Shown: in pieces, positions 1-64,000 of the stretch
Position numbering within the stretch: the first letter of the stretch is position 1
How the letters are laid out: every line of letters begins with the position of its first letter
Assembly: GCA_025642075.2 (NCBI GenBank)
Contig: JAODUO010000042.1
Location: 455,001-519,000, forward strand
Source: Ridgeia piscesae
Lineage: Eukaryota > Annelida > Polychaeta > Sabellida > Siboglinidae
DNA length: 64,000 bases
Direction: 5' to 3'
Notes under the pieces: model-generated
Told to the model about the DNA's origin: nothing
Databases searched by the model: none
Seen by the model: the letters and a program-made list of their open reading frames with translations, nothing else
Made by a program: the position numbers and the translations under genes

Positions 1-584
1 TCATCTCCACTGATTCGCGAACATCCATGAAGCACCAACATCTTTGCAATGCGTTGTAGTATCGTCACGTGACGGTGACGTCACATTTGATCAGCACACA
101 CAAGCACACATACAAGTATGTCGTCGATTGAAACTGGAATGTATTAACCTGTCTACATTTCAACTGAATATTATGCGTCTTTAGTTATCTATAATGTTTC
201 TCATTCGTCATCGCAAGAGACGCGTTGCGTCTCTAAAACAGTTATACTTCGACGTGCCTTGATTCCGCCAGCGTAACTTGAACGGTGCGCACGTATACAC
301 TTGATACCAATATGGCTGACTTGGCATTTATGAGAGAACGTAAACTGGGGATTATCTGGTCCATCGGCAGGTAGACTAGTTTATTTTACGCAGAGTTTCT
401 GCAGCAGTCTGGTAATCGTCTGGCTGGGAATGTCGTAAAAGCGGATACTGTTAATGCTACTATGACGTCCGTCCGTGCATGGGGTAGACTTGGCAGGATG
501 TGGCACACATTTATCAATACTATCTGGAATACGTCCACTGGTGTCAACTTTCCGTTCCATCTAACCAAGTTTTTTTTAAAGCGA
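1..584. other. No feature recognised
   Basis: This is the region beyond the 3' end of the 585-2489 frame. I see no gene, repeat or clear signal in it. Confidence 0.5.
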
Positions 585-2489
585 TCAACGAACGCCAGCG
601 AACGGATGAAATCGAGATCCGAATGACGTCGTCATGGACTTGGTCGGGATTGGCTTCCAGACATGTTGATGGGGCACGGACTCCCCATTGGCGAACGACT
701 CTTTCACGCCGCGGTTGACTTTGTCATACAATGTCCCGTTGTAGTCCACGGTGACGCAGTGCCACGACTCTGATGACGTCCTTCCGGCGACGCGACCACT
801 GAGCGACGCCGGCGAGACGTAGCAGCGGCGTTGAGTCTCGCCGACGGCAGGCGACTTCCGGTCGGGTAATTGCGTCCACGTCGCGCGCTCTCCACCGGCG
901 TTGACGGCAGCGGCGGCGTAGAGAGAGGCGCACAACTCCGGCTGGTATCTGGACGCTGCCAGCGCCGTGTAGAACTCACCCGTCGTCAGAGAATCCGGCC
1001 GCTGACTGTCCGACAGACACGTAGGGTAGCCACTCAGGCCAACGCCACTGCACGCGTACGCCGACATGTGTCTGTACGTGAGCATGTCAATCTGAGATGG
1101 CGTCAGCGCATGCGCCGACAGTTCGTCGTACTTCCGGGTGCCATAGAAGGCGGCGGCGATGTATTCCGGCGGCAATGGCGGCGGGAACTTCGGAACGTTC
1201 GGCTCCTTCCAAAATGAAGCCGGTAGGTGGCGCTGTCGGAGCGGTATTTGACTCGTTTGCTCCGGGGAGTCGCGTTCGCCGTGTCGGTTGTTGTTGTTTT
1301 CTGTTTCCGGTTTTCTGTTGTCGGTGTATCGACAGCCACACCCAACATCTCTGTCGTCGGGACGATCATTCGTCACTTCCGACGCAGCTTTACTGTCTTT
1401 CCGTTTACCCCACTGCTCTCTAGTGTTGGAGGTCGCTAGTGACAGCCGGCCGCTTGCTGGTTCTATCTCTCGCAAGGTGGTTTCCGTGGTAGACATCCCG
1501 CAAACAAACGGAAACGAAACTCCAGCGTGTGGATAGTTGTGTTCTGTCGTCAACCCTCGTGTTTTCGAGTATGGAATGGACTGTGCCGCGTCCAACACCC
1601 AGTGACAGGTCTGTCCGCTACATGACGAGTTGTCGTCAACGTTCCCATCCCGGCAAGACTTAGTTCCCCGGCATATTCTTGAAACACAGTAAGCGCTGTC
1701 CAACTGCCCGTCGCTAGCGGGTGAATAGTTTCTGCTGCCAGTACACTCGGGTTGCAATGTTGTTTTTGTCGTGCAAGCAATGTTTTCTGACATCAAACGT
1801 TCAGTTGTAGTTTCCGCGATGTTAAATGCATGCGTGTTTCTGTTTGACCGCACGTCATTTGTTACGCTAATGCTCGGTGCGCTACGGTCTGGCGTCGTCG
1901 TTTTGGGCGATAATTGGGTGTTGTGCCTCGGTACGTGTTCAGGGTGCTCGTCTCTGCGCGGCTGATGCGAACCCCCGCTGCGCGCGCTGCGGTTGGCGTC
2001 GCGCGGCGCGACTTCCGTCGGCCAGCGACAACATGGGTCGTCTGCGCGTGCTGCGTTGCGACTTCCGCTAGACGCCTCCGCGTCCGGCTGTGCTGACAAC
2101 ACGCGCTGGACAAGCATCGTCTTGGTCATCGCCGATGTAACCTCTTTGGTCGTGTCACACTGCGCGCCCTGGGCGTCGGTTTGACTACAGCGGAATGTGC
2201 TTGCTTTACCTCCCCCGGAAGTGCTCCTAGCAGCCGTCGCAGGTGTGTGTCGCGGTGTGTCGCGGTAGGGAGCCTCGACGGGGCGGCGGTGTGAGTACCG
2301 ACACCTCAGCTGCCGCTGCAGGTTGCGGCGGTGGTCGACAAGGCGTCTGCCCGGGGCCGACCGGTCCAACGCCGCGCGTATGTCTCGCCCGGCGACGTCG
2401 ACGAAGTTCAACAGCGACGGAACCACGCTGCCACTGCCCCGATCACTGCCCGGTGTGACGTCATCATTGAACCTGGGAACAGGTGACAC
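585..2489 (-). CDS. Long open frame, unidentified protein
   Basis: A CpG-rich frame stays open for 634 codons on the minus strand and ends with TGA at 585-587. The first ATG is at 2129 (514 codons). The frame is also open upstream of it, so it may be an exon entered through the acceptor-like CTGTTCCCAG near 2,474. The N-terminal part is rich in Ser, Thr, Arg and Asp and looks disordered. The C-terminal third (FPPPLPPEYIAAAFYG, SQIDMLTYRHMSAYACSG, ASLYAAAAV) looks more like folded or conserved protein. I recognise no domain, signal peptide or membrane segment. Long frames in GC-rich DNA can be accidental, so it is a candidate only. Confidence 0.35.
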   Translation of the reverse strand: MSPVPRFNDDVTPGSDRGSGSVVPSLLNFVDVAGRDIRAALDRSAPGRRLVDHRRNLQRQLRCRYSHRRPVEAPYRDTPRHTPATAARSTSGGGKASTFRCSQTDAQGAQCDTTKEVTSAMTKTMLVQRVLSAQPDAEASSGSRNAARADDPCCRWPTEVAPRDANRSARSGGSHQPRRDEHPEHVPRHNTQLSPKTTTPDRSAPSISVTNDVRSNRNTHAFNIAETTTERLMSENIACTTKTTLQPECTGSRNYSPASDGQLDSAYCVSRICRGTKSCRDGNVDDNSSCSGQTCHWVLDAAQSIPYSKTRGLTTEHNYPHAGVSFPFVCGMSTTETTLREIEPASGRLSLATSNTREQWGKRKDSKAASEVTNDRPDDRDVGCGCRYTDNRKPETENNNNRHGERDSPEQTSQIPLRQRHLPASFWKEPNVPKFPPPLPPEYIAAAFYGTRKYDELSAHALTPSQIDMLTYRHMSAYACSGVGLSGYPTCLSDSQRPDSLTTGEFYTALAASRYQPELCASLYAAAAVNAGGERATWTQLPDRKSPAVGETQRRCYVSPASLSGRVAGRTSSESWHCVTVDYNGTLYDKVNRGVKESFANGESVPHQHVWKPIPTKSMTTSFGSRFHPFAGVR

Positions 2490-4166
2490 TATTATTGAGT
2501 TTGTTTCCTTCTTTAACGCACTTTCAGGATGACCATTCTTGTTGTATTTTGTTTTTCTTTTCTTCCGAAAATTAATTATTTACTTACTACTTACTAAACT
2601 ATATACATTATATATACTTTATTTGCGGCGGATTATGATAGCGACCGAGTGCAGTTTTAGCAGCCGTCTCGTCTCCTATATCTACATAATAACGCAACCA
2701 TAACCTATTATGTCTAATGTGGTTTTGTATCAGCAGGACACATTTACTAATATTGATCTGCTGTCAGACCATAGGATTATGAACATCTGATGACAAAACC
2801 AACGACACCAACTGTTCACGAGCAGATCAGTGCTGCAGATTGTTATAATTCAACAGTCAGCGCCAACAGTATAACACGAGAACACACCATAACGGCGGCG
2901 CAACAAGACCAATACTAAATGTACTCAGGTAGGAGAAAGGCCCTCTAAAATGACATGTGATGTCAAAAGAACGTAAGGGAGTAGCTTTAAATAACTGTAA
3001 TATTTTCTACAATACATCGCCAATTGATAGAGCGGAAGAAAACAATTAGACCGCGGTACCTGGGAGGAGATTATGTAACACACTCTCAAAGGTAGCGTAT
3101 TGATATAAGGTTAACCATACTAGTCTACTAGATCCTCGGAGATTAACATATCATCACCCAGTACTGCCGTATACTCGCCCCTACCTCTCGCTGGGACACG
3201 ACGGCGCGTCCACACTTCCACCACAACGGAGACTCTCGCACGAACTGCCCGCCTCGGCGTGAGTCAACATCCCGGAGCTCCGATACACGATCTCCCTTCT
3301 TCCCCTCTGCACCCGGCCGCTCCCCGGCAGCTCCCGTGCCCGCGGACGTCACAGCCCGACAGGTGTCCGCGTTGGCCGAGACTCACGTGTGCCCGGGTGA
3401 TCGAGTGGAATGCCAAACGCTCCGCGTCTGAACCATATCAATTCTGATCCGGGCGGTCGACTCGCGGCGTATATAACCTACGGAAAACATAGTATATATG
3501 AGCGGACATCCCGTCCGGGTATGATTTATGTCGCACACCATTCCCCGGGACTCGCGTCGATGTATTCCCACCGGTCCCGGGGTCTGTAGGGTTCCTTCAG
3601 TTGCGGAATCGTCGGAATTATAATGGTTCGACATTCGTCGCGCTGCAACAGGTGCGCCTGTGTTTCAGTCAGTTGTCAGGTTTTTGCCATTTTTTATTGT
3701 AAAAGTGTACTAAAAATATTTGCCGGTTGAATGGAATCCTTGTTAAAGGCCATACCTTGCAAAGGGAGATTCACTTTGTTGAAGCTGAATTTAGACCTAC
3801 TTTTCAGTTAAATAAACATATGACTGTTGCCCCAGCTGGTGGGGCAGCGCAATGTTAGTTAAACATAAGTAACATCTCTGAGAGGGTTGGCAGAACGGAC
3901 AAATTAAAAGGCCTGTCAGTTTGGCTACACTGCGCCAGGTAAACATTTTAGTGTTTACCAAGGAGTTGTTTATAGGAATCGCCCATCTTAAATATATTTT
4001 GAAAATGCAACTTCATGCTGCATGTAGACCGTGCTAAGCATTCATGCAAATTTTGCAATGAGTTTTTTCTTTCTAATCCGGATTATTGAATAATAACCTG
4101 TCAGCTCAGTTGCTAAAACGCGCTTTGCGGCTCCCGAGAGGGCAGCACTGATACACACAACGAAAC
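2490..4166. other. Unassigned, GC-rich core at 3.15-3.45 kb
   Basis: No gene is recognised. The stretch from 3,150 to 3,450 is rich in CpG and could be promoter or exon sequence. A small hairpin (TGCCCCA/TGGGGCA) lies near 3,827-3,846. Confidence 0.4.
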
Positions 4167-4473
4167 ATACGCGTCCATCTCTCAACCGCATGACCGCCTA
4201 ATATTCCCGTTCCGGCCACATCAGTGTATATCAGAGTTGGATCATTAATCTTTCCCTATAGACTGCTAGGGTGTTCTATTTAGTTCAATCGTGTATATAG
4301 ATCTGTGATTCCAGCTCTTCTGAAAGTTTGAGTTTAGAAGTCCGAGATAATATATATTTAGATTTCAGAGAGTATTGGATTGAACTTCAGAAGAGCTTAA
4401 CTGATAAAGATATACACTGGCCGGAACGGGAATATTCGGCGGTCAGACGGTGGAGAGATGGACGCGTATGCAC
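4167..4473. mobile_element. MITE-like inverted-repeat element
   Basis: Two arms of about 54 bp face each other. The left (4,167-4,219) starts ACGCGTCCATCTCTC, and the right (4,419-4,473) is its reverse complement with few differences; both contain AATATTCCCGTTCCGGCCA. There is no coding capacity. A third arm-like copy lies at 4,699-4,790, beyond the TA tract. Superfamily and target duplication are not clear. Confidence 0.6.
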
Positions 4474-4628
4474 GCGTAGATACGTGAGAAAATGCTATCG
4501 AGGCATGCGGATCGTACACATAATAATATGACGTCACAGTCATTAGGCCCAATACGTAACAATAGGGAAAGCAATATGGCGGCTTCACGTCAAAGATACA
4601 TTTTGCATTACGTTTCTATGTATGTATA

Positions 4629-4698
<70 letters not shown>
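4629..4698. repeat. (TA)n microsatellite
   Basis: About 35 uninterrupted TA units, directly followed by a third copy of the MITE arm. Confidence 0.95.
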
Positions 4699-4701
<3 letters not shown>

Positions 4702-4790
4702 ACCTCTCACCGTCTGACCGCCGAATATTCCCGTTCCGGCCAGTGTATATCGATCTATGATTCAAGCTCTTTTGAAGTTCAATCCAATAC
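4699..4790 (+). mobile_element. Additional MITE arm copy
   Basis: It is about 90 bp long and closely matches the reverse complement of 4,360-4,460 (ACCGTCTGACCGCC, then AAGCTCTT and AGTTCAATCCAATACT). It is a solo arm or the broken half of a second element, split by the TA tract. Confidence 0.55.
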
Positions 4791-4812
4791 TTTCTGGAAT
4801 CTACATATGTGT

Positions 4813-5224
<412 letters not shown>

Positions 5225-6068
5225 TTTAAGTGTTATGACATCAGTGTGCAAAAAGATGTCCCATCATGCGTTGCGGTTGCCGGGTGCCGGGGACTAATTA
5301 TTAGATCACTTCCGGGGTCGTGTTAGAAGACTCTCTAGTGTCGGTGAGTTTGAGTCAGTCTCCCTTTTGTCTCGTTTGAAAATTGTTATTGGAGCGTGTT
5401 CACATCATGGTCCTGACGACACTTAAACTGTGCAAATGCCAACATTTCCACTGGCTGACTCTCAAAACACACACGTGTTCAGTGAATGTAGCGTCCCGTG
5501 CGCACGAAGATTGGGTGCCAGATTTGGGGGAATACTTTGTAAGTTAATTTTCTGGATCGCAAGAGGAGTAAGTGAAGTAAGATGCATAAAAGCCGTATTA
5601 AACGTGCATCTCAAAAAGGTCACCTGTTAACCTGGTTACAATATTGATACGAATGTCAAACAGAAACAAAAGACGCGGTAAAATACATTATCATTTTTAA
5701 CTTATATAGAGTAGCCGTGGGACATTGAGAGAGAAGAAGTGAATGTATAGAACACATACATATTATTGTGGTATAAATGTATCGTTTGAGGTCGGGATAT
5801 AAGGAAAACATTTGGAAAATATAATATTCCAAATGCAACATAAAGGCAATTTGCCACGTGACTGGGTTTCATACCCCACAATAAGACTTCCGCTAAAATT
5901 GCAAAAATACTCGTTCAAAATGTCAACACAAGAAACTGAACGAGATTATTCGATTTATAAATCGTAATATATTCTGTGTTTAGCATTCGACGTCCTGAAA
6001 CATGGGCGTTCTGCTCCGACTTACTACAGCCAAATTGTTATAGCATTACTTTTTATTTGCCCAACTTG
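5225..6068. other. No feature recognised
   Basis: I find no gene or repeat that I can support here. Confidence 0.4.
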
Positions 6069-6069
6069 A

Positions 6070-6662
6070 GGGAGACCGGGGCTAGTTGTAACACGGGTAA
6101 GTTATAACAGAGGGCTTGCGGACAAAATTGCTTATGCAAATTATTCTGCAAGACGAGAGCATGTTCATCAATATACTTGAGCAAGTCGTGTGTAATATCA
6201 CGTGAATCCGTCGACACGCCATAAAGTCACGCCATTTTAAAAGAAAAGAGGTACTTCCGTACCGGGGTAACTTGTAACACATTAGGACACCTCATATAAC
6301 TCATTATGCCACAACTGTGTAATAAGCCAGACATTTAATTATGCACCAATTATCTGCGGGAGATGTGTGCGGACCCTTTGGCATAACAAAAATTTCGACC
6401 GGTTAAGAAACTCACCCGCAATCTTGAAATGTGTTGTTTTTGTTTCAAGTTACCCCGTACCGGGGTAACTTGTAACACTTTAGGACACCTCATATAACTC
6501 ATTATATCACAAACGTGTAATAAGGCTGGCTATTAATTATGCGCCAGTTATCTGCTGGAGATATGTGTGGACCCTTTGGCATGAAAACAGTTTCGATCGG
6601 TTAAGAAACCCGTCCGCAATCTTGAAATGTGTTGTTTTTATTACAACTAGCCGTCGTCTCCC
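6070..6662. mobile_element. Inverted-repeat element with internal 198-bp tandem duplication
   Basis: The ends are related inverted repeats: GGGAGACCGGGGCTAGTTG on the left, and the reverse complement of the right end reads GGGAGACGACGGCTAGTTG. Inside, a unit of about 198 bp occurs twice (about 6,265-6,462 and 6,463-6,660), sharing GGACACCTCATATAACTCAT and GGACCCTTTGGCAT. No coding capacity is seen. It looks like a non-autonomous DNA transposon; the target duplication was not resolved. Confidence 0.55.
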
Positions 6663-6663
6663 C

Positions 6664-8880
6664 TACGTAATTATTAAGCAATGTTACATTTATAACCAAA
6701 ACGCTGGGCTATTTGACATACAATTCAGAACAGGAAGTGGCACTTCCTGTTCCTGTCCAGTGGACGTTGACGTTCACGTGTAAATGTTCGGATGTCACAC
6801 GGAAAAGTCCAGTAATGCATTTGGCAAGACATCTAGATAAGCGACATTAGAGTGTTTGAAAACACGACATATTAGTAATTTGCTGGTGATCGGGCGATGC
6901 TGTGCCAAATATGAAGTCGTGTAAACACGTGCTGGGTTTATCTAGACTCAAACCACCCGTGTTACATTAGTAGTCCACGTGGATGTGTGTACGTATTGAC
7001 GGAGTGCACGTGGATGGCACGTATGAGACACTACAGCTGCCAGAAGGTGCAGTTTGACATCAATATCAGTATGGTCATATAACTGGGTATATGTTGTATT
7101 GTGTGTCATTGTTTAACATAAAGGCCCGTCGTCAAATATTGAATGTTTCGACTAACAAAATGTGTTCAGCGTGTTTGTTTTCCAAACACAGTGTACACGT
7201 AGCTCTTGGTATGTTAGTTTTCATATACACGCGTAGTCTGATTAATCGTTATCGTGGGAAATGTCGAACCAGTGTGTTTTGTCTTGTGGTTATGGCCTGC
7301 ACTGTAGATGAAGATCGTACGGTGTTGCGTTACGTAACAACTATTGGCTAACATTATTAGTATTATTAAAATGTTGGCAACAATCTATGTGATCGAGATC
7401 CGTCTTACTATCTTCATTTAAATCAAGTACTGCTGACGATAACTAATTATGGCATAACTACAACAATTATAGCGTTGAGTCAAAGTCATCCTATCCATAA
7501 ATATGCAAGTTTAAGCTATCCTGTGCACAATTGTATGTACCACATCAACGTTCCTTGGTACACATTCCTCGACAACAACAGACATTTCTGTAATGGTTTA
7601 CTTTGTTTTATATGAAACAAAAATGGCATATTCATATACAAAAACATAAATCCAACAAAAAATAGTCTTAAATCCCAGCTCGGGTGTTACGCAAACACAA
7701 CGGCTGAGATTACAGCGGCTCAGATGAAAGAGTCGTTGGAACAGAGGTTGGCTACCTTGCATCGGCTGAAAAACGACCTGTGTGCGTCAAGCGGAGATAA
7801 TTCCGGGTGAGACACAACTATAAGCAGGTACACGCGCTAAATAAATCTTAGAAACCGTACCAGGAAACGACAGCGCGGCGACTTCTGGAATCCTCCCTGT
7901 GTAGCCCTCGTATGCTACAGGCGATGTTCTCTGTCGCTGACAACCCCTTGCAATCCGACGCGTTGGGCGACTGTCAGCTGACGACAGTCGAGTGGTTAAC
8001 TTAACCAGTGCAACGACGGTCACACAATGAATACTTCATAAAACTGGCTCCGTAAACACTGCCCCGACCGCGATGCGCATAGCTGGGGCGGTCGGCCGGG
8101 AGCCATGGCAATGGGCCGTGAAGTGAATCGACGAAGCGAGCAGCCGTAGCAACGACGTAGTCGTTGACGGGGCATGCGGCGCTCGAAACTATTCCGACGC
8201 TGTCCGATGTTAAAATACTGCGACATCGCCATCACATCGGTGAATGCTTCGGCGTGACATGTCCGCCGTAGTTCGTGTTGATTTGCGACAATTGTTAGTG
8301 CAAAAGTTTGACTTTCATTATCCTTCTCAAAATACCATTTGCATAGTATGTTTAACCCGGTTTATAATTCGAACAATAAACATATGTTTTGGTAGATAGC
8401 TGTACACAACGCAATAGCACACACAGAAACTACAATATTGCCAATATTTCGGTTGGTTAAACAACACATAGATAAAACATTGGTAATTTAGACTTAAATG
8501 ACAAACGCACTTAACCTTCCGAAACGCTGATCATCATAAGGAGAGCCTAGATTATTCAATGTCATCGTATGAGAAAAATGACAATGACAAAATAAATATA
8601 AAAGAAAATTTTAGTTTATACTCAGGCATACAGATAGGCCTATGTTGCTATTCATTTCCCCACAAATTAAATTACTTAAAATTCCGAAGAAAAAACGGTA
8701 TTATTTCCCATTGATGATTCCGGTGTTGATTCATGCAAAAACAACTCCGTTTAGGTCCTACGTTGCACGTGAACTGTGGCGGCCCCCTTTGGAATGCACA
8801 GAGTCTCTTTGATGTTCCTAAACTAATGAATAATGCCACCAGGTCTTTTACAACAGTGATATGTTGAACTGTATGTCGCC
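6664..8880. other. No feature recognised
   Basis: AT-rich sequence with a GC-richer patch near 7,860-8,210. The short open frames there show no recognisable domain. Confidence 0.4.
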
Positions 8881-9141
8881 CCTCCCACCGTTCAACCACC
8901 CCAAACCTCCAGCCGGACATAACCCGGGAGAAGGTCGATGGTGCTTTGGAATTCACCGCCGAATGTCGTCTGCTTTCTGACCCAGTCGACCGCAACGACG
9001 CGGCCGCGCGCGAAATTGATTTCAACGAGGGGGCGTGGCTGATCGACACGCATGCGCCGTCACGCAAGCTGCACGCGCAAAGATGGAACAGACAAGCGAA
9101 TGGTATAATCCACTTTGGAAGAAGACACATAAATCGGTAAC
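8863..9141 (+). CDS. Candidate coding patch, unidentified
   Basis: A frame of about 92 codons ends with TAA at 9,139-9,141, preceded in frame by a TGA near 8,860. It is CpG-rich in the middle and reads FTAECRLLSDPVDRND, AAREIDFNEGAWLIDTH and WNRQANGIIHFGRRH. Base composition differs from the AT-rich flanks. I recognise no family, and it may be a chance frame. Confidence 0.2.
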
Positions 9142-11154
9142 ACTGTTAAAACGTGGCGTAATTCTGGACTATATTGAAACTATATCTTTATGGACATTTC
9201 ATTATCATTAAATAACACAGAGGTCTATTAGAGTAGTTAGACAACGTCTGCTTTCTGGCTACGTCAAATATCCGTGACGTAACACCGGCATTCAAACATT
9301 TGTTACATAAAACACGCCAACATAAAGCTATTACGCCTGCCACCACTGTCGAGTAATAATATCGGGTGCCTGCATGCAAGCAAATGTATGACTAAATAAA
9401 CTAGAAGGTTTAGTGAATTATTGTGTTACGTAATATAATTATTAAGTTACTGCTTTGGTGTGGGGTCTACTTAGTTTTTGCGCTGTATTGTATGGACTAC
9501 ATATGTCGGTTTAATTCATTTCAAATGTTTCGTACTGCAATAATGTATTTTTGTAACTGTTGTAATATTTTTGTCTCCAATTTAACATGTATTCTTAACT
9601 TTGATATTTACCTGGTGATCTTCCGGTTAGTGCATTTTGTCGCTGGATTCATGTTGATGTTATTAATCACATTTCACGCGTTTCATTTTACAAATAGGCA
9701 TTCCGCTGTGTGGATCTCTGTTAGGTACCGAATGACAAAGTTCTACCCCTCCAGATGGTAGAAACCGTGTAGACGTTAATGAGAGCGGTCATGCGTGAAT
9801 GTCGCAGACAAAAGAGTCCATTCCAGTGTCTTGTCGTTGTCTAGTTAATGCTACTTTCCGCATACAAAATACAGTGGTGAGTGAAATGATGAATGTAACT
9901 CGTCAACTAATGCACAGGGGCCTACTGTGTGTGTATACCAAGGTGTCTTCACTTCATAGTTACTTTCCGTTACTGCAACTATTTATTCACCTTGTAGCTA
10001 CTCCATAAGTTTGACAGTTCAACTAGTCCCGTTAAATGGCGGAAGTGTTCAGAAGAAAACAAAAATGAGAACGTGATCGAGAAATATTTTGACAAGCACA
10101 TCCCCTCCACCTCTTCCATCTTCCCCTCATTCTCCCACTTCCCCGTCATCTGCAACAGCACTCATTCCACCGTCTTCCGATGTCATGTTTAGAGAGTTTT
10201 AACGTATAAAAATGTGGGACATTGCCGCCGCCAGCCGCTTCACTTGCCACAGTTAGACCGCCAGCTTCACCCTCCACCAGCAAGGACAACCCGTTACGTA
10301 AGACGGGATAAGCGGGTGTCCCGTTGAGTAGGCTACAGTGGCACCCACAACGCCGCCTCCCACCTGCCCGGGCGCTCTCGGGGATGAACCATTGCTTACC
10401 TCCCACAGCGTCTCGTCCCGTCACTAGAATAGCACATCACGACGACGGTTTCTTGCTGCTCGGCTGGTATTGATTGATGCCGCCTCTTCAAATAGATCCG
10501 CTGACTAAGACGCCGAACAACTGTCCACAAGGTAGATCTATTTACACGCGGCGTCAGGGGTGGGGGCACACGGATAAGTAGCTTAGTCAGTACAATTATT
10601 ATTATCACATCCAAATGTGAACTGCTATTTATCTCTTGAGACTTTCGCCGTATTGTCGGGATGGGTTCAACCGTGCTAACGACTTCCGAATGACGTCATT
10701 GTAGGGGCCAAACAACATTTGTACTTCCCATTTTTGGTGGATCGAAGCATTTGTTTAAATTATTCATAATTATCTTCTTTTGTGTGCGTTTGTGTGTGCT
10801 ATCCTTTTGTTTAACTCCCTGTCAGCCAGATTTTTATGACCAGGTATATAGGATTGCGAGAAACTCTACAGGTTAAATTAGCATCTATGTGATAACAAAG
10901 TATGTGATGATAACAACAGTTGTAGTGAGTAGGTCTAGAGTGAAGACTTTTCAGTACTCAGCATCCTCATCGACGGGTCGATGCTGTGCCGTTAGTTAAT
11001 CGTGAAGACTACAGCTGTTACTGTCGTTGGTGCACGTTAGTTTGTACGAGCTTACGTCGTGCAACTGTAATCACAAACACTGTAGCTGATTTACGAAGAC
11101 AGAACGACTTGCCCGCAACACACATACAACGAATGATAGTACCAGTAGGTGTGT
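9142..11154. other. No gene recognised
   Basis: Unassigned sequence with a GC-richer patch at 10,220-10,430. No domain or repeat could be supported. Confidence 0.4.
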
Positions 11155-11159
11155 ATGTG

Positions 11160-11215
<56 letters not shown>
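11151..11215. repeat. (GT)n(GCGT)n microsatellite
   Basis: Short GT run followed by about ten GCGT units. Confidence 0.9.
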
Positions 11216-11994
11216 AATACGGATTTGTGCATTTGTATGCATCGGCCTTCATTAGATAATAATGTGACAACACAACACAATGCTAGCAAAAACTAACACT
11301 ACCGTAGTTTATATTCTATATTATGGACACCTACACAAACCGATTTAGCGTGTTTGTGCGTCATCACTCCAGTCGCAATGACGTATTTTGTTACGCAATC
11401 AGTAGACAATTATTATACGTCCCTCTGTTGTTCAACGACGTAAACAAATCAGCATATTGAGTATGAGAGCCTAGTAGTGTTTGCATTAGAGGTTGTATTT
11501 ACATGAGCACTTATTTACTTGCAATGGTACACGTGGCACTGACATAAGTGCCTATGCAAATACAATGTTTGTGGATTACGTCACCGTGACGTCATACGTC
11601 TCACGTGCGTTACGCATGCTTTCCACTGCTATAGTATTAGTTATGCTATAGTCAGAGTTAATACATCCGAGATGGGGGGGCTCTTCAACACACAGCGCCC
11701 TCACATGGATGGGAGGGATACAGACAGATACCGTACTAAATTGGTTCCACGGGGAGAGTGTGCCCCAGCTCCAATCTAACAAGTCATGTTTCAGTTGAAG
11801 ATTATCATCAAACATTCATATTTACACCTCGTGACGGTAATCAATATTATCAATTCACAATCTCCTGTTCTAACTAACAGTTATTGTGTTCGTCCCTGTT
11901 TATGGTGTCGTGTTAAACGGCGTTTTATGGTTTTGCTTTGTTGCGTCTCCGAACTACTCTATTACCGGGTTTGCGTTTTACGTGCAGGAAGGTA
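11216..11994. other. No feature recognised
   Basis: I find no supportable gene or repeat here. Confidence 0.4.
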
Positions 11995-12405
11995 AAAGGG
12001 ATTATTTGGGATTCGAAAGGGATTCTTTCGTGTCCCAAATTATAATGAATTGTTTTAAAACTTTGTAATGTACACTGTTAATATAATTATGTCATGTAAT
12101 TATATGCCTTTATTCATAAGAATTATGTTTTATTTATACCTAATAACCAGGTCACATACAGGTAGCAGCCGGATCGAGCCCAAACTAGATACTCTGCGTA
12201 AGCGGAATTATTTTGGACTTTTTATTATCAGGGTCATTAGTGATTAATAAAACATATAATTAAAAGAAGGCATCTCGTTACATGAAAATTTTGTTGTTAA
12301 TAAAAAAATTATATATAGCAAAGAATTTCATATTTTCAAAGAACCACTTTTCATTATAATTTGGGACACGAAAGAATACCCTTCATGTCCCAAAGAATCC
12401 ATTTC
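11995..12405. mobile_element. MITE-like element with ~55-bp terminal inverted repeats
   Basis: The inner 28 bases of the arms are exact inverted copies (12,022-12,049 and 12,350-12,377; core CGTGTCCCAAATTATAATGA). The outer parts (11,995-12,021 and 12,378-12,404) match with several changes. The AT-rich interior of about 300 bp has no coding capacity. It is a non-autonomous DNA transposon or foldback element. Confidence 0.7.
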
Positions 12406-13210
12406 ACGGTTTCCTCTTAAGTGTGACACTCGTTACAACGGAATATACTGTTCTAAGATTTAAACACAGTAAAACAGTATTTTCCTGGTTTATATTTTGG
12501 CGCTACGTTGTAGTAATATTATTATCAATATCATCTGCCTTGCATATGCGCGCGCATGTCTGCACGTACGCATCCAGAGTATGTTAGACTCAAATTCCGC
12601 TAAATATTATAAGTAGAACTTACAATATAGAACGGCATAAACCGATGTTCAGTTAGTTAGTCTCATGTTTTCATATTGGTTATAATTTAGTACGCAAGCA
12701 TGTTTTTTATCTTCATCTAGAACCCTAAGTAGATATATAAAAATTTCGTCGAGATAAGGATATTAATAGTTTGCTTTTATTTTTGGCCGAAATTGTGTAA
12801 TCTAGTATCACACGATTAAGCGAAGGCCTCAGAATGCTGTTTTCAGATCTGTCTGTCTTGTGCTATCCTCTGCCAAATGATACCCTTCCAGCCTCTCTAG
12901 TTCGTCTCTGCTTTGTCTCGCCAGCCTCCATCTAGAGCGCTTCCCTTCGTAGGATTTCTAACTTTCTGTATGCGATGTCTATCAGTTATCTATACTTATC
13001 CTACTGACGTGCCCTGTTCCTGTCCACTTCCGTCTTCCCTGACTTTTTCAATCACATCTGCGACCTTTGTTTTTTCTCTTATCCGTATGTTTTTCTCGGT
13101 GTTACATTTTACATACTGCTTTCTATGTTTGATTGTCCGACTGCTATGTTGTTTTTTGCCTGGCTGGTAAGTGTCCATGCTTCCTCGCCGTATGTATGTA
13201 TGTGTGTGTG
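12406..13210. other. No feature recognised
   Basis: AT-rich, with a pyrimidine-rich stretch at 12,850-13,120. No gene can be supported. Confidence 0.4.

Positions 13211-13254
<44 letters not shown>
13211..13254. repeat. (TA)n microsatellite
   Basis: About 20 TA units following a short GT/GTAT run. Confidence 0.9.
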
Positions 13255-13259
<5 letters not shown>

Positions 13260-13732
13260 TACTAAATGAATACATAATAATAAAGGTATTACTGAAATAA
13301 CAGGCCTTCAGTCCAAAATAATACTAAATTAAATTGATTCGGTACAAGACATCAAGTGAATTATGTAAGCAAAAACGAACGACTCGCTACCACCAGGAAA
13401 ATAATGTCGTAAGAACGAGTACGATTCCATCAATGTTACACTCCGACTAGACAAAATGCTGCAGGCATAGTTACGAGACAACTGCGCGTGGTTTAGGGTC
13501 CTCCCTTCCTGGAAGCATATTTTTTGTGCATTGTTATTGATTATACCTGGCGTGCGGTGGTACGAACCACGTGACCCACACGTCGTGTGGTGTCTGGCGC
13601 GAGGTCGTACGCCCTATGTCGCAGACGTTCGCAAGATGTCGCTGCTGGCAGTCGTCATTCGGTTAAATCACAATTGCACGAGCATTGTCAACCTATTACA
13701 CTGCTTGTATTCCATGCATTGAAATTGGTATA

Positions 13733-13935
13733 GCGGAGCTCAGTGGCGCAGTGGGTGGGGCACCGGACTCTCAATAAAGAGCACCAGTTTGAATCATGTG
13801 CTGATGTCTTTAGGCATGCACAAGTTCGGTGATCAAGTTACTGAACGAATGTTGAGTGTACGGCTGTATGGGATAGCGTAGCATTAATTATAACGTGGCT
13901 GAATATTTCCCAGCGGTGTCTAGATTGTGTTCGAT
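13733..13935 (+). mobile_element. tRNA-derived SINE
   Basis: The head contains an RNA polymerase III A box (TGGCGCAGTGG, 13,744-13,754) and, about 40 bp later, a degenerate B box (GTTTGAATCAT, about 13,787-13,797). A non-tRNA body of about 130 bp follows. The degenerate B box suggests an old copy. The 3' end is approximate. Confidence 0.55.
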
Positions 13936-14420
13936 TTACCAGGTGTGTCAGACAGGAAAACGTAAGACATTAATAGAAATAAAAGACATCTTACACCTAC
14001 AAAAAGTAACAAAAACGTTGCCTTTTGTGTCCATTTGAGAACTTGATAATGCGCTGTATAATACAGTCACAGACCCTTCTACAAATTCCAAAAGTATTTA
14101 ATTCTTTAATTGCCACTTCCCGTTTTCTTGAAGGCGATTCTCCAGATGTCACAGTACGTTGTCATTCTCTCTAACTATCGACTGTTCCACTCCTGCCCTT
14201 TTAGAAATGTCGATATGTCCGTCTTAACGGTGTTCGTCCTCTTTTTCTATCGTCTTACTGGTGTTTGTTTATGTCCTCTTTGTCGAGTTCTTCCTCACCC
14301 AGGGTTTCTTCTCTTCTGGTCATCCATCTTCTCGTATTACGTCACAATGTACACATGCCATGTGTTCCCTGTTGTCTGCTGTCAGTGCTCCCAGCCAATA
14401 GATGCAGTCTCGTATCACGC
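13936..14420. other. No feature recognised
   Basis: T-rich sequence with open frames that show no recognisable domain. Confidence 0.4.
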
Positions 14421-14490
14421 AGCTACCCTTTCGCTGTTTCGTCAAACTGGTGTGCCAAGAACAGTTTGACGAAACAGCGAAAGGGTAGCT
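14421..14490. repeat. Perfect 29-bp hairpin with 12-base loop
   Basis: The arms 14,421-14,449 and 14,462-14,490 are exact reverse complements (arm starts AGCTACCCTTTCGCTG). The loop is 12 bases. No mismatches or bulges are seen. Confidence 0.95.
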
Positions 14491-14866
14491 GAACATACCT
14501 ACCTTCCACTCTTCTCTATGCAGTTGCTCCTGCTTTCTCCCTCCTCTGTACGTTGTCCAGTTGCGCATTGACCGTTCCATCAACATACAGACCCACCTCC
14601 TGTTCACCTTGCCACTTTATTTCAGCATTCCTCAGATTCACATGGGAGCCATGTTTTCTGTAAGTGTTACCCCGTTCTTACTGTGTCTATTATAGTTCCA
14701 TTGGCACTGCCTTTTTATACAGCACCACTGGTCATCCCAATGTTCCAACTACTACACTGGTTCCAGTTGAGAAACTTTCCATTGATCAACTTCTTGAAAC
14801 AAAACACAACCAATGGCAACTCCTACCACCGACTTTTCTGGCGTCTCGTCTTTCCTTCGCCGCTGC
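14491..14866. other. Lead-in to the 63-bp array
   Basis: No gene recognised. An open frame crosses it (PVEKLSIDQLLETKHNQWQL) and enters the array in a frame different from the VYVH frame. Confidence 0.4.
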
Positions 14867-14872
14867 TGATGG

Positions 14873-16350
14873 TTCGTGTACGTGCACGCCACTACTACTA
14901 ATGACTCCGTGTACGTGCATGTCACTGCTGTTGGCTCCGTGTACGTGCACGCCACTACTACTAATGCCTCCGTGTACGTGCACATCACTGCTGAGGCTTC
15001 GTGTACGTGCACGCCACTACTACTAATGACTCCGTGTACGTGCACGCCACTACTACTAATGACTCCGTGTACGTGCACATCACTGTTGATGGCTCCGTGT
15101 ACGTGCACGCCACTACTACTAATGACTCCGTGTACGTGCACATCACTGCTGATGGCTCCGTGTACGTGCACGCCACTACTACTAATGACTCCGTGTACGT
15201 GCACGTCACTGCTGATGGTTCCGTGTACGTGCACGCCACTACTACTAATGACTCCGTGTACGTGCACGTCACTGCTGATGGTTCCGTGTACGTGCACGCC
15301 ACTACTACTAATGACTCCGTGTACGTGCACGTCACTGCTGTTGGCTCCGTGTACGTGCACGCCACTACTACTAATGACTCCGTGTACGTGCACGTCACTG
15401 CTGATGGTTCCGTGTACGTGCACGCCACTACTACTAATGACTCCGTGTACGTGCACGTCACTGCTGTTGGCTCCGTGTACGTGCACGCCACTACTACTAA
15501 TGACTCCGTGTACATCACTGCTGATGGTTCCGTGTACGTGCACGCCACTACTACTAATGACTCCGTGTACGTGCACGTCACTGCTGTTGGCTCCGTGTAC
15601 GTGCACGCCACTACTACTAATGACTCCGTGTACATCACTGCTGATGGTTCCGTGTACGTGCACGCCACTACTACTAATGACTCCGTGTACGTGCACGTCA
15701 CTGCTGATGGTTCCGTGTACGTGCACGCCACTACTACTAATGACTCCGTGTACGTGCACGTCACTGCTGTGGCTCCGTGTACGTGCACGCCACTACTACT
15801 AATGACTCCGTGTACGTGCACGTCACTGCTGATGGTTCCGTGTACGTGCACGCCACTACTACTAATGACTCCGTGTACGTGCACGTCACTGCTGATGGTT
15901 CCGTGTACGTGCACGCCACTACTACTAATGACTCCGTGTACGTGCACGTCACTGCTGATGGCTCCGTGTACGTGCACGCCACTACTACTGACTCCGTGTA
16001 CGTGCACGTCACTGCTGATGGTTCCGTGTACGTGCACGCCACTACTACTAATGACTCCGTGTACGTGCACGTCACTGCTGATGGCTTCGTGTACGTGCAC
16101 GCCACTACTACCAATGACTCCGTGTACGTGCACGTCACTGCTGATGGTTCCGTGTACGTGCACGCCATTACTACTAATGACTCCGTGTACGTGCACGTCA
16201 CTGCTGATGGTTCCGTGTACGTGCACGCCACTACTACTAATGACTCCGTGTACGTGCACGTCACTGCTGATGGTTCCGTGTACGTGCACGCCACTACTAC
16301 CAATGACTCCGTGTACGTGCACGTCACTGCTGATGGCTTCGTGTACGAGC
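14873..16350 (+). repeat. 63-bp minisatellite, about 23 units
   Basis: Each unit is a 33-bp and a 30-bp half, both carrying GTGTACGTGCACG. The 63-bp length is a multiple of three, so long frames exist on both strands. One plus-strand frame reads SVYVHATTTND / SVYVHVTADG. Indels of 6 bases (near 15,511 and 15,631) and 3 bases (near 15,988) keep the frame, but single-base losses near 14,875, 15,002 and 15,769 break it. The array as a whole is therefore not one reading frame. Confidence 0.9.
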
Positions 16351-17310
16351 ACGCCACTATGTCCGTCTGTCTCACTGCACAGACGCACGACTGTAAATGC
16401 CATTTTTTCTTTGCATTCTATTGTTCATGTATGTAGCATGTAAACAGCTTAAATATGTCATGGGCAGTGGCTTTTAATAAGAATGCACGCACATGTTGAA
16501 ATCTAACTTCACTTTTCCGACTGGTCCGGTTTAAAATAGAGTGAGCGCGTCCAATTTGTTCATTAAAAACGTAAACGATACATTAACAGAAGTGAAGTAG
16601 CATATTGTGGGTACGAGAACCAGGCATGCCTAGGTTTGGTTTCCGAAACGAAATGAGCGAGAGAAACATAATCGCGAGGAAGGTCATCTTAGCACAGAAA
16701 CGTATACTCTATATAATTCTATCCACATCGCCAATAAATAGCTACCTCATAAATCACAATCACTGCCAAATTAATGCAGCTGTTGGGCTCACACCGACAC
16801 GCGAGTTCGATAAAAACCCAGAAGACAAAGTGACGGTGTATATGACGGAGCGCTAATTAAAGACCGCACGCGCTGCCAGCCTGGAACTCGCAGAATGGCG
16901 TCTCACGAGATACGCTGGATTCTTTCCGAATAACCCAAAGGTGGCTGGCATATTCTCGACCCTCCTTCTTGTGCGTGCGTCAGTCAAACTGTCAGAGATA
17001 CGCTTAGCGGTATTTTGATTGTTGAAATCGCGCTACTTTAGGCTCGACGCGATGTGTAACTGTTGCGCGCGTTTTTCTCCAATTTGCGCGGGAACTGGGA
17101 TTATGACTGATACTTGGAAGATAAATGTGTGCGCGTTGCGGCGTGGGAGTAGGCGGTGCGTGTTGATTCATGCTGAGAACGGATATACATATATGATGTA
17201 TTTATATCATAACGGATATTCTACATCCGATATGGTTTCCGGTCTTGCCCTATCGCTCATTAGCGAGGTCCGTCTCCCCAAAAATGAAGGTTTCCTCAAA
17301 ACAACAGTGT
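16351..17310. other. No feature recognised
   Basis: Mixed composition; I find no supportable gene. Confidence 0.4.
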
Positions 17311-17311
17311 G

Positions 17312-17343
<32 letters not shown>

Positions 17344-17345
17344 TG
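17307..17345. repeat. (GTGC)n microsatellite
   Basis: About nine GTGC units. Confidence 0.85.
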
Positions 17346-18654
17346 TGGCATAACCGAGACTGCGTATGCGGTGCGTTAGAACGTGTCAATGCGCGTGCAC
17401 GAGCTTGTATACATGTGTGTCTGTATGTATGACAGACGCCAGAACAGTCGGTGGTAGTACGTATGTATGGCATATGTCATATCGCACTTATTAGGCTGTA
17501 ACACACGACTTACTTTTCATACTCTACGCTTCCACTGCATGAGGCTCAAAACGCTGAGTACGCTAGGTCCAACCTTGTTTAGAAGACCAGTGGACAGACG
17601 TTTATCTTCACAATTACCTTGGGAATGTTTCCTGATAGGTATGTTCAATAAGCAACACCGAAACAATGTTCCCAATAATTTATTTGCATATATCTCCGAC
17701 ATACAAACAATGGTTTCTATAAGTAAACTGCATCACAAAAACCTGTGCTCGCAAATTACAACAAAATTGAAAACTTATCACCATTACACACGAATCACAA
17801 GGGTATATTATGTATCAATTATTTATCACTTACATGAGGAAACTGGTTTAATCCGATATTTTTAAACAACAAAATATGTATGCCTACAGCCATTCACCAA
17901 ACATGACGGCGAATCGCCAGGATGTACTGTCGCTGGCAGAATGCGTCCACAGAACACTGGTGTGATTCTGCCGTGGCGCCGTCTACCGAGTGAAACGATC
18001 CACATACAACTCACTGATCGTTTAAACGTTTGCCAAAAAACCATTAACGAGTGTGTTTATAAAATATTGGTAAACGTCCACAGCCATGGAGTGTAACATG
18101 ACATAGACTACATGGTTTAAGGAAATTTGCTCAATTTTACAAATAACAGCCATTTGGTCAGACTGTACTATTTATCATTAATAGCGTGTCTTATAATCAA
18201 CATTCAGTCGTCCAAAAGCAGTCAACATATACACAGGTGAACAAAAGTATTTTCTCAATTATCACATTATAACAACCTTTTTCAACAATGCGTAATTTTA
18301 CCAACGATTTATAGCAAATCCTGCAATGGCGCCCTCTTGCGATTACTCGTTACACTAAAGAAAGTTATACGTAGCATATTTACAATTTAGGGACTGTATT
18401 GTTAGTCAACATGACATCACATAAGCGTACACTTCTGTAAAACAATTCTGCAGTGTAATGTTGACCAGAATAAAGTAATGATAATATATTAATCTATCTT
18501 TAAACTACCTTATGCAAACAATTTTAATGTAACAACCACTCTCCCCTCAGGACTATATTTCCCCCTCCTAAATGATTTTAAATGTTTATTCTGAACAAGA
18601 CTTAACAAATCTTTTTATTTCACATCAACATTTCAGTATATATATATTATATTT
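17346..18654. other. No feature recognised
   Basis: AT-rich; I see no gene or repeat. Confidence 0.4.
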
Positions 18655-19045
18655 GTTTTGTATGATGTTGTGTATGTGGTGTGTTGTGTATGTGGTGTTG
18701 TGTTGTATAGTGTGTATGATGTGTTGTATAGTGTGTAATACTGTGTATGTGGTGTGTTGTATGGGGAGTTGTGTTGTATGTGGAATGTGGTGTGTGTATG
18801 GTGTGTGTTGTGTATGTGGTGTGTTGTATGTATGATATGTTGTGTTGTATAGTATGTATGATGAGTTGTTTAGTTGTATGCAGTGTGTTGTATGGTGTGT
18901 TATGTGGTGTGTGTTGTGTATGTGGTGTGTTGTGTGTATGTGGTGTGTTGTGTAGGTGGTGTATGATGTGTGTGTTGTGTATGTGGTGTGTGTTGTGTAT
19001 GAGGTGTGTATTGTGTTGTGTTGTGGGGTGCGTATTGTATGCTGT
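18655..19045. repeat. Degenerate GT-rich minisatellite
   Basis: Irregular tandem repeats of GTGTTGTGTATGTGGT-like units, about 390 bp long, lying past the 3' end of TXNDC16. Confidence 0.85.
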
Positions 19046-19655
19046 GTCTATGTGTGCTGAAACCAGGCAGAAAACATGACTTCAAAAAAACTTTTTATCA
19101 AGCATTTCAAAAATTTCAAGCAACAGCTATTTTACCCTGCACCCAGTAGTACTATGTATACGCTTGAATACAGGCAAAAACCTGAAGAAAAAATAAAATC
19201 TCACGAATTGTGTTTAACAAACCTTTCCTTCTACGAACTCCCAAAAATGTCATTCAATAACTTCCCAGCATAACCTTTTAGCATTAATGTCCAAAAACAG
19301 TATAAGGTGGAAAACTGTTGGACTCTTGATAAGCTTCCTAGTCCACATGCCACCTGAAATGTGACGTGTTTGATGGCAATTTGGTTAAATGGACCAACAT
19401 AATTACTGATTGAGAATTCCAGTTACTTCTACAGATAACAAACAGACAAAATAATAGAGGTCCAGTTTAGTTCTTGGCTTGGCTTGGTCAGTAAGCTTTC
19501 TATTCCAATCCTTTTCAGCATACAATATATAGCATCAGATGTAGCAAATCTCAGTATGGAGTGAAATTGTGCCAAAACCGGAAACCAGTTACTGATACAA
19601 ATACATGGGATGTTCTTCATACAGCACTAATTAATAGGAGAGTTCCATATACACT

Positions 19656-19661
19656 TTTATT
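19656..19661 (-). terminator. Possible TXNDC16 poly(A) signal
   Basis: An AATAAA hexamer on the minus strand lies about 330 bases after the TAA stop. The distance is reasonable for a 3' UTR, but the region is AT-rich and the hexamer could be chance. Confidence 0.3.
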
Positions 19662-19992
19662 ATATTTTGCTTAAACGAAGTAATTGATTCAGCAATGTTG
19701 ATCTTTGAGATTGTTTTGATTGGACTATCAAACACTGTTTATTGACTGGATGTACTTTATCACTTTTCTAAACTAAAAACTAAAAAGTATACACCTCTGC
19801 TGTTAACATATTTTGAAATCCTAAATTAGAATGTGCTTTAGTTGGTATTTATCTAATGATAATTTTAAGTGCTACTATCAAAACATATGCGGCACTTCAA
19901 TATTTTTCTGTCTATTTTCTCTTTTAACTCACATCCCTTAGCAAGTTGTATATTATTTAATTATACTTTGCTGCCTGATGTTATCAAGGGTT

Positions 19993-20156
19993 TTATAGCT
20001 CAGGGTGTACAGGGTGAACTTTCTCTATTATATCAACATGGCTGCCATCATATTGATCGAGATTTAACCTCGGTGACAGTCCAGACTTTTCCGCGCGATT
20101 CAGTCTTTCAGCTTCCTCAATCTCTTTCTCTCCTTCGGTCTTCTTCTCTAGATCAT
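19993..20156 (-). CDS. TXNDC16: TXNDC16 last coding exon
   Basis: The acceptor TTCTTTAG gives the right phase. The exon reads [35 protein letters not shown] and ends VHPVHPEL before a TAA stop at 19,993-19,995. It is charged and helical like the vertebrate C-terminus, but sequence similarity is low, so the support is phase, splice site and position. The final HPEL resembles an ER-retention tail but does not fit the usual [KRHQSA][DENQ]EL rule. Confidence 0.65.
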
Positions 20157-23100
20157 CTAAAGAATTAGATTTTCACATGAGCATGGGCTAAGTTCAGATG
20201 TTAACTGACCAATTGAATTTACTAAATTTAATTAACTTTTAACATTGAAATTTTTATATATTGGCATTGTTTCATGCATCTCAATCCCTAGTGGCAAACT
20301 CAAAATTTAGTTAATAGAATTTAATTAGCTTTTCAAGCTAATTGTCCTAGGCCTAGAGTGCACGCAGCAACAGTGGGAGTGTCCAGAGTCCAGTGTCCAG
20401 ATGGAGATATGATTTGAACAAGGAAGTTCAAACTCACCAACGTCATCTTTTATTTTGGCATCTGAAATGACATCGTCTGGAAATTTCCTTAGAAAGTTCC
20501 CGTTCTCATCATCTATCATGGTCAGGAAGTCATACCCTTCCATCAATGGTTTCCATTCTCCCACGTCCAGATTCACTGTGGCAGACCATACACACATTGC
20601 TTGAAGGGGACACAATTCGGGGCACGTTGCTTAAAGGGGGCACAATGCAGGGTCACGTTGCTTAAAGGGGGCACAATGCAGGGTCACGTTGCTTAAAGGG
20701 GGCACAATGCAGGGACACAGTGCTTAAAGGGGGCACAATGCAGGGACACAGTGCTTAAAGGGATACTCCAGTCAGTGAGAGATTCACAGCTTTTACTTAC
20801 ATCTGTAAAATATATTGGTTATGCATAGTAATTGTGCACAAAGATCGTTAATAAAGAATTAATTATAGTACAGTTGTACCAGAATAACTCCATGTTGGAT
20901 TAAGGGCGCTGCCATCTTGAGACTTATGCGCCAGTGACATAAACCGTTTACATCACTGGCTCGTGCATGTTCGAACATCTTATGTATGTCCAATGGTATT
21001 TGATGTATTAGTGAAGATTCCGCCAATCCTTGCCTTTTTCAACAATGTGCCAGTGACGCAAACAATTTGGCTTACGTCACTGGCGCATAAGTCTCAAGAT
21101 GGCAGCACCCTGAGTCTAAGATACCATGTTTTTATACCATTGAATAATAATAATAAACTTTTTATTTGTATTTTATTTGAATCAATAGTACTAGTCAATA
21201 GATATATGTATGAAAAATTATTATTAAAATAAATATATACATATGTATATATATATAAACATTATAAATATAAGCTTATACATGAAACAGTAAAATAAAA
21301 TAACACAGTCGTTACATTACTTATTATTCCTCAGTATGTTAAAAAAAAGTATATAAACATAGCTAATCTGACATAAAAATTATCATACTAAAATGCTAAT
21401 AATGATACTAATTGCGTAATAATTATGTGATATAAATTGTATAACTTATGGATAAATGTATGTCATTAAAGTCCACATGATCATGTCACAGAAACGTTAA
21501 TCTAAAAAGGTGTGTCTTCAGAAGTGTTTTATGCTGTGTCTGTGTCTTTGCCGTCCTAACACTGTCCGGCAGTCCATTCCACAGAGCGGCTGCTACTACG
21601 GCAAAACGGCGATCACTGTGAGTGACCGTCTGCGAAGCAGGTAGTGTCAATAGCGACAAAGATGCAGACCTCAGTCAGCGATTGGGTTGACGACGTGACA
21701 GTAGTTCCGCGAGGTAACACGGTGCTTGGTCATGCATAACCGAATAAGCAAATAGAAGCACTTTATATGTCAGGCACACACAAATCGGTGGTCAGTGCAG
21801 ATGCTGCAGTACTGGTGTGATGTGGTCGTATTTTCTAGTATGGCTGATGAGCCGGGCAGCGCAGTTTTGCACATGTTGCAAACGATGCAGCGTTGTCTGC
21901 AGAAGGCCGTATAGCAGCGCATTCGTGTAGTCGAGGCGTGCAGTAACACGCGCGTGTACCAGGGTTTTGCATGCATCATCAGTGATGCTTGACCAGATTT
22001 GTCCAATGTTGCGTACCTGGTGATAGCAAGACTTTGCTATCTGAGCAACCTGCGCTTGCATAGTCAGTCCACTGTCGAGTATGACTCCTAGGTTTTGTAC
22101 AGATGGCTTTGGCACAACTCGATGCCCACCAATTGTCATGGAAATATCAGAGGGCAAATCGTTTCGTTGTTTTGATGTCTGACTTCTCAGTGTTCGACTT
22201 AAGTTGGTTCTTTCCATACCAGTCACCTCCGTCAAACATTGTTCAATCTTTATAATTGCTTCTGTGATTGGCTGGTTATGTTTCAGTGCCATATATATTT
22301 GTGTGTCGTCAGCATGATAATGGTATTGCAGGCCATGTCGTGCAACTATGTCACCGATGGGTCTCGTGTATATACAGTATAGAATTGGTCCTAGTACTGA
22401 TCCTTGTGGCACGCCACATTTCATGACACAATCAGCTGATGTTGCGCTGTCCACAGCGACTCTCTGGTAACGTTCGGTGATGCTAACTCCAGCAAGGAAT
22501 TCCAGAGAGCTACGCTCAACCAGTAGTAACCCACTTTACATTCCTCGGGTTAAGACGAAAGCTGGGACCCGAGCTTTCTCGGTTGCTGCACCAACTCTGT
22601 GGAATTCGCTTCCTGTCAGTGTCAAGTTGGAAGGTAATATAGTTTCCTTCCGCCGACGTCTAAAAACATATCTCTTTAATGCTGCCTATCCTCCTTAGCT
22701 TCCTAGAACCTTCGTCCATCCATCAACGACTCACGCACTGTTCTACGTTTACGCAATTGCTTAACCCCTTGGTTTTGTCGCGCCACTGAGCTTGATTTTC
22801 GAGGATATTGGCGCATAAGAAGTTATTATTATTATTATTATGTGCGAATGGAGCCATGAAAGTGTTGCGTCTGTAATGCCAACCGAGTGTTGCAGTCGAT
22901 TCATCAAGATGTTGTGATTGATTGTGTCGAATGCACTGGACAAATCGAGCATCACAAGTACAACCTTGCCCTTCTCATCCAACGTCGCGGCGATGTCGTT
23001 CTTCACTCGCAGTGATGCCGTCTCCGTTGAGTGTCCATGACGGTATGCTGATTGAAATGGATCGCGTAAGGTGTTCATGTCGAGATGAACGTTTAGTTGT

Positions 23101-26100
23101 CTTGCAATCTCTTTTTCAACAAGCTTTGACAAAAACTGCAAATTTGAAATTTGACGGTAGCTGCATATATCATCTCCATCAAGCGTGACCTTTTTTAGGA
23201 CAGGTCTCACGACCGCCTGCTTGAACACGTCAGGTACAGTTGAACTTTCGAGGGAGGAGTTTATTATAGCTGTGATCATAGCTACAAGTTCAGATGAACA
23301 TAGTTTCATGTAGGTAGTGGATCTAGTCCGCATGATTTACATGGTGAGCCTGCGATCAACTTTGAAACGTCTGAATCACTAACTCCTGTGAAGCGTGTCA
23401 ACCGAGCACTGCGGAAAGCAGTATCATCACTGAATGCAGCAGCAATAGCATACGAATGATCACCGCTACGGTGAGCTATGCTTTGTTGAATGTCGCTCAC
23501 TTTCTTCTCGAAGTGGTTGCTGAACCGTTGGGCCAAATTATTTGAAGACACATATCACGGCAGTTTTGCGTGGCAACTTACTCCCATTAGGATTTTCGTG
23601 ATATTAAACAGCTGCTTTTGGCTACTCCCACAACTCGTGATTTTGTCAGTGTAGTAATTACGTTTCTCGGCGAGTAGCATACGGTTTACAACCACACATT
23701 GCGCCCGATACACTTGCTCCGCTCGCCGTCTGTTATGCTTCTCACGTTGCAGCTCGTTGGTATACCACCGCGAGTTAGGTCTCAGTGTTACTGTTTTCAT
23801 GACCAAGGGAGCGTGGTGGTCAACAATGCGATGTAATCCGGTGTCATAAGCTTCGACCATTGCCCCAACTAGTCCGTCGACGAGAAGATCTGACAGAGAT
23901 GCAATATCTGTCATGAAGTCAGAAACGCTTATCTGTCGCAATCTGCAAAATGTTATTGTTTCCACCACCCCAGATGGCTTCCTTGCGTTTACGTCAAAAC
24001 TTATGGCTAGATGGTTTCCGGACGAGTTGCCATGTGTATTGCATAGACAAGGGTCGTATACATTTGGCAGTGCAGCCCTTACTGAGGCTGGCCTCACTGA
24101 CGAGTTGTTTCATTCCACGGTCGCAGAGTGTCGCAGAAAAACGTTTCACGTCTAGTTGTGTTGGGATGTCCAAATGAAAGTTCAAATCACCAGTGATAAT
24201 TACATCATGCATGTCCAGCATTATATCGTCTAAAAACGCAGACCATTGGTCAAAGAAAACGGTGTTAAAAAAACTGTTTCACTTCGATGGCAGCAGACGA
24301 TACACAACACACAGCCTGAATGTGACACTACGTATAGTAACGTAATAATCGGAGTGTTCAAAGTTAGTGTAATTGTCACGCATAGGTATTGGTTTTACTG
24401 TCAGGCTGGAGTTGTACAACACTGCGGCACCTCCTCCACATGTTCCATGTGGTCGTGACACTGAATGAAATTCGTATCCACAGGGAACTAATGTACTTAT
24501 CACATGACTGTCTATGGCGCTGCCAAGCCACGTCTCCGTCAGAGCCAAAATGTCGATGTCCCGCGAAATCACAAAGTCGGAAACTGATACAGCTTTGTTC
24601 TTAACCGAACGAACATTGATGCAATGCACATTCAATTTAGCAACACACGGACGCCCGACTCCAACAGACGTTGACAGACAATTAGGTTGTTGTTGTTACA
24701 ACATGTGCGGAGCCAGTCCTTGGGTGGTCGATGTCCGATCACTGAATCGATTGTTCTTTGTTTTCGCGCACCTCTTCGACAGCCGCGTTTCGTTGGTAAC
24801 TGGACAGCAATGCAGACATCGACTAGCATCCTCCATGTAGTGGTGCTAAGGCGTGACGCACAGGAATGCAGAAGGAATTGACAGGCAGTGTACCTGTACA
24901 ACGGCATGCTTGCGTAATACGATCGACTGAATGAAATGTCCACTGAAGTGCCTTAGTAAACTGATGGCAGTGTTTTAAAAATCGGTAAGAACATCGACCT
25001 ACATTGTTCTTGTCGCTGATCAAGTTGCTTGACGTGATCACAGTATATTTACGGAGATGTGCAGTGAAAATTGCCGTCGTTGTGTAATTAAAACTTACTA
25101 AAAACTTGTACAATGCTGAGAGCGACGTAAACATGCAGCTGGTAGGGTGCAACCATGTGCTATCATTAGACTATAACTAATTGTTTATTAACGATATTTG
25201 TGCACAGTTACTAGGCACAACCAATATATTATAAAAATGTAAGTTAATACTGACTGGGATATCCCTTTAAACGGGACACAATGCAGGGGAACATTGCTTT
25301 TAAGTGGGACACAATGCATGGGCACATTGTTTATAGGGGGACACAATGCAGGGGCACATTTCTTAAAGTGGTAAACAAGTTCACAATGCAGGGGCCATTT
25401 GTTTAAAGGGGTAAACAAGTTCACAATGCAGGGGTCATTTGTTTAAAGGGGTAAACAAGTTCACAATGCAGGGCTCATTGTTTAAAGAGGTAAACAAGTT
25501 CACAATGCAGGGCCCATTGTTTAGAGGTAAACAAGTTCACAATGCAGGGCCCATTGTTTAAAGGGGTAAACAACACGTTTACTACCGAACGCATAGTTAC
25601 TTTGGTTTTTTATTATTAAAATGCCACAATTCAATATTTCGGTCTGAAATGAACAATTGAACCCTGAGGGAGATGAGAGAGCAGAGAGAGATCTGTTACA
25701 TCCATCACTTACTTGTTGGTAAGACTTCATCTCTCAGCACGGCTTCAATCCAGGGCACGAGGACGGCTCGCTCATAACTGATCTTGTTATAGTGAAACAC
25801 ACCACCCTTGAACATTAGCATTTCTACGTCAGCACTCTACAGAGAACTGTGGTTTCTCAGGGATCATCTGGTACGTTCTCGATCCCCCAAAATGTGTAGC
25901 GACTATTAGTATTAGTTCAACCCATGCACATATGGAATGCAGCGACTTGAGTTAACTTGCATACATGCGGATATTGTCAATCAAATGACTATTATATATC
26001 AAAGGGTCATCTCAGTACTTCCTGTAGGCAACACTGAACTTACGTTTATGTAAAAGAGCATCGACATACATTTTGCTGAATCATCTGTACACAAATGCAT

Positions 26101-28648
26101 CTTTTCAATGACCATTCATGTAAAATTGACCAGCAAAAGTTAAGTTACAAGTGATAGTGTAAGCACGTGTCGTATCTTTTATAATAATGCAGATATAATA
26201 AATGGATAATTGGAAATAAGCTGTTATTTAATTCCAGAAACGTTGAGGTAAAAATGCTGGCACTGAACTCATTGTGGTGGTTTGTTAATTTTGAAATGAA
26301 CATTTCTTAGTGTTCTTGCAAACTTAATTAAAATAATTTGGTTTATGAAACATTGTTTATGTAAAGAGTGTTTCAGAAAGATATATTTGACACAACTTAC
26401 CTTTCGATAATCAACTAAGTTAAGTGACGGTGTGCTAGGCATTTTGTTGTCATGGTATATCATTAAGACCTTCTTGGCAATGCCATCTTTAGCATCCCTG
26501 CAGCAACATAACAGAAAGTAATTTAACCTAGAGTTTGAACATATTTTCTGACCATGTACATACTAAAATTAATAAGTAAAATTTACTCAGATATAAGCCA
26601 AGGTTTGCCCACTGTAAGATCCTGCATCATATTTACATAAATCCTTCCTTAGATGCATAAAAAAGAATTGGTGAATTCCATAAAATGTAGATATAATAAC
26701 TATTATTATAAAATAGATAAGTGAACTTAAAACATTTATAAATCAAAACATGTCCAAAATCACTAAATTTAACCATGTTAGTCCTACAGCCCTGATCTGC
26801 TATGATCGTGCATACAGTGCTATATGGGCATGCTGTATGGAAATTGTTAATTGTTGCTAACACATGGTTCATCCAATCCCAAAAAAAATTCTGTTTAAAA
26901 AATTGGAAAGTGGAAACCATGAAAGTAACACCATCAAACAACAAGAACTCACTGTATTAATTAATGATACCAGAGACGTGAACACCACAAATTGACTAAT
27001 TTAACTGTGTATCATTTAAGCTTAATTTTTTTATTATGCATAGCACAATACAAAAATAATGAAGTAATAAATCACACAATCATCTGTGTAACATTACCCA
27101 GAAGTCAGGGCTGTCACATTATATGAATCAACCAAACAAATGAAGTGTATGCCACTTACAAATCCACCCAGCAGTACTTTACTTTAGGTATGTTGACATC
27201 AGCAGAGAGCGCACCAACAGTCTGATAAATGTCATTATCTCGACCGTGAGTGAACAGAATCAGAAATGGAATGCTCTCTTCATACATCTTTGGGAAACTA
27301 CTGGCAGTTAGCTCTGGCTGAAAATGTAAACATATCGTACACATTTTAAAAACTCACAACGGTTAATTTAAGCACATCAATACACGAGCCGGGATTTTTT
27401 TAAGGGCTGGCTATTGGTGATTTCACATCCTGAAATCCAAAACTTATTAAATTACAACAACGTTAATTATCAGAGTTTCAGCTTAATTTCCAGTCATATG
27501 TCCCAGACACACCAAACCTATCCCAAATGCTTCTAGCTTCAGTGACGGCATCCGCATGTCTTGTGAAACGATGGCATAGCATTTGAAGAATCATACTGTA
27601 CATTTTTCCATGTGACTGTATAATCCAATTCTAGAATGGCAGTCCACTTGCATTAATTAATACATGACTGGTCAGTGTTATGTCAGTTGTTATGCTGGTT
27701 TGAAGTTTCAGCCTAATACATGCAAAACTGACATTCAACATTTTGAGTGCATGCCGACTAATTACGCCCTGGCGCCGATCGCGGATCTGCGACAAGCGCC
27801 TGGTTTTGGCGTGTCGCATCACATATAACATTATAAACATGTATTCATGGACATTGTGGAAATTTACCAAAAAGTTTCTGTCTGTCGAGGTTGCCTGCTA
27901 ATTATCGCCTATTAACTAATTAATTAATTTATTATTACATGACTAGTTAATATATTTATTCTCATAATCAATGTCGTTATGCATACTGCATAATTTCACT
28001 TTACTTTATTGTCCTTAACGTATGCTGCGGGTCGGAAATTGCCAGGAAATGATAAAACGGTCGATTTTTAATAAAGTGGATTTTCAGATCGAACGATGTA
28101 TTCCACACATGTTGCTAACTTAATTTCACTGAATTCGTCCTAAAAGTGTCAAAAAAACGATTAAATATGTCGCTACCCAACTTGCTGCTAATGTCGTTAT
28201 GGCGGATGGACTTTTAAATCGACGGAAACGGGCCAACTTTCAGCGCGCTCAAACGTAAACATTGCTCCTTGCAAAGCGGCCATGTTTGGTATCGTCGTGT
28301 TGGAAATTATCCCTTCTGTACTTTGTAACTCTACCAGTCGGAAGAACTGAGATTTATTCGAAGAAGTTACATTTATTTATTACAGAAACTAATTTGACTG
28401 AATTTGTTTCATTCATATTAACCAAGTGTGGAACTAATGTAAAACGAAAGGTGGTACTGTTGTTGGATTTACTTTTCTAACATTATTTTTTTTCTTATCA
28501 GATATGAGAACTATTTTAGGTAATTTAAACAGTTTATTTAACATTAAATAATTCATCAAAACATTATTGTGACAGTATGCTTATCATTTATGATATGTGT
28601 CTATGAAACTGACCAATTATTTAGGAATAGATGTGTGTGTATGTATAC

Positions 28649-28709
<61 letters not shown>

Positions 28710-28736
28710 GGCCCTACACATAGGTATATACCTATG

Positions 28737-28775
<39 letters not shown>

Positions 28776-31700
28776 TACATTTTATTTCATAAAAACATTA
28801 CATAATACATATACAATGTATGAGTGCGCTTGGCCAGTGATGAATTTCTTCGCAAGAAGTAATTCAGACATCCTATCCCACTGAGAGCCTCCATGCCACA
28901 GTCTGGAGGAGAGCTCCAAAATCAAAGCACAGTGGCAAGAAGACAGCTGAGTTGGCAGTTGCACTGGCTGTCATGCAGCACAACAAGGTGGCAACTGCAC
29001 TAGTTGACGCTGTAGACAGCCTCGGCGTGTCACCTGGAGCTGAAGTTGTGAGGGTTGCGTCTCTTTATGAGACTGCGAATAGCCAACCATGCCACAAAGC
29101 AGTGTCCAAGACGTCCAGGAAGATGAAGGCTCTGGGGAAGCTGCAGCTGGGAGTGTGACAGGAGGCCAAGGGGGGACTCTATGAGTCTGAAGCTCCCTGA
29201 GCTGTGTGCCATACAGTCAGCGTGCTTTCACCAGTGACCTTAACTTGTGTAAATTATATATTTTTTCCATATAAGTACTGAATATGGTTTACACACTTTC
29301 ATTATATATTTACCACATGTTGCTGGTATAAAAAACAGTCATAATGGTGACTTTACACTGGTGTTATTAAAAATATTTGATGTTCATTTGGTTTTTTGCA
29401 GTTTTCTCAAAACTTACTTTTCGACAATATTGCAATTTTGCGGGAGGTCTCCCGTAAAAAGTACCAATGATAGCTTTTTAAACATGATAGCTTTTATACG
29501 AAGATTTTTATTGATGACTGAAGTTGTTATAATATTTGGAAAAATGAAAATAATTCTTCGCAACTTCTTTTTGATAATAAATTTTGTAAGGGATTGAACA
29601 AAAACAGCATTATTGCACTCAACAACACTTCAGTGAATCATGACAAACAAAAAAGAAGGAAACATGTGCTTAGTTTTTCTGCAAGACCTCCCGCAAAATC
29701 ATGCATACCTATTTTCACAGAAAAGCCTGTTGCCATGGTTACGATTATGCAAATGAGATGAAATTATACAGTTGGTCATCTTTTCCCACCAGACATACAT
29801 CCTGAAAGTTGTATTAAGATTGCTTCTCTGGTTGTTGAGATATCATCAGAATCCATTTCCCGACCAGTGTCCTACCTTAAAAGGATATGCATTTTACAAC
29901 TCATGATCACATCTAAAATATATGGGATGATCTCAACAAAATGCAAATGAATTTATATGTATACATATCTTCATATTTATGGACTCTGCAGGTCTTCATT
30001 AGAATGTTTTGGTCTGTTAACCTGGCGCACTACTTAACTAATATTAGCGAATAAAATGAATTAATTAGTATGAAAAACATCAATGTTGAAAATGTATTAC
30101 TCCAATCAATGTATTTTAAAATACTGCAAGCATATTTTAATAGTTATATAAATAACAAAGTTATGCCATTTTAAAGTCACTTTTATTCAAATATTTATCT
30201 GCAGTGTCTGATTTAGTAGTAGGCCCGTACGTATTTATAAACATTAGAATAATGACATTTTGTATGTAAAACTACAGTTGGCTACATCAAATGCTATTGT
30301 TATTTTCAACCTAGCTAGAATACAAATATACAAGTAAAGGATTATAGAAACACCTCATATAATGAAATGCATTATTTTATTATGAACATAAAAGCAAAAA
30401 GACATTCATAAACGAGTCCACGTCCACCCAACACACTGGGTTCTGCTGTTCTACCCAACACACTGGGCTCTCATGTCACTTAGTCCTTTCACTTAGTCCT
30501 GTAAGTGCCTCCTAATGTGGTCAGCCACACAGGTTCCAGTTTGGTGAACTGGTTTCTGGCACTGGCGACACCCATACTTTGTCACACCACGACGTTGACC
30601 AGCACCGGTCGAAGGGAGCACTCACGGCATGTTTTATATTGGTACGACTTCGTGGACAGCTGTCGCTCGCTGGGGGGCAGGTACAAGCGGGACTGCTCTT
30701 GCCGACCTGATATCGCCGATCAGGTCCAGTGACAAGTCTTCGACAAAGTCCTGGAAGACAGGCCACTGAGCTGCAGATTCCACCGGGTGGGATTCTTTTG
30801 CGACGATGTACGCATTGTGGACGGCAACCATCTGCAGGTAGAAGTACAGCCGTCTCCACCACTTCTTTGATCTGTGGTTGATCAGATGGTAGCCAATCAT
30901 CTGATCACACAGATCAACACCCTTCATGTGTAGTTGATAGTCCTCCAATGCCTTTGACACAACAACGGGTCCACGCACTCCCTGGTCGTTGCGTCGCTCT
31001 ACGCTGCTATGAGCTGCTGGGTGGTGACAGTTCGACAGGATGAGCACCGCCTTTGTGTCCATCCACACAGAGCACATCAAGTCGTCCTTCTGTGCGACAC
31101 GGAACTCGCCTCGGTGTAGGTTGACGTCCCGCGGTAGGAGGTTCGCTGGCAAACTTCTGCGGTTGGCTCGTACAGTCCCGCAGGCGAGTAGTCCACGAGC
31201 ACACAATGCTTCCAGCAGCTCAACCCCGGTGTAGAAGTAGTCCACGAGCACGCAATGCTTCCAGCAGCTCAACCCCGGTGTAGAAGTAGTCCACGAGCAC
31301 GCAATGCTTCCAGCAGCTCAACCCCGGTGTAGAAGTAGTCCACGAGCACGCAATGCTTCCAGCAGCTCAACCCCAGTGTAGAAGTAGTCCACGAGCACGC
31401 AATGCTTCCAGCAGCTCAACCCCGGTGTAGAAGTAGTCCACGAGCACGCAATGCTTCCAGCAGCTCAACCCCGGTGTAGAAGTAGTCCACGAGCACGCAA
31501 TGCTTCCAGCAGCTCAACCCCGTGTAGAAGTAGTCCACGAGCACACAATGCTTCCAGCAGCTCAACCCCGGTGTAGAAGTAGTCCACGAGCACGCAATGC
31601 TTCCAGCAGCTCAACCCCGGTGTAGAAGTAGTCCACGAGCACGCAATGCTTCCAGCAGCTCAACCCCGGTGTAGAAGTAGTCCACGAGCACGCAATGCTT

Positions 31701-34700
31701 CCAGCAGCTCAACCCCGTGTAGAAGTAGTCCACGAGCACGCAATGCTTCCAGCAGCTCAACCCCGGGGTAGAAGTAGTCCACGAGCACGCAATGCTTCCA
31801 GCAGCTCAACCCCGGTGTAGAAGTAGTCCACAGCACCAATGCTTCCAGCAGCTCAACCCCGGTGTAGAAGTAGTCCACGAGCACGCAATGCTTCCAGCAG
31901 CTCAACCCCGGTGTAGAAGTAGTCCACGAGCACGCAATGCTTCCAGCAGCTCAACCCCGGTGTAGAAGTAGTCCACGAGCACGCAATGCTTCCAGCAGCT
32001 CAACCCCGGTGTAGAAGTAGTCCACGAGCACACAATGCTTCCAGCAGCTCAACCCCGGTGTAGAAGTAGTCCACGAGCACACAATGCTTCCAGCAGCTCA
32101 ACCCCGGTGTAGAAGTAGTCCACGAGCACGCAATGCTTCCAGCAGCTCAACCCCGGTGTAGAAGTAGTCCACGAGCACGCAATGCTTCCAGCAGCTCAAC
32201 CCCGGGGTAGAAGTAGTCCACGAGCACGCAATGCTTCCAGCAGCTCAACCCCGGTGTAGAAGTAGTCCACGAGCACGCAATGCTTCCAGCAGCTCAACCC
32301 CGTGTAGAAGTAGTCCACGAGCACGCAATGCTTCCAGCAGCTCAACCCCGGTGTAGAAGTAGTCCACGAGCACGCAATGCTTCCAGCAGCTCAACCCCGG
32401 TGTAGAAGTAGTCCACGAGCACGCAATGCTTCCAGCAGCTCAACCCCGGGGTAGAAGTAGTCCACGAGCACGCAATGCTTCCAGCAGCTCAACCCCGGGG
32501 TAGAAGACCACGAGACGAAGCTTTCCCGCAGCTCAACCCCGGGGTAGAAGTAGTCCACGAGCACGCAATGCTTCCAGCAGCTCAACCCCGGTGTAGAAGT
32601 AGTCCACGAGCACGCAATGCTTCCAGCAGCTCAACCCCAGTGTAGAAGTAGTCCACGAGCACGCAATGCTTCCAGCAGCTCAACCCCGGTGTAGAAGTAG
32701 TCCACGAGCACGCAATGCTTCCAGCAGCTCAACCCCGGTGTAGAAGTAGTCCACGAGCACACAATGCTTCCAGCAGCTCAACCCCAGTGTAGAAGTAGTC
32801 CACGAGCACACAATGCTTCCAGCAGCTCAACCCCGGTGTAGAAGTAGTCCACGAGCACGCAATGCTTCCAGCAGCTCAACCCCGGTGTAGAAGTAGTCCA
32901 CGAGCACGCAATGCTTCCAGCAGCTCAACCCCGGGGTAGAAGTAGTCCCACACGCAATGCTTCCAGCAGCTCAACCCCGGGGTAGAAGTAGTCCACGAGC
33001 ACGCAATGCTTCCAGCAGCTCAACCCCGGGGTAGAAAGAAGCACGCAATGCTTCCAGCAGCTCAACCCCGGGGTAGAAGTAGTCCACGAGCACACAATGC
33101 TTCCAGCAGCTCAACCCCGGTGTAGAAGTAGTCCACGAGCACGCAATGCTTCCAGCAGCTCAACCCCGGTGTAGAAGTAGTCCACGAGCACGCAATGCTT
33201 CCAGCAGCTCAACCCCGGTGTAGAAGTAGTCCACGAGCACGCAATGCTTCCAGCAGCTCAACCCCGGTGTAGAAGTAGTCCACGAGCACGCAATGCTTCC
33301 AGCAGCTCAACCCCGGTGTAGAAGTAGTCCACGAGCACGCAATGCTTCCAGCAGCTCAACCCCGGGGTAGAAGTAGTCCACGAGCACGCAATGCTTCCAG
33401 CAGCTCAACCCCGGTGTAGAAGTAGTCCACGAGCACCAATGCTTCCAGCAGCTCAACCCCGGTGTAGAAGTAGTCCACGAGCACGCAATGCTTCCAGCAG
33501 CTCAACCCCAGTGTAGAAGTAGTCCACGAGCACGCAATGCTTCCAGCAGCTCAACCCCGGTGTAGAAGTAGTCCACGAGCACGCAATGCTTCCAGCAGCT
33601 CAACCCCGGTGTAGAAGTAGTCCACGAGCACGCAATGCTTCCAGCAGCTCAACCCCGTGTAGAAGTAGTCCACGAGCACGCAATGCTTCCAGCAGCTCAA
33701 CCCCGGTGTAGAAGTAGTCCACGAGCACCAATGCTTCCAGCAGCTCAACCCCGGGGTAGAAGTAGTCCACGAGCACCAATGCTTCCAGCAGCTCAACCCC
33801 GGTGTAGAAGTAGTCCACGAGCACGCAATGCTTCCAGCAGCTCAACCCCGGGGTAGAAGTAGTCCACGAGCACGCAATGCTTCCAGCAGCTCAACCCCGT
33901 GTAGAAGTAGTCCACGAGCACGCAATGCTTCCAGCAGCTCAACCCCGGGGTAGAAGTAGTCCACGAGCACGCAATGCTTCCAGCAGCTCAACCCCCCGGG
34001 GTAGAAGTAGTCCACGAGCACGCAATGCTTCCAGCAGCTCAACCCCGGTGTAGAAGTAGTCCACGAGCACCAATGCTTCCAGCAGCTCAACCCCGGTGTA
34101 GAAGTAGTCCACAGCACGCAATGCTTCCAGCAGCTCAACCCCGGTGTAGAAGTAGTCCACAGCACCAATGCTTCCAGCAGCTCAACCCCGGTGTAGAAGT
34201 AGTCCACGAGCACGCAATGCTTCCAGCAGCTCAACCCCGGGGTAGAAGTAGTCCACAGCACCAATGCTTCCAGCAGCTCAACCCCGGTGTAGAAGTAGTC
34301 CACGAGCACACAATGCTTCCAGCAGCTCAACCCCGGTGTAGAAGTAGTCCACGAGCACACAATGCTTCCAGCAGCTCAACCCCAGTGTAGAAGTAGTCCA
34401 CGAGCACGCAATGCTTCCAGCAGCTCAACCCCGGTGTAGAAGTAGTCCACGAGCACGCAATGCTTCCAGCAGCTCAACCCCGGTGTAGAAGTAGTCCACG
34501 AGCACACAATGCTTCCAGCAGCTCAACCCCGGTGTAGAAGTAGTCCACGGACGCAATGCTTCCAGCAGCTCAACCCCGGTGTAGAAGTAGTCCACGAGCA
34601 CGCAATGCTTCCAGCAGCTCAACCCCGGGGTAGAAGTAGTCCACGAGCACGCAATGCTTCCAGCAGCTCAACCCCGGGGTAGAAGTAGTCCACGAGCACC

Positions 34701-37700
34701 AATGCTTCCAGCAGCTCAACCCCGGGGTAGAAGTAGTCCACGAGCACGCAATGCTTCCAGCAGCTCAACCCCGTGTAGAAGTAGTCCACGAGCACGCAAT
34801 GCTTCCAGCAGCTCAACCCCGGGGTAGAAGTAGTCCACACACGAATGCTTCCAGCAGCTCAACCCCGGGGTAGAAGTAGTCCACGAGCACCAATGCTTCC
34901 AGCAGCTCAACCCCGGGGTAGAAGTAGTCCACGGGACCCAAAGCTTCCAGCAGTCAACCCCGGGGTAGAAGTAGTCCACGAGCACCAATGCTTCCAGCAG
35001 CTCAACCCCGGGGTAGAAGTAGTCCACGAGCACGCAATGCTTCCAGCAGCTCAACCCCGGTGTAGAAGTAGTCCACGAGCACGCAATGCTTCCAGCAGCT
35101 CAACCCCGGTGTAGAAGTAGTCCACGAGCACGCAATGCTTCCAGCAGCTCAACCCCGGTGTAGAAGTAGTCCACGAGCACGCAATGCTTCCAGCAGCTCA
35201 ACCCCGTGTAGAAGTAGTCCACGAGCACGCAATGCTTCCAGCAGCTCAACCCCGGGGTAGAAGTAGTCCACGAGCACCAATGCTTCCAGCAGCTCAACCC
35301 CGTGTAGAAGTAGTCCACGAGCACCAATGCTTCCAGCAGCTCAACCCCGGTGTAGAAGTAGTCCACGAGCACGCAATGCTTCCAGCAGCTCAACCCCGGG
35401 GTAGAAGTAGTCCACGAGCACCAATGCTTCCAGCAGCTCAACCCCGTGTAGAAGTAGTCCACGAGCACCAATGCTTCCAGCAGCTCAACCCCGGTGTAGA
35501 AGTAGTCCACGAGCACCAATGCTTCCAGCAGCTCAACCCCGGTGTAGAAGTAGTCCACGAGCACCAATGCTTCCAGCAGCTCAACCCCGGTGTAGAAGTA
35601 GTCCACGAGCACGCAATGCTTCCAGCAGCTCAACCCCGGGGTAGAAGTAGTCCACGAGCACCAATGCTTCCAGCAGCTCAACCCCGTGTAGAAGTAGTCC
35701 ACGAGCACCAATGCTTCCAGCAGCTCAACCCCGGTGTAGAAGTAGTCCACGAGCACGCAATGCTTCCAGCAGCTCAACCCCGGGGTAGAAGTAGTCCACG
35801 AGCACCAATGCTTCCAGCAGCTCAACCCCGTGTAGAAGTAGTCCACGAGCACCAATGCTTCCAGCAGCTCAACCCCGGTGTAGAAGTAGTCCACGAGCAC
35901 GCAATGCTTCCAGCAGCTCAACCCCGGGGTAGAAGTAGTCCACGAGCACCAATGCTTCCAGCAGCTCAACCCCGGGGTAGAAGTAGTCCACGAGCACACA
36001 ATGCTTCCAGCAGCTCAACCCCAGTGTAGAAGTAGTCCACGAGCACACAATGCTTCCAGCAGCTCAACCCCAGTGTAGAAGTAGTCCACGAGCACGCAAT
36101 GCTTCCAGCAGCTCAACCCCGGTGTAGAAGTAGTCCACGAGCACGCAATGCTTCCAGCAGCTCAACCCCGGTGTAGAAGTAGTCCACGAGCACGCAATGC
36201 TTCCAGCAGCTCAACCCCGGTGTAGAAGTAGTCCACGAGCACGCAATGCTTCCAGCAGCTCAACCCCGGGGTAGAAGTAGTCCACGAGCACGCAATGCTT
36301 CCAGCAGCTCAACCCCGGTGTAGAAGTAGTCCACGAGCACGCAATGCTTCCAGCAGCTCAACCCCGGTGTAGAAGTAGTCCACGAGCACGCAATGCTTCC
36401 AGCAGCTCAACCCCGGTGTAGAAGTAGTCCACGAGCACGCAATGCTTCCAGCAGCTCAACCCCGGTGTAGAAGTAGTCCACGAGCACGAATGCTTCCAGC
36501 AGCTCAACCCCGGTGTAGAAGTAGTCCACGAGCACGCAATGCTTCCAGCAGCTCAACCCCGTGTAGAAGTAGTCCACGAGCACGCAATGCTTCCAGCAGC
36601 TCAACCCCGGTGTAGAAGTAGTCCACGAGCACGCAATGCTTCCAGCAGCTCAACCCCGGTGTAGAAGTAGTCCACGAGCACGCAATGCTTCCAGCAGCTC
36701 AACCCCGGTGTAGAAGTAGTCCACGAGCACGCAATGCTTCCAGCAGCTCAACCCCGGTGTAGAAGTAGTCCACAGCACCAATGCTTCCAGCAGCTCAACC
36801 CCGGGGTAGAAGTAGTCCCCAGCACGCAATGCTTCCAGCAGCTCAACCCCGGTGTAGAAGTAGTCCACGAGCACGCAATGCTTCCAGCAGCTCAACCCCG
36901 GTGTAGAAGTAGTCCACGAGCACGCAATGCTTCCAGCAGCTCAACCCCGGTGTAGAAGTAGTCCACGAGCACGCAATGCTTCCAGCAGCTCAACCCCGGT
37001 GTAGAAGTAGTCCACAGCACGCAATGCTTCCAGCAGCTCAACCCCAGTGTAGAAGTAGTCCACGAGCACCAATGCTTCCAGCAGCTCAACCCCGTGTAGA
37101 AGTAGTCCCCGAGCACCAATGCTTCCAGCAGCTCAACCCCGGTGTAGAAGTAGTCCACGAGCACACAATGCTTCCAGCAGCTCAACCCCAGTGTAGAAGT
37201 AGTCCACGAGCACACAATGCTTCCAGCAGCTCAACCCCAGTGTAGAAGTAGTCCACGAGCACACAATGCTTCCAGCAGCTCAACCCCAGTGTAGAAGTAG
37301 TCCACGGAGCAATGCTTCCAGCAGCTCAACCCCGTGTAGAAGTAGTCCACGAGCACACAATGCTTCCAGCAGCTCAACCCCGGTGTAGAAGTAGTCCACG
37401 AGCACACAATGCTTCCAGCAGCTCAACCCCGGGGTAGAAGTAGTCCACGAGCACCAATGCTTCCAGCAGCTCAACCCCAGTGTAGAAGTAGTCCACGAGC
37501 ACGCAATGCTTCCAGCAGCTCAACCCCGGTGTAGAAGTAGTCCACGAGCACGCAATGCTTCCAGCAGCTCAACCCCAGTGTAGAAGTAGTCCACGAGCAC
37601 GCAATGCTTCCAGCAGCTCAACCCCAGTGTAGAAGTAGTCCACGAGCACGCAATGCTTCCAGCAGCTCAACCCCAGTGTAGAAGTAGTCCACGAGCACAC

Positions 37701-40700
37701 AATGCTTCCAGCAGCTCAACCCCAGTGTAGAAGTAGTCCACGAGCACACAATGCTTCCAGCAGCTCAACCCCAGTGTAGAAGTAGTCCACGAGCACACAA
37801 TGCTTCCAGCAGCTCAACCCCAGTGTAGAAGTAGTCCACGAGCACACAATGCTTCCAGCAGCTCAACCCCGTGTAGAAGTAGTCCACGAGCACACAATGC
37901 TTCCAGCAGCTCAACCCCGTGTAGAAGTAGTCCACGAGCACCAATGCTTCCAGCAGCTCAACCCCGTGTAGAAGTAGTCCACGAGCACACAATGCTTCCA
38001 GCAGCTCAACCCCGTGTAGAAGTAGTCCACGAGCACACAATGCTTCCAGCAGCTCAACCCCGGTGTAGAAGTAGTCCACGAGCACGCAATGCTTCCAGCA
38101 GCTCAACCCCAGTGTAGAAGTAGTCCACGAGCACGCAATGCTTCCAGCAGCTCAACCCCGTGTAGAAGTAGTCCACGAGCACACAATGCTTCCAGCAGCT
38201 CAACCCCGTGTAGAAGTAGTCCACGAGCACGCAATGCTTCCAGCAGCTCAACCCCGGTGTAGAAGTAGTCCACGAGCACCAATGCTTCCAGCAGCTCAAC
38301 CCCGGGGTAGAAGTAGTCCACGAGCACCAATGCTTCCAGCAGCTCAACCCCGGTGTAGAAGTAGTCCACGAGCACCAATGCTTCCAGCAGCTCAACCCCG
38401 GGGTAGAAGTAGTCCACGAGCACCAATGCTTCCAGCAGCTCAACCCCGGTGTAGAAGTAGTCCACAGCACCAATGCTTCCAGCAGCTCAACCCCGGTGTA
38501 GAAGTAGTCCACGAGCACACAATGCTTCCAGCAGCTCAACCCCGGTGTAGAAGTAGTCCACGAGCACACAATGCTTCCAGCAGCTCAACCCCGGTGTAGA
38601 AGTAGTCCACGAGCACACAATGCTTCCAGCAGCTCAACCCCGGTGTAGAAGTAGTCCACGAGCACGCAATGCTTCCAGCAGCTCAACCCCGGTGTAGAAG
38701 TAGTCCACGAGCACGCAATGCTTCCAGCAGCTCAACCCCGGTGTAGAAGTAGTCCACGAGCACGCAATGCTTCCAGCAGCTCAACCCCGGTGTAGAAGTA
38801 GTCCACGAGCACGCAATGCTTCCAGCAGCTCAACCCCGGTGTAGAAGTAGTCCACGAGCACGCAATGCTTCCAGCAGCTCAACCCCGGTGTAGAAGTAGT
38901 CCACGAGCACGCAATGCTTCCAGCAGCTCAACCCCGGTGTAGAAGTAGTCCACGAGCACGCAATGCTTCCAGCAGCTCAACCCCGGTGTAGAAGTAGTCC
39001 ACGAGCACGCAATGCTTCCAGCAGCTCAACCCCGGTGTAGAAGTAGTCCACGAGCACGCAATGCTTCCAGCAGCTCAACCCCGTGTAGAAGTAGTCCACG
39101 AGCACGCAATGCTTCCAGCAGCTCAACCCCGGGGTAGAAGTAGTCCACGAGCACCAATGCTTCCAGCAGCTCAACCCCGTGTAGAAGTAGTCCACGAGCA
39201 CGCAATGCTTCCAGCAGCTCAACCCCGGGGTAGAAGTAGTCCACGAGCACGCAATGCTTCCAGCAGCTCAACCCCGGGGTAGAAGTAGTCCACGAGCACG
39301 CAATGCTTCCAGCAGCTCAACCCCGTGTAGAAGTAGTCCACGAGCACGCAATGCTTCCAGCAGCTCAACCCCGTGTAGAAGTAGTCCACGAGCACGCAAT
39401 GCTTCCAGCAGCTCAACCCCGGGGTAGAAGTAGTCCACGAGCACGCAATGCTTCCAGCAGCTCAACCCCGGTGTAGAAGTAGTCCACGAGCACGCAATGC
39501 TTCCAGCAGCTCAACCCCGGGGTAGAAGTAGTCCACGAGCACGCAATGCTTCCAGCAGCTCAACCCCGAGTAGAAGTAGTCCACGAGCACGCAATGCTTC
39601 CAGCAGCTCAACCCCGGTGTAGAAGTAGTCCACGAGCACGCAATGCTTCCAGCAGCTCAACCCCGGTGTAGAAGTAGTCCACGAGCACGCAATGCTTCCA
39701 GCAGCTCAACCCCGGTGTAGAAGTAGTCCACGAGCACCAATGCTTCCAGCAGCTCAACCCCGGTGTAGAAGTAGTCCACGAGCACGCAATGCTTCCAGCA
39801 GCTCAACCCCGTGTAGAAGTAGTCCACGAGCACGCAATGCTTCCAGCAGCTCAACCCCGGTGTAGAAGTAGTCCACGAGCACGCAATGCTTCCAGCAGCT
39901 CAACCCCGGTGTAGAAGTAGTCCACAGCACCAATGCTTCCAGCAGCTCAACCCCGGTGTAGAAGTAGTCCACGAGCACCAATGCTTCCAGCAGCTCAACC
40001 CCGGTGTAGAAGTAGTCCACGAGCACCAATGCTTCCAGCAGCTCAACCCCGGTGTAGAAGTAGTCCACGAGCACCAATGCTTCCAGCAGCTCAACCCCGG
40101 GGTAGAAGTAGTCCACGAGCACGCAATGCTTCCAGCAGCTCAACCCCGTGTAGAAGTAGTCCACGAGCACGCAATGCTTCCAGCAGCTCAACCCCGGTGT
40201 AGAAGTAGTCCACGAGCACGCAATGCTTCCAGCAGCTCAACCCCGGTGTAGAAGTAGTCCACGAGCACGCAATGCTTCCAGCAGCTCAACCCCGGTGTAG
40301 AAGTAGTCCACGAGCACGCAATGCTTCCAGCAGCTCAACCCCGGGGTAGAAGTAGTCCACGAGCACCAATGCTTCCAGCAGCTCAACCCCGTGTAGAAGT
40401 AGTCCACGAGCACCAATGCTTCCAGCAGCTCAACCCCGGTGTAGAAGTAGTCCACGAGCACCAATGCTTCCAGCAGCTCAACCCCGGGGTAGAAGTAGTC
40501 CACGAGCACCAATGCTTCCAGCAGCTCAACCCCGTGTAGAAGTAGTCCACGAGCACGCAATGCTTCCAGCAGCTCAACCCCGGTGTAGAAGTAGTCCACG
40601 AGCACCAATGCTTCCAGCAGCTCAACCCCGGGGTAGAAGTAGTCCACGAGCACCAATGCTTCCAGCAGCTCAACCCCGTGTAGAAGTAGTCCACGAGCAC

Positions 40701-43700
40701 CAATGCTTCCAGCAGCTCAACCCCGGGGTAGAAGTAGTCCACGAGCACCAATGCTTCCAGCAGCTCAACCCCGTGTAGAAGTAGTCCACGAGCACGCAAT
40801 GCTTCCAGCAGCTCAACCCCGGTGTAGAAGTAGTCCACGAGCACACAATGCTTCCAGCAGCTCAACCCCGGTGTAGAAGTAGTCCACGAGCACACAATGC
40901 TTCCAGCAGCTCAACCCCGGTGTAGAAGTAGTCCACGAGCACGCAATGCTTCCAGCAGCTCAACCCCGGTGTAGAAGTAGTCCACGAGCACACAATGCTT
41001 CCAGCAGCTCAACCCCGGTGTAGAAGTTGTCCATCATTACCTTCATGTAGCTGCCCTCAAGTTCTTCTGTCAGCTGCGTGACAACACGGTACGACAGACC
41101 ATGCTCTTGCTGGCCAGCAACACAGCCTGTGTACACCTGGAAGTTCCAGGTATACCCAGTGCTACTCTCACAGAGTGACCACACCTTCACTCCCCACTTG
41201 GTGGGCTTTGGTGGCAGGTAGTGTCAGAATGCCAACCTTCCCTTGAATTTCACCATTGACTCATCAATGGTGACATGTTCGTCTGGAATGTAGACATCCT
41301 TGAAAGCTCTGACGAGATGGTCGATGTACAACCGTAGCTTCCACAGGTCGTCCGGCGTGGCAGGCTGCACGGTGTTATCTTGCAGGTGGAAATATCGCCA
41401 TATTGCATCAAAACGATCTCGAGACATCACCTGTGAGAATCGAGTTTCGTACAACCACTTTATCTTTCTCCAGTAGCTGTGTCTATGAGGCAGCCGCAAA
41501 AACCTAAATCGATAACGTCATTCCGATGAACGCTTTCACCACTGGCACGGTGACCGGGTCCCATCGAGGGACCGACGCGGGTTGTGGGTTGGCAGCTCGT
41601 TGCTGATCGGCGTAGCAGTTGGTTTCTTCCACCAATCTCTCCCACATAACATCATCAAAGTAGAAGTCGAAGTAGTCGATAGCTCTCGACTCGGGTGGGT
41701 GCTGAATTTGCGAGCCTGGAATCAGTCGGAACACCAGTTCGCGCACTGAGCGAAAATTTGCACTGTTTTCAATCCAGGCCGCATCGAATCCACCGAAGTC
41801 CGACAAATCGTCGTCGAACATGGCATTGACAAGCATGTCACGGCCCACCACTCGATCGATGGGATTTTCTGCCTCCCTTGGGCCGTCTGAATTGAGTACA
41901 GTGTCATTATCATCGTCAAATACATCGTCAAAATCACTTCCATCGCTAACATCATTCTCCGCCATCTTTTCTTTGTCTCAGAAATTTGGAAACTTTGCAC
42001 GGGGTGCTCACTTAGCTCGCCAATTAACCAATCAGCAGCTTTGAGTTGGGCTTCCACACTGCCATTCAATGAAAGCCAAGATATTGGTCTATCTATATGT
42101 GAACTTTCCAATAGGACTGCGATATGCTAATAGCCGGGATATCTCCCACAATGACGAACTACGACTAGAATCGTATTCCGGATAAAAAGGGTAACTACGA
42201 CTAGAATCGTATTCCGGATAAAATGGGTTAACTCTTTACTGCGCAGAACGTCCAAAACCACCCAACCCCTCGTACGCACAGACCGTCCAAAACCGCCCAG
42301 TAAACTCACAGTTCGGGGGCCTTTCGTTTACCGCGATCACATCCTTCTTTTACATTAACCAGCCAGCTGAAACTGCTGATCTAAGCTCTATGTAGGTCAC
42401 GGAAACATGTAGTGTTGCCATCTTGTGAAAAATTGATTTCGTTTGCGAATTAAGTGAGTTTATTTGGAAGGATATTGAAGTGCGTTCGTCTAGTTAACCT
42501 CCGACATCATGCGGCATTTGGCGGATATTACTGAGATCATTTCTCGACGATTTCGAGTTGGATATCGATGTTTGCAACATGAATAATGTCGACAGCGATC
42601 ACGGAGACCCTGTTATCGTCCATCTACATTGTTTGTGAGACTTTTCGTTGTTGAGATACGAAGAAGATCACCCATCGGCGGCATGTTCATTTCGCCGATA
42701 TGCAGCCATTTTGTTGATCGGATCACTGTCTGAACTTCGTTTGGTTTATTTATTTTAGGATATTTTATTAATATGCACTATGGTCATATTGCTTCTGATA
42801 CGGGAGCATCTACTTGTGAAAGGAGTCTGCTATCCTTTGTTATTCGTGTTGATTTTACATACGAAAAGAACATTCCATTCCGCAATATGATCGGTAAAGG
42901 ATAGTCATTTTGTAAATTATGGCATGATTTTTGTCTTCTGTCGCATCGGCGTTGTTTACAAAAGCAATTATAATTTGAAAATAACTGTCAAAATTGGATA
43001 AATGTTTTACTAGGATACAATTAACATACATGGCTACATTAGTTCCAGAGGATCACTGTTGTGTGTTCTAAAAAAATTATATGTAGCATGATGAAGTTGC
43101 TTATTTATTTTGTCATCATAATTGTTAAAGTTTGCTTCAAGATCTGAAATGTAATTGATTGCAACACATACATTTTAATAACACATTTTATTCACACAAT
43201 CATTCCATGTACAGTGCAATTAATTTCATATATTTTCATACATCGGTTGTCGAGTTATTATAATTTTAATGCAAGCAACATGCAGCGTAATTCACAGATG
43301 GCTGCCATCTTAAAATTGTCTGCCCACAGCAGGGTGTAAAATAAGAAGGCTGTCTACCCAGTAAAGAGTTAAGCCTATTACCAACATCCTATGATGATTT
43401 TGAATTTTTTTTTTGAAGTGCCTAGTTATAGAGGAGGAAACTAAGGTTTTATTCAATAGCTTCTGGAAATTGAACTTGCAACTGGCTGTTGAACCGGCAT
43501 CTGTTGATGCTAGAAATGTGGCAATATTTAGTTACACATCATAATCTATACCGCCAAAATTTATGAAATAATGTATTAAATTCAGGACAGTCTTCAATTG
43601 CAGTAACACGAAACAAAGTCACTACTCACAAACACAAAGCGAGCTGCATCCCGTACACACTGGACAATCGTATCTGAATCTGTAGCAGGACAGTCTTGTT

Positions 43701-46700
43701 CTGGGAGGAACTCATCACTAGGCTTGTCCACATACACCTTTGGCAGTTGTGACATAAACGTTGTCTCACCTGATTGTCTGCCAAAACACATCCATTTGTG
43801 CATTACTGTGCTTTCAATTGCTGTTCAACCTGCATTCAACAGTTGAATGCCAGTTGAAGGTGAAGATGAAGTTGAAAGCATGTTGAAAGCGGGGACTTAG
43901 ACTGGAAAAGTAGTTGAACGCAAGTTGAAAGCAGGCACTTAGACTTCAACAGGGGTTGAATGCAAGAGATGAACGCAAGTTGAAAACGAACTGTAATTTG
44001 AGTCCCTGGCCTGCCCCTCTGGAGATTGGACTTTAGGTTACTTAAGTCAGCAGTTTTAGCCCACGTATTTAACCTCTCAAACCCAACCTTTGCCACTGAG
44101 CCATTGTGAATTGAGCTCTGTATATAGGTTGGCCTGTTGGCTTTAAGCAGGAAATTTGAAAACACCACCATTTTGTGAGGTAGAGTGCCAGTGAGAAGTA
44201 CGTAGCAGTCATGTAGACTGGCCACTGCAACACTGACAAGTTTGGAACTAAAACTATCACATACATAACACAAAGAACTGAAGCTGGATGGATTTATCAC
44301 ACTCTGGGACCTTAGCAACTGGCTAGCTGTATATCTGAGACACAATTACTATACCCAACTACTTTGGCACTGGTCAATATAAAACATACTTAATAACATA
44401 ACAAATTATACAGTTAAAGAACAGGTTGTACCCCCTTTGCAATTTTTTTAATTATGTGGAAAATATAACTTTCGTGCAGACCCCGAGAGAAAACTAGAAC
44501 CTGTGAAGTGATTATCAACATAAAGTGTTGAGTACAACTGTTTTAAGACCTGCTCTACAAATTGTCAATAGCAAATGATGTATCTATGGCCATATTCTAT
44601 TCTATGTCATATGCATGTCTTGATTTTGACCTATGACAACATCGTTGTTCTTGTTGTGTAGTGTCCCACATCCCACAAGGTTGTGACAATCTGAATGGGA
44701 CTGAGTGTCGACTTACATGGCCTGTATAGATTCACCTGCCACTTCAACAAACAACAACTGACCCCGCAGTTTCTCAGCCGCTGACCTGAACGCCTTCCTC
44801 TCTGAAACACAGACATTTGTAATGTTAATATGCAGCTCTACTTGTATAAGTTGCTTACTTGTACTTGTAGAGCGAGTGCCTAGAAAGCGAAATTTCTAAC
44901 AATCATCAACATTTTACTTCATACATGTCAGCTTATTGAGAATTTATCTGATCCAGCAATATAATAACTTTATACACTAAAATCAAAAGTAGACCTCTGT
45001 TCATAAGTGTTTATAATACTCGATCAAATATATGATGTAGCTTAGATATAAAAAATAATAATACAAGTAAAATATATAAATAAATACATACATTTAATTT
45101 GTGCATTGTTGTACAAAGCTCAACAAGAGACTAAAAGTAAATTAAAAGTGATATTGATGTAAATTATATTATGTATCAATGTAGTAAAGATTAAGTATCT
45201 GTATATATAAACAACTGCATAGTTATGTACACATGTATTAGTTAATTAATAAATAGTATTTGACTACAATAATGCATTATTAATTTCAATAAAAAAATCA
45301 ATTACATGTGTGGAATAACGACAAAAGTATAGAATTATGATGACTAAACATTAAAAGCAAGTTTACAGGAACGTGTTTTAAGGTGAGATTTAAATGTGTC
45401 CATGCACGGTGTCAGTTGCAGAACATCCATCAACACATTCCTGCACACAAGAAGGACCAATGGTCGTACCTCTCAAGGTATAAACAATATAAACAAACAC
45501 GGAATTAAAGTGTCACCAAATAAAAAAATTATATAATTGGTGACACTTTAATTCTATTTAATTAGATTGGTTAAAATAGATGTTCATCTAAATCAGTACA
45601 AATAAGAGGAAATACTGATTAGCTTCCACAAAGCAAAAGCATTGCAATGCAACATAACCTGAGAGAGCAATTTTTCTGGAATGAAGCAAAAACTAATCAT
45701 TTATGCCATAATTTTATAATAATCATGCAATTGTCTCACTAACACTAAATCAAAGAAATGTTTCAGTGACTAACTTTATAGAAGCAGACATAACATAGTT
45801 TTGAATAGTACCACAGGTAGTACCAGTATCATTGTTCTTTGCAAACAGTCCTTGGATGGAGACATTTGTGAAGTTGTTAACATTTTCCCAAAACAGCACT
45901 AACTCCTCAACGGTATTTAGTTTCACAGGTGCATCAGCCAGGAATCTACAACAAAATATTCAAAAACTGCAAAACATCGACATCTAACACATAACTACCC
46001 CCGGTATTTATTGTAATTTTTTTATTCTTACTAGTGGCACTAGTGCAGTTTCAAAACAATTATGAAAATCATAAATACCTGACTCATGTATGTTTTGGCT
46101 TTAATGGCTGTGATTTCAGAAGTGGTGCAAATGCATATTACATAATAATGAAATCATACTAAAATTAAAATTGAGATTTTACTTTAATAGACACCACCAT
46201 TCATGTGACACGTGTTTAGTCTTAGGTCACACAAACTGCTTGTTCTTTCAGTTTATTTTGGTTATTTTTACTACAGCGAGGGTTACCTGTACAGCCAGCG
46301 TTAGTGTGTCCGTGTACCATGTAAGGCTATTGAAGTTTGCCCAGTGATTATGTAATATAGTGCATGAACTGGGGTGATGCTGTAGCCCAGGGTCAGTAAA
46401 TATCATTAGAGTGAGGCTAGACAAGTAGGAGTGTTGAGTTTAACAAGTATTAATTATATAGAATGTGAAGCACTTTTGTATTAGAGTGTAACTGGAATGA
46501 AGGTAGAGGTCTATGTGATGAATAATGTCAGTGTATCAGAATGTTGCTGTATTGAAGAGAGAAGTTATTACAATGGAGTCAGCATAAGCAAGTATCATAT
46601 AATGGATGCGAGGTATTCTTCTTCCAGGTGCCATGTCTGTTCCAGGTGTTAGTGATCATGGCCCTCCAAGCCACACGGTCGTTGTTTGTTCTCAGCAGTT

Positions 46701-49700
46701 CTGTTGCACTCGTTCCACACCATGTTGACAGACTATCAGTTATTTTTATATTTCGGCATTGTTTTGATGTTTCCCTTTAATCATTCCAGTTGTTACAAGA
46801 TTTTCTACCTTTTTCTTTCTCATGATATGCCCTTTAGATCGTGCCTTTCATGTTCTATTTTTGTAATCATCTTTATTTTGTAGTAGGCTGAAGTTGGGCT
46901 ATGAAACTCTCATCATTCTTCTTAAAAAAAAAAAACATTTCAGTTGCCTCAATTGTGTTTTGTGTTTATTTAATGTCCAGGATTCACAAACATACTTATA
47001 GTAATGTTATGTAAGCTTGATGTAACATTGTAATATTCGTTTCCTTACCTCAAATGATATGTGAAATATAAGGTGGTTTAAAAAACATTATTACATAGGC
47101 AGTCGCAGACTAATATTCCATAGATTCACTCTGGTAATGGCGGTGAAGGCAAAGTTACACAAATTAGTTGGTTATAACCTAACACACATAAATTAATATG
47201 TACTGATTTTAAATAAATATTTTAAAATTAATATAATGAATAAATATATTATATATATATTGATTTAAAATTTAATATAAATTTAAAATAAAATAATAAT
47301 ATATCAATTGTGATGTGTTCTAACAAAATGAGTTGTATGTCAAAAAAAGAATTACATTACATTGTACACTGCGGAGAAGACCGTTAATGGACTTTATTTT
47401 CACAGTTTCTGTGTACTGTAACCTGTTCATGTTCAGCAGAATATTAAAATTATATGGGACTTCTTTAGCTTAAATTGCACTTTCCTTAAGTTAGAAATAT
47501 CACATGTATTATTTAAAAAAAGGACACTACTGACTGGTCTTGATACAATGTCCATGTTCAAAGATAATTACTAGATATCATCAATGCTAAAATACAATTT
47601 TCGCTGGACTGTTTCACATCTAAAATAGGGGGCGGGCCTCTATTAGGAGTGTGTCTCTATTAGGGATAATACGGTATATCATGTTAACTGTTTACTGAAA
47701 TTATTACAGCATTTAGCAATGTTTTCTAGAAGCGACCTGATTGATCACGCTTGTTTACAGTTAGCAGTGTGCACTGCGCCTGCGGTCATAGCTCTAAGCC
47801 AATCGGTGGCCCCGCTCCTAAAGAGGGCATTCTGGGCTTTCCCGTAGTACCAAATATGTCCGCCATGCATTGAGGGAAACCCTGAAGAATGCGTCTCGAA
47901 CAAGTGCAATTTATCGGTTTTGTTTTTATGAAATTCATGCGTGAAACGTTACATAGCGTTGGTAAAACAGCTATAAAATGTACTAAATAATGATATAAAT
48001 GAGAAATAAGCATTGCCAATTGACAGAAAAGATATCAAAGCATACTTTGGTCACAAAAAGTCAAAATTGTCGGAAATCATTGTTGCATGTTTATACGGTG
48101 TTTTCTCGAAATCAAGTTCGCCGACATACAGGCGAGGATGAGGGAGACAATGAGGAGGAGGTTTCATCACTAAAAGGAGGCAACATTCAAAACAGTTTTC
48201 TGTGTGATACTTACAGCTTGACGAATGAGTAGATTTCTTTAGCACCTCGTACTCCATTGTAGTTGTAGGACTTCTTTCCTGTTCGGAAGACCCTGATGGT
48301 TGGGAAGGAGGTGATGTTTTGGGAGGCACAGAGATCCCTTTCATCGTGACATTCCACCGTGGCGAGAGGGAAGAGGGAATCAGCTGCCAGCAGACGGGAC
48401 GCCTCCAGGAAGGAGAGCAGGGACGCCTTGCTACGCACATCAACTACAACAGGTAGAGAGCAGGGACCCCTTTTTACGCACATCAACTACAACAGGTAGA
48501 GAGCAGGGACGCCTTGCTACGCACATCAACTACAACAGGTAGAGAGCAGGGATGCCTTGCTACGCACATCAACTACAACAGGTAGAGAGCAGGGATGCCT
48601 TGCTACGCACATCAACTACAACAGGTAGAGAGCAGGGATGCCTTGCTACGCACATCAACTACAACAGGTAGAGAGCAGGGACTCCTTGCTACGCACATCA
48701 ACTACAACAGGTAGAGAGCAGGGATGCCTTGCTACGCACATCAACTACAACAGGTAGAGAGCAGGGACCCCTTGCTATGCACATCAACTACAACAGGTAG
48801 AGAGCAGGGATGCCTTGCTACGCACATCAACTACAACAGGTAGAGAGCAGGGACGCCTTGCTACGCACATCAACTACAACAGGTAGAGAGCAGGGATGCC
48901 TTGCTACGCACATCAACTACAACAGGTAGAGAGCAGGGACGCCTTGCTACGCACATCAACTACAACAGGTAGAGAGCAGGGACGCCTTGCTACGCACATC
49001 AACTACAACAGGTAGAGAGCAGGGACCCTTGCTACACACATCAACTACAACAGGTAGAGAGCAGGGACGCCTTGCTACACACATCAACTACAACAGGTAG
49101 AGAGCAGGGACGCCTTGCTACACACATCAACTACAACAGGTAGAGAGCAGGGACGCCTTGCTACACACATCAACTACAACAGGTAGAGAGCAGGGACACC
49201 TTGCTGCACACATCAACTACAAAGGTAGAGAGCAGGGACGCCTTGCTACACACATCAACTACAAAGGTAGAGAGCAGGGACACCTTGCTACACACATCAA
49301 CTACAACAGGTAGAGAGCAGGGACGCCTTGCTACACACATCAACTACAACAGGTAGAGAGCAGGGACGCCTTGCTACACACATCAACTACAACAGGTAGA
49401 GAGCAGGGACGCCTTGCTACACACATCAACTACAACAGGTAGAGAGCAGGGACGCCTTGCTACACACATCAACTACAACAGGTAGAGAGCAGGGACGCCT
49501 TGCTACACACATCAACTACAAAGGTAGAGAGCAGGGACCCTTGCTACACACATCAACTACAACAGGTAGAGAGCAGGGACGCCTTGCTACACACATCAAC
49601 TACAACAGGTAGAGAGCAGGGACGCCTTGCTACACACATCAACTACAACAGGTAGAGAGCAGGGACGCCTTGCTACACACATCAACTACAACAGGTAGAG

Positions 49701-52700
49701 AGCAGGGACGCCTTGCTACACACATCAACTACAAAGGTAGAGAGCAGGGACGCCTTGCTACACACATCAACTACAACAGGTAGAGAGCAGGGACGCCTTG
49801 CTACACACATCAACTACAACAGGTAGAGAGCAGGGACACCTTGCTACACACATCAACTACAAAGGTAGAGAGCAGGGACGCCTTGCTACACACATCAACT
49901 ACAACAGGTAGAGAGCAGGGACGCCTTGCTACACACATCAACTACAAAGGTAGAGAGCAGGGACACCTTGCTACACACATCAACTACAACAGGTAGAGAG
50001 CAGGGACGCCTTGCTACACACATCAACTACAACAGGTAGAGAGCAGGGACGCCTTGCTACACACATCAACTACAAAGGTAGAGAGCAGGGACCCTTGCTA
50101 CACACATCAACTACAACAGGTAGAGAGCAGGGACGCCTTGCTACACACATCAACTACAACAGGTAGAGAGCAGGGACGACCTTCTACACAGACATCTAAC
50201 TCACAAAGGTAGAGAGCAGGGACCCTTGCTACACACATCAACTACAACAGGTAGAGAGCAGGGACGCCTTGCTACACACATCAACTACAACAGGTAGAGA
50301 GCAGGGACGCCTTGCTACACACATCAACTACAACAGGTAGAGAGCAGGGACCCTTGCTGCACACATCAACTACAAAGGTAGAGAGCAGGGACCCCTTGCT
50401 GCACACATCAACTACAAAGGTAGAGAGCAGGGACCCCTTGCTGCACACATCAACTACAACAGGTAGAGAGCAGGGACGCCTTGCTACACCATCAACTACA
50501 ACAGGTAGAGAGCAGGGACCCTTGCTACACACATCAACTACAACAGGTAGAGAGCAGGGACCCCTTGCTGCACACATCAACTACAACAGGTAGAGAGCAG
50601 GGACCCCTTGCTACACACATCAACTACAACAGGTAGAGAGCAGGGACCCCTTGCTACACACATCAACTACAACAGGTAGAGAGCAGGGACGCCTTGCTAC
50701 ACACATCAACTACAACAGGTAGAGAGCAGGGACCCCTTGCTGCACACATCAACTACAAAGGTAGAGAGTAGGGACCCCTTGCTGCACACATCAACTACAA
50801 CAGGTAGAGAGCAGGGACGCCTTGCTACACACATCAACTACAAAGGTAGAGAGCAGGGACCCCTTGCTGCACACATCAACTACAAAGGTAGAGAGCAGGG
50901 ACGCCTTGCTACACACATCAACTACAACAGGTAGAGAGCAGGGACCCCTTGCTGCACACATCAACTACAAAGGTAGAGAGTAGGGACCCCTTGCTGCACA
51001 CATCAACTACAACAGGTAGAGAGCAGGGACCCCTTGCTGCACACATCAACTACAACAGGTAGAGAGCAGGGACGCCTTGCTACACACATCAACTACAAAG
51101 GTAGAGAGCAGGGACCCTTGCTGCACACATCAACTACAAAGGTAGAGAGTAGGGACCCCTTGCTGCACACATCAACTACAAAGGTAGAGAGCAGGGACGC
51201 CTTGCTACGCACATCAACTACAACAGGTAGAGAGCAGGGACCCCTTGCTGCACACATCAACTACAAAGGTAGAGAGTAGGGACCCCTTGCTGCACACATC
51301 AACTACAAAGGTAGAGAGTAGGGACCCCTTGCTGCACACATCAACTACAAAGGTAGAGAGTAGGGACCCCTTGCTGCACTCATCAACTACAACAGGTAGA
51401 GAGCAGGGACGCCTTGCTACGCACATCAACTACAACAGGTAGAGAGCAGGGACCCCTTGCTGCACACATCAACTACAAAGGTAGAGAGCAAGGACCCCTT
51501 GCTACACATCAACTACAACAGGTAGAGAGCAGGGACGCCTTGCTACGCACATCAACTACAACAGGTAGAGACAGGGACCCCTTGCTACACACATCAACTA
51601 CAACAGGTAGAGAGCAGGGACCCCTTGCTGCACACATCAACTACAAAGGTAGAGAGCAGGGACCCCTTGCTGCACACATCAACTACAAAGGTAGAGAGCA
51701 GGGACGCCTTGCTACACACATCAACTACAAAGGTAGAGAGCAGGGACCCCTTGCTGCACATCAACTACAACAGGTAGAGAGCAGGGACCCCTTCTGCACA
51801 CATCAACTACAAAGGTAGAGAGCAGGGACCCTTGCTACACACATCAACTACAACAGGTAGAGAGCAGGGACCCCTTGCTGCACATCAACTACAACAGGTA
51901 GAGAGCAGGGACGCCTTGCTACACACATCAACTACAACAGGTAGAGAGCAGGGACACCTTGCTGCACACATCAACTACAAAGGTAGAGAGTAGGGACCCC
52001 TTGCTGCACACATCAACTACAAAGATAGAGAGTAGGGACCCCTTGCTGCACTTATCAACTACAACAGGTAGAGATTAGGGACCCTTGCTGCACACATCAA
52101 CTACAAAGGTAGAGAGCAGGGACCCCTTGCTGCACACATCAACTACAAAGATAGAGAGCAGGGACCCCTTGCTGCACACATCAACTACAAAGGTAGAGAG
52201 TAGGGACCCCTTGCTGCACACATCAACTACAACAGGTAGAGAGCAGGGACGCCTTGCTACGCACATCAACTACAACAGATAGAGAGCAGGGACCCCTTGC
52301 TGCACACATCAACTACAAAGGTAGAGAGTAAGGACCCCTTGCTGCACACATCAACTACAAAGGTAGAGAGTAGGGACCCCTTGCTGCACACATCAACTAC
52401 AAAGATAGAGAGTAGGGACCCCTTGCTGCACTCATCAACTACAACAGGTAGAGAGCAGGGACGCCTGGCTACGCACATCAACTACAACAGGTAGAGAGCA
52501 GGGACCCCTTTCTGCACACATCAACTACAACAGGTAGAGAGCAAGGACCCCTTGCTACTCACATCAACTACAACAGGTAGAGAGCAGGGACCCCTTGCTA
52601 CGCACATCAACTACAACAGGTAGAGAACAGGGACCCCTTTCTGCACACATCAACTACAAAGATAGAGTAGGGACCCCTTGCTGCACTCATCAACTACAAC

Positions 52701-55700
52701 AGGTAGAGAGCAGGGACGCCTGGCTACGCACATCAACTACAACAGGTAGAGAGCAGGGACCCCTTTCTGCACACATCAACTACAACAGGTAGAGAGCAAG
52801 GACCCCTTGCTACTCACATCAACTACAACAGGTAGAGAGCAGGGACCCCTTGCTACGCACATCAACTACAACAGGTAGAGAGCAGGGACCCCTTGCTACG
52901 CACATCAACTACAACAGGTAGAGAGCAGGGACCCCTTTCTGCACACATCAACTACAAAGATAGAGTAGGGACCACTTGCTGCACTCATCAACTACAACAC
53001 ATGACACCAGTAACAGGTACATGACACCAGTAACGGATACATGACACAAGTAACTGGCACAACACAAGAAACTGACACATGTATCTGACACCTGACACCA
53101 GTAACTGACCCACACATGACACCTGTGACTGACACGTAAGACCAGTAAATGACAAACAACGCCAGTATCCGATACTACATCATTAACCGACACGACACTG
53201 GTAACTAATATATAACACCAGTAGCCAACATATGACACAAGTAGATGATGCATGACACCACCAACCGACATATGATACCACTAACCAACACAAGAAACTA
53301 GTAACCAACACAACACCAGTAACCAGTATTTGACACCGTTAAGTGACACACGACACAAGTAATTGACATGACACCAGTACCTGACACTTGACACAAGTAA
53401 CCAACACAACACCAGTAACTGACATGACACCAGTAACCGACACAGCATAACACCAGTAACCAACACAAGAAATCAATAACCAATAAAACACCATCAACTA
53501 AATGTAGCCGTGGGTATACTCACAGACCAAGTAGAACATGACAACGAGACCCTCAGTGCTCTGTGTCTGTGCAGTAAACGTTTCCTCCGTCAGTCGCTGG
53601 ACATGTGTGTGGTCAAGACTGCGACCGTGGATCACACGCACAGTCTTTGACACATCATCATCCTCGTCCAGGAGTGGGTCTTTGTAGTCGTCATCATCAT
53701 CATCGTAATCGTCATCGACATCAACGTAATCTATCATACCAACACGACAACATTAATCACTATTATGTATTCACACATTAATTATTAGTGATTAAATTTT
53801 TTTTCACAGGTAATCAAACATGGACGTAGGACATAACTGTGAGCAATGCACCTTTGCATACAGATAGTATACGACATATATCTAAGTTCACTCTGACAGA
53901 CCACCACACCTGACTCATCCTTGGTATCTGTCATTTTGGCCCTTGCTCGCCTCCTAGGTAGCAGTGTTGTCCACAGTTTTCTGTCAAGAAATCTTTCTGG
54001 CATTTCAGCCAGTGGCATCAATTCCCATTCCGTCTAGTCAAACGTGAAACAACCATTTCTGTAATTCTTATTATCGTCATGTTTTGATGTTCAGAAGTGG
54101 AAAGTTTATGACCATATTTGTAATGGGGTGTTTCTGATCTGTAAGTACATAACATTTAATTTGCCACAAACAGACCTAATACAACTGTAATGGTCGCTTA
54201 ATTACTTTAATGAAATAAAAATTCAACATTATTTTTCCCAGTTTTTAACACAAATGCAAAACTGACAATTATATAATCAACACAATGATTCACAGATTCA
54301 ACCAGAGCGGACAAAATTGTCAAGAGACACAAATGCAATCTTCAGGTGGTATTCTGCCATGAGTTGGAGAATATAACATTCATCATTATTTGACAACTCA
54401 CCTTGTCTCTTAATTTTAAGCTAATCATTGACAAACCAACATTTTCCTTAACTCCGACCTTTTTCACATCAAATTTAGTCCTGAAAGAGCAAATAAACCA
54501 GCGCTTCAGTATCAAGATTTCTTATGTTTATTTCATACATTAGCAGATTGTAATCATCCATTCTGTTTCAAACCAGGTAATCCTTGACACAACCAAGAAC
54601 ACAGATGTGTTTAAAACTATTAAGTAACATTTACATTCCAAGAGAGAAACATTTAATATTAGTTAACCTTCATTGTTATTACAATAATGAAATATTACCA
54701 AATTATACTGTTACTTTAATGTAGTAATTAATGTACTACTAATGTGATAATATAGCATCTCACAATGATTGTTCTCTCTGTTGCTGCTAGAGTATTATGA
54801 TAACCATATAATGAAAATTATGCTAAACTAGTTACCACCCATTCATCGCACAAACCCAAGCACACCAGATGTAACTGATACACTTTCATCTTACATTTCT
54901 GCATTTGGCAAATGTCTCATGTCCCCGTAATGTGAATGTTGAGTCACAGTGGCGTCCTCTGGAGAATAGCTCATCAGAGGAAGCAACCTTGTTGCATATC
55001 AATAACTCCACATAACTACCTAGTTCTTAATGCATCCCTATCTGGTAGATCAATCACTGTGGTTAAAGAAAATTAATGAACATAAAAAGCAGCAACTGAA
55101 CCCTGCACTTGTGTGGCGATACTGCTAGGCTGTTCCCTAATTTAGCACATTAACATACAGATAACAAAATGATGGTGTTAAGTATAACAATATGACTCAC
55201 TTGTCCACAATTAAAAATCCAATCAAGCCTCGATATTTTGGTACGAACGATTGTATTTCCATTTTTAGATCATCAACACGGTCACTGCTGGCAATGAAGG
55301 CGACTGTGTGCATGTCGTTCTGCTCATACAGGGTGTGATTACTGCCCGGTATTGTCAACTAGTAACATAACAAAATAACATGGCAATCAACCAACCAACA
55401 AACAAAATGGCTGATTTGTATATAACACTACACTGTATTGTTAACTGAAGAGTTATTCTTTGGGAACTAGTGAACTTGAAAGCGTTTCATTGTCACACTG
55501 ACAAAACCATAGTATCTGTGATTAAATGAGCAAGATTTGAGCAATATTCATACAACACAATACAACAGTAAGGGAATATGGGTCTGATGGGAATCCATAA
55601 AAAACTAAATGATCAACTACTACCCACAGCATATTATTATCAAAGACAAATGCTTTAGTAATTTCTTGTAAACAATAAAAAATGCATTTTTACTTTTCTC

Positions 55701-56477
55701 ATTTGGCTTTCTATTTGTTAAGAAACATAACATATCTAGTTTGACATATTCGCTTGTTGATGTAAATGCACTATTAATGTTCAACTAAATCACCTACTAA
55801 ATTACTTCCTGATCAAAAAGCAGTGACAAGATGGCACATTAAACCTGACACAATGTAGAATATTTAATCTAGAAGTTATTCTGTTCACAGATTTTCAAAT
55901 TACATGATCAAATGATCATTGCCAATGATTTAAAAAATAACTCATTCCCTAAACTATTCATATATTACAGACTTGAAATATATAACGTCATAGTAATTTT
56001 TGTATTATACATTTATATACTTTACTCAATATCAAAATTATAGTTCACATTATGCAAGTCATTGAGGATTCTACATAATATAGTGCATCAGCATCAATCA
56101 TCTCACAGAATCAACACAGTCCCACACAACCAACATAAAACACCAAGACATCTACACAACCCGATAGAACCAGCACAATCCCACACAACCAACATAAAAC
56201 ACTAAGACATCTACACAACCCCGCAGAACCAACTCACTTACCACGGGTTCGATATCAATGTTCTGCAGGAACCGTCGAATAGAAAGTAGGTCCCACTCAT
56301 CTCTGTACTTTGTCACACTGCATGGTTTCTTATCACTTTTTGCCTCTTTGCAGTGCAACACCCATATTTCGACATCGTCATGTGGCTTATGTCCACTGCA
56401 AGAAGGTAATATTAAAGTTATACTGTGTCTCTGATTATTGTATGCAGTTGGAACTGGATGAGGCAGAGTCAAGGGTA

Positions 56478-56512
<35 letters not shown>

Positions 56513-56780
56513 ATATATGTGGCAATCAAAAAGGTAAATTAGTGACATTGATGCCAACAGGTTTGCTTTTTGTGTGGTTACATTTTGCATTCCATTTGTA
56601 TTTTGTGACAATCTTTTTTTATACATATTTTAGATGCAATCATGAGTTGTACGATGAATACCCTTTTAAGGACATTAAAATGAATTGAATTAAATATATA
56701 CATATGTATATTATATAATCAAACAATGCCATAAGGTGAGTGGGCTACTCAAATGGATGTTCAGTATAGAGAGGAGTGAT

Positions 56781-56844
<64 letters not shown>

Positions 56845-59800
56845 TACATACCTGAGTATGTACATATATATATATATATATACATTTATATACATATATT
56901 ATAATCAGACAAAGCCATAAGGTGTGTGGGGGTACTCAGAAAGAGTCAAGATGGTCAGTTATCATGAAAAGTTGACAACAGTTTTTTTGTAATATAAACA
57001 TTACAAAAACATACAGCACGGCATGGTAATGGTGGTCACAGCAACCACCTCATTGACAGGTACCATGGAAACCCAGCTTTTACATGTGTATCTTCAAAAT
57101 TATGGAAGATACAGGCAAATAAAGGGTATTTTTTCTCTCCATTTATGGAAGTTTTTTCTGTAGTATTATTTATACTAACACGAATTATGCATTAACCATA
57201 ACCACAGGTGTGTAATTTCTTTACCCATTTAATGGTGTATAGTTCGACAGTCTTCAAAATATGCCAGCGTTTTGTTGAATGGGCACGCCGCAGGAACAGT
57301 ATATGTGGTGGGGTAGTTTGGCCGATACTGAGCATATGCACATTTTCAACAAAGCATATGCAAGGGTAAATAATAAAGTACACAAATACTAATTGTATCT
57401 ACGTGGGATAGTTTTTGATAATACCGACCGAATGATATAGACATACTGATTTTGGTCAGAGTTTTAATATCAGTGAACATTTTTTTCACACATTCACCTA
57501 GTATTACTTAAAGTATGTGACAATGATCAATTACAAATTCAGCCATTTTTCCTTCTATTCATTATGACGTTTACACATTTGGTGATACCGAGCGTATACA
57601 CCAGACAGAGCACATGCAAATCAGACATCTCAGAAACGACGTACTGCTGCAATTACCAGAAGGGGTGAGGACACAATGAAGGCAATAACCAAATCACGGA
57701 TGATGTTGGTAACGGAATTTCTGAGGAGATAAGATAACAGCAATGAGTTACCTGGAAAGAATGGTCAAATCATGGTTATTAGACAACCATTTTTATCACT
57801 GTCCAAATTTAAAACCAAAATCCAACCCGGGAGTTCCACCCACTGAAATTCAGCGACATTAAGATGTCATTTTTAAAATTGCCATTAAAAAAGCATTTTT
57901 TTCAAAAGGGCAGAGGAAAAAACGTTTTGCAGAGCAATACGCCAAAAGCAAAAAAGACAAATGCCCCAAACTCAAAAACTAAAAAATTTCCAAAGAGCTA
58001 TCCCATATTAACCTCAAAGAAAATACGAAAACCCCAAGGGAGAAAACTTTTTAAAGAAATGGACAAGACAAGACCAATCAAATATAAACTGTGCATGAAG
58101 AAAGACATGCATTACAAGACTACAGCAAAAAGTGAAGTGGTAGAGGACATTGACACATTCTCCCAAACACTGATGAGAGAACTCCTAGAATTCAGAGCAC
58201 ATTGTCACAGGGCCTTCACACAGTATGAGGAAATCAGACATCTCAGAGGTAAATTTAAGCCTATGATGGAAGCCACATGTCAGGTGGACTATGCAAGGAA
58301 CAGGCAGGTGGACTGTGCAAGTACAATGTATGTGGATGAGATAGGTTCTGGGTGTTATGATAATGCGCAGATAAGTATCCATCCGATGGTATTGCACTAC
58401 AGAGATGAAGATGGGGATATGAAGGTTGTGAGATTTGTTGGCCTGTCAGGTATAATGGCTCACTCGGTGCCTTCTACATTCACCTTTCTTAAAGCAATGA
58501 TGTTAGAGCTACACCAAACTATGCTGTTATTAAACACCATCCATTTTGTGACCGACTGTCCAAGTTCTCAATACCAAAATAGCTCAATCTGCGGGTTAGT
58601 TGGCCAGGCCCAACTGATTCGTACACCAAATAACGAGGTGAAACATCCCTTCGTTATTTGGTGTACAACGTGTCAGCCGAGTTAAAAGAGAACTGCATTT
58701 CTTCAGAAATGGTGATGATCGGAAAAAATGCACGTACCTGTCGCAGAGCAATACGCCAAGGCCAAGCAAAATAAGACAAATGCCCCTTAGAACAAGTATT
58801 TCTATTTTGAAAATACTAATGAAGAATGCCTTTCAGCGATACCGAGCGTATACCTATTTTAACCAGCCTCATGAAGACTACAGATGACAGTATCCGCATA
58901 CGATGGCATGACAAATGTCTTTAATGTAAAATAACAAGATAATGTCACCAAAGGAAGATATATAGAAAATATCACCAAAGGGAAAGGACAAGATAATGTC
59001 ACTGATGCAAACAAATGCCAGCCAGCAAAAAAGAATGGGATTATGACAACAAAGAAAAGAGATAACATAATGCCACTAGGAAAACAAGAAAATAACAACA
59101 GGGAACAAGATACGACAATGTCACAGAAACAATATGAGACAATGTTAACAACAGAACGTGTCAACATGGTACCCACGGTAAACCTTTGATGCATTCTACA
59201 TTTGTCGTCAGAGCAAACTGAAACCGGTCCTTGAATGGGTAGGCAAGTTCCATCACAATTCGGTGATCTGTCAGCAAACAACATTTGTGTGAACAGAGTA
59301 ATAGTGGCTTCTCTACCGGCAACTGTAGCAATAAATATCAAGTACAGTGTGTGTGTGCATGCATGCGTTTACATTTGTGCATGCATGTATGCATGCCTGG
59401 GTGCCCATGATCTTTGTTTGCATGCATATGTTATACGGTTACACTGAACAATCACTGGTAAAATTAATATCCTGCCTTTGTGACATGTGCAGTACATGTA
59501 GTCTGAGGCTGGGATAAATAGCATGCTGAGCAGCAGTACCTCAAAACAGGTGACTGATGACTACTGAAATGAGGTCAACTGTGATGATGTCACTTGTCTA
59601 TTACAGGCAGTGGGCAATACACAGCGCAATTAACTGCACATGTGTGCATGCATGCACGACAGGGTACATGTGTGAATATATCCGTCAGATGTACACTACT
59701 GTGCATAAGACCCACACACAATACCACAATTCAATGTGCATATATATTGTTCATGGCTCCAAGATATGGTTATGTTGTAAGAAATTAACTTACTTTGCAT

Positions 59801-62800
59801 ATCAATTGAAACGTACAACATTTCAACCTATCATCTACAGGTCATGGTCACGTTTGTACTGGTGTCACATGTGTTGGCTCAGGTTTTGGCAGGGTAATTT
59901 GGTTGTAGATGGCAGACAGGTCCCTAGTCTATGTTCATGGTAGGGGCTCTTTGTTTGACATACAGAGCCTCCTTCACTTTTCTCTTGTATCAGTTGGATT
60001 CTCAGGTCTGTACTTTGGTGTTATCCATGGACATTGAGTGTCCTGTGGCCCAGCAACGGTCTCCTACTCCTGTTGGTTTGTCCAGGTTTGTGTCTTCTTT
60101 GAACCTCTGGCTGAGTGGTCTCATAGTATCACCAATGTATGTGTGGCTGCTGTCGTTGTCACATGTAATGTTGTAGATGGTTCCACATTGGTGTTCTTTC
60201 TGTGTTTTGTTCTACCATCGAAGGGAGGGTGTTAGCTGGCTTATGGTACATGTGTATGTTGTGTGACTTATAAATCTGGCCAAGTTTTCTGGTAACCCTG
60301 CAACGTATGGTAGTCCCAAAATAGTGAATATATTCTTCATGGCTCCAAGATATGGTTATGTTATAAGAAATTCACTTATTTTGAAGCAAACTGTAGAAAC
60401 GTACAACATTTCGATCTGTAGGTGACCAGTTGAAACATTGTGTTTCTACAAATTTTGCTTCAAAGTAAGTTAATTTCTTACAACAGGCCCAACATAGGTC
60501 GGCTTTCTTGGGTTCGATGGTGAACTGCTGTTGATATGTTCAGTGAACTCTTCCATGTCGTGTTCATGAGGTATGGTGAATGTGTCATCCACATATCATA
60601 GCCACAATGATGGGGGGTCAGTGCTGTAGAGATGGCTAATTTATTAAATTGTTCCATGTAGCAATTAGTTACTAGGGGAGATATGGGTGACCCCATAGCT
60701 GCACCATGTGTTTGCTGGTAATATCCACCTTCATATGAAGTAGGTGGTATTCAGACAGAAGTCGAGGAGCTCAACTATCTGTGGGATGGTCATTTCCGTG
60801 CAGCTGGTTAGGGTGTTATCTTCTTGTAGTCTCTCTGTGATGACTTCCAGTGCCTTGTCCACAGGGACACTGGTGAAAAGTGCTATGACATCATACAACA
60901 CCAGTTTCCGAGCAGATGGTATTTCTAGACAGGTATTTCCTTGGTGTTTTTGATGCCGTGACAATTCTTTCCCACTAGGGGGTAAGGATGCTAGCCAGGT
61001 ATTTGGGTGCATTGTATGTGATACTGCCACAACTGGATACCATAGGCTTAAGGGATGCGTTGCTTTTGTACCTTAGGTGTCCCATACAATTTGGAGGTTC
61101 TTCTGAATCTATAGTATAGTATAGTATAGTACAGTTTGTCTGAGATGGATCCATTTCTCTTCCACTTCCTTAGGATGTTGATCAGTCTGTTTTTGTATGT
61201 ATATGTGGGGTCTTTGCTAAGTCTGGTGTATGTATTCGTATCGCCAACCATGTCAGTCATTTTCATTCTATATTCGGTAGTGTTCATTATTAACGTAGCT
61301 CTACCTTTGTTTGCAAGGAGTATGATGATCAAGTTCTTTTTCAGTGTCTGTAGAGCTACCCTCTCCCCCTTGCTGATATTAGATTTAAGGAGCTTAGATC
61401 GTTTGATGGTGCGTACAACCTCCCCTCAGAGTTCTTCTGCCACAGTCTCTGTCATGTATTTAGGAACTACTTTAGTACCGGCTATGATTTCTTCGACCAG
61501 GAGGATAGTCAGGGTAATGGCAAAGTATAGATCGTTCATCATCACTAATCTGCCTGGCGCTCAGGTTCATTACCCACCTGTTTGTCACTTCGTTCTTAGT
61601 TTGAGATTTGTTGTAAGTTTCTCGAAATTGTATTGTTTTTGTGACCTAGTTTCCTCGAATGTGTGCAACCGCAAGCAACTGTTATGCTTCCGCCATTTCG
61701 TCACTGTTCAAGATGGCTTCCACCTGTTGTTTATCCGTTGTTAGGGATTCGTTCAGTTTATCAATCATGTATATACACTGCCATAAGCTTACACCGAGAA
61801 GCTGTAATTCTGCTTTCTTTACAATGTGCTGCGCTCTTACGCCAGTTATGTTTGTGTTCAGTTTTATGCTTGTCGGAGTGATCTTATATCGAGAATCCAG
61901 CTGGCACAATAGCAAAGCGAAGGAGGCTATATACATATCTCAAACACCTGCCCGCCATCTACAACCAATTATCCCGCCAAAACCTGAGCCAACACACGTG
62001 ACACCAGTACGTGCGCAAGACCTGTAGATGATGGGTCGAAATGTGGTACGTTTCAAAAGATATGCTCCAGAGTAAGTTAATTTCTTATAATATAATTGTG
62101 TGCATCTATTGGCAATCCCATCCTCACGTGCCAGTGATAGCTGTTGCTGATTACATCAGTACCAGTCAGCAGTACCCATGGCTGATCCATTTGCAAAAAA
62201 TATGAATTTAAACTTGGTTGTCCTTAATTGCTAGTTCAACTCAGTTAACTCCCACACTTCGTGTAGAGGATCCACCAGGGCTAGTTTTGTATAACAAACA
62301 GCTCTGGTTGCGAGGATGGGCAATCCTTGTTTGAACACTTTTTTATGGCAATTCTTATTCAGACAATTTTTGATCAATTTTTAAGGGAAATATTTGTTTG
62401 GCAAAATCTCATTATAGCAATCACTAATCAGAATTCTTATTTGGACCATTCTTGTTGTTAGGACAAATCTTGTTGAAGCAGGTTTTTCAAAACAATTCTC
62501 TCTGCAGAACAACAACCATGTAAAACCTGTGTCAACCATAGGAGCCAATAGAATTCTACCTCACCATAACTTCCAGTTCCTTTGATTCTACTGTATACAA
62601 CATCTTGTTTCCCAACATTTGTCTGTTCAAGATATCTGAGATCACCTGAAGTCTTAATTATTGGCACTTCTTCCAGTAAGATGCTCCTGGAATCAAGTAA
62701 CAGCAGCACCACAGTGTAGCAGTGAGATTAAACATAGCAGCAATAGCATAGCAACAGTAACAGCTGTCAGAGTTCAAAAGGACTTTTGTGCTAACATCTT

Positions 62801-63433
62801 CAAGATTTCAATGTAGTTTAATTTTCATTTCATTTACAATGTCATATATTACTGTTGGTATGTGTAAATTGTGATGTTTGCTTAAAAATAATGTTAGTAT
62901 TTACTAGACATGCACATGTCTATACAATATATGGTAAGTTGCACGTACCATATATTTATACAGCATTCACCTCTGGCACGTAAGGATGAACATTTATAGT
63001 GAGAAATGTTAATACATTAGTAATAAGTGTGGCTTTAGCTAACATTAATTATTGTTCAAACAAGTGATTTTATTATCATCAAACCAAACTATTAAAGAAT
63101 TAAAACAATAACAGCCAAAAATTATAAATGAAATTATCAAACAAATATGTAGACTTTCCATTACAAATTGATTGCAATTTTTATTTGAAGATAATGTTAT
63201 TTATTGCCTGGATTTCCCAGTGATCAGGTGAGAAAAAAAAATGTACTTCTTTGTTTTTTAGTTAACTGAATTTGTTCAAGTATTAATTTTTAATATATTT
63301 CAGGCATGAGACACAACAAGTTCAATAGTTAAAATGCTAATAAAGATGTGTTACTTACTGTAATACATTTGAGACGATGGAGTCGATGTCAAGCATACTA
63401 TCCAGTGCATGTTTACTTAATTCCTTGCCATGT
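19993..63433 (-). CDS. TXNDC16: TXNDC16 (ERp90) orthologue, 17 exons, 5' end beyond the window
   Basis: This is a thioredoxin-domain protein of the ER lumen. Seventeen exons on the minus strand join into one frame of 757 codons plus stop, and every splice phase agrees. Recognisable stretches, in order, are a thioredoxin-fold helix ([13 protein letters not shown]), VMELAYPF, an Asp-rich linker, LTEETFTAQ, a thioredoxin-like core ([11 protein letters not shown]), a second core ([10 protein letters not shown]) and the C-terminal [17 protein letters not shown]. These follow the order and spacing remembered for vertebrate TXNDC16. No CxxC motif is seen, so this part is unlikely to be an oxidoreductase by itself. 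Sequons NHT, NIT, NFT and NVS fit a secreted or ER location. The human protein is about 825 residues, so roughly 100 N-terminal residues including the signal peptide lie past 64,000. Many introns are filled with repeats and transposons. Identity is strong; exact exon edges are inferred. Confidence 0.88.
20438..20575 (-). CDS. TXNDC16: TXNDC16 penultimate coding exon
   Basis: Acceptor TGCCACAG, donor GTGAGT. It reads [20 protein letters not shown], then [14 protein letters not shown] and AKIKDDV. The EWKP...YDFLxMID stretch is a clear TXNDC16 hallmark. A 31-bp minisatellite begins about 30 bp upstream of the acceptor. Confidence 0.87.
20605..20758. repeat. 31-bp minisatellite, left part
   Basis: About five units of the type TTAAAGGGGGCACAATGCAG, each carrying a TTAA. 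The same family continues at 25,267-25,570. The array was one tract before the TTAA element inserted. Confidence 0.9.
21792..23333 (-). pseudogene. LINE reverse transcriptase remnant (split)
   Basis: The first part (to about 22,841) ends LSWLHSH, and the second starts [15 protein letters not shown] at about 22,482. Removing the nested insertion rejoins the frame exactly. Motifs present are [14 protein letters not shown] (A), [14 protein letters not shown] (B) and YHADDTQIY, a variant of the FxDD catalytic box with H in place of the usual Y/F-A pair's neighbour (C). Confidence 0.8.
22483..22840 (+). mobile_element. Nested 5'-truncated LINE 3' end
   Basis: It lies in the opposite orientation to its host. 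It encodes only the C-terminal end of a CR1/L2-like RT protein ([34 protein letters not shown]) and ends in (ATT)n at 22,825-22,840. A shared ATG at the junctions is either a very short target duplication or microhomology. Confidence 0.8.
23555..24635 (-). pseudogene. LINE endonuclease domain remnant
   Basis: Two overlapping frames carry the endonuclease: [16 protein letters not shown] and [15 protein letters not shown] in the first, [17 protein letters not shown] and the linker [18 protein letters not shown] in the following ones. The frames are shifted relative to each other near 24,280 and 24,000. The Thr-Glu-Thr-Trp and Gly-Asp-Leu-Asn motifs are the typical APE-type signatures. Confidence 0.75.
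25267..25570. repeat. 31/38-bp minisatellite, right part
   Basis: Continuation of the 20.6-kb array. Units run from 31 bp (GGGACACAATGCAGGGG type) to about 38 bp with an added GTAAACAAGTTCACAATGCA segment. Confidence 0.88.
25713..25836 (-). CDS. TXNDC16: TXNDC16 exon
   Basis: The acceptor is read as TCTCTGTAG, giving [20 protein letters not shown] and [18 protein letters not shown] later AG (ending at 25,807) would remove ten residues without changing phase and is a possible alternative. The donor is GTAAGT. It corresponds to the vertebrate GGQVFAF and LVLWL region. Confidence 0.8.
26401..26497 (-). CDS. TXNDC16: TXNDC16 short exon
   Basis: Acceptor GCTGCAG, donor GTAAGT. It completes a Leu codon and reads [20 protein letters not shown] then [12 protein letters not shown], ending in phase 0. 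Splice phases fit exactly on both sides. Confidence 0.82.
27160..27317 (-). CDS. TXNDC16: TXNDC16 thioredoxin-like exon
   Basis: Acceptor CATTTTCAG, donor GTAAGT. It reads [29 protein letters not shown] and VKYCWVD. It matches the vertebrate segment with PEITVENLP, LLILFSDG and CWLNL closely, and is one of the best-conserved exons of the set. Confidence 0.88.
28651..28782. repeat. Compound (GT)n(TA)n microsatellite
   Basis: GT run, then TA run, then a 20-base palindrome (ACATAGGTATATACCTATGT, 28,717-28,736), then TA again. Confidence 0.9.
28830..29220 (+). pseudogene. Possible mobile-element ORF fragment
   Basis: A broken frame reads [20 protein letters not shown] and [15 protein letters not shown]-richer than the surrounding intron. 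The layout vaguely resembles a common animal transposon-borne protein with a Leu-Gly / Lys-Lys tail, but I cannot name the family. Confidence 0.25.
30493..31204 (-). pseudogene. piggyBac transposase, C-terminal half (broken)
   Basis: The frame reads [32 protein letters not shown], then [19 protein letters not shown] and [27 protein letters not shown] carries the third catalytic Asp of the piggyBac DDD triad. A frameshift near 30,600 moves into [20 protein letters not shown], the Cys-rich C-terminal zinc-binding domain, ending at 30,493. It joins the N-terminal half at 41.03-41.97 kb across the 49-bp array. Similarity to the DDE_Tnp_1_7 family is strong. Confidence 0.85.
31186..41030. repeat. 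49-bp minisatellite made of piggyBac coding sequence, about 200 copies
   Basis: Each unit is 49 bp (47-49 with common one-base losses) and, on the minus strand, encodes [11 protein letters not shown] followed by LRARG before the frame shifts. It is the transposase segment containing the second catalytic Asp. Only the unit at the right edge keeps the ancestral GAC-AAC (Asp-Asn); the others have GAC-TAC. The whole array lies in a TXNDC16 intron, and open frames inside it are by-products of periodicity. Confidence 0.97.
41005..41965 (-). pseudogene. piggyBac transposase, N-terminal half (broken)
   Basis: It starts [20 protein letters not shown], an acidic N-terminus typical of the family. It then reads [47 protein letters not shown] and [14 protein letters not shown] (first catalytic Asp), and runs through [14 protein letters not shown] and [10 protein letters not shown] to [15 protein letters not shown] (second catalytic Asp). 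A frameshift lies near 41,505 and an in-frame TGA near 41,222, where the family usually has Arg, consistent with CGA to TGA decay. From here the sequence runs into the 49-bp array. Confidence 0.87.
42133..42227 (-). mobile_element. piggyBac 5' terminal region with a duplicated ~37-bp motif
   Basis: On the minus strand the end reads TTAA then CCCATTTTATCCGG, the CCC start expected for piggyBac ends. The motif ACTACGACTAGAATCGTATT is present twice in tandem (42,157 and 42,194 onward). The left (3') end of the element could not be placed; TTAACC at 30,018 is only a weak candidate. Confidence 0.6.
42228..43372. mobile_element. Possible second TTAA-flanked element
   Basis: TTAACTCTTTACTG at 42,228 faces CAGTAAAGAGTTAA ending at 43,372. 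The perfect end repeats are 10 bp plus TTAA, with weaker similarity further in. The interior of 1.1 kb shows no recognisable frame. It abuts the piggyBac end at a shared TTAA. It may be a non-autonomous TTAA element or the trace of a larger composite. Confidence 0.45.
43630..43777 (-). CDS. TXNDC16: TXNDC16 exon
   Basis: Acceptor TTTGGCAG, donor GTGAGT. It reads [19 protein letters not shown] and ends [13 protein letters not shown] in phase 0. Joined to the next exon it gives [14 protein letters not shown], which matches the vertebrate LEMFPEITVENLP junction closely. The next intron (16.3 kb) holds the piggyBac gene and the 49-bp array. Confidence 0.86.
43840..43995. repeat. Degenerate tandem repeat
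   Basis: Irregular units around GTTGAACGCAAGTTGAAAGC with GGCACTTAGACT, three to five copies. Confidence 0.6.
44717..44801 (-). CDS. TXNDC16: TXNDC16 short exon
   Basis: Acceptor TGTTTCAG, donor GTAAGT. It reads [20 protein letters not shown] then AGESIQA, leaving two spare bases. It is a helix plus strand of a thioredoxin-like unit. Phase agrees with both neighbours. Confidence 0.8.
45504..45554. repeat. Perfect 18-bp hairpin in an intron
   Basis: Arms GAATTAAAGTGTCACCAA and its exact reverse complement, separated by an AT-only loop of about 15-17 bases. Coordinates are within a couple of bases. Confidence 0.85.
45824..45945 (-). CDS. TXNDC16: TXNDC16 exon
   Basis: Acceptor TTGTTGTAG. The donor, read as GTACTA, is weak but is the only one giving the right phase. 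It reads [20 protein letters not shown], then [20 protein letters not shown]. It carries two sequons (NFT, NVS). It corresponds to the segment with ITSIQEAEEY and VLGLF in vertebrates. Confidence 0.78.
45946..48214. other. TXNDC16 intron, nothing else recognised
   Basis: AT-rich intron between two TXNDC16 exons. No gene or clear transposon can be supported. Confidence 0.5.
48215..48443 (-). CDS. TXNDC16: TXNDC16 thioredoxin-like exon whose 3' splice site seeds a giant array
   Basis: Acceptor CTGTTGTAG, donor GTAAGT. It reads [19 protein letters not shown], then [31 protein letters not shown] and [15 protein letters not shown]. This is a thioredoxin-like fold with the cis-Pro region (FPT) but without an N-terminal CxxC, as in the vertebrate protein. 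The acceptor and first codons recur about 107 times upstream (to 52,990), so many equivalent acceptors lie within the intron. Confidence 0.87.
48438..52995. repeat. 42/43-bp minisatellite made of a TXNDC16 splice acceptor, about 107 copies
   Basis: The unit on the minus strand is an acceptor (TACCTGTTGTAG or TACCTTTGTAG) followed by the first codons of the downstream exon (TTGATGTGCGTAGCAAGGCG and so on) through CCCTGCTCTC, which serves as pyrimidine tract for the next copy. Units near the exon are mainly 43 bp (ACAACAGG on the plus strand); those further away are often 42 bp (ACAAAGG). Units with GTAGCAAGG are common near the exon and GCAGCAAGG further away. It fills about 90% of the intron. 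Confidence 0.97.
52996..53495. repeat. Degenerate ~16-bp tandem repeat
   Basis: Variable units around ACATGACACCAGTAAC run from the end of the 43-bp array almost to the preceding exon's donor. Confidence 0.85.
53524..53730 (-). CDS. TXNDC16: TXNDC16 exon with acidic linker
   Basis: Acceptor TATGATAG, donor GTGAGT. The exon opens with an Asp-rich run ([19 protein letters not shown]), then [10 protein letters not shown] and [20 protein letters not shown] followed by YLV. The acidic linker followed by the ELTEETFNA-like start of a thioredoxin-like domain is characteristic of TXNDC16. It ends one base into a codon. The next intron is almost wholly tandem repeats. Confidence 0.85.
53910..54033 (-). 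CDS. TXNDC16: TXNDC16 exon
   Basis: Acceptor TTGACTAG, donor GTGTGG (non-consensus after GT). It reads [20 protein letters not shown] and continues to a basic patch (PRRRARAK) and TDTKDES. It leaves one spare base that, with the next exon, forms Asp. The segment precedes the acidic linker, as in vertebrate TXNDC16. Confidence 0.72.
54402..54480 (-). CDS. TXNDC16: TXNDC16 short exon
   Basis: Acceptor CTTTCAG, donor GTGAGT. It completes a Lys codon left by the previous exon and reads [20 protein letters not shown] to KLRDK, ending in phase 0. The match to the vertebrate protein is weaker here, but splice sites and phase on both sides are clean. Confidence 0.75.
55201..55358 (-). CDS. TXNDC16: TXNDC16 exon
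   Basis: Acceptor TTACTAG after a T-rich tract, donor GTGAGT. The exon reads [20 protein letters not shown], then [12 protein letters not shown] and GLIGFLIVD. It forms a thioredoxin-like beta-alpha unit and contains one N-glycosylation sequon (NHT). Confidence 0.83.
56114..56231. repeat. Two copies of a ~60-bp tandem repeat
   Basis: ACAACCAACATAAAACAC and AGACATCTACACAACCC recur with a 60-bp spacing just inside the intron after the exon at 56,242-56,395. Confidence 0.8.
56242..56395 (-). CDS. TXNDC16: TXNDC16 exon
   Basis: Acceptor CTTCTTGCAG, donor GTAAGT. The exon reads [19 protein letters not shown] and continues to [12 protein letters not shown]. It corresponds to the vertebrate segment with the FFHCK motif. 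A roughly 60-bp tandem repeat lies immediately downstream in the intron (56,114-56,231). Confidence 0.83.
56479..56520. repeat. (TA)n microsatellite
   Basis: About 20 TA units with one phase change. Confidence 0.9.
56780..56842. repeat. (TA)n microsatellite
   Basis: About 30 TA units; a second short TA run lies at 56,866-56,883. Confidence 0.92.
57864..58685 (+). CDS. Transposase-like protein, family not named, probably truncated
   Basis: A 273-codon frame with a very Lys-rich N-terminus (residues 1-80). A folded part follows from about residue 95, with [20 protein letters not shown] and IRHLRGKF, then [42 protein letters not shown] and [15 protein letters not shown]. The pattern of VD-Y, then (normally) a middle acidic position, then TD-PSSQYQN resembles DDE-type proteins of poorly characterised animal transposons. 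The frame ends inside a perfect hairpin (58,621-58,666), so the natural C-terminus is probably lost. It lies in a TXNDC16 intron on the opposite strand. Confidence 0.5.
   Translation: MSFLKLPLKKHFFQKGRGKNVLQSNTPKAKKTNAPNSKTKKFPKSYPILTSKKIRKPQGRKLFKEMDKTRPIKYKLCMKKDMHYKTTAKSEVVEDIDTFSQTLMRELLEFRAHCHRAFTQYEEIRHLRGKFKPMMEATCQVDYARNRQVDCASTMYVDEIGSGCYDNAQISIHPMVLHYRDEDGDMKVVRFVGLSGIMAHSVPSTFTFLKAMMLELHQTMLLLNTIHFVTDCPSSQYQNSSICGLVGQAQLIRTPNNEVKHPFVIWCTTCQPS
58621..58666. repeat. Perfect 16-bp hairpin with 14-base loop
   Basis: Arms 58,621-58,636 (GTACACCAAATAACGA) and 58,651-58,666 are exact reverse complements. It lies at the 3' end of the transposase-like frame and supplies its last residues. 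Confidence 0.95.
59177..59267 (-). CDS. TXNDC16: TXNDC16 short exon
   Basis: The acceptor is GCTGACAG. The exon reads [20 protein letters not shown] then [10 protein letters not shown], which tracks the vertebrate segment around VMEAAF and FVLTTE. The donor GTGGGT leaves two spare bases and fits the next exon; GTTTAC seven bases earlier would break the frame. It lies about 500 bp downstream of the unidentified transposon and just left of the Penelope-like element. Confidence 0.72.
59990..60235 (-). pseudogene. GIY-YIG endonuclease domain of the Penelope-like element
   Basis: It reads [20 protein letters not shown], then [13 protein letters not shown] and [11 protein letters not shown]. The IY...YIG pair, the Arg of RPLSQRF and the downstream GH match the Penelope-type GIY-YIG domain. 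It follows the RT, as expected, but is separated from it by an internal inverted copy of the terminal sequence (60,357-60,483). Confidence 0.78.
60357..60483. repeat. Internal palindrome of Penelope terminal sequence
   Basis: Two arms of about 60 bp (GTTATAAGAAATTCACTTAT onward, and the reverse complement ending near 60,483) face each other. Both resemble the outer end of the element (AAGAAATTAACTTACT). Confidence 0.7.
60484..61340 (-). pseudogene. Penelope-like reverse transcriptase remnant
   Basis: The frame runs in several pieces: [12 protein letters not shown] (61,300 region), [19 protein letters not shown] (60,890 region), [20 protein letters not shown] (60,690 region) and, after a frameshift, [25 protein letters not shown] (60,600 region). 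The catalytic YVDD box is intact but is preceded by an in-frame TGA where Arg is usual. Confidence 0.8.
61110..61133. repeat. (TATAG)n short microsatellite
   Basis: Four to five units of TATAG inside the RT remnant. Confidence 0.75.
62094..62564. other. TXNDC16 intron, nothing else recognised
   Basis: No gene or repeat that I can support. Confidence 0.5.
62565..62686 (-). CDS. TXNDC16: TXNDC16 exon
   Basis: The acceptor is TTCCAG. The exon reads [20 protein letters not shown] and continues to GTGSY, leaving one spare base before a GTGAGG donor. A GTAGAA site five bases further on is an alternative, but only GTGAGG gives the phase needed by the next exon. It corresponds to the start of the second thioredoxin-like domain. 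Confidence 0.8.
62687..63358. other. TXNDC16 intron
   Basis: AT-rich intron; nothing else recognised. Confidence 0.6.
63359..63433 (-). CDS. TXNDC16: TXNDC16 exon (first one in the window)
   Basis: The exon is bounded by an AG acceptor (ATACAG) and a GTAAGT donor. It reads [20 protein letters not shown] followed by SNVL and two spare bases. It matches the end of the first thioredoxin-like domain in TXNDC16. At least one more coding exon must lie upstream, and I found none between 63,434 and 64,000. Confidence 0.8.
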
Positions 63434-63842
63434 CTGTATCAATAAAAAAAAAGGACCAGCATCAATTAAGATTTAGATGACTTGTTGATATGAGTTTGTC
63501 ATGTTCTCTTGGAAGGCATTGTATGTTATAAAATATTATATATGCAACATATGTCAACAAGTTAATATTTGTGATATACTTCACATGTCAGTCACAATGT
63601 GCACTCATGATGCTTTCACATCTTAATTTGTTTATTATGCATAAAGTCAAGGTCAAACATCATATCAAACTTGTGCAAATTCAATTAATTCTGTGTCATG
63701 CGTGATCAATAATAATGTGAGTTAACCCTGTCTTGCCATTTTAGAAAACACATTACATGTCACAAAATATACAAGATTCATCAAAGTTAAATATTTGCAT
63801 TACATACTAGCTGCTAAGGATGGGACAAATCTGGAATTTCAC

Positions 63843-63998
63843 TCAAATCGAATACGAATATTTAGTGGCTTCACATTCTATTAGATTATTGAATTCTGTC
63901 GAGATTTCTTGCCGGGACGCAGTGTCATCCTGTGGCCATGGGCATAAGTCTGAGCCGGAGTCATTGGCATCGTGGCCACACACATCAATCTTCTTGTC
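63843..63998 (-). other. Short open frame at the window edge, unidentified
   Basis: It is open from the window end to a TGA near 63,845: DKKIDVCGHDANDSGSDLCP and PWPQDDTASRQEISTEF. It does not resemble the N-terminus of TXNDC16. It may be part of a transposon or a chance frame. Confidence 0.25.
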
Positions 63999-64000
63999 TA

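Follow-up and report, generated by a model that had tools for sequence, protein, structure and literature searches.

Background

Minisatellites that straddle the border between an exon and its intron have been described in amphioxus under the name 'mirages', in the genes for Adh3, the globins BflGb6 and BflGb9, troponin C and PGBD5 (PMC3087553, PMC3902484), and in the parts of these accounts drawn on here they are unstable in length and reported to leave splicing undisturbed. It has been proposed that mirages seed new introns (PMC3087553, in the part drawn on), a proposal on which an expansion such as the one described below would bear. In the human factor VII gene (F7) it is donors that are repeated, and according to the sections consulted normally only the most upstream, exon-proximal one is used (PMC6627357). 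Boundary tandem repeats also occur in human segmental duplications, where minisatellites are reported, in the portion of the study used, to alter gene structure and perhaps to create introns (PMC2812944).

Here we describe an array of this type from the siboglinid annelid Ridgeia piscesae, in a stretch of 64,000 nucleotides (contig JAODUO010000042.1, positions 455,001 to 519,000; hereafter the window). A preliminary description of this DNA had treated a minisatellite built on a splice acceptor and exon edge, at this copy number, as unfamiliar; its novelty in kind is not supported, given the duplications of intron-exon boundaries already published, as far as the portions drawn on go, for the amphioxus mirages (PMC3087553, PMC3902484) and for human F7 (PMC6627357). 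Our preferred reading, to which we give a probability of roughly 70%, is that a mirage minisatellite expanded from the acceptor of a TXNDC16-like gene, that the splice site at 48,443 is the one used, and that the array is nearly neutral.

Anatomy of the array

Tandem Repeats Finder, run on the window, reports a repeat of period 43 at 48413-52999 with 107.9 copies (matches 94%, score 7561), which bears out the place at which the preliminary description had put an array of 3' splice sites. The unit crosses the boundary between exon and intron, as that description held; it is best read, however, not as about 9 plus 35 bases but as 12 bases of intron (TACCTGTTGTAG) followed by 31 of exon (the boundary being set from frame and domain). 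The intron-side edge of the array lies at about 52,992, and the stretch 53,019-52,992 is where the intron is presumed to have ended originally. Its principal parts, all on the minus strand, are as follows.

48444..52991, minus strand: mirage array of 107 units; 106 of its decoy 3' splice sites are intact, their first exonic bases running from 52,991 to 48,486, and one is broken
50154..50241, minus strand: 88-nt double unit with the single broken boundary, carrying a donor-like GTGAGT at 50,204
52992..53019, minus strand: presumed original 3' end of the intron, TACCTGTT...TGTTGTAG, at the distal edge of the array; the unit is the same minus 16 bp between two TGTT repeats

The exact boundary TTGTAG/TTGAT (a slash marks the splice junction throughout) occurs at 107 positions on the minus strand, namely 106 decoys and the exon start at 48,443, and the first base after AG accordingly runs from 52,991 at the first acceptor to 48,443 at the exon. 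These two points are separated by 107 units, of which 63 are 43 bp long, 33 are 42, 6 are 41, 4 are 40 and 1 is 47. The single broken boundary, near 50,200, reads TTTGTGAGTTAGATG, leaving 107 of 108 intact. Among the units 41 distinct sequences are found; runs of a single type occur inside the array, the first and last units are singleton types (0 and 40), and a block of six to seven units is repeated in the distal part. Unit lengths of 40-47 bp together with repeated blocks suggest past exchange within the array. By anatomy, as read from the DNA, the array is a mirage: its copies lie head to tail, the exact splice signal TTGTAG/TTGAT is kept in 107 of 108 boundaries, and the interior shows concerted evolution with divergent cluster edges. 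A BLAST search with two consensus units (E <= 1) found no match to the unit elsewhere in the window beyond 11 bases, and no known RNA family was detected in the window at gathering thresholds. Donor-like GTGAGT hexamers lie within the array at 50204, 52562 and 52817, so that pseudo-exons are conceivable.

A rival reading is that the copy number is partly an effect of assembly, the array being real and 107 not its true length. We hold this to be a minor possibility, and one compatible with the best explanation. Mirages are reported, in the parts of the literature drawn on, to be unstable in length, even somatically, one amphioxus draft mis-assembled a mirage (PMC3087553), and two versions of the lancelet genome disagree on the PGBD5 repeats (PMC3902484); against this, 41 distinct units, the repeated distal block of six to seven and a gradient towards the exon are unlike the outcome of simple collapse or stuttering.

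The window holds other repeats. An array of 49 bp x 203 at 31187-41033 repeats coding DNA of a piggyBac-type transposase (PF13843, identified from the right flank). On the minus strand the sequence on either side also reads like a transposase (40,960-41,977 and, judged by eye, about 30,300-31,200), so that the array seems to have grown inside a transposase gene, and it is the second array in the window built from coding DNA. A further array of 63 bp x 24 lies at 14875-16359, its unit containing CGTGTACGTGCACG. On the minus strand at 60478-61425 the list of open reading frames includes reverse-transcriptase-like fragments, which we take to resemble Penelope-type elements.

Host gene and flanking exons

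The gene in which the array lies was read from the following features.

53524..53730, minus strand: upstream exon (acidic stretch and start of a thioredoxin-like domain), ending in phase 1 at T/GTGAGT
53518..53523, minus strand: 5' splice site of the host intron, GTGAGT; the first intron base is 53,523 and the intron, 53,523-48,444, is 5,080 nt long
52999..53468, minus strand: degenerate minisatellite of about 20 bp, older, in the same intron upstream of the array; the relative P0003 (below) reads into a similar stretch
48444..48449, minus strand: authentic acceptor TTGTAG, called by frame and domain
48215..48443, minus strand: downstream exon, 229 nt, in which the thioredoxin-like domain is completed; the unit has its exonic part in common with the first 31 nt
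48209..48214, minus strand: 5' splice site of the downstream exon, GTAAGT, proposed from sequence as the cross-exon partner of the true acceptor
45820..45945, minus strand: candidate for the following exon, which would start at 45,945 (TAG/ATTCCTGG); its phase agrees with that of the donor at 48,214, and 45,820 is a placeholder for its end

The exon ending at 53,524 and the exon 48,443-48,215 join in phase (T + TT GAT...), and the joined two-exon protein is a thioredoxin-like domain that covers PF00085 from profile position 2 to 102 and, in a phmmer search of the PDB, aligns to ERdj5 and PDIA4 across the junction. The attribution of the gene to TXNDC16 in the preliminary description would fit, at the level of a TXNDC16-like gene, with this crossing of the junction and with two of ten further open reading frames scanned, which match PF24509 (TXNDC16_2nd) at positions 3-40 (19.4 bits, E 0.0013) and 74-118 (26.2 bits, E 9.7e-6), both partial matches falling below the curated cut-off of 27 bits, which is set for the whole domain. 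The two frames are exons further upstream, on the minus strand like the exons on either side of the array and collinear with gene order; the other eight gave no informative family match. TXNDC16-like thus seems a fair name for the host gene.

Around these exons the record is patchier. The 5' end of the upstream exon, 53,730, is a guess from TAG/ATTACG; a candidate exon at about 55,210-55,360 was rejected as the direct upstream neighbour, having two spare bases at its end and no in-phase join to 53,730. Relatives of the upstream exon number 3 of 64 candidate proteins from ENA, identical at 82-99% of positions across 35-47% of the two-exon query, and all three (P0001-P0003) continue as FYLVCEYT, as expected, at the protein level only, through the same donor. 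Among six candidates there was no homologue of the downstream exon at E <= 0.001, and the candidate exon at 45,945 gave no family match. At 56107-56233 a tandem repeat of 59 bp x 2.2 starts a few bases into an intron; the adjoining GTAAGT, at about 56,241, resembles a donor and belongs to a candidate TXNDC16-like exon.

Probable origin from the acceptor of this exon

Outside the array TACCTGTT occurs once in the window, both strands considered, at 53,019, just past the distal edge, where the intron reads TACCTGTT-ACTGGTGTCATG-TGTT-GTAG/TTGATG; in the unit the 16 bases that separate the TGTT repeats are missing. Mean identity to the first 31 bases of the exon is 0.95-0.97 in the four blocks nearest to it against 0.87-0.90 in the three farthest, and identity falls with distance from the exon (Spearman -0.51, for copies that are not independent). 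This fits an array whose distal edge seems to keep the original end of the intron, the exon being the other original end. Because the distal edge seems original and similarity to the exon declines with distance, the array has probably grown from this acceptor, and an origin from the acceptor of the exon 48,215-48,443 is, on these comparisons, well supported. An exonic source (CTTCCTG) for TACCTG is less likely, being a weaker match than the intron at 53,019.

The likely course of events would begin with duplication of 12 intron and 31 exon bases at the TXNDC16-like acceptor, after which unequal exchange or slippage would have raised the number to about 107 copies. The pyrimidine-rich exon edge CCCTGCTCTC, together with the exon start TTGAT, would make of each copy a compact module of branch site, pyrimidine tract and AG, and each new copy would be richer in pyrimidines than the presumed original acceptor.

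Decoys and the true splice site

That the exon edge supplies the pyrimidine tract, as the preliminary description supposed, is supported by the pyrimidine counts in the 20 bases before YAG: all decoys but the first, 105 in number, have 14-16 there, the true site has 16, and the first acceptor, presumed to be the original one, has 11. Equally, its picture of about a hundred near-identical acceptors ahead of the exon holds, with 106 intact decoys of which 65 equal the true site at -20..+6, and it follows that the core acceptor cannot set the true site apart. Over wider spans the identity thins out: at -30..+6 the true site is matched exactly by 3 of 106, and at -30..+30 by none, five coming within one mismatch there. 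The unit directly before the true site is the sole one to carry GTAAAAAGG, and a local cue may therefore lie about 25-33 bases upstream of the true site. A candidate branch site also lies upstream.

48482..48486, minus strand: TTGAT, candidate branch site for the true acceptor, formed by the first exonic bases of the last decoy, one unit upstream

In the last unit the branch A stands at index 3 and the AGs at indices 15 and 41; TTGAT fits the branch consensus yUnAy.

The consequences of a wrong choice can be read from the frame. When the donor at 53,524 is joined to each of the 107 acceptors in turn, the frame is open to the end of the exon only at 48,443; each of the other 106 joins runs into a stop, 228-4736 nt ahead of the 3' junction of the exon. 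A stop well before an exon junction is the situation expected to trigger nonsense-mediated decay. The true exon would measure 229 nt, those from the nearest decoys 272, 315 and 358, and that from the farthest 4777. Two other ways of silencing or using the decoys were rejected. A hairpin that hides them finds no support in the last three units, the one stretch folded: shuffled versions were as stable or more so in 186 of 200 cases (z +1.24). Recursive splicing fails on sequence, since the copies read AG/TTGATG and the joint regenerates no donor.

We infer that splicing uses the last acceptor, 48,443, and the likeliest rule of selection is pairing across the exon with the donor at 48,214. Both flanking introns are long, 5.1 kb on one side and, provided that 45,945 begins the next exon, about 2.3 kb on the other, which makes recognition of the exon as a unit probable. 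Where flanking introns are long, sites closest across the exon are preferred (PMC9225289, in the part drawn on here). The same source, as far as it was drawn on, notes for competing pairs of 3' sites an overall preference for the upstream one that weakens under exon definition (PMC9225289), and this preference would favour the decoys and speak against the use of 48,443. Under our preferred reading the donor at 48,214 would pair with the nearest upstream acceptor, the decoys lacking an exon body, and residual use of decoys would be cleared by nonsense-mediated decay, leaving the array nearly neutral and free to grow.

Less probable than an assembly effect, and given a small chance, is that splicing to the decoys occurs at a real rate and the mis-spliced products, carrying premature stops, are destroyed, so that copy number acts as a dimmer on the output of the gene. 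Stops from all 106 intact decoys, acceptors intact at 107 of 108 boundaries and the upstream bias noted in the relevant part of PMC9225289 agree with it, as does the count of variant cells, which among 43 windows is lowest in that of the acceptor; published mirages, on the other hand, are said in the sections drawn on not to disturb splicing (PMC3087553, PMC3902484). Conservation was measured in two ways. With the three units around the broken copy left out (104 of 107 kept), an invariant run of 11 columns was found (permutation p 0.006). With all 107 units kept, the 11-column acceptor window ranks first of 43 circular windows by variant cells (4 against a mean of 59) and sixth of 43 by variant types. 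Given that sixth rank and the non-independence of the copies, which offer no sound sign of selection, no claim of selection on the decoys is made. The fuller proposal of a tunable splicing sink, in which about a hundred functional acceptors compete, transcripts are lost to nonsense-mediated decay, and repeat number sets expression and varies between, or within, individuals, is more doubtful again.

Where the exon starts

Of 14 AGs whose next base lies in 48,216-48,443, four (48,443, 48,383, 48,251 and 48,245) preserve the frame and leave it open, and we judge the exon to start at 48,443, a call that fits because the phase matches, the thioredoxin profile crosses the junction and the next candidate exon stays in frame. 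It is improbable that the true exon begins elsewhere, most plausibly at 48,383 (GGCAG/CTGATT), with the array merely intronic: that start is in frame and open and costs only 1.1 bits of the PF00085 score (34.4 against 35.5), and it would reduce coverage from the full thioredoxin-like domain to half, profile positions 52-102 only, removing 20 residues that phmmer aligns to ERdj5 and PDIA4, while the pyrimidine tract before it is, in the sequence, broken by purines. Starts at 48,251 and 48,245 would remove almost the entire exon. The idea that the array is a protein-coding repeat may be dismissed, for although units of 42 bp hold the frame and stop-free stretches reach 99 aa (minus strand) and 153 aa (plus strand), units of 43 bp shift it, the junction GTAGTTGATG has TAG or TGA in two frames, and none of the 106 decoy entries is open to the end of the exon, which refutes entry at a decoy with read-through to the exon.

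Significance

The array is a natural competition experiment on the choice of 3' splice sites. The 65 of 106 intact decoys that equal the true site at -20..+6 are set apart from it chiefly by where they lie and by the exon body that follows, and every wrong choice of acceptor would leave a countable RNA containing a stop. If the last acceptor alone is used, exon definition would be favoured over rules based on the first AG or on proximity across the intron. The array also illustrates the extent to which a splice-site minisatellite can expand within a gene.

Comparison with known systems

The closest counterpart is the amphioxus globin BflGb6, in which, in the part of the account drawn on, the end of an intron is repeated together with the beginning of exon 2, the same kind of unit as here (PMC3087553). 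The scale differs: BflGb6 has units of 150-160 bp in 6 and 3 copies on two haplotypes, BflGb9 a duplicate of 157 bp, and PGBD5 2 or 7 copies of 60 bp and 3 or 6 of 108 bp, as given in the parts of these accounts drawn on, against about 107 copies of 43 bp here. The mirage units of Adh3 measure 10-72 bp in the portion drawn on. In intron 7 of human factor VII the 37-bp repeats form, according to the sections used, an array on the side of the donor (5' splice site), whereas the present one is on the acceptor side (PMC6627357); the use there of the exon-proximal donor offers a mirror-image precedent for use of the exon-proximal acceptor. The repeats in human segmental duplications, found by comparing human paralogues, average 30-bp units in 4 copies in the portion of that study drawn on, against about 107 copies here (PMC2812944). 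The copy number thus lies above those of the published mirages for which one is given in the parts of the open-licence literature drawn on, with longer published arrays possible. What is new at this locus is the high copy number, the near-complete set of decoys and the gene.
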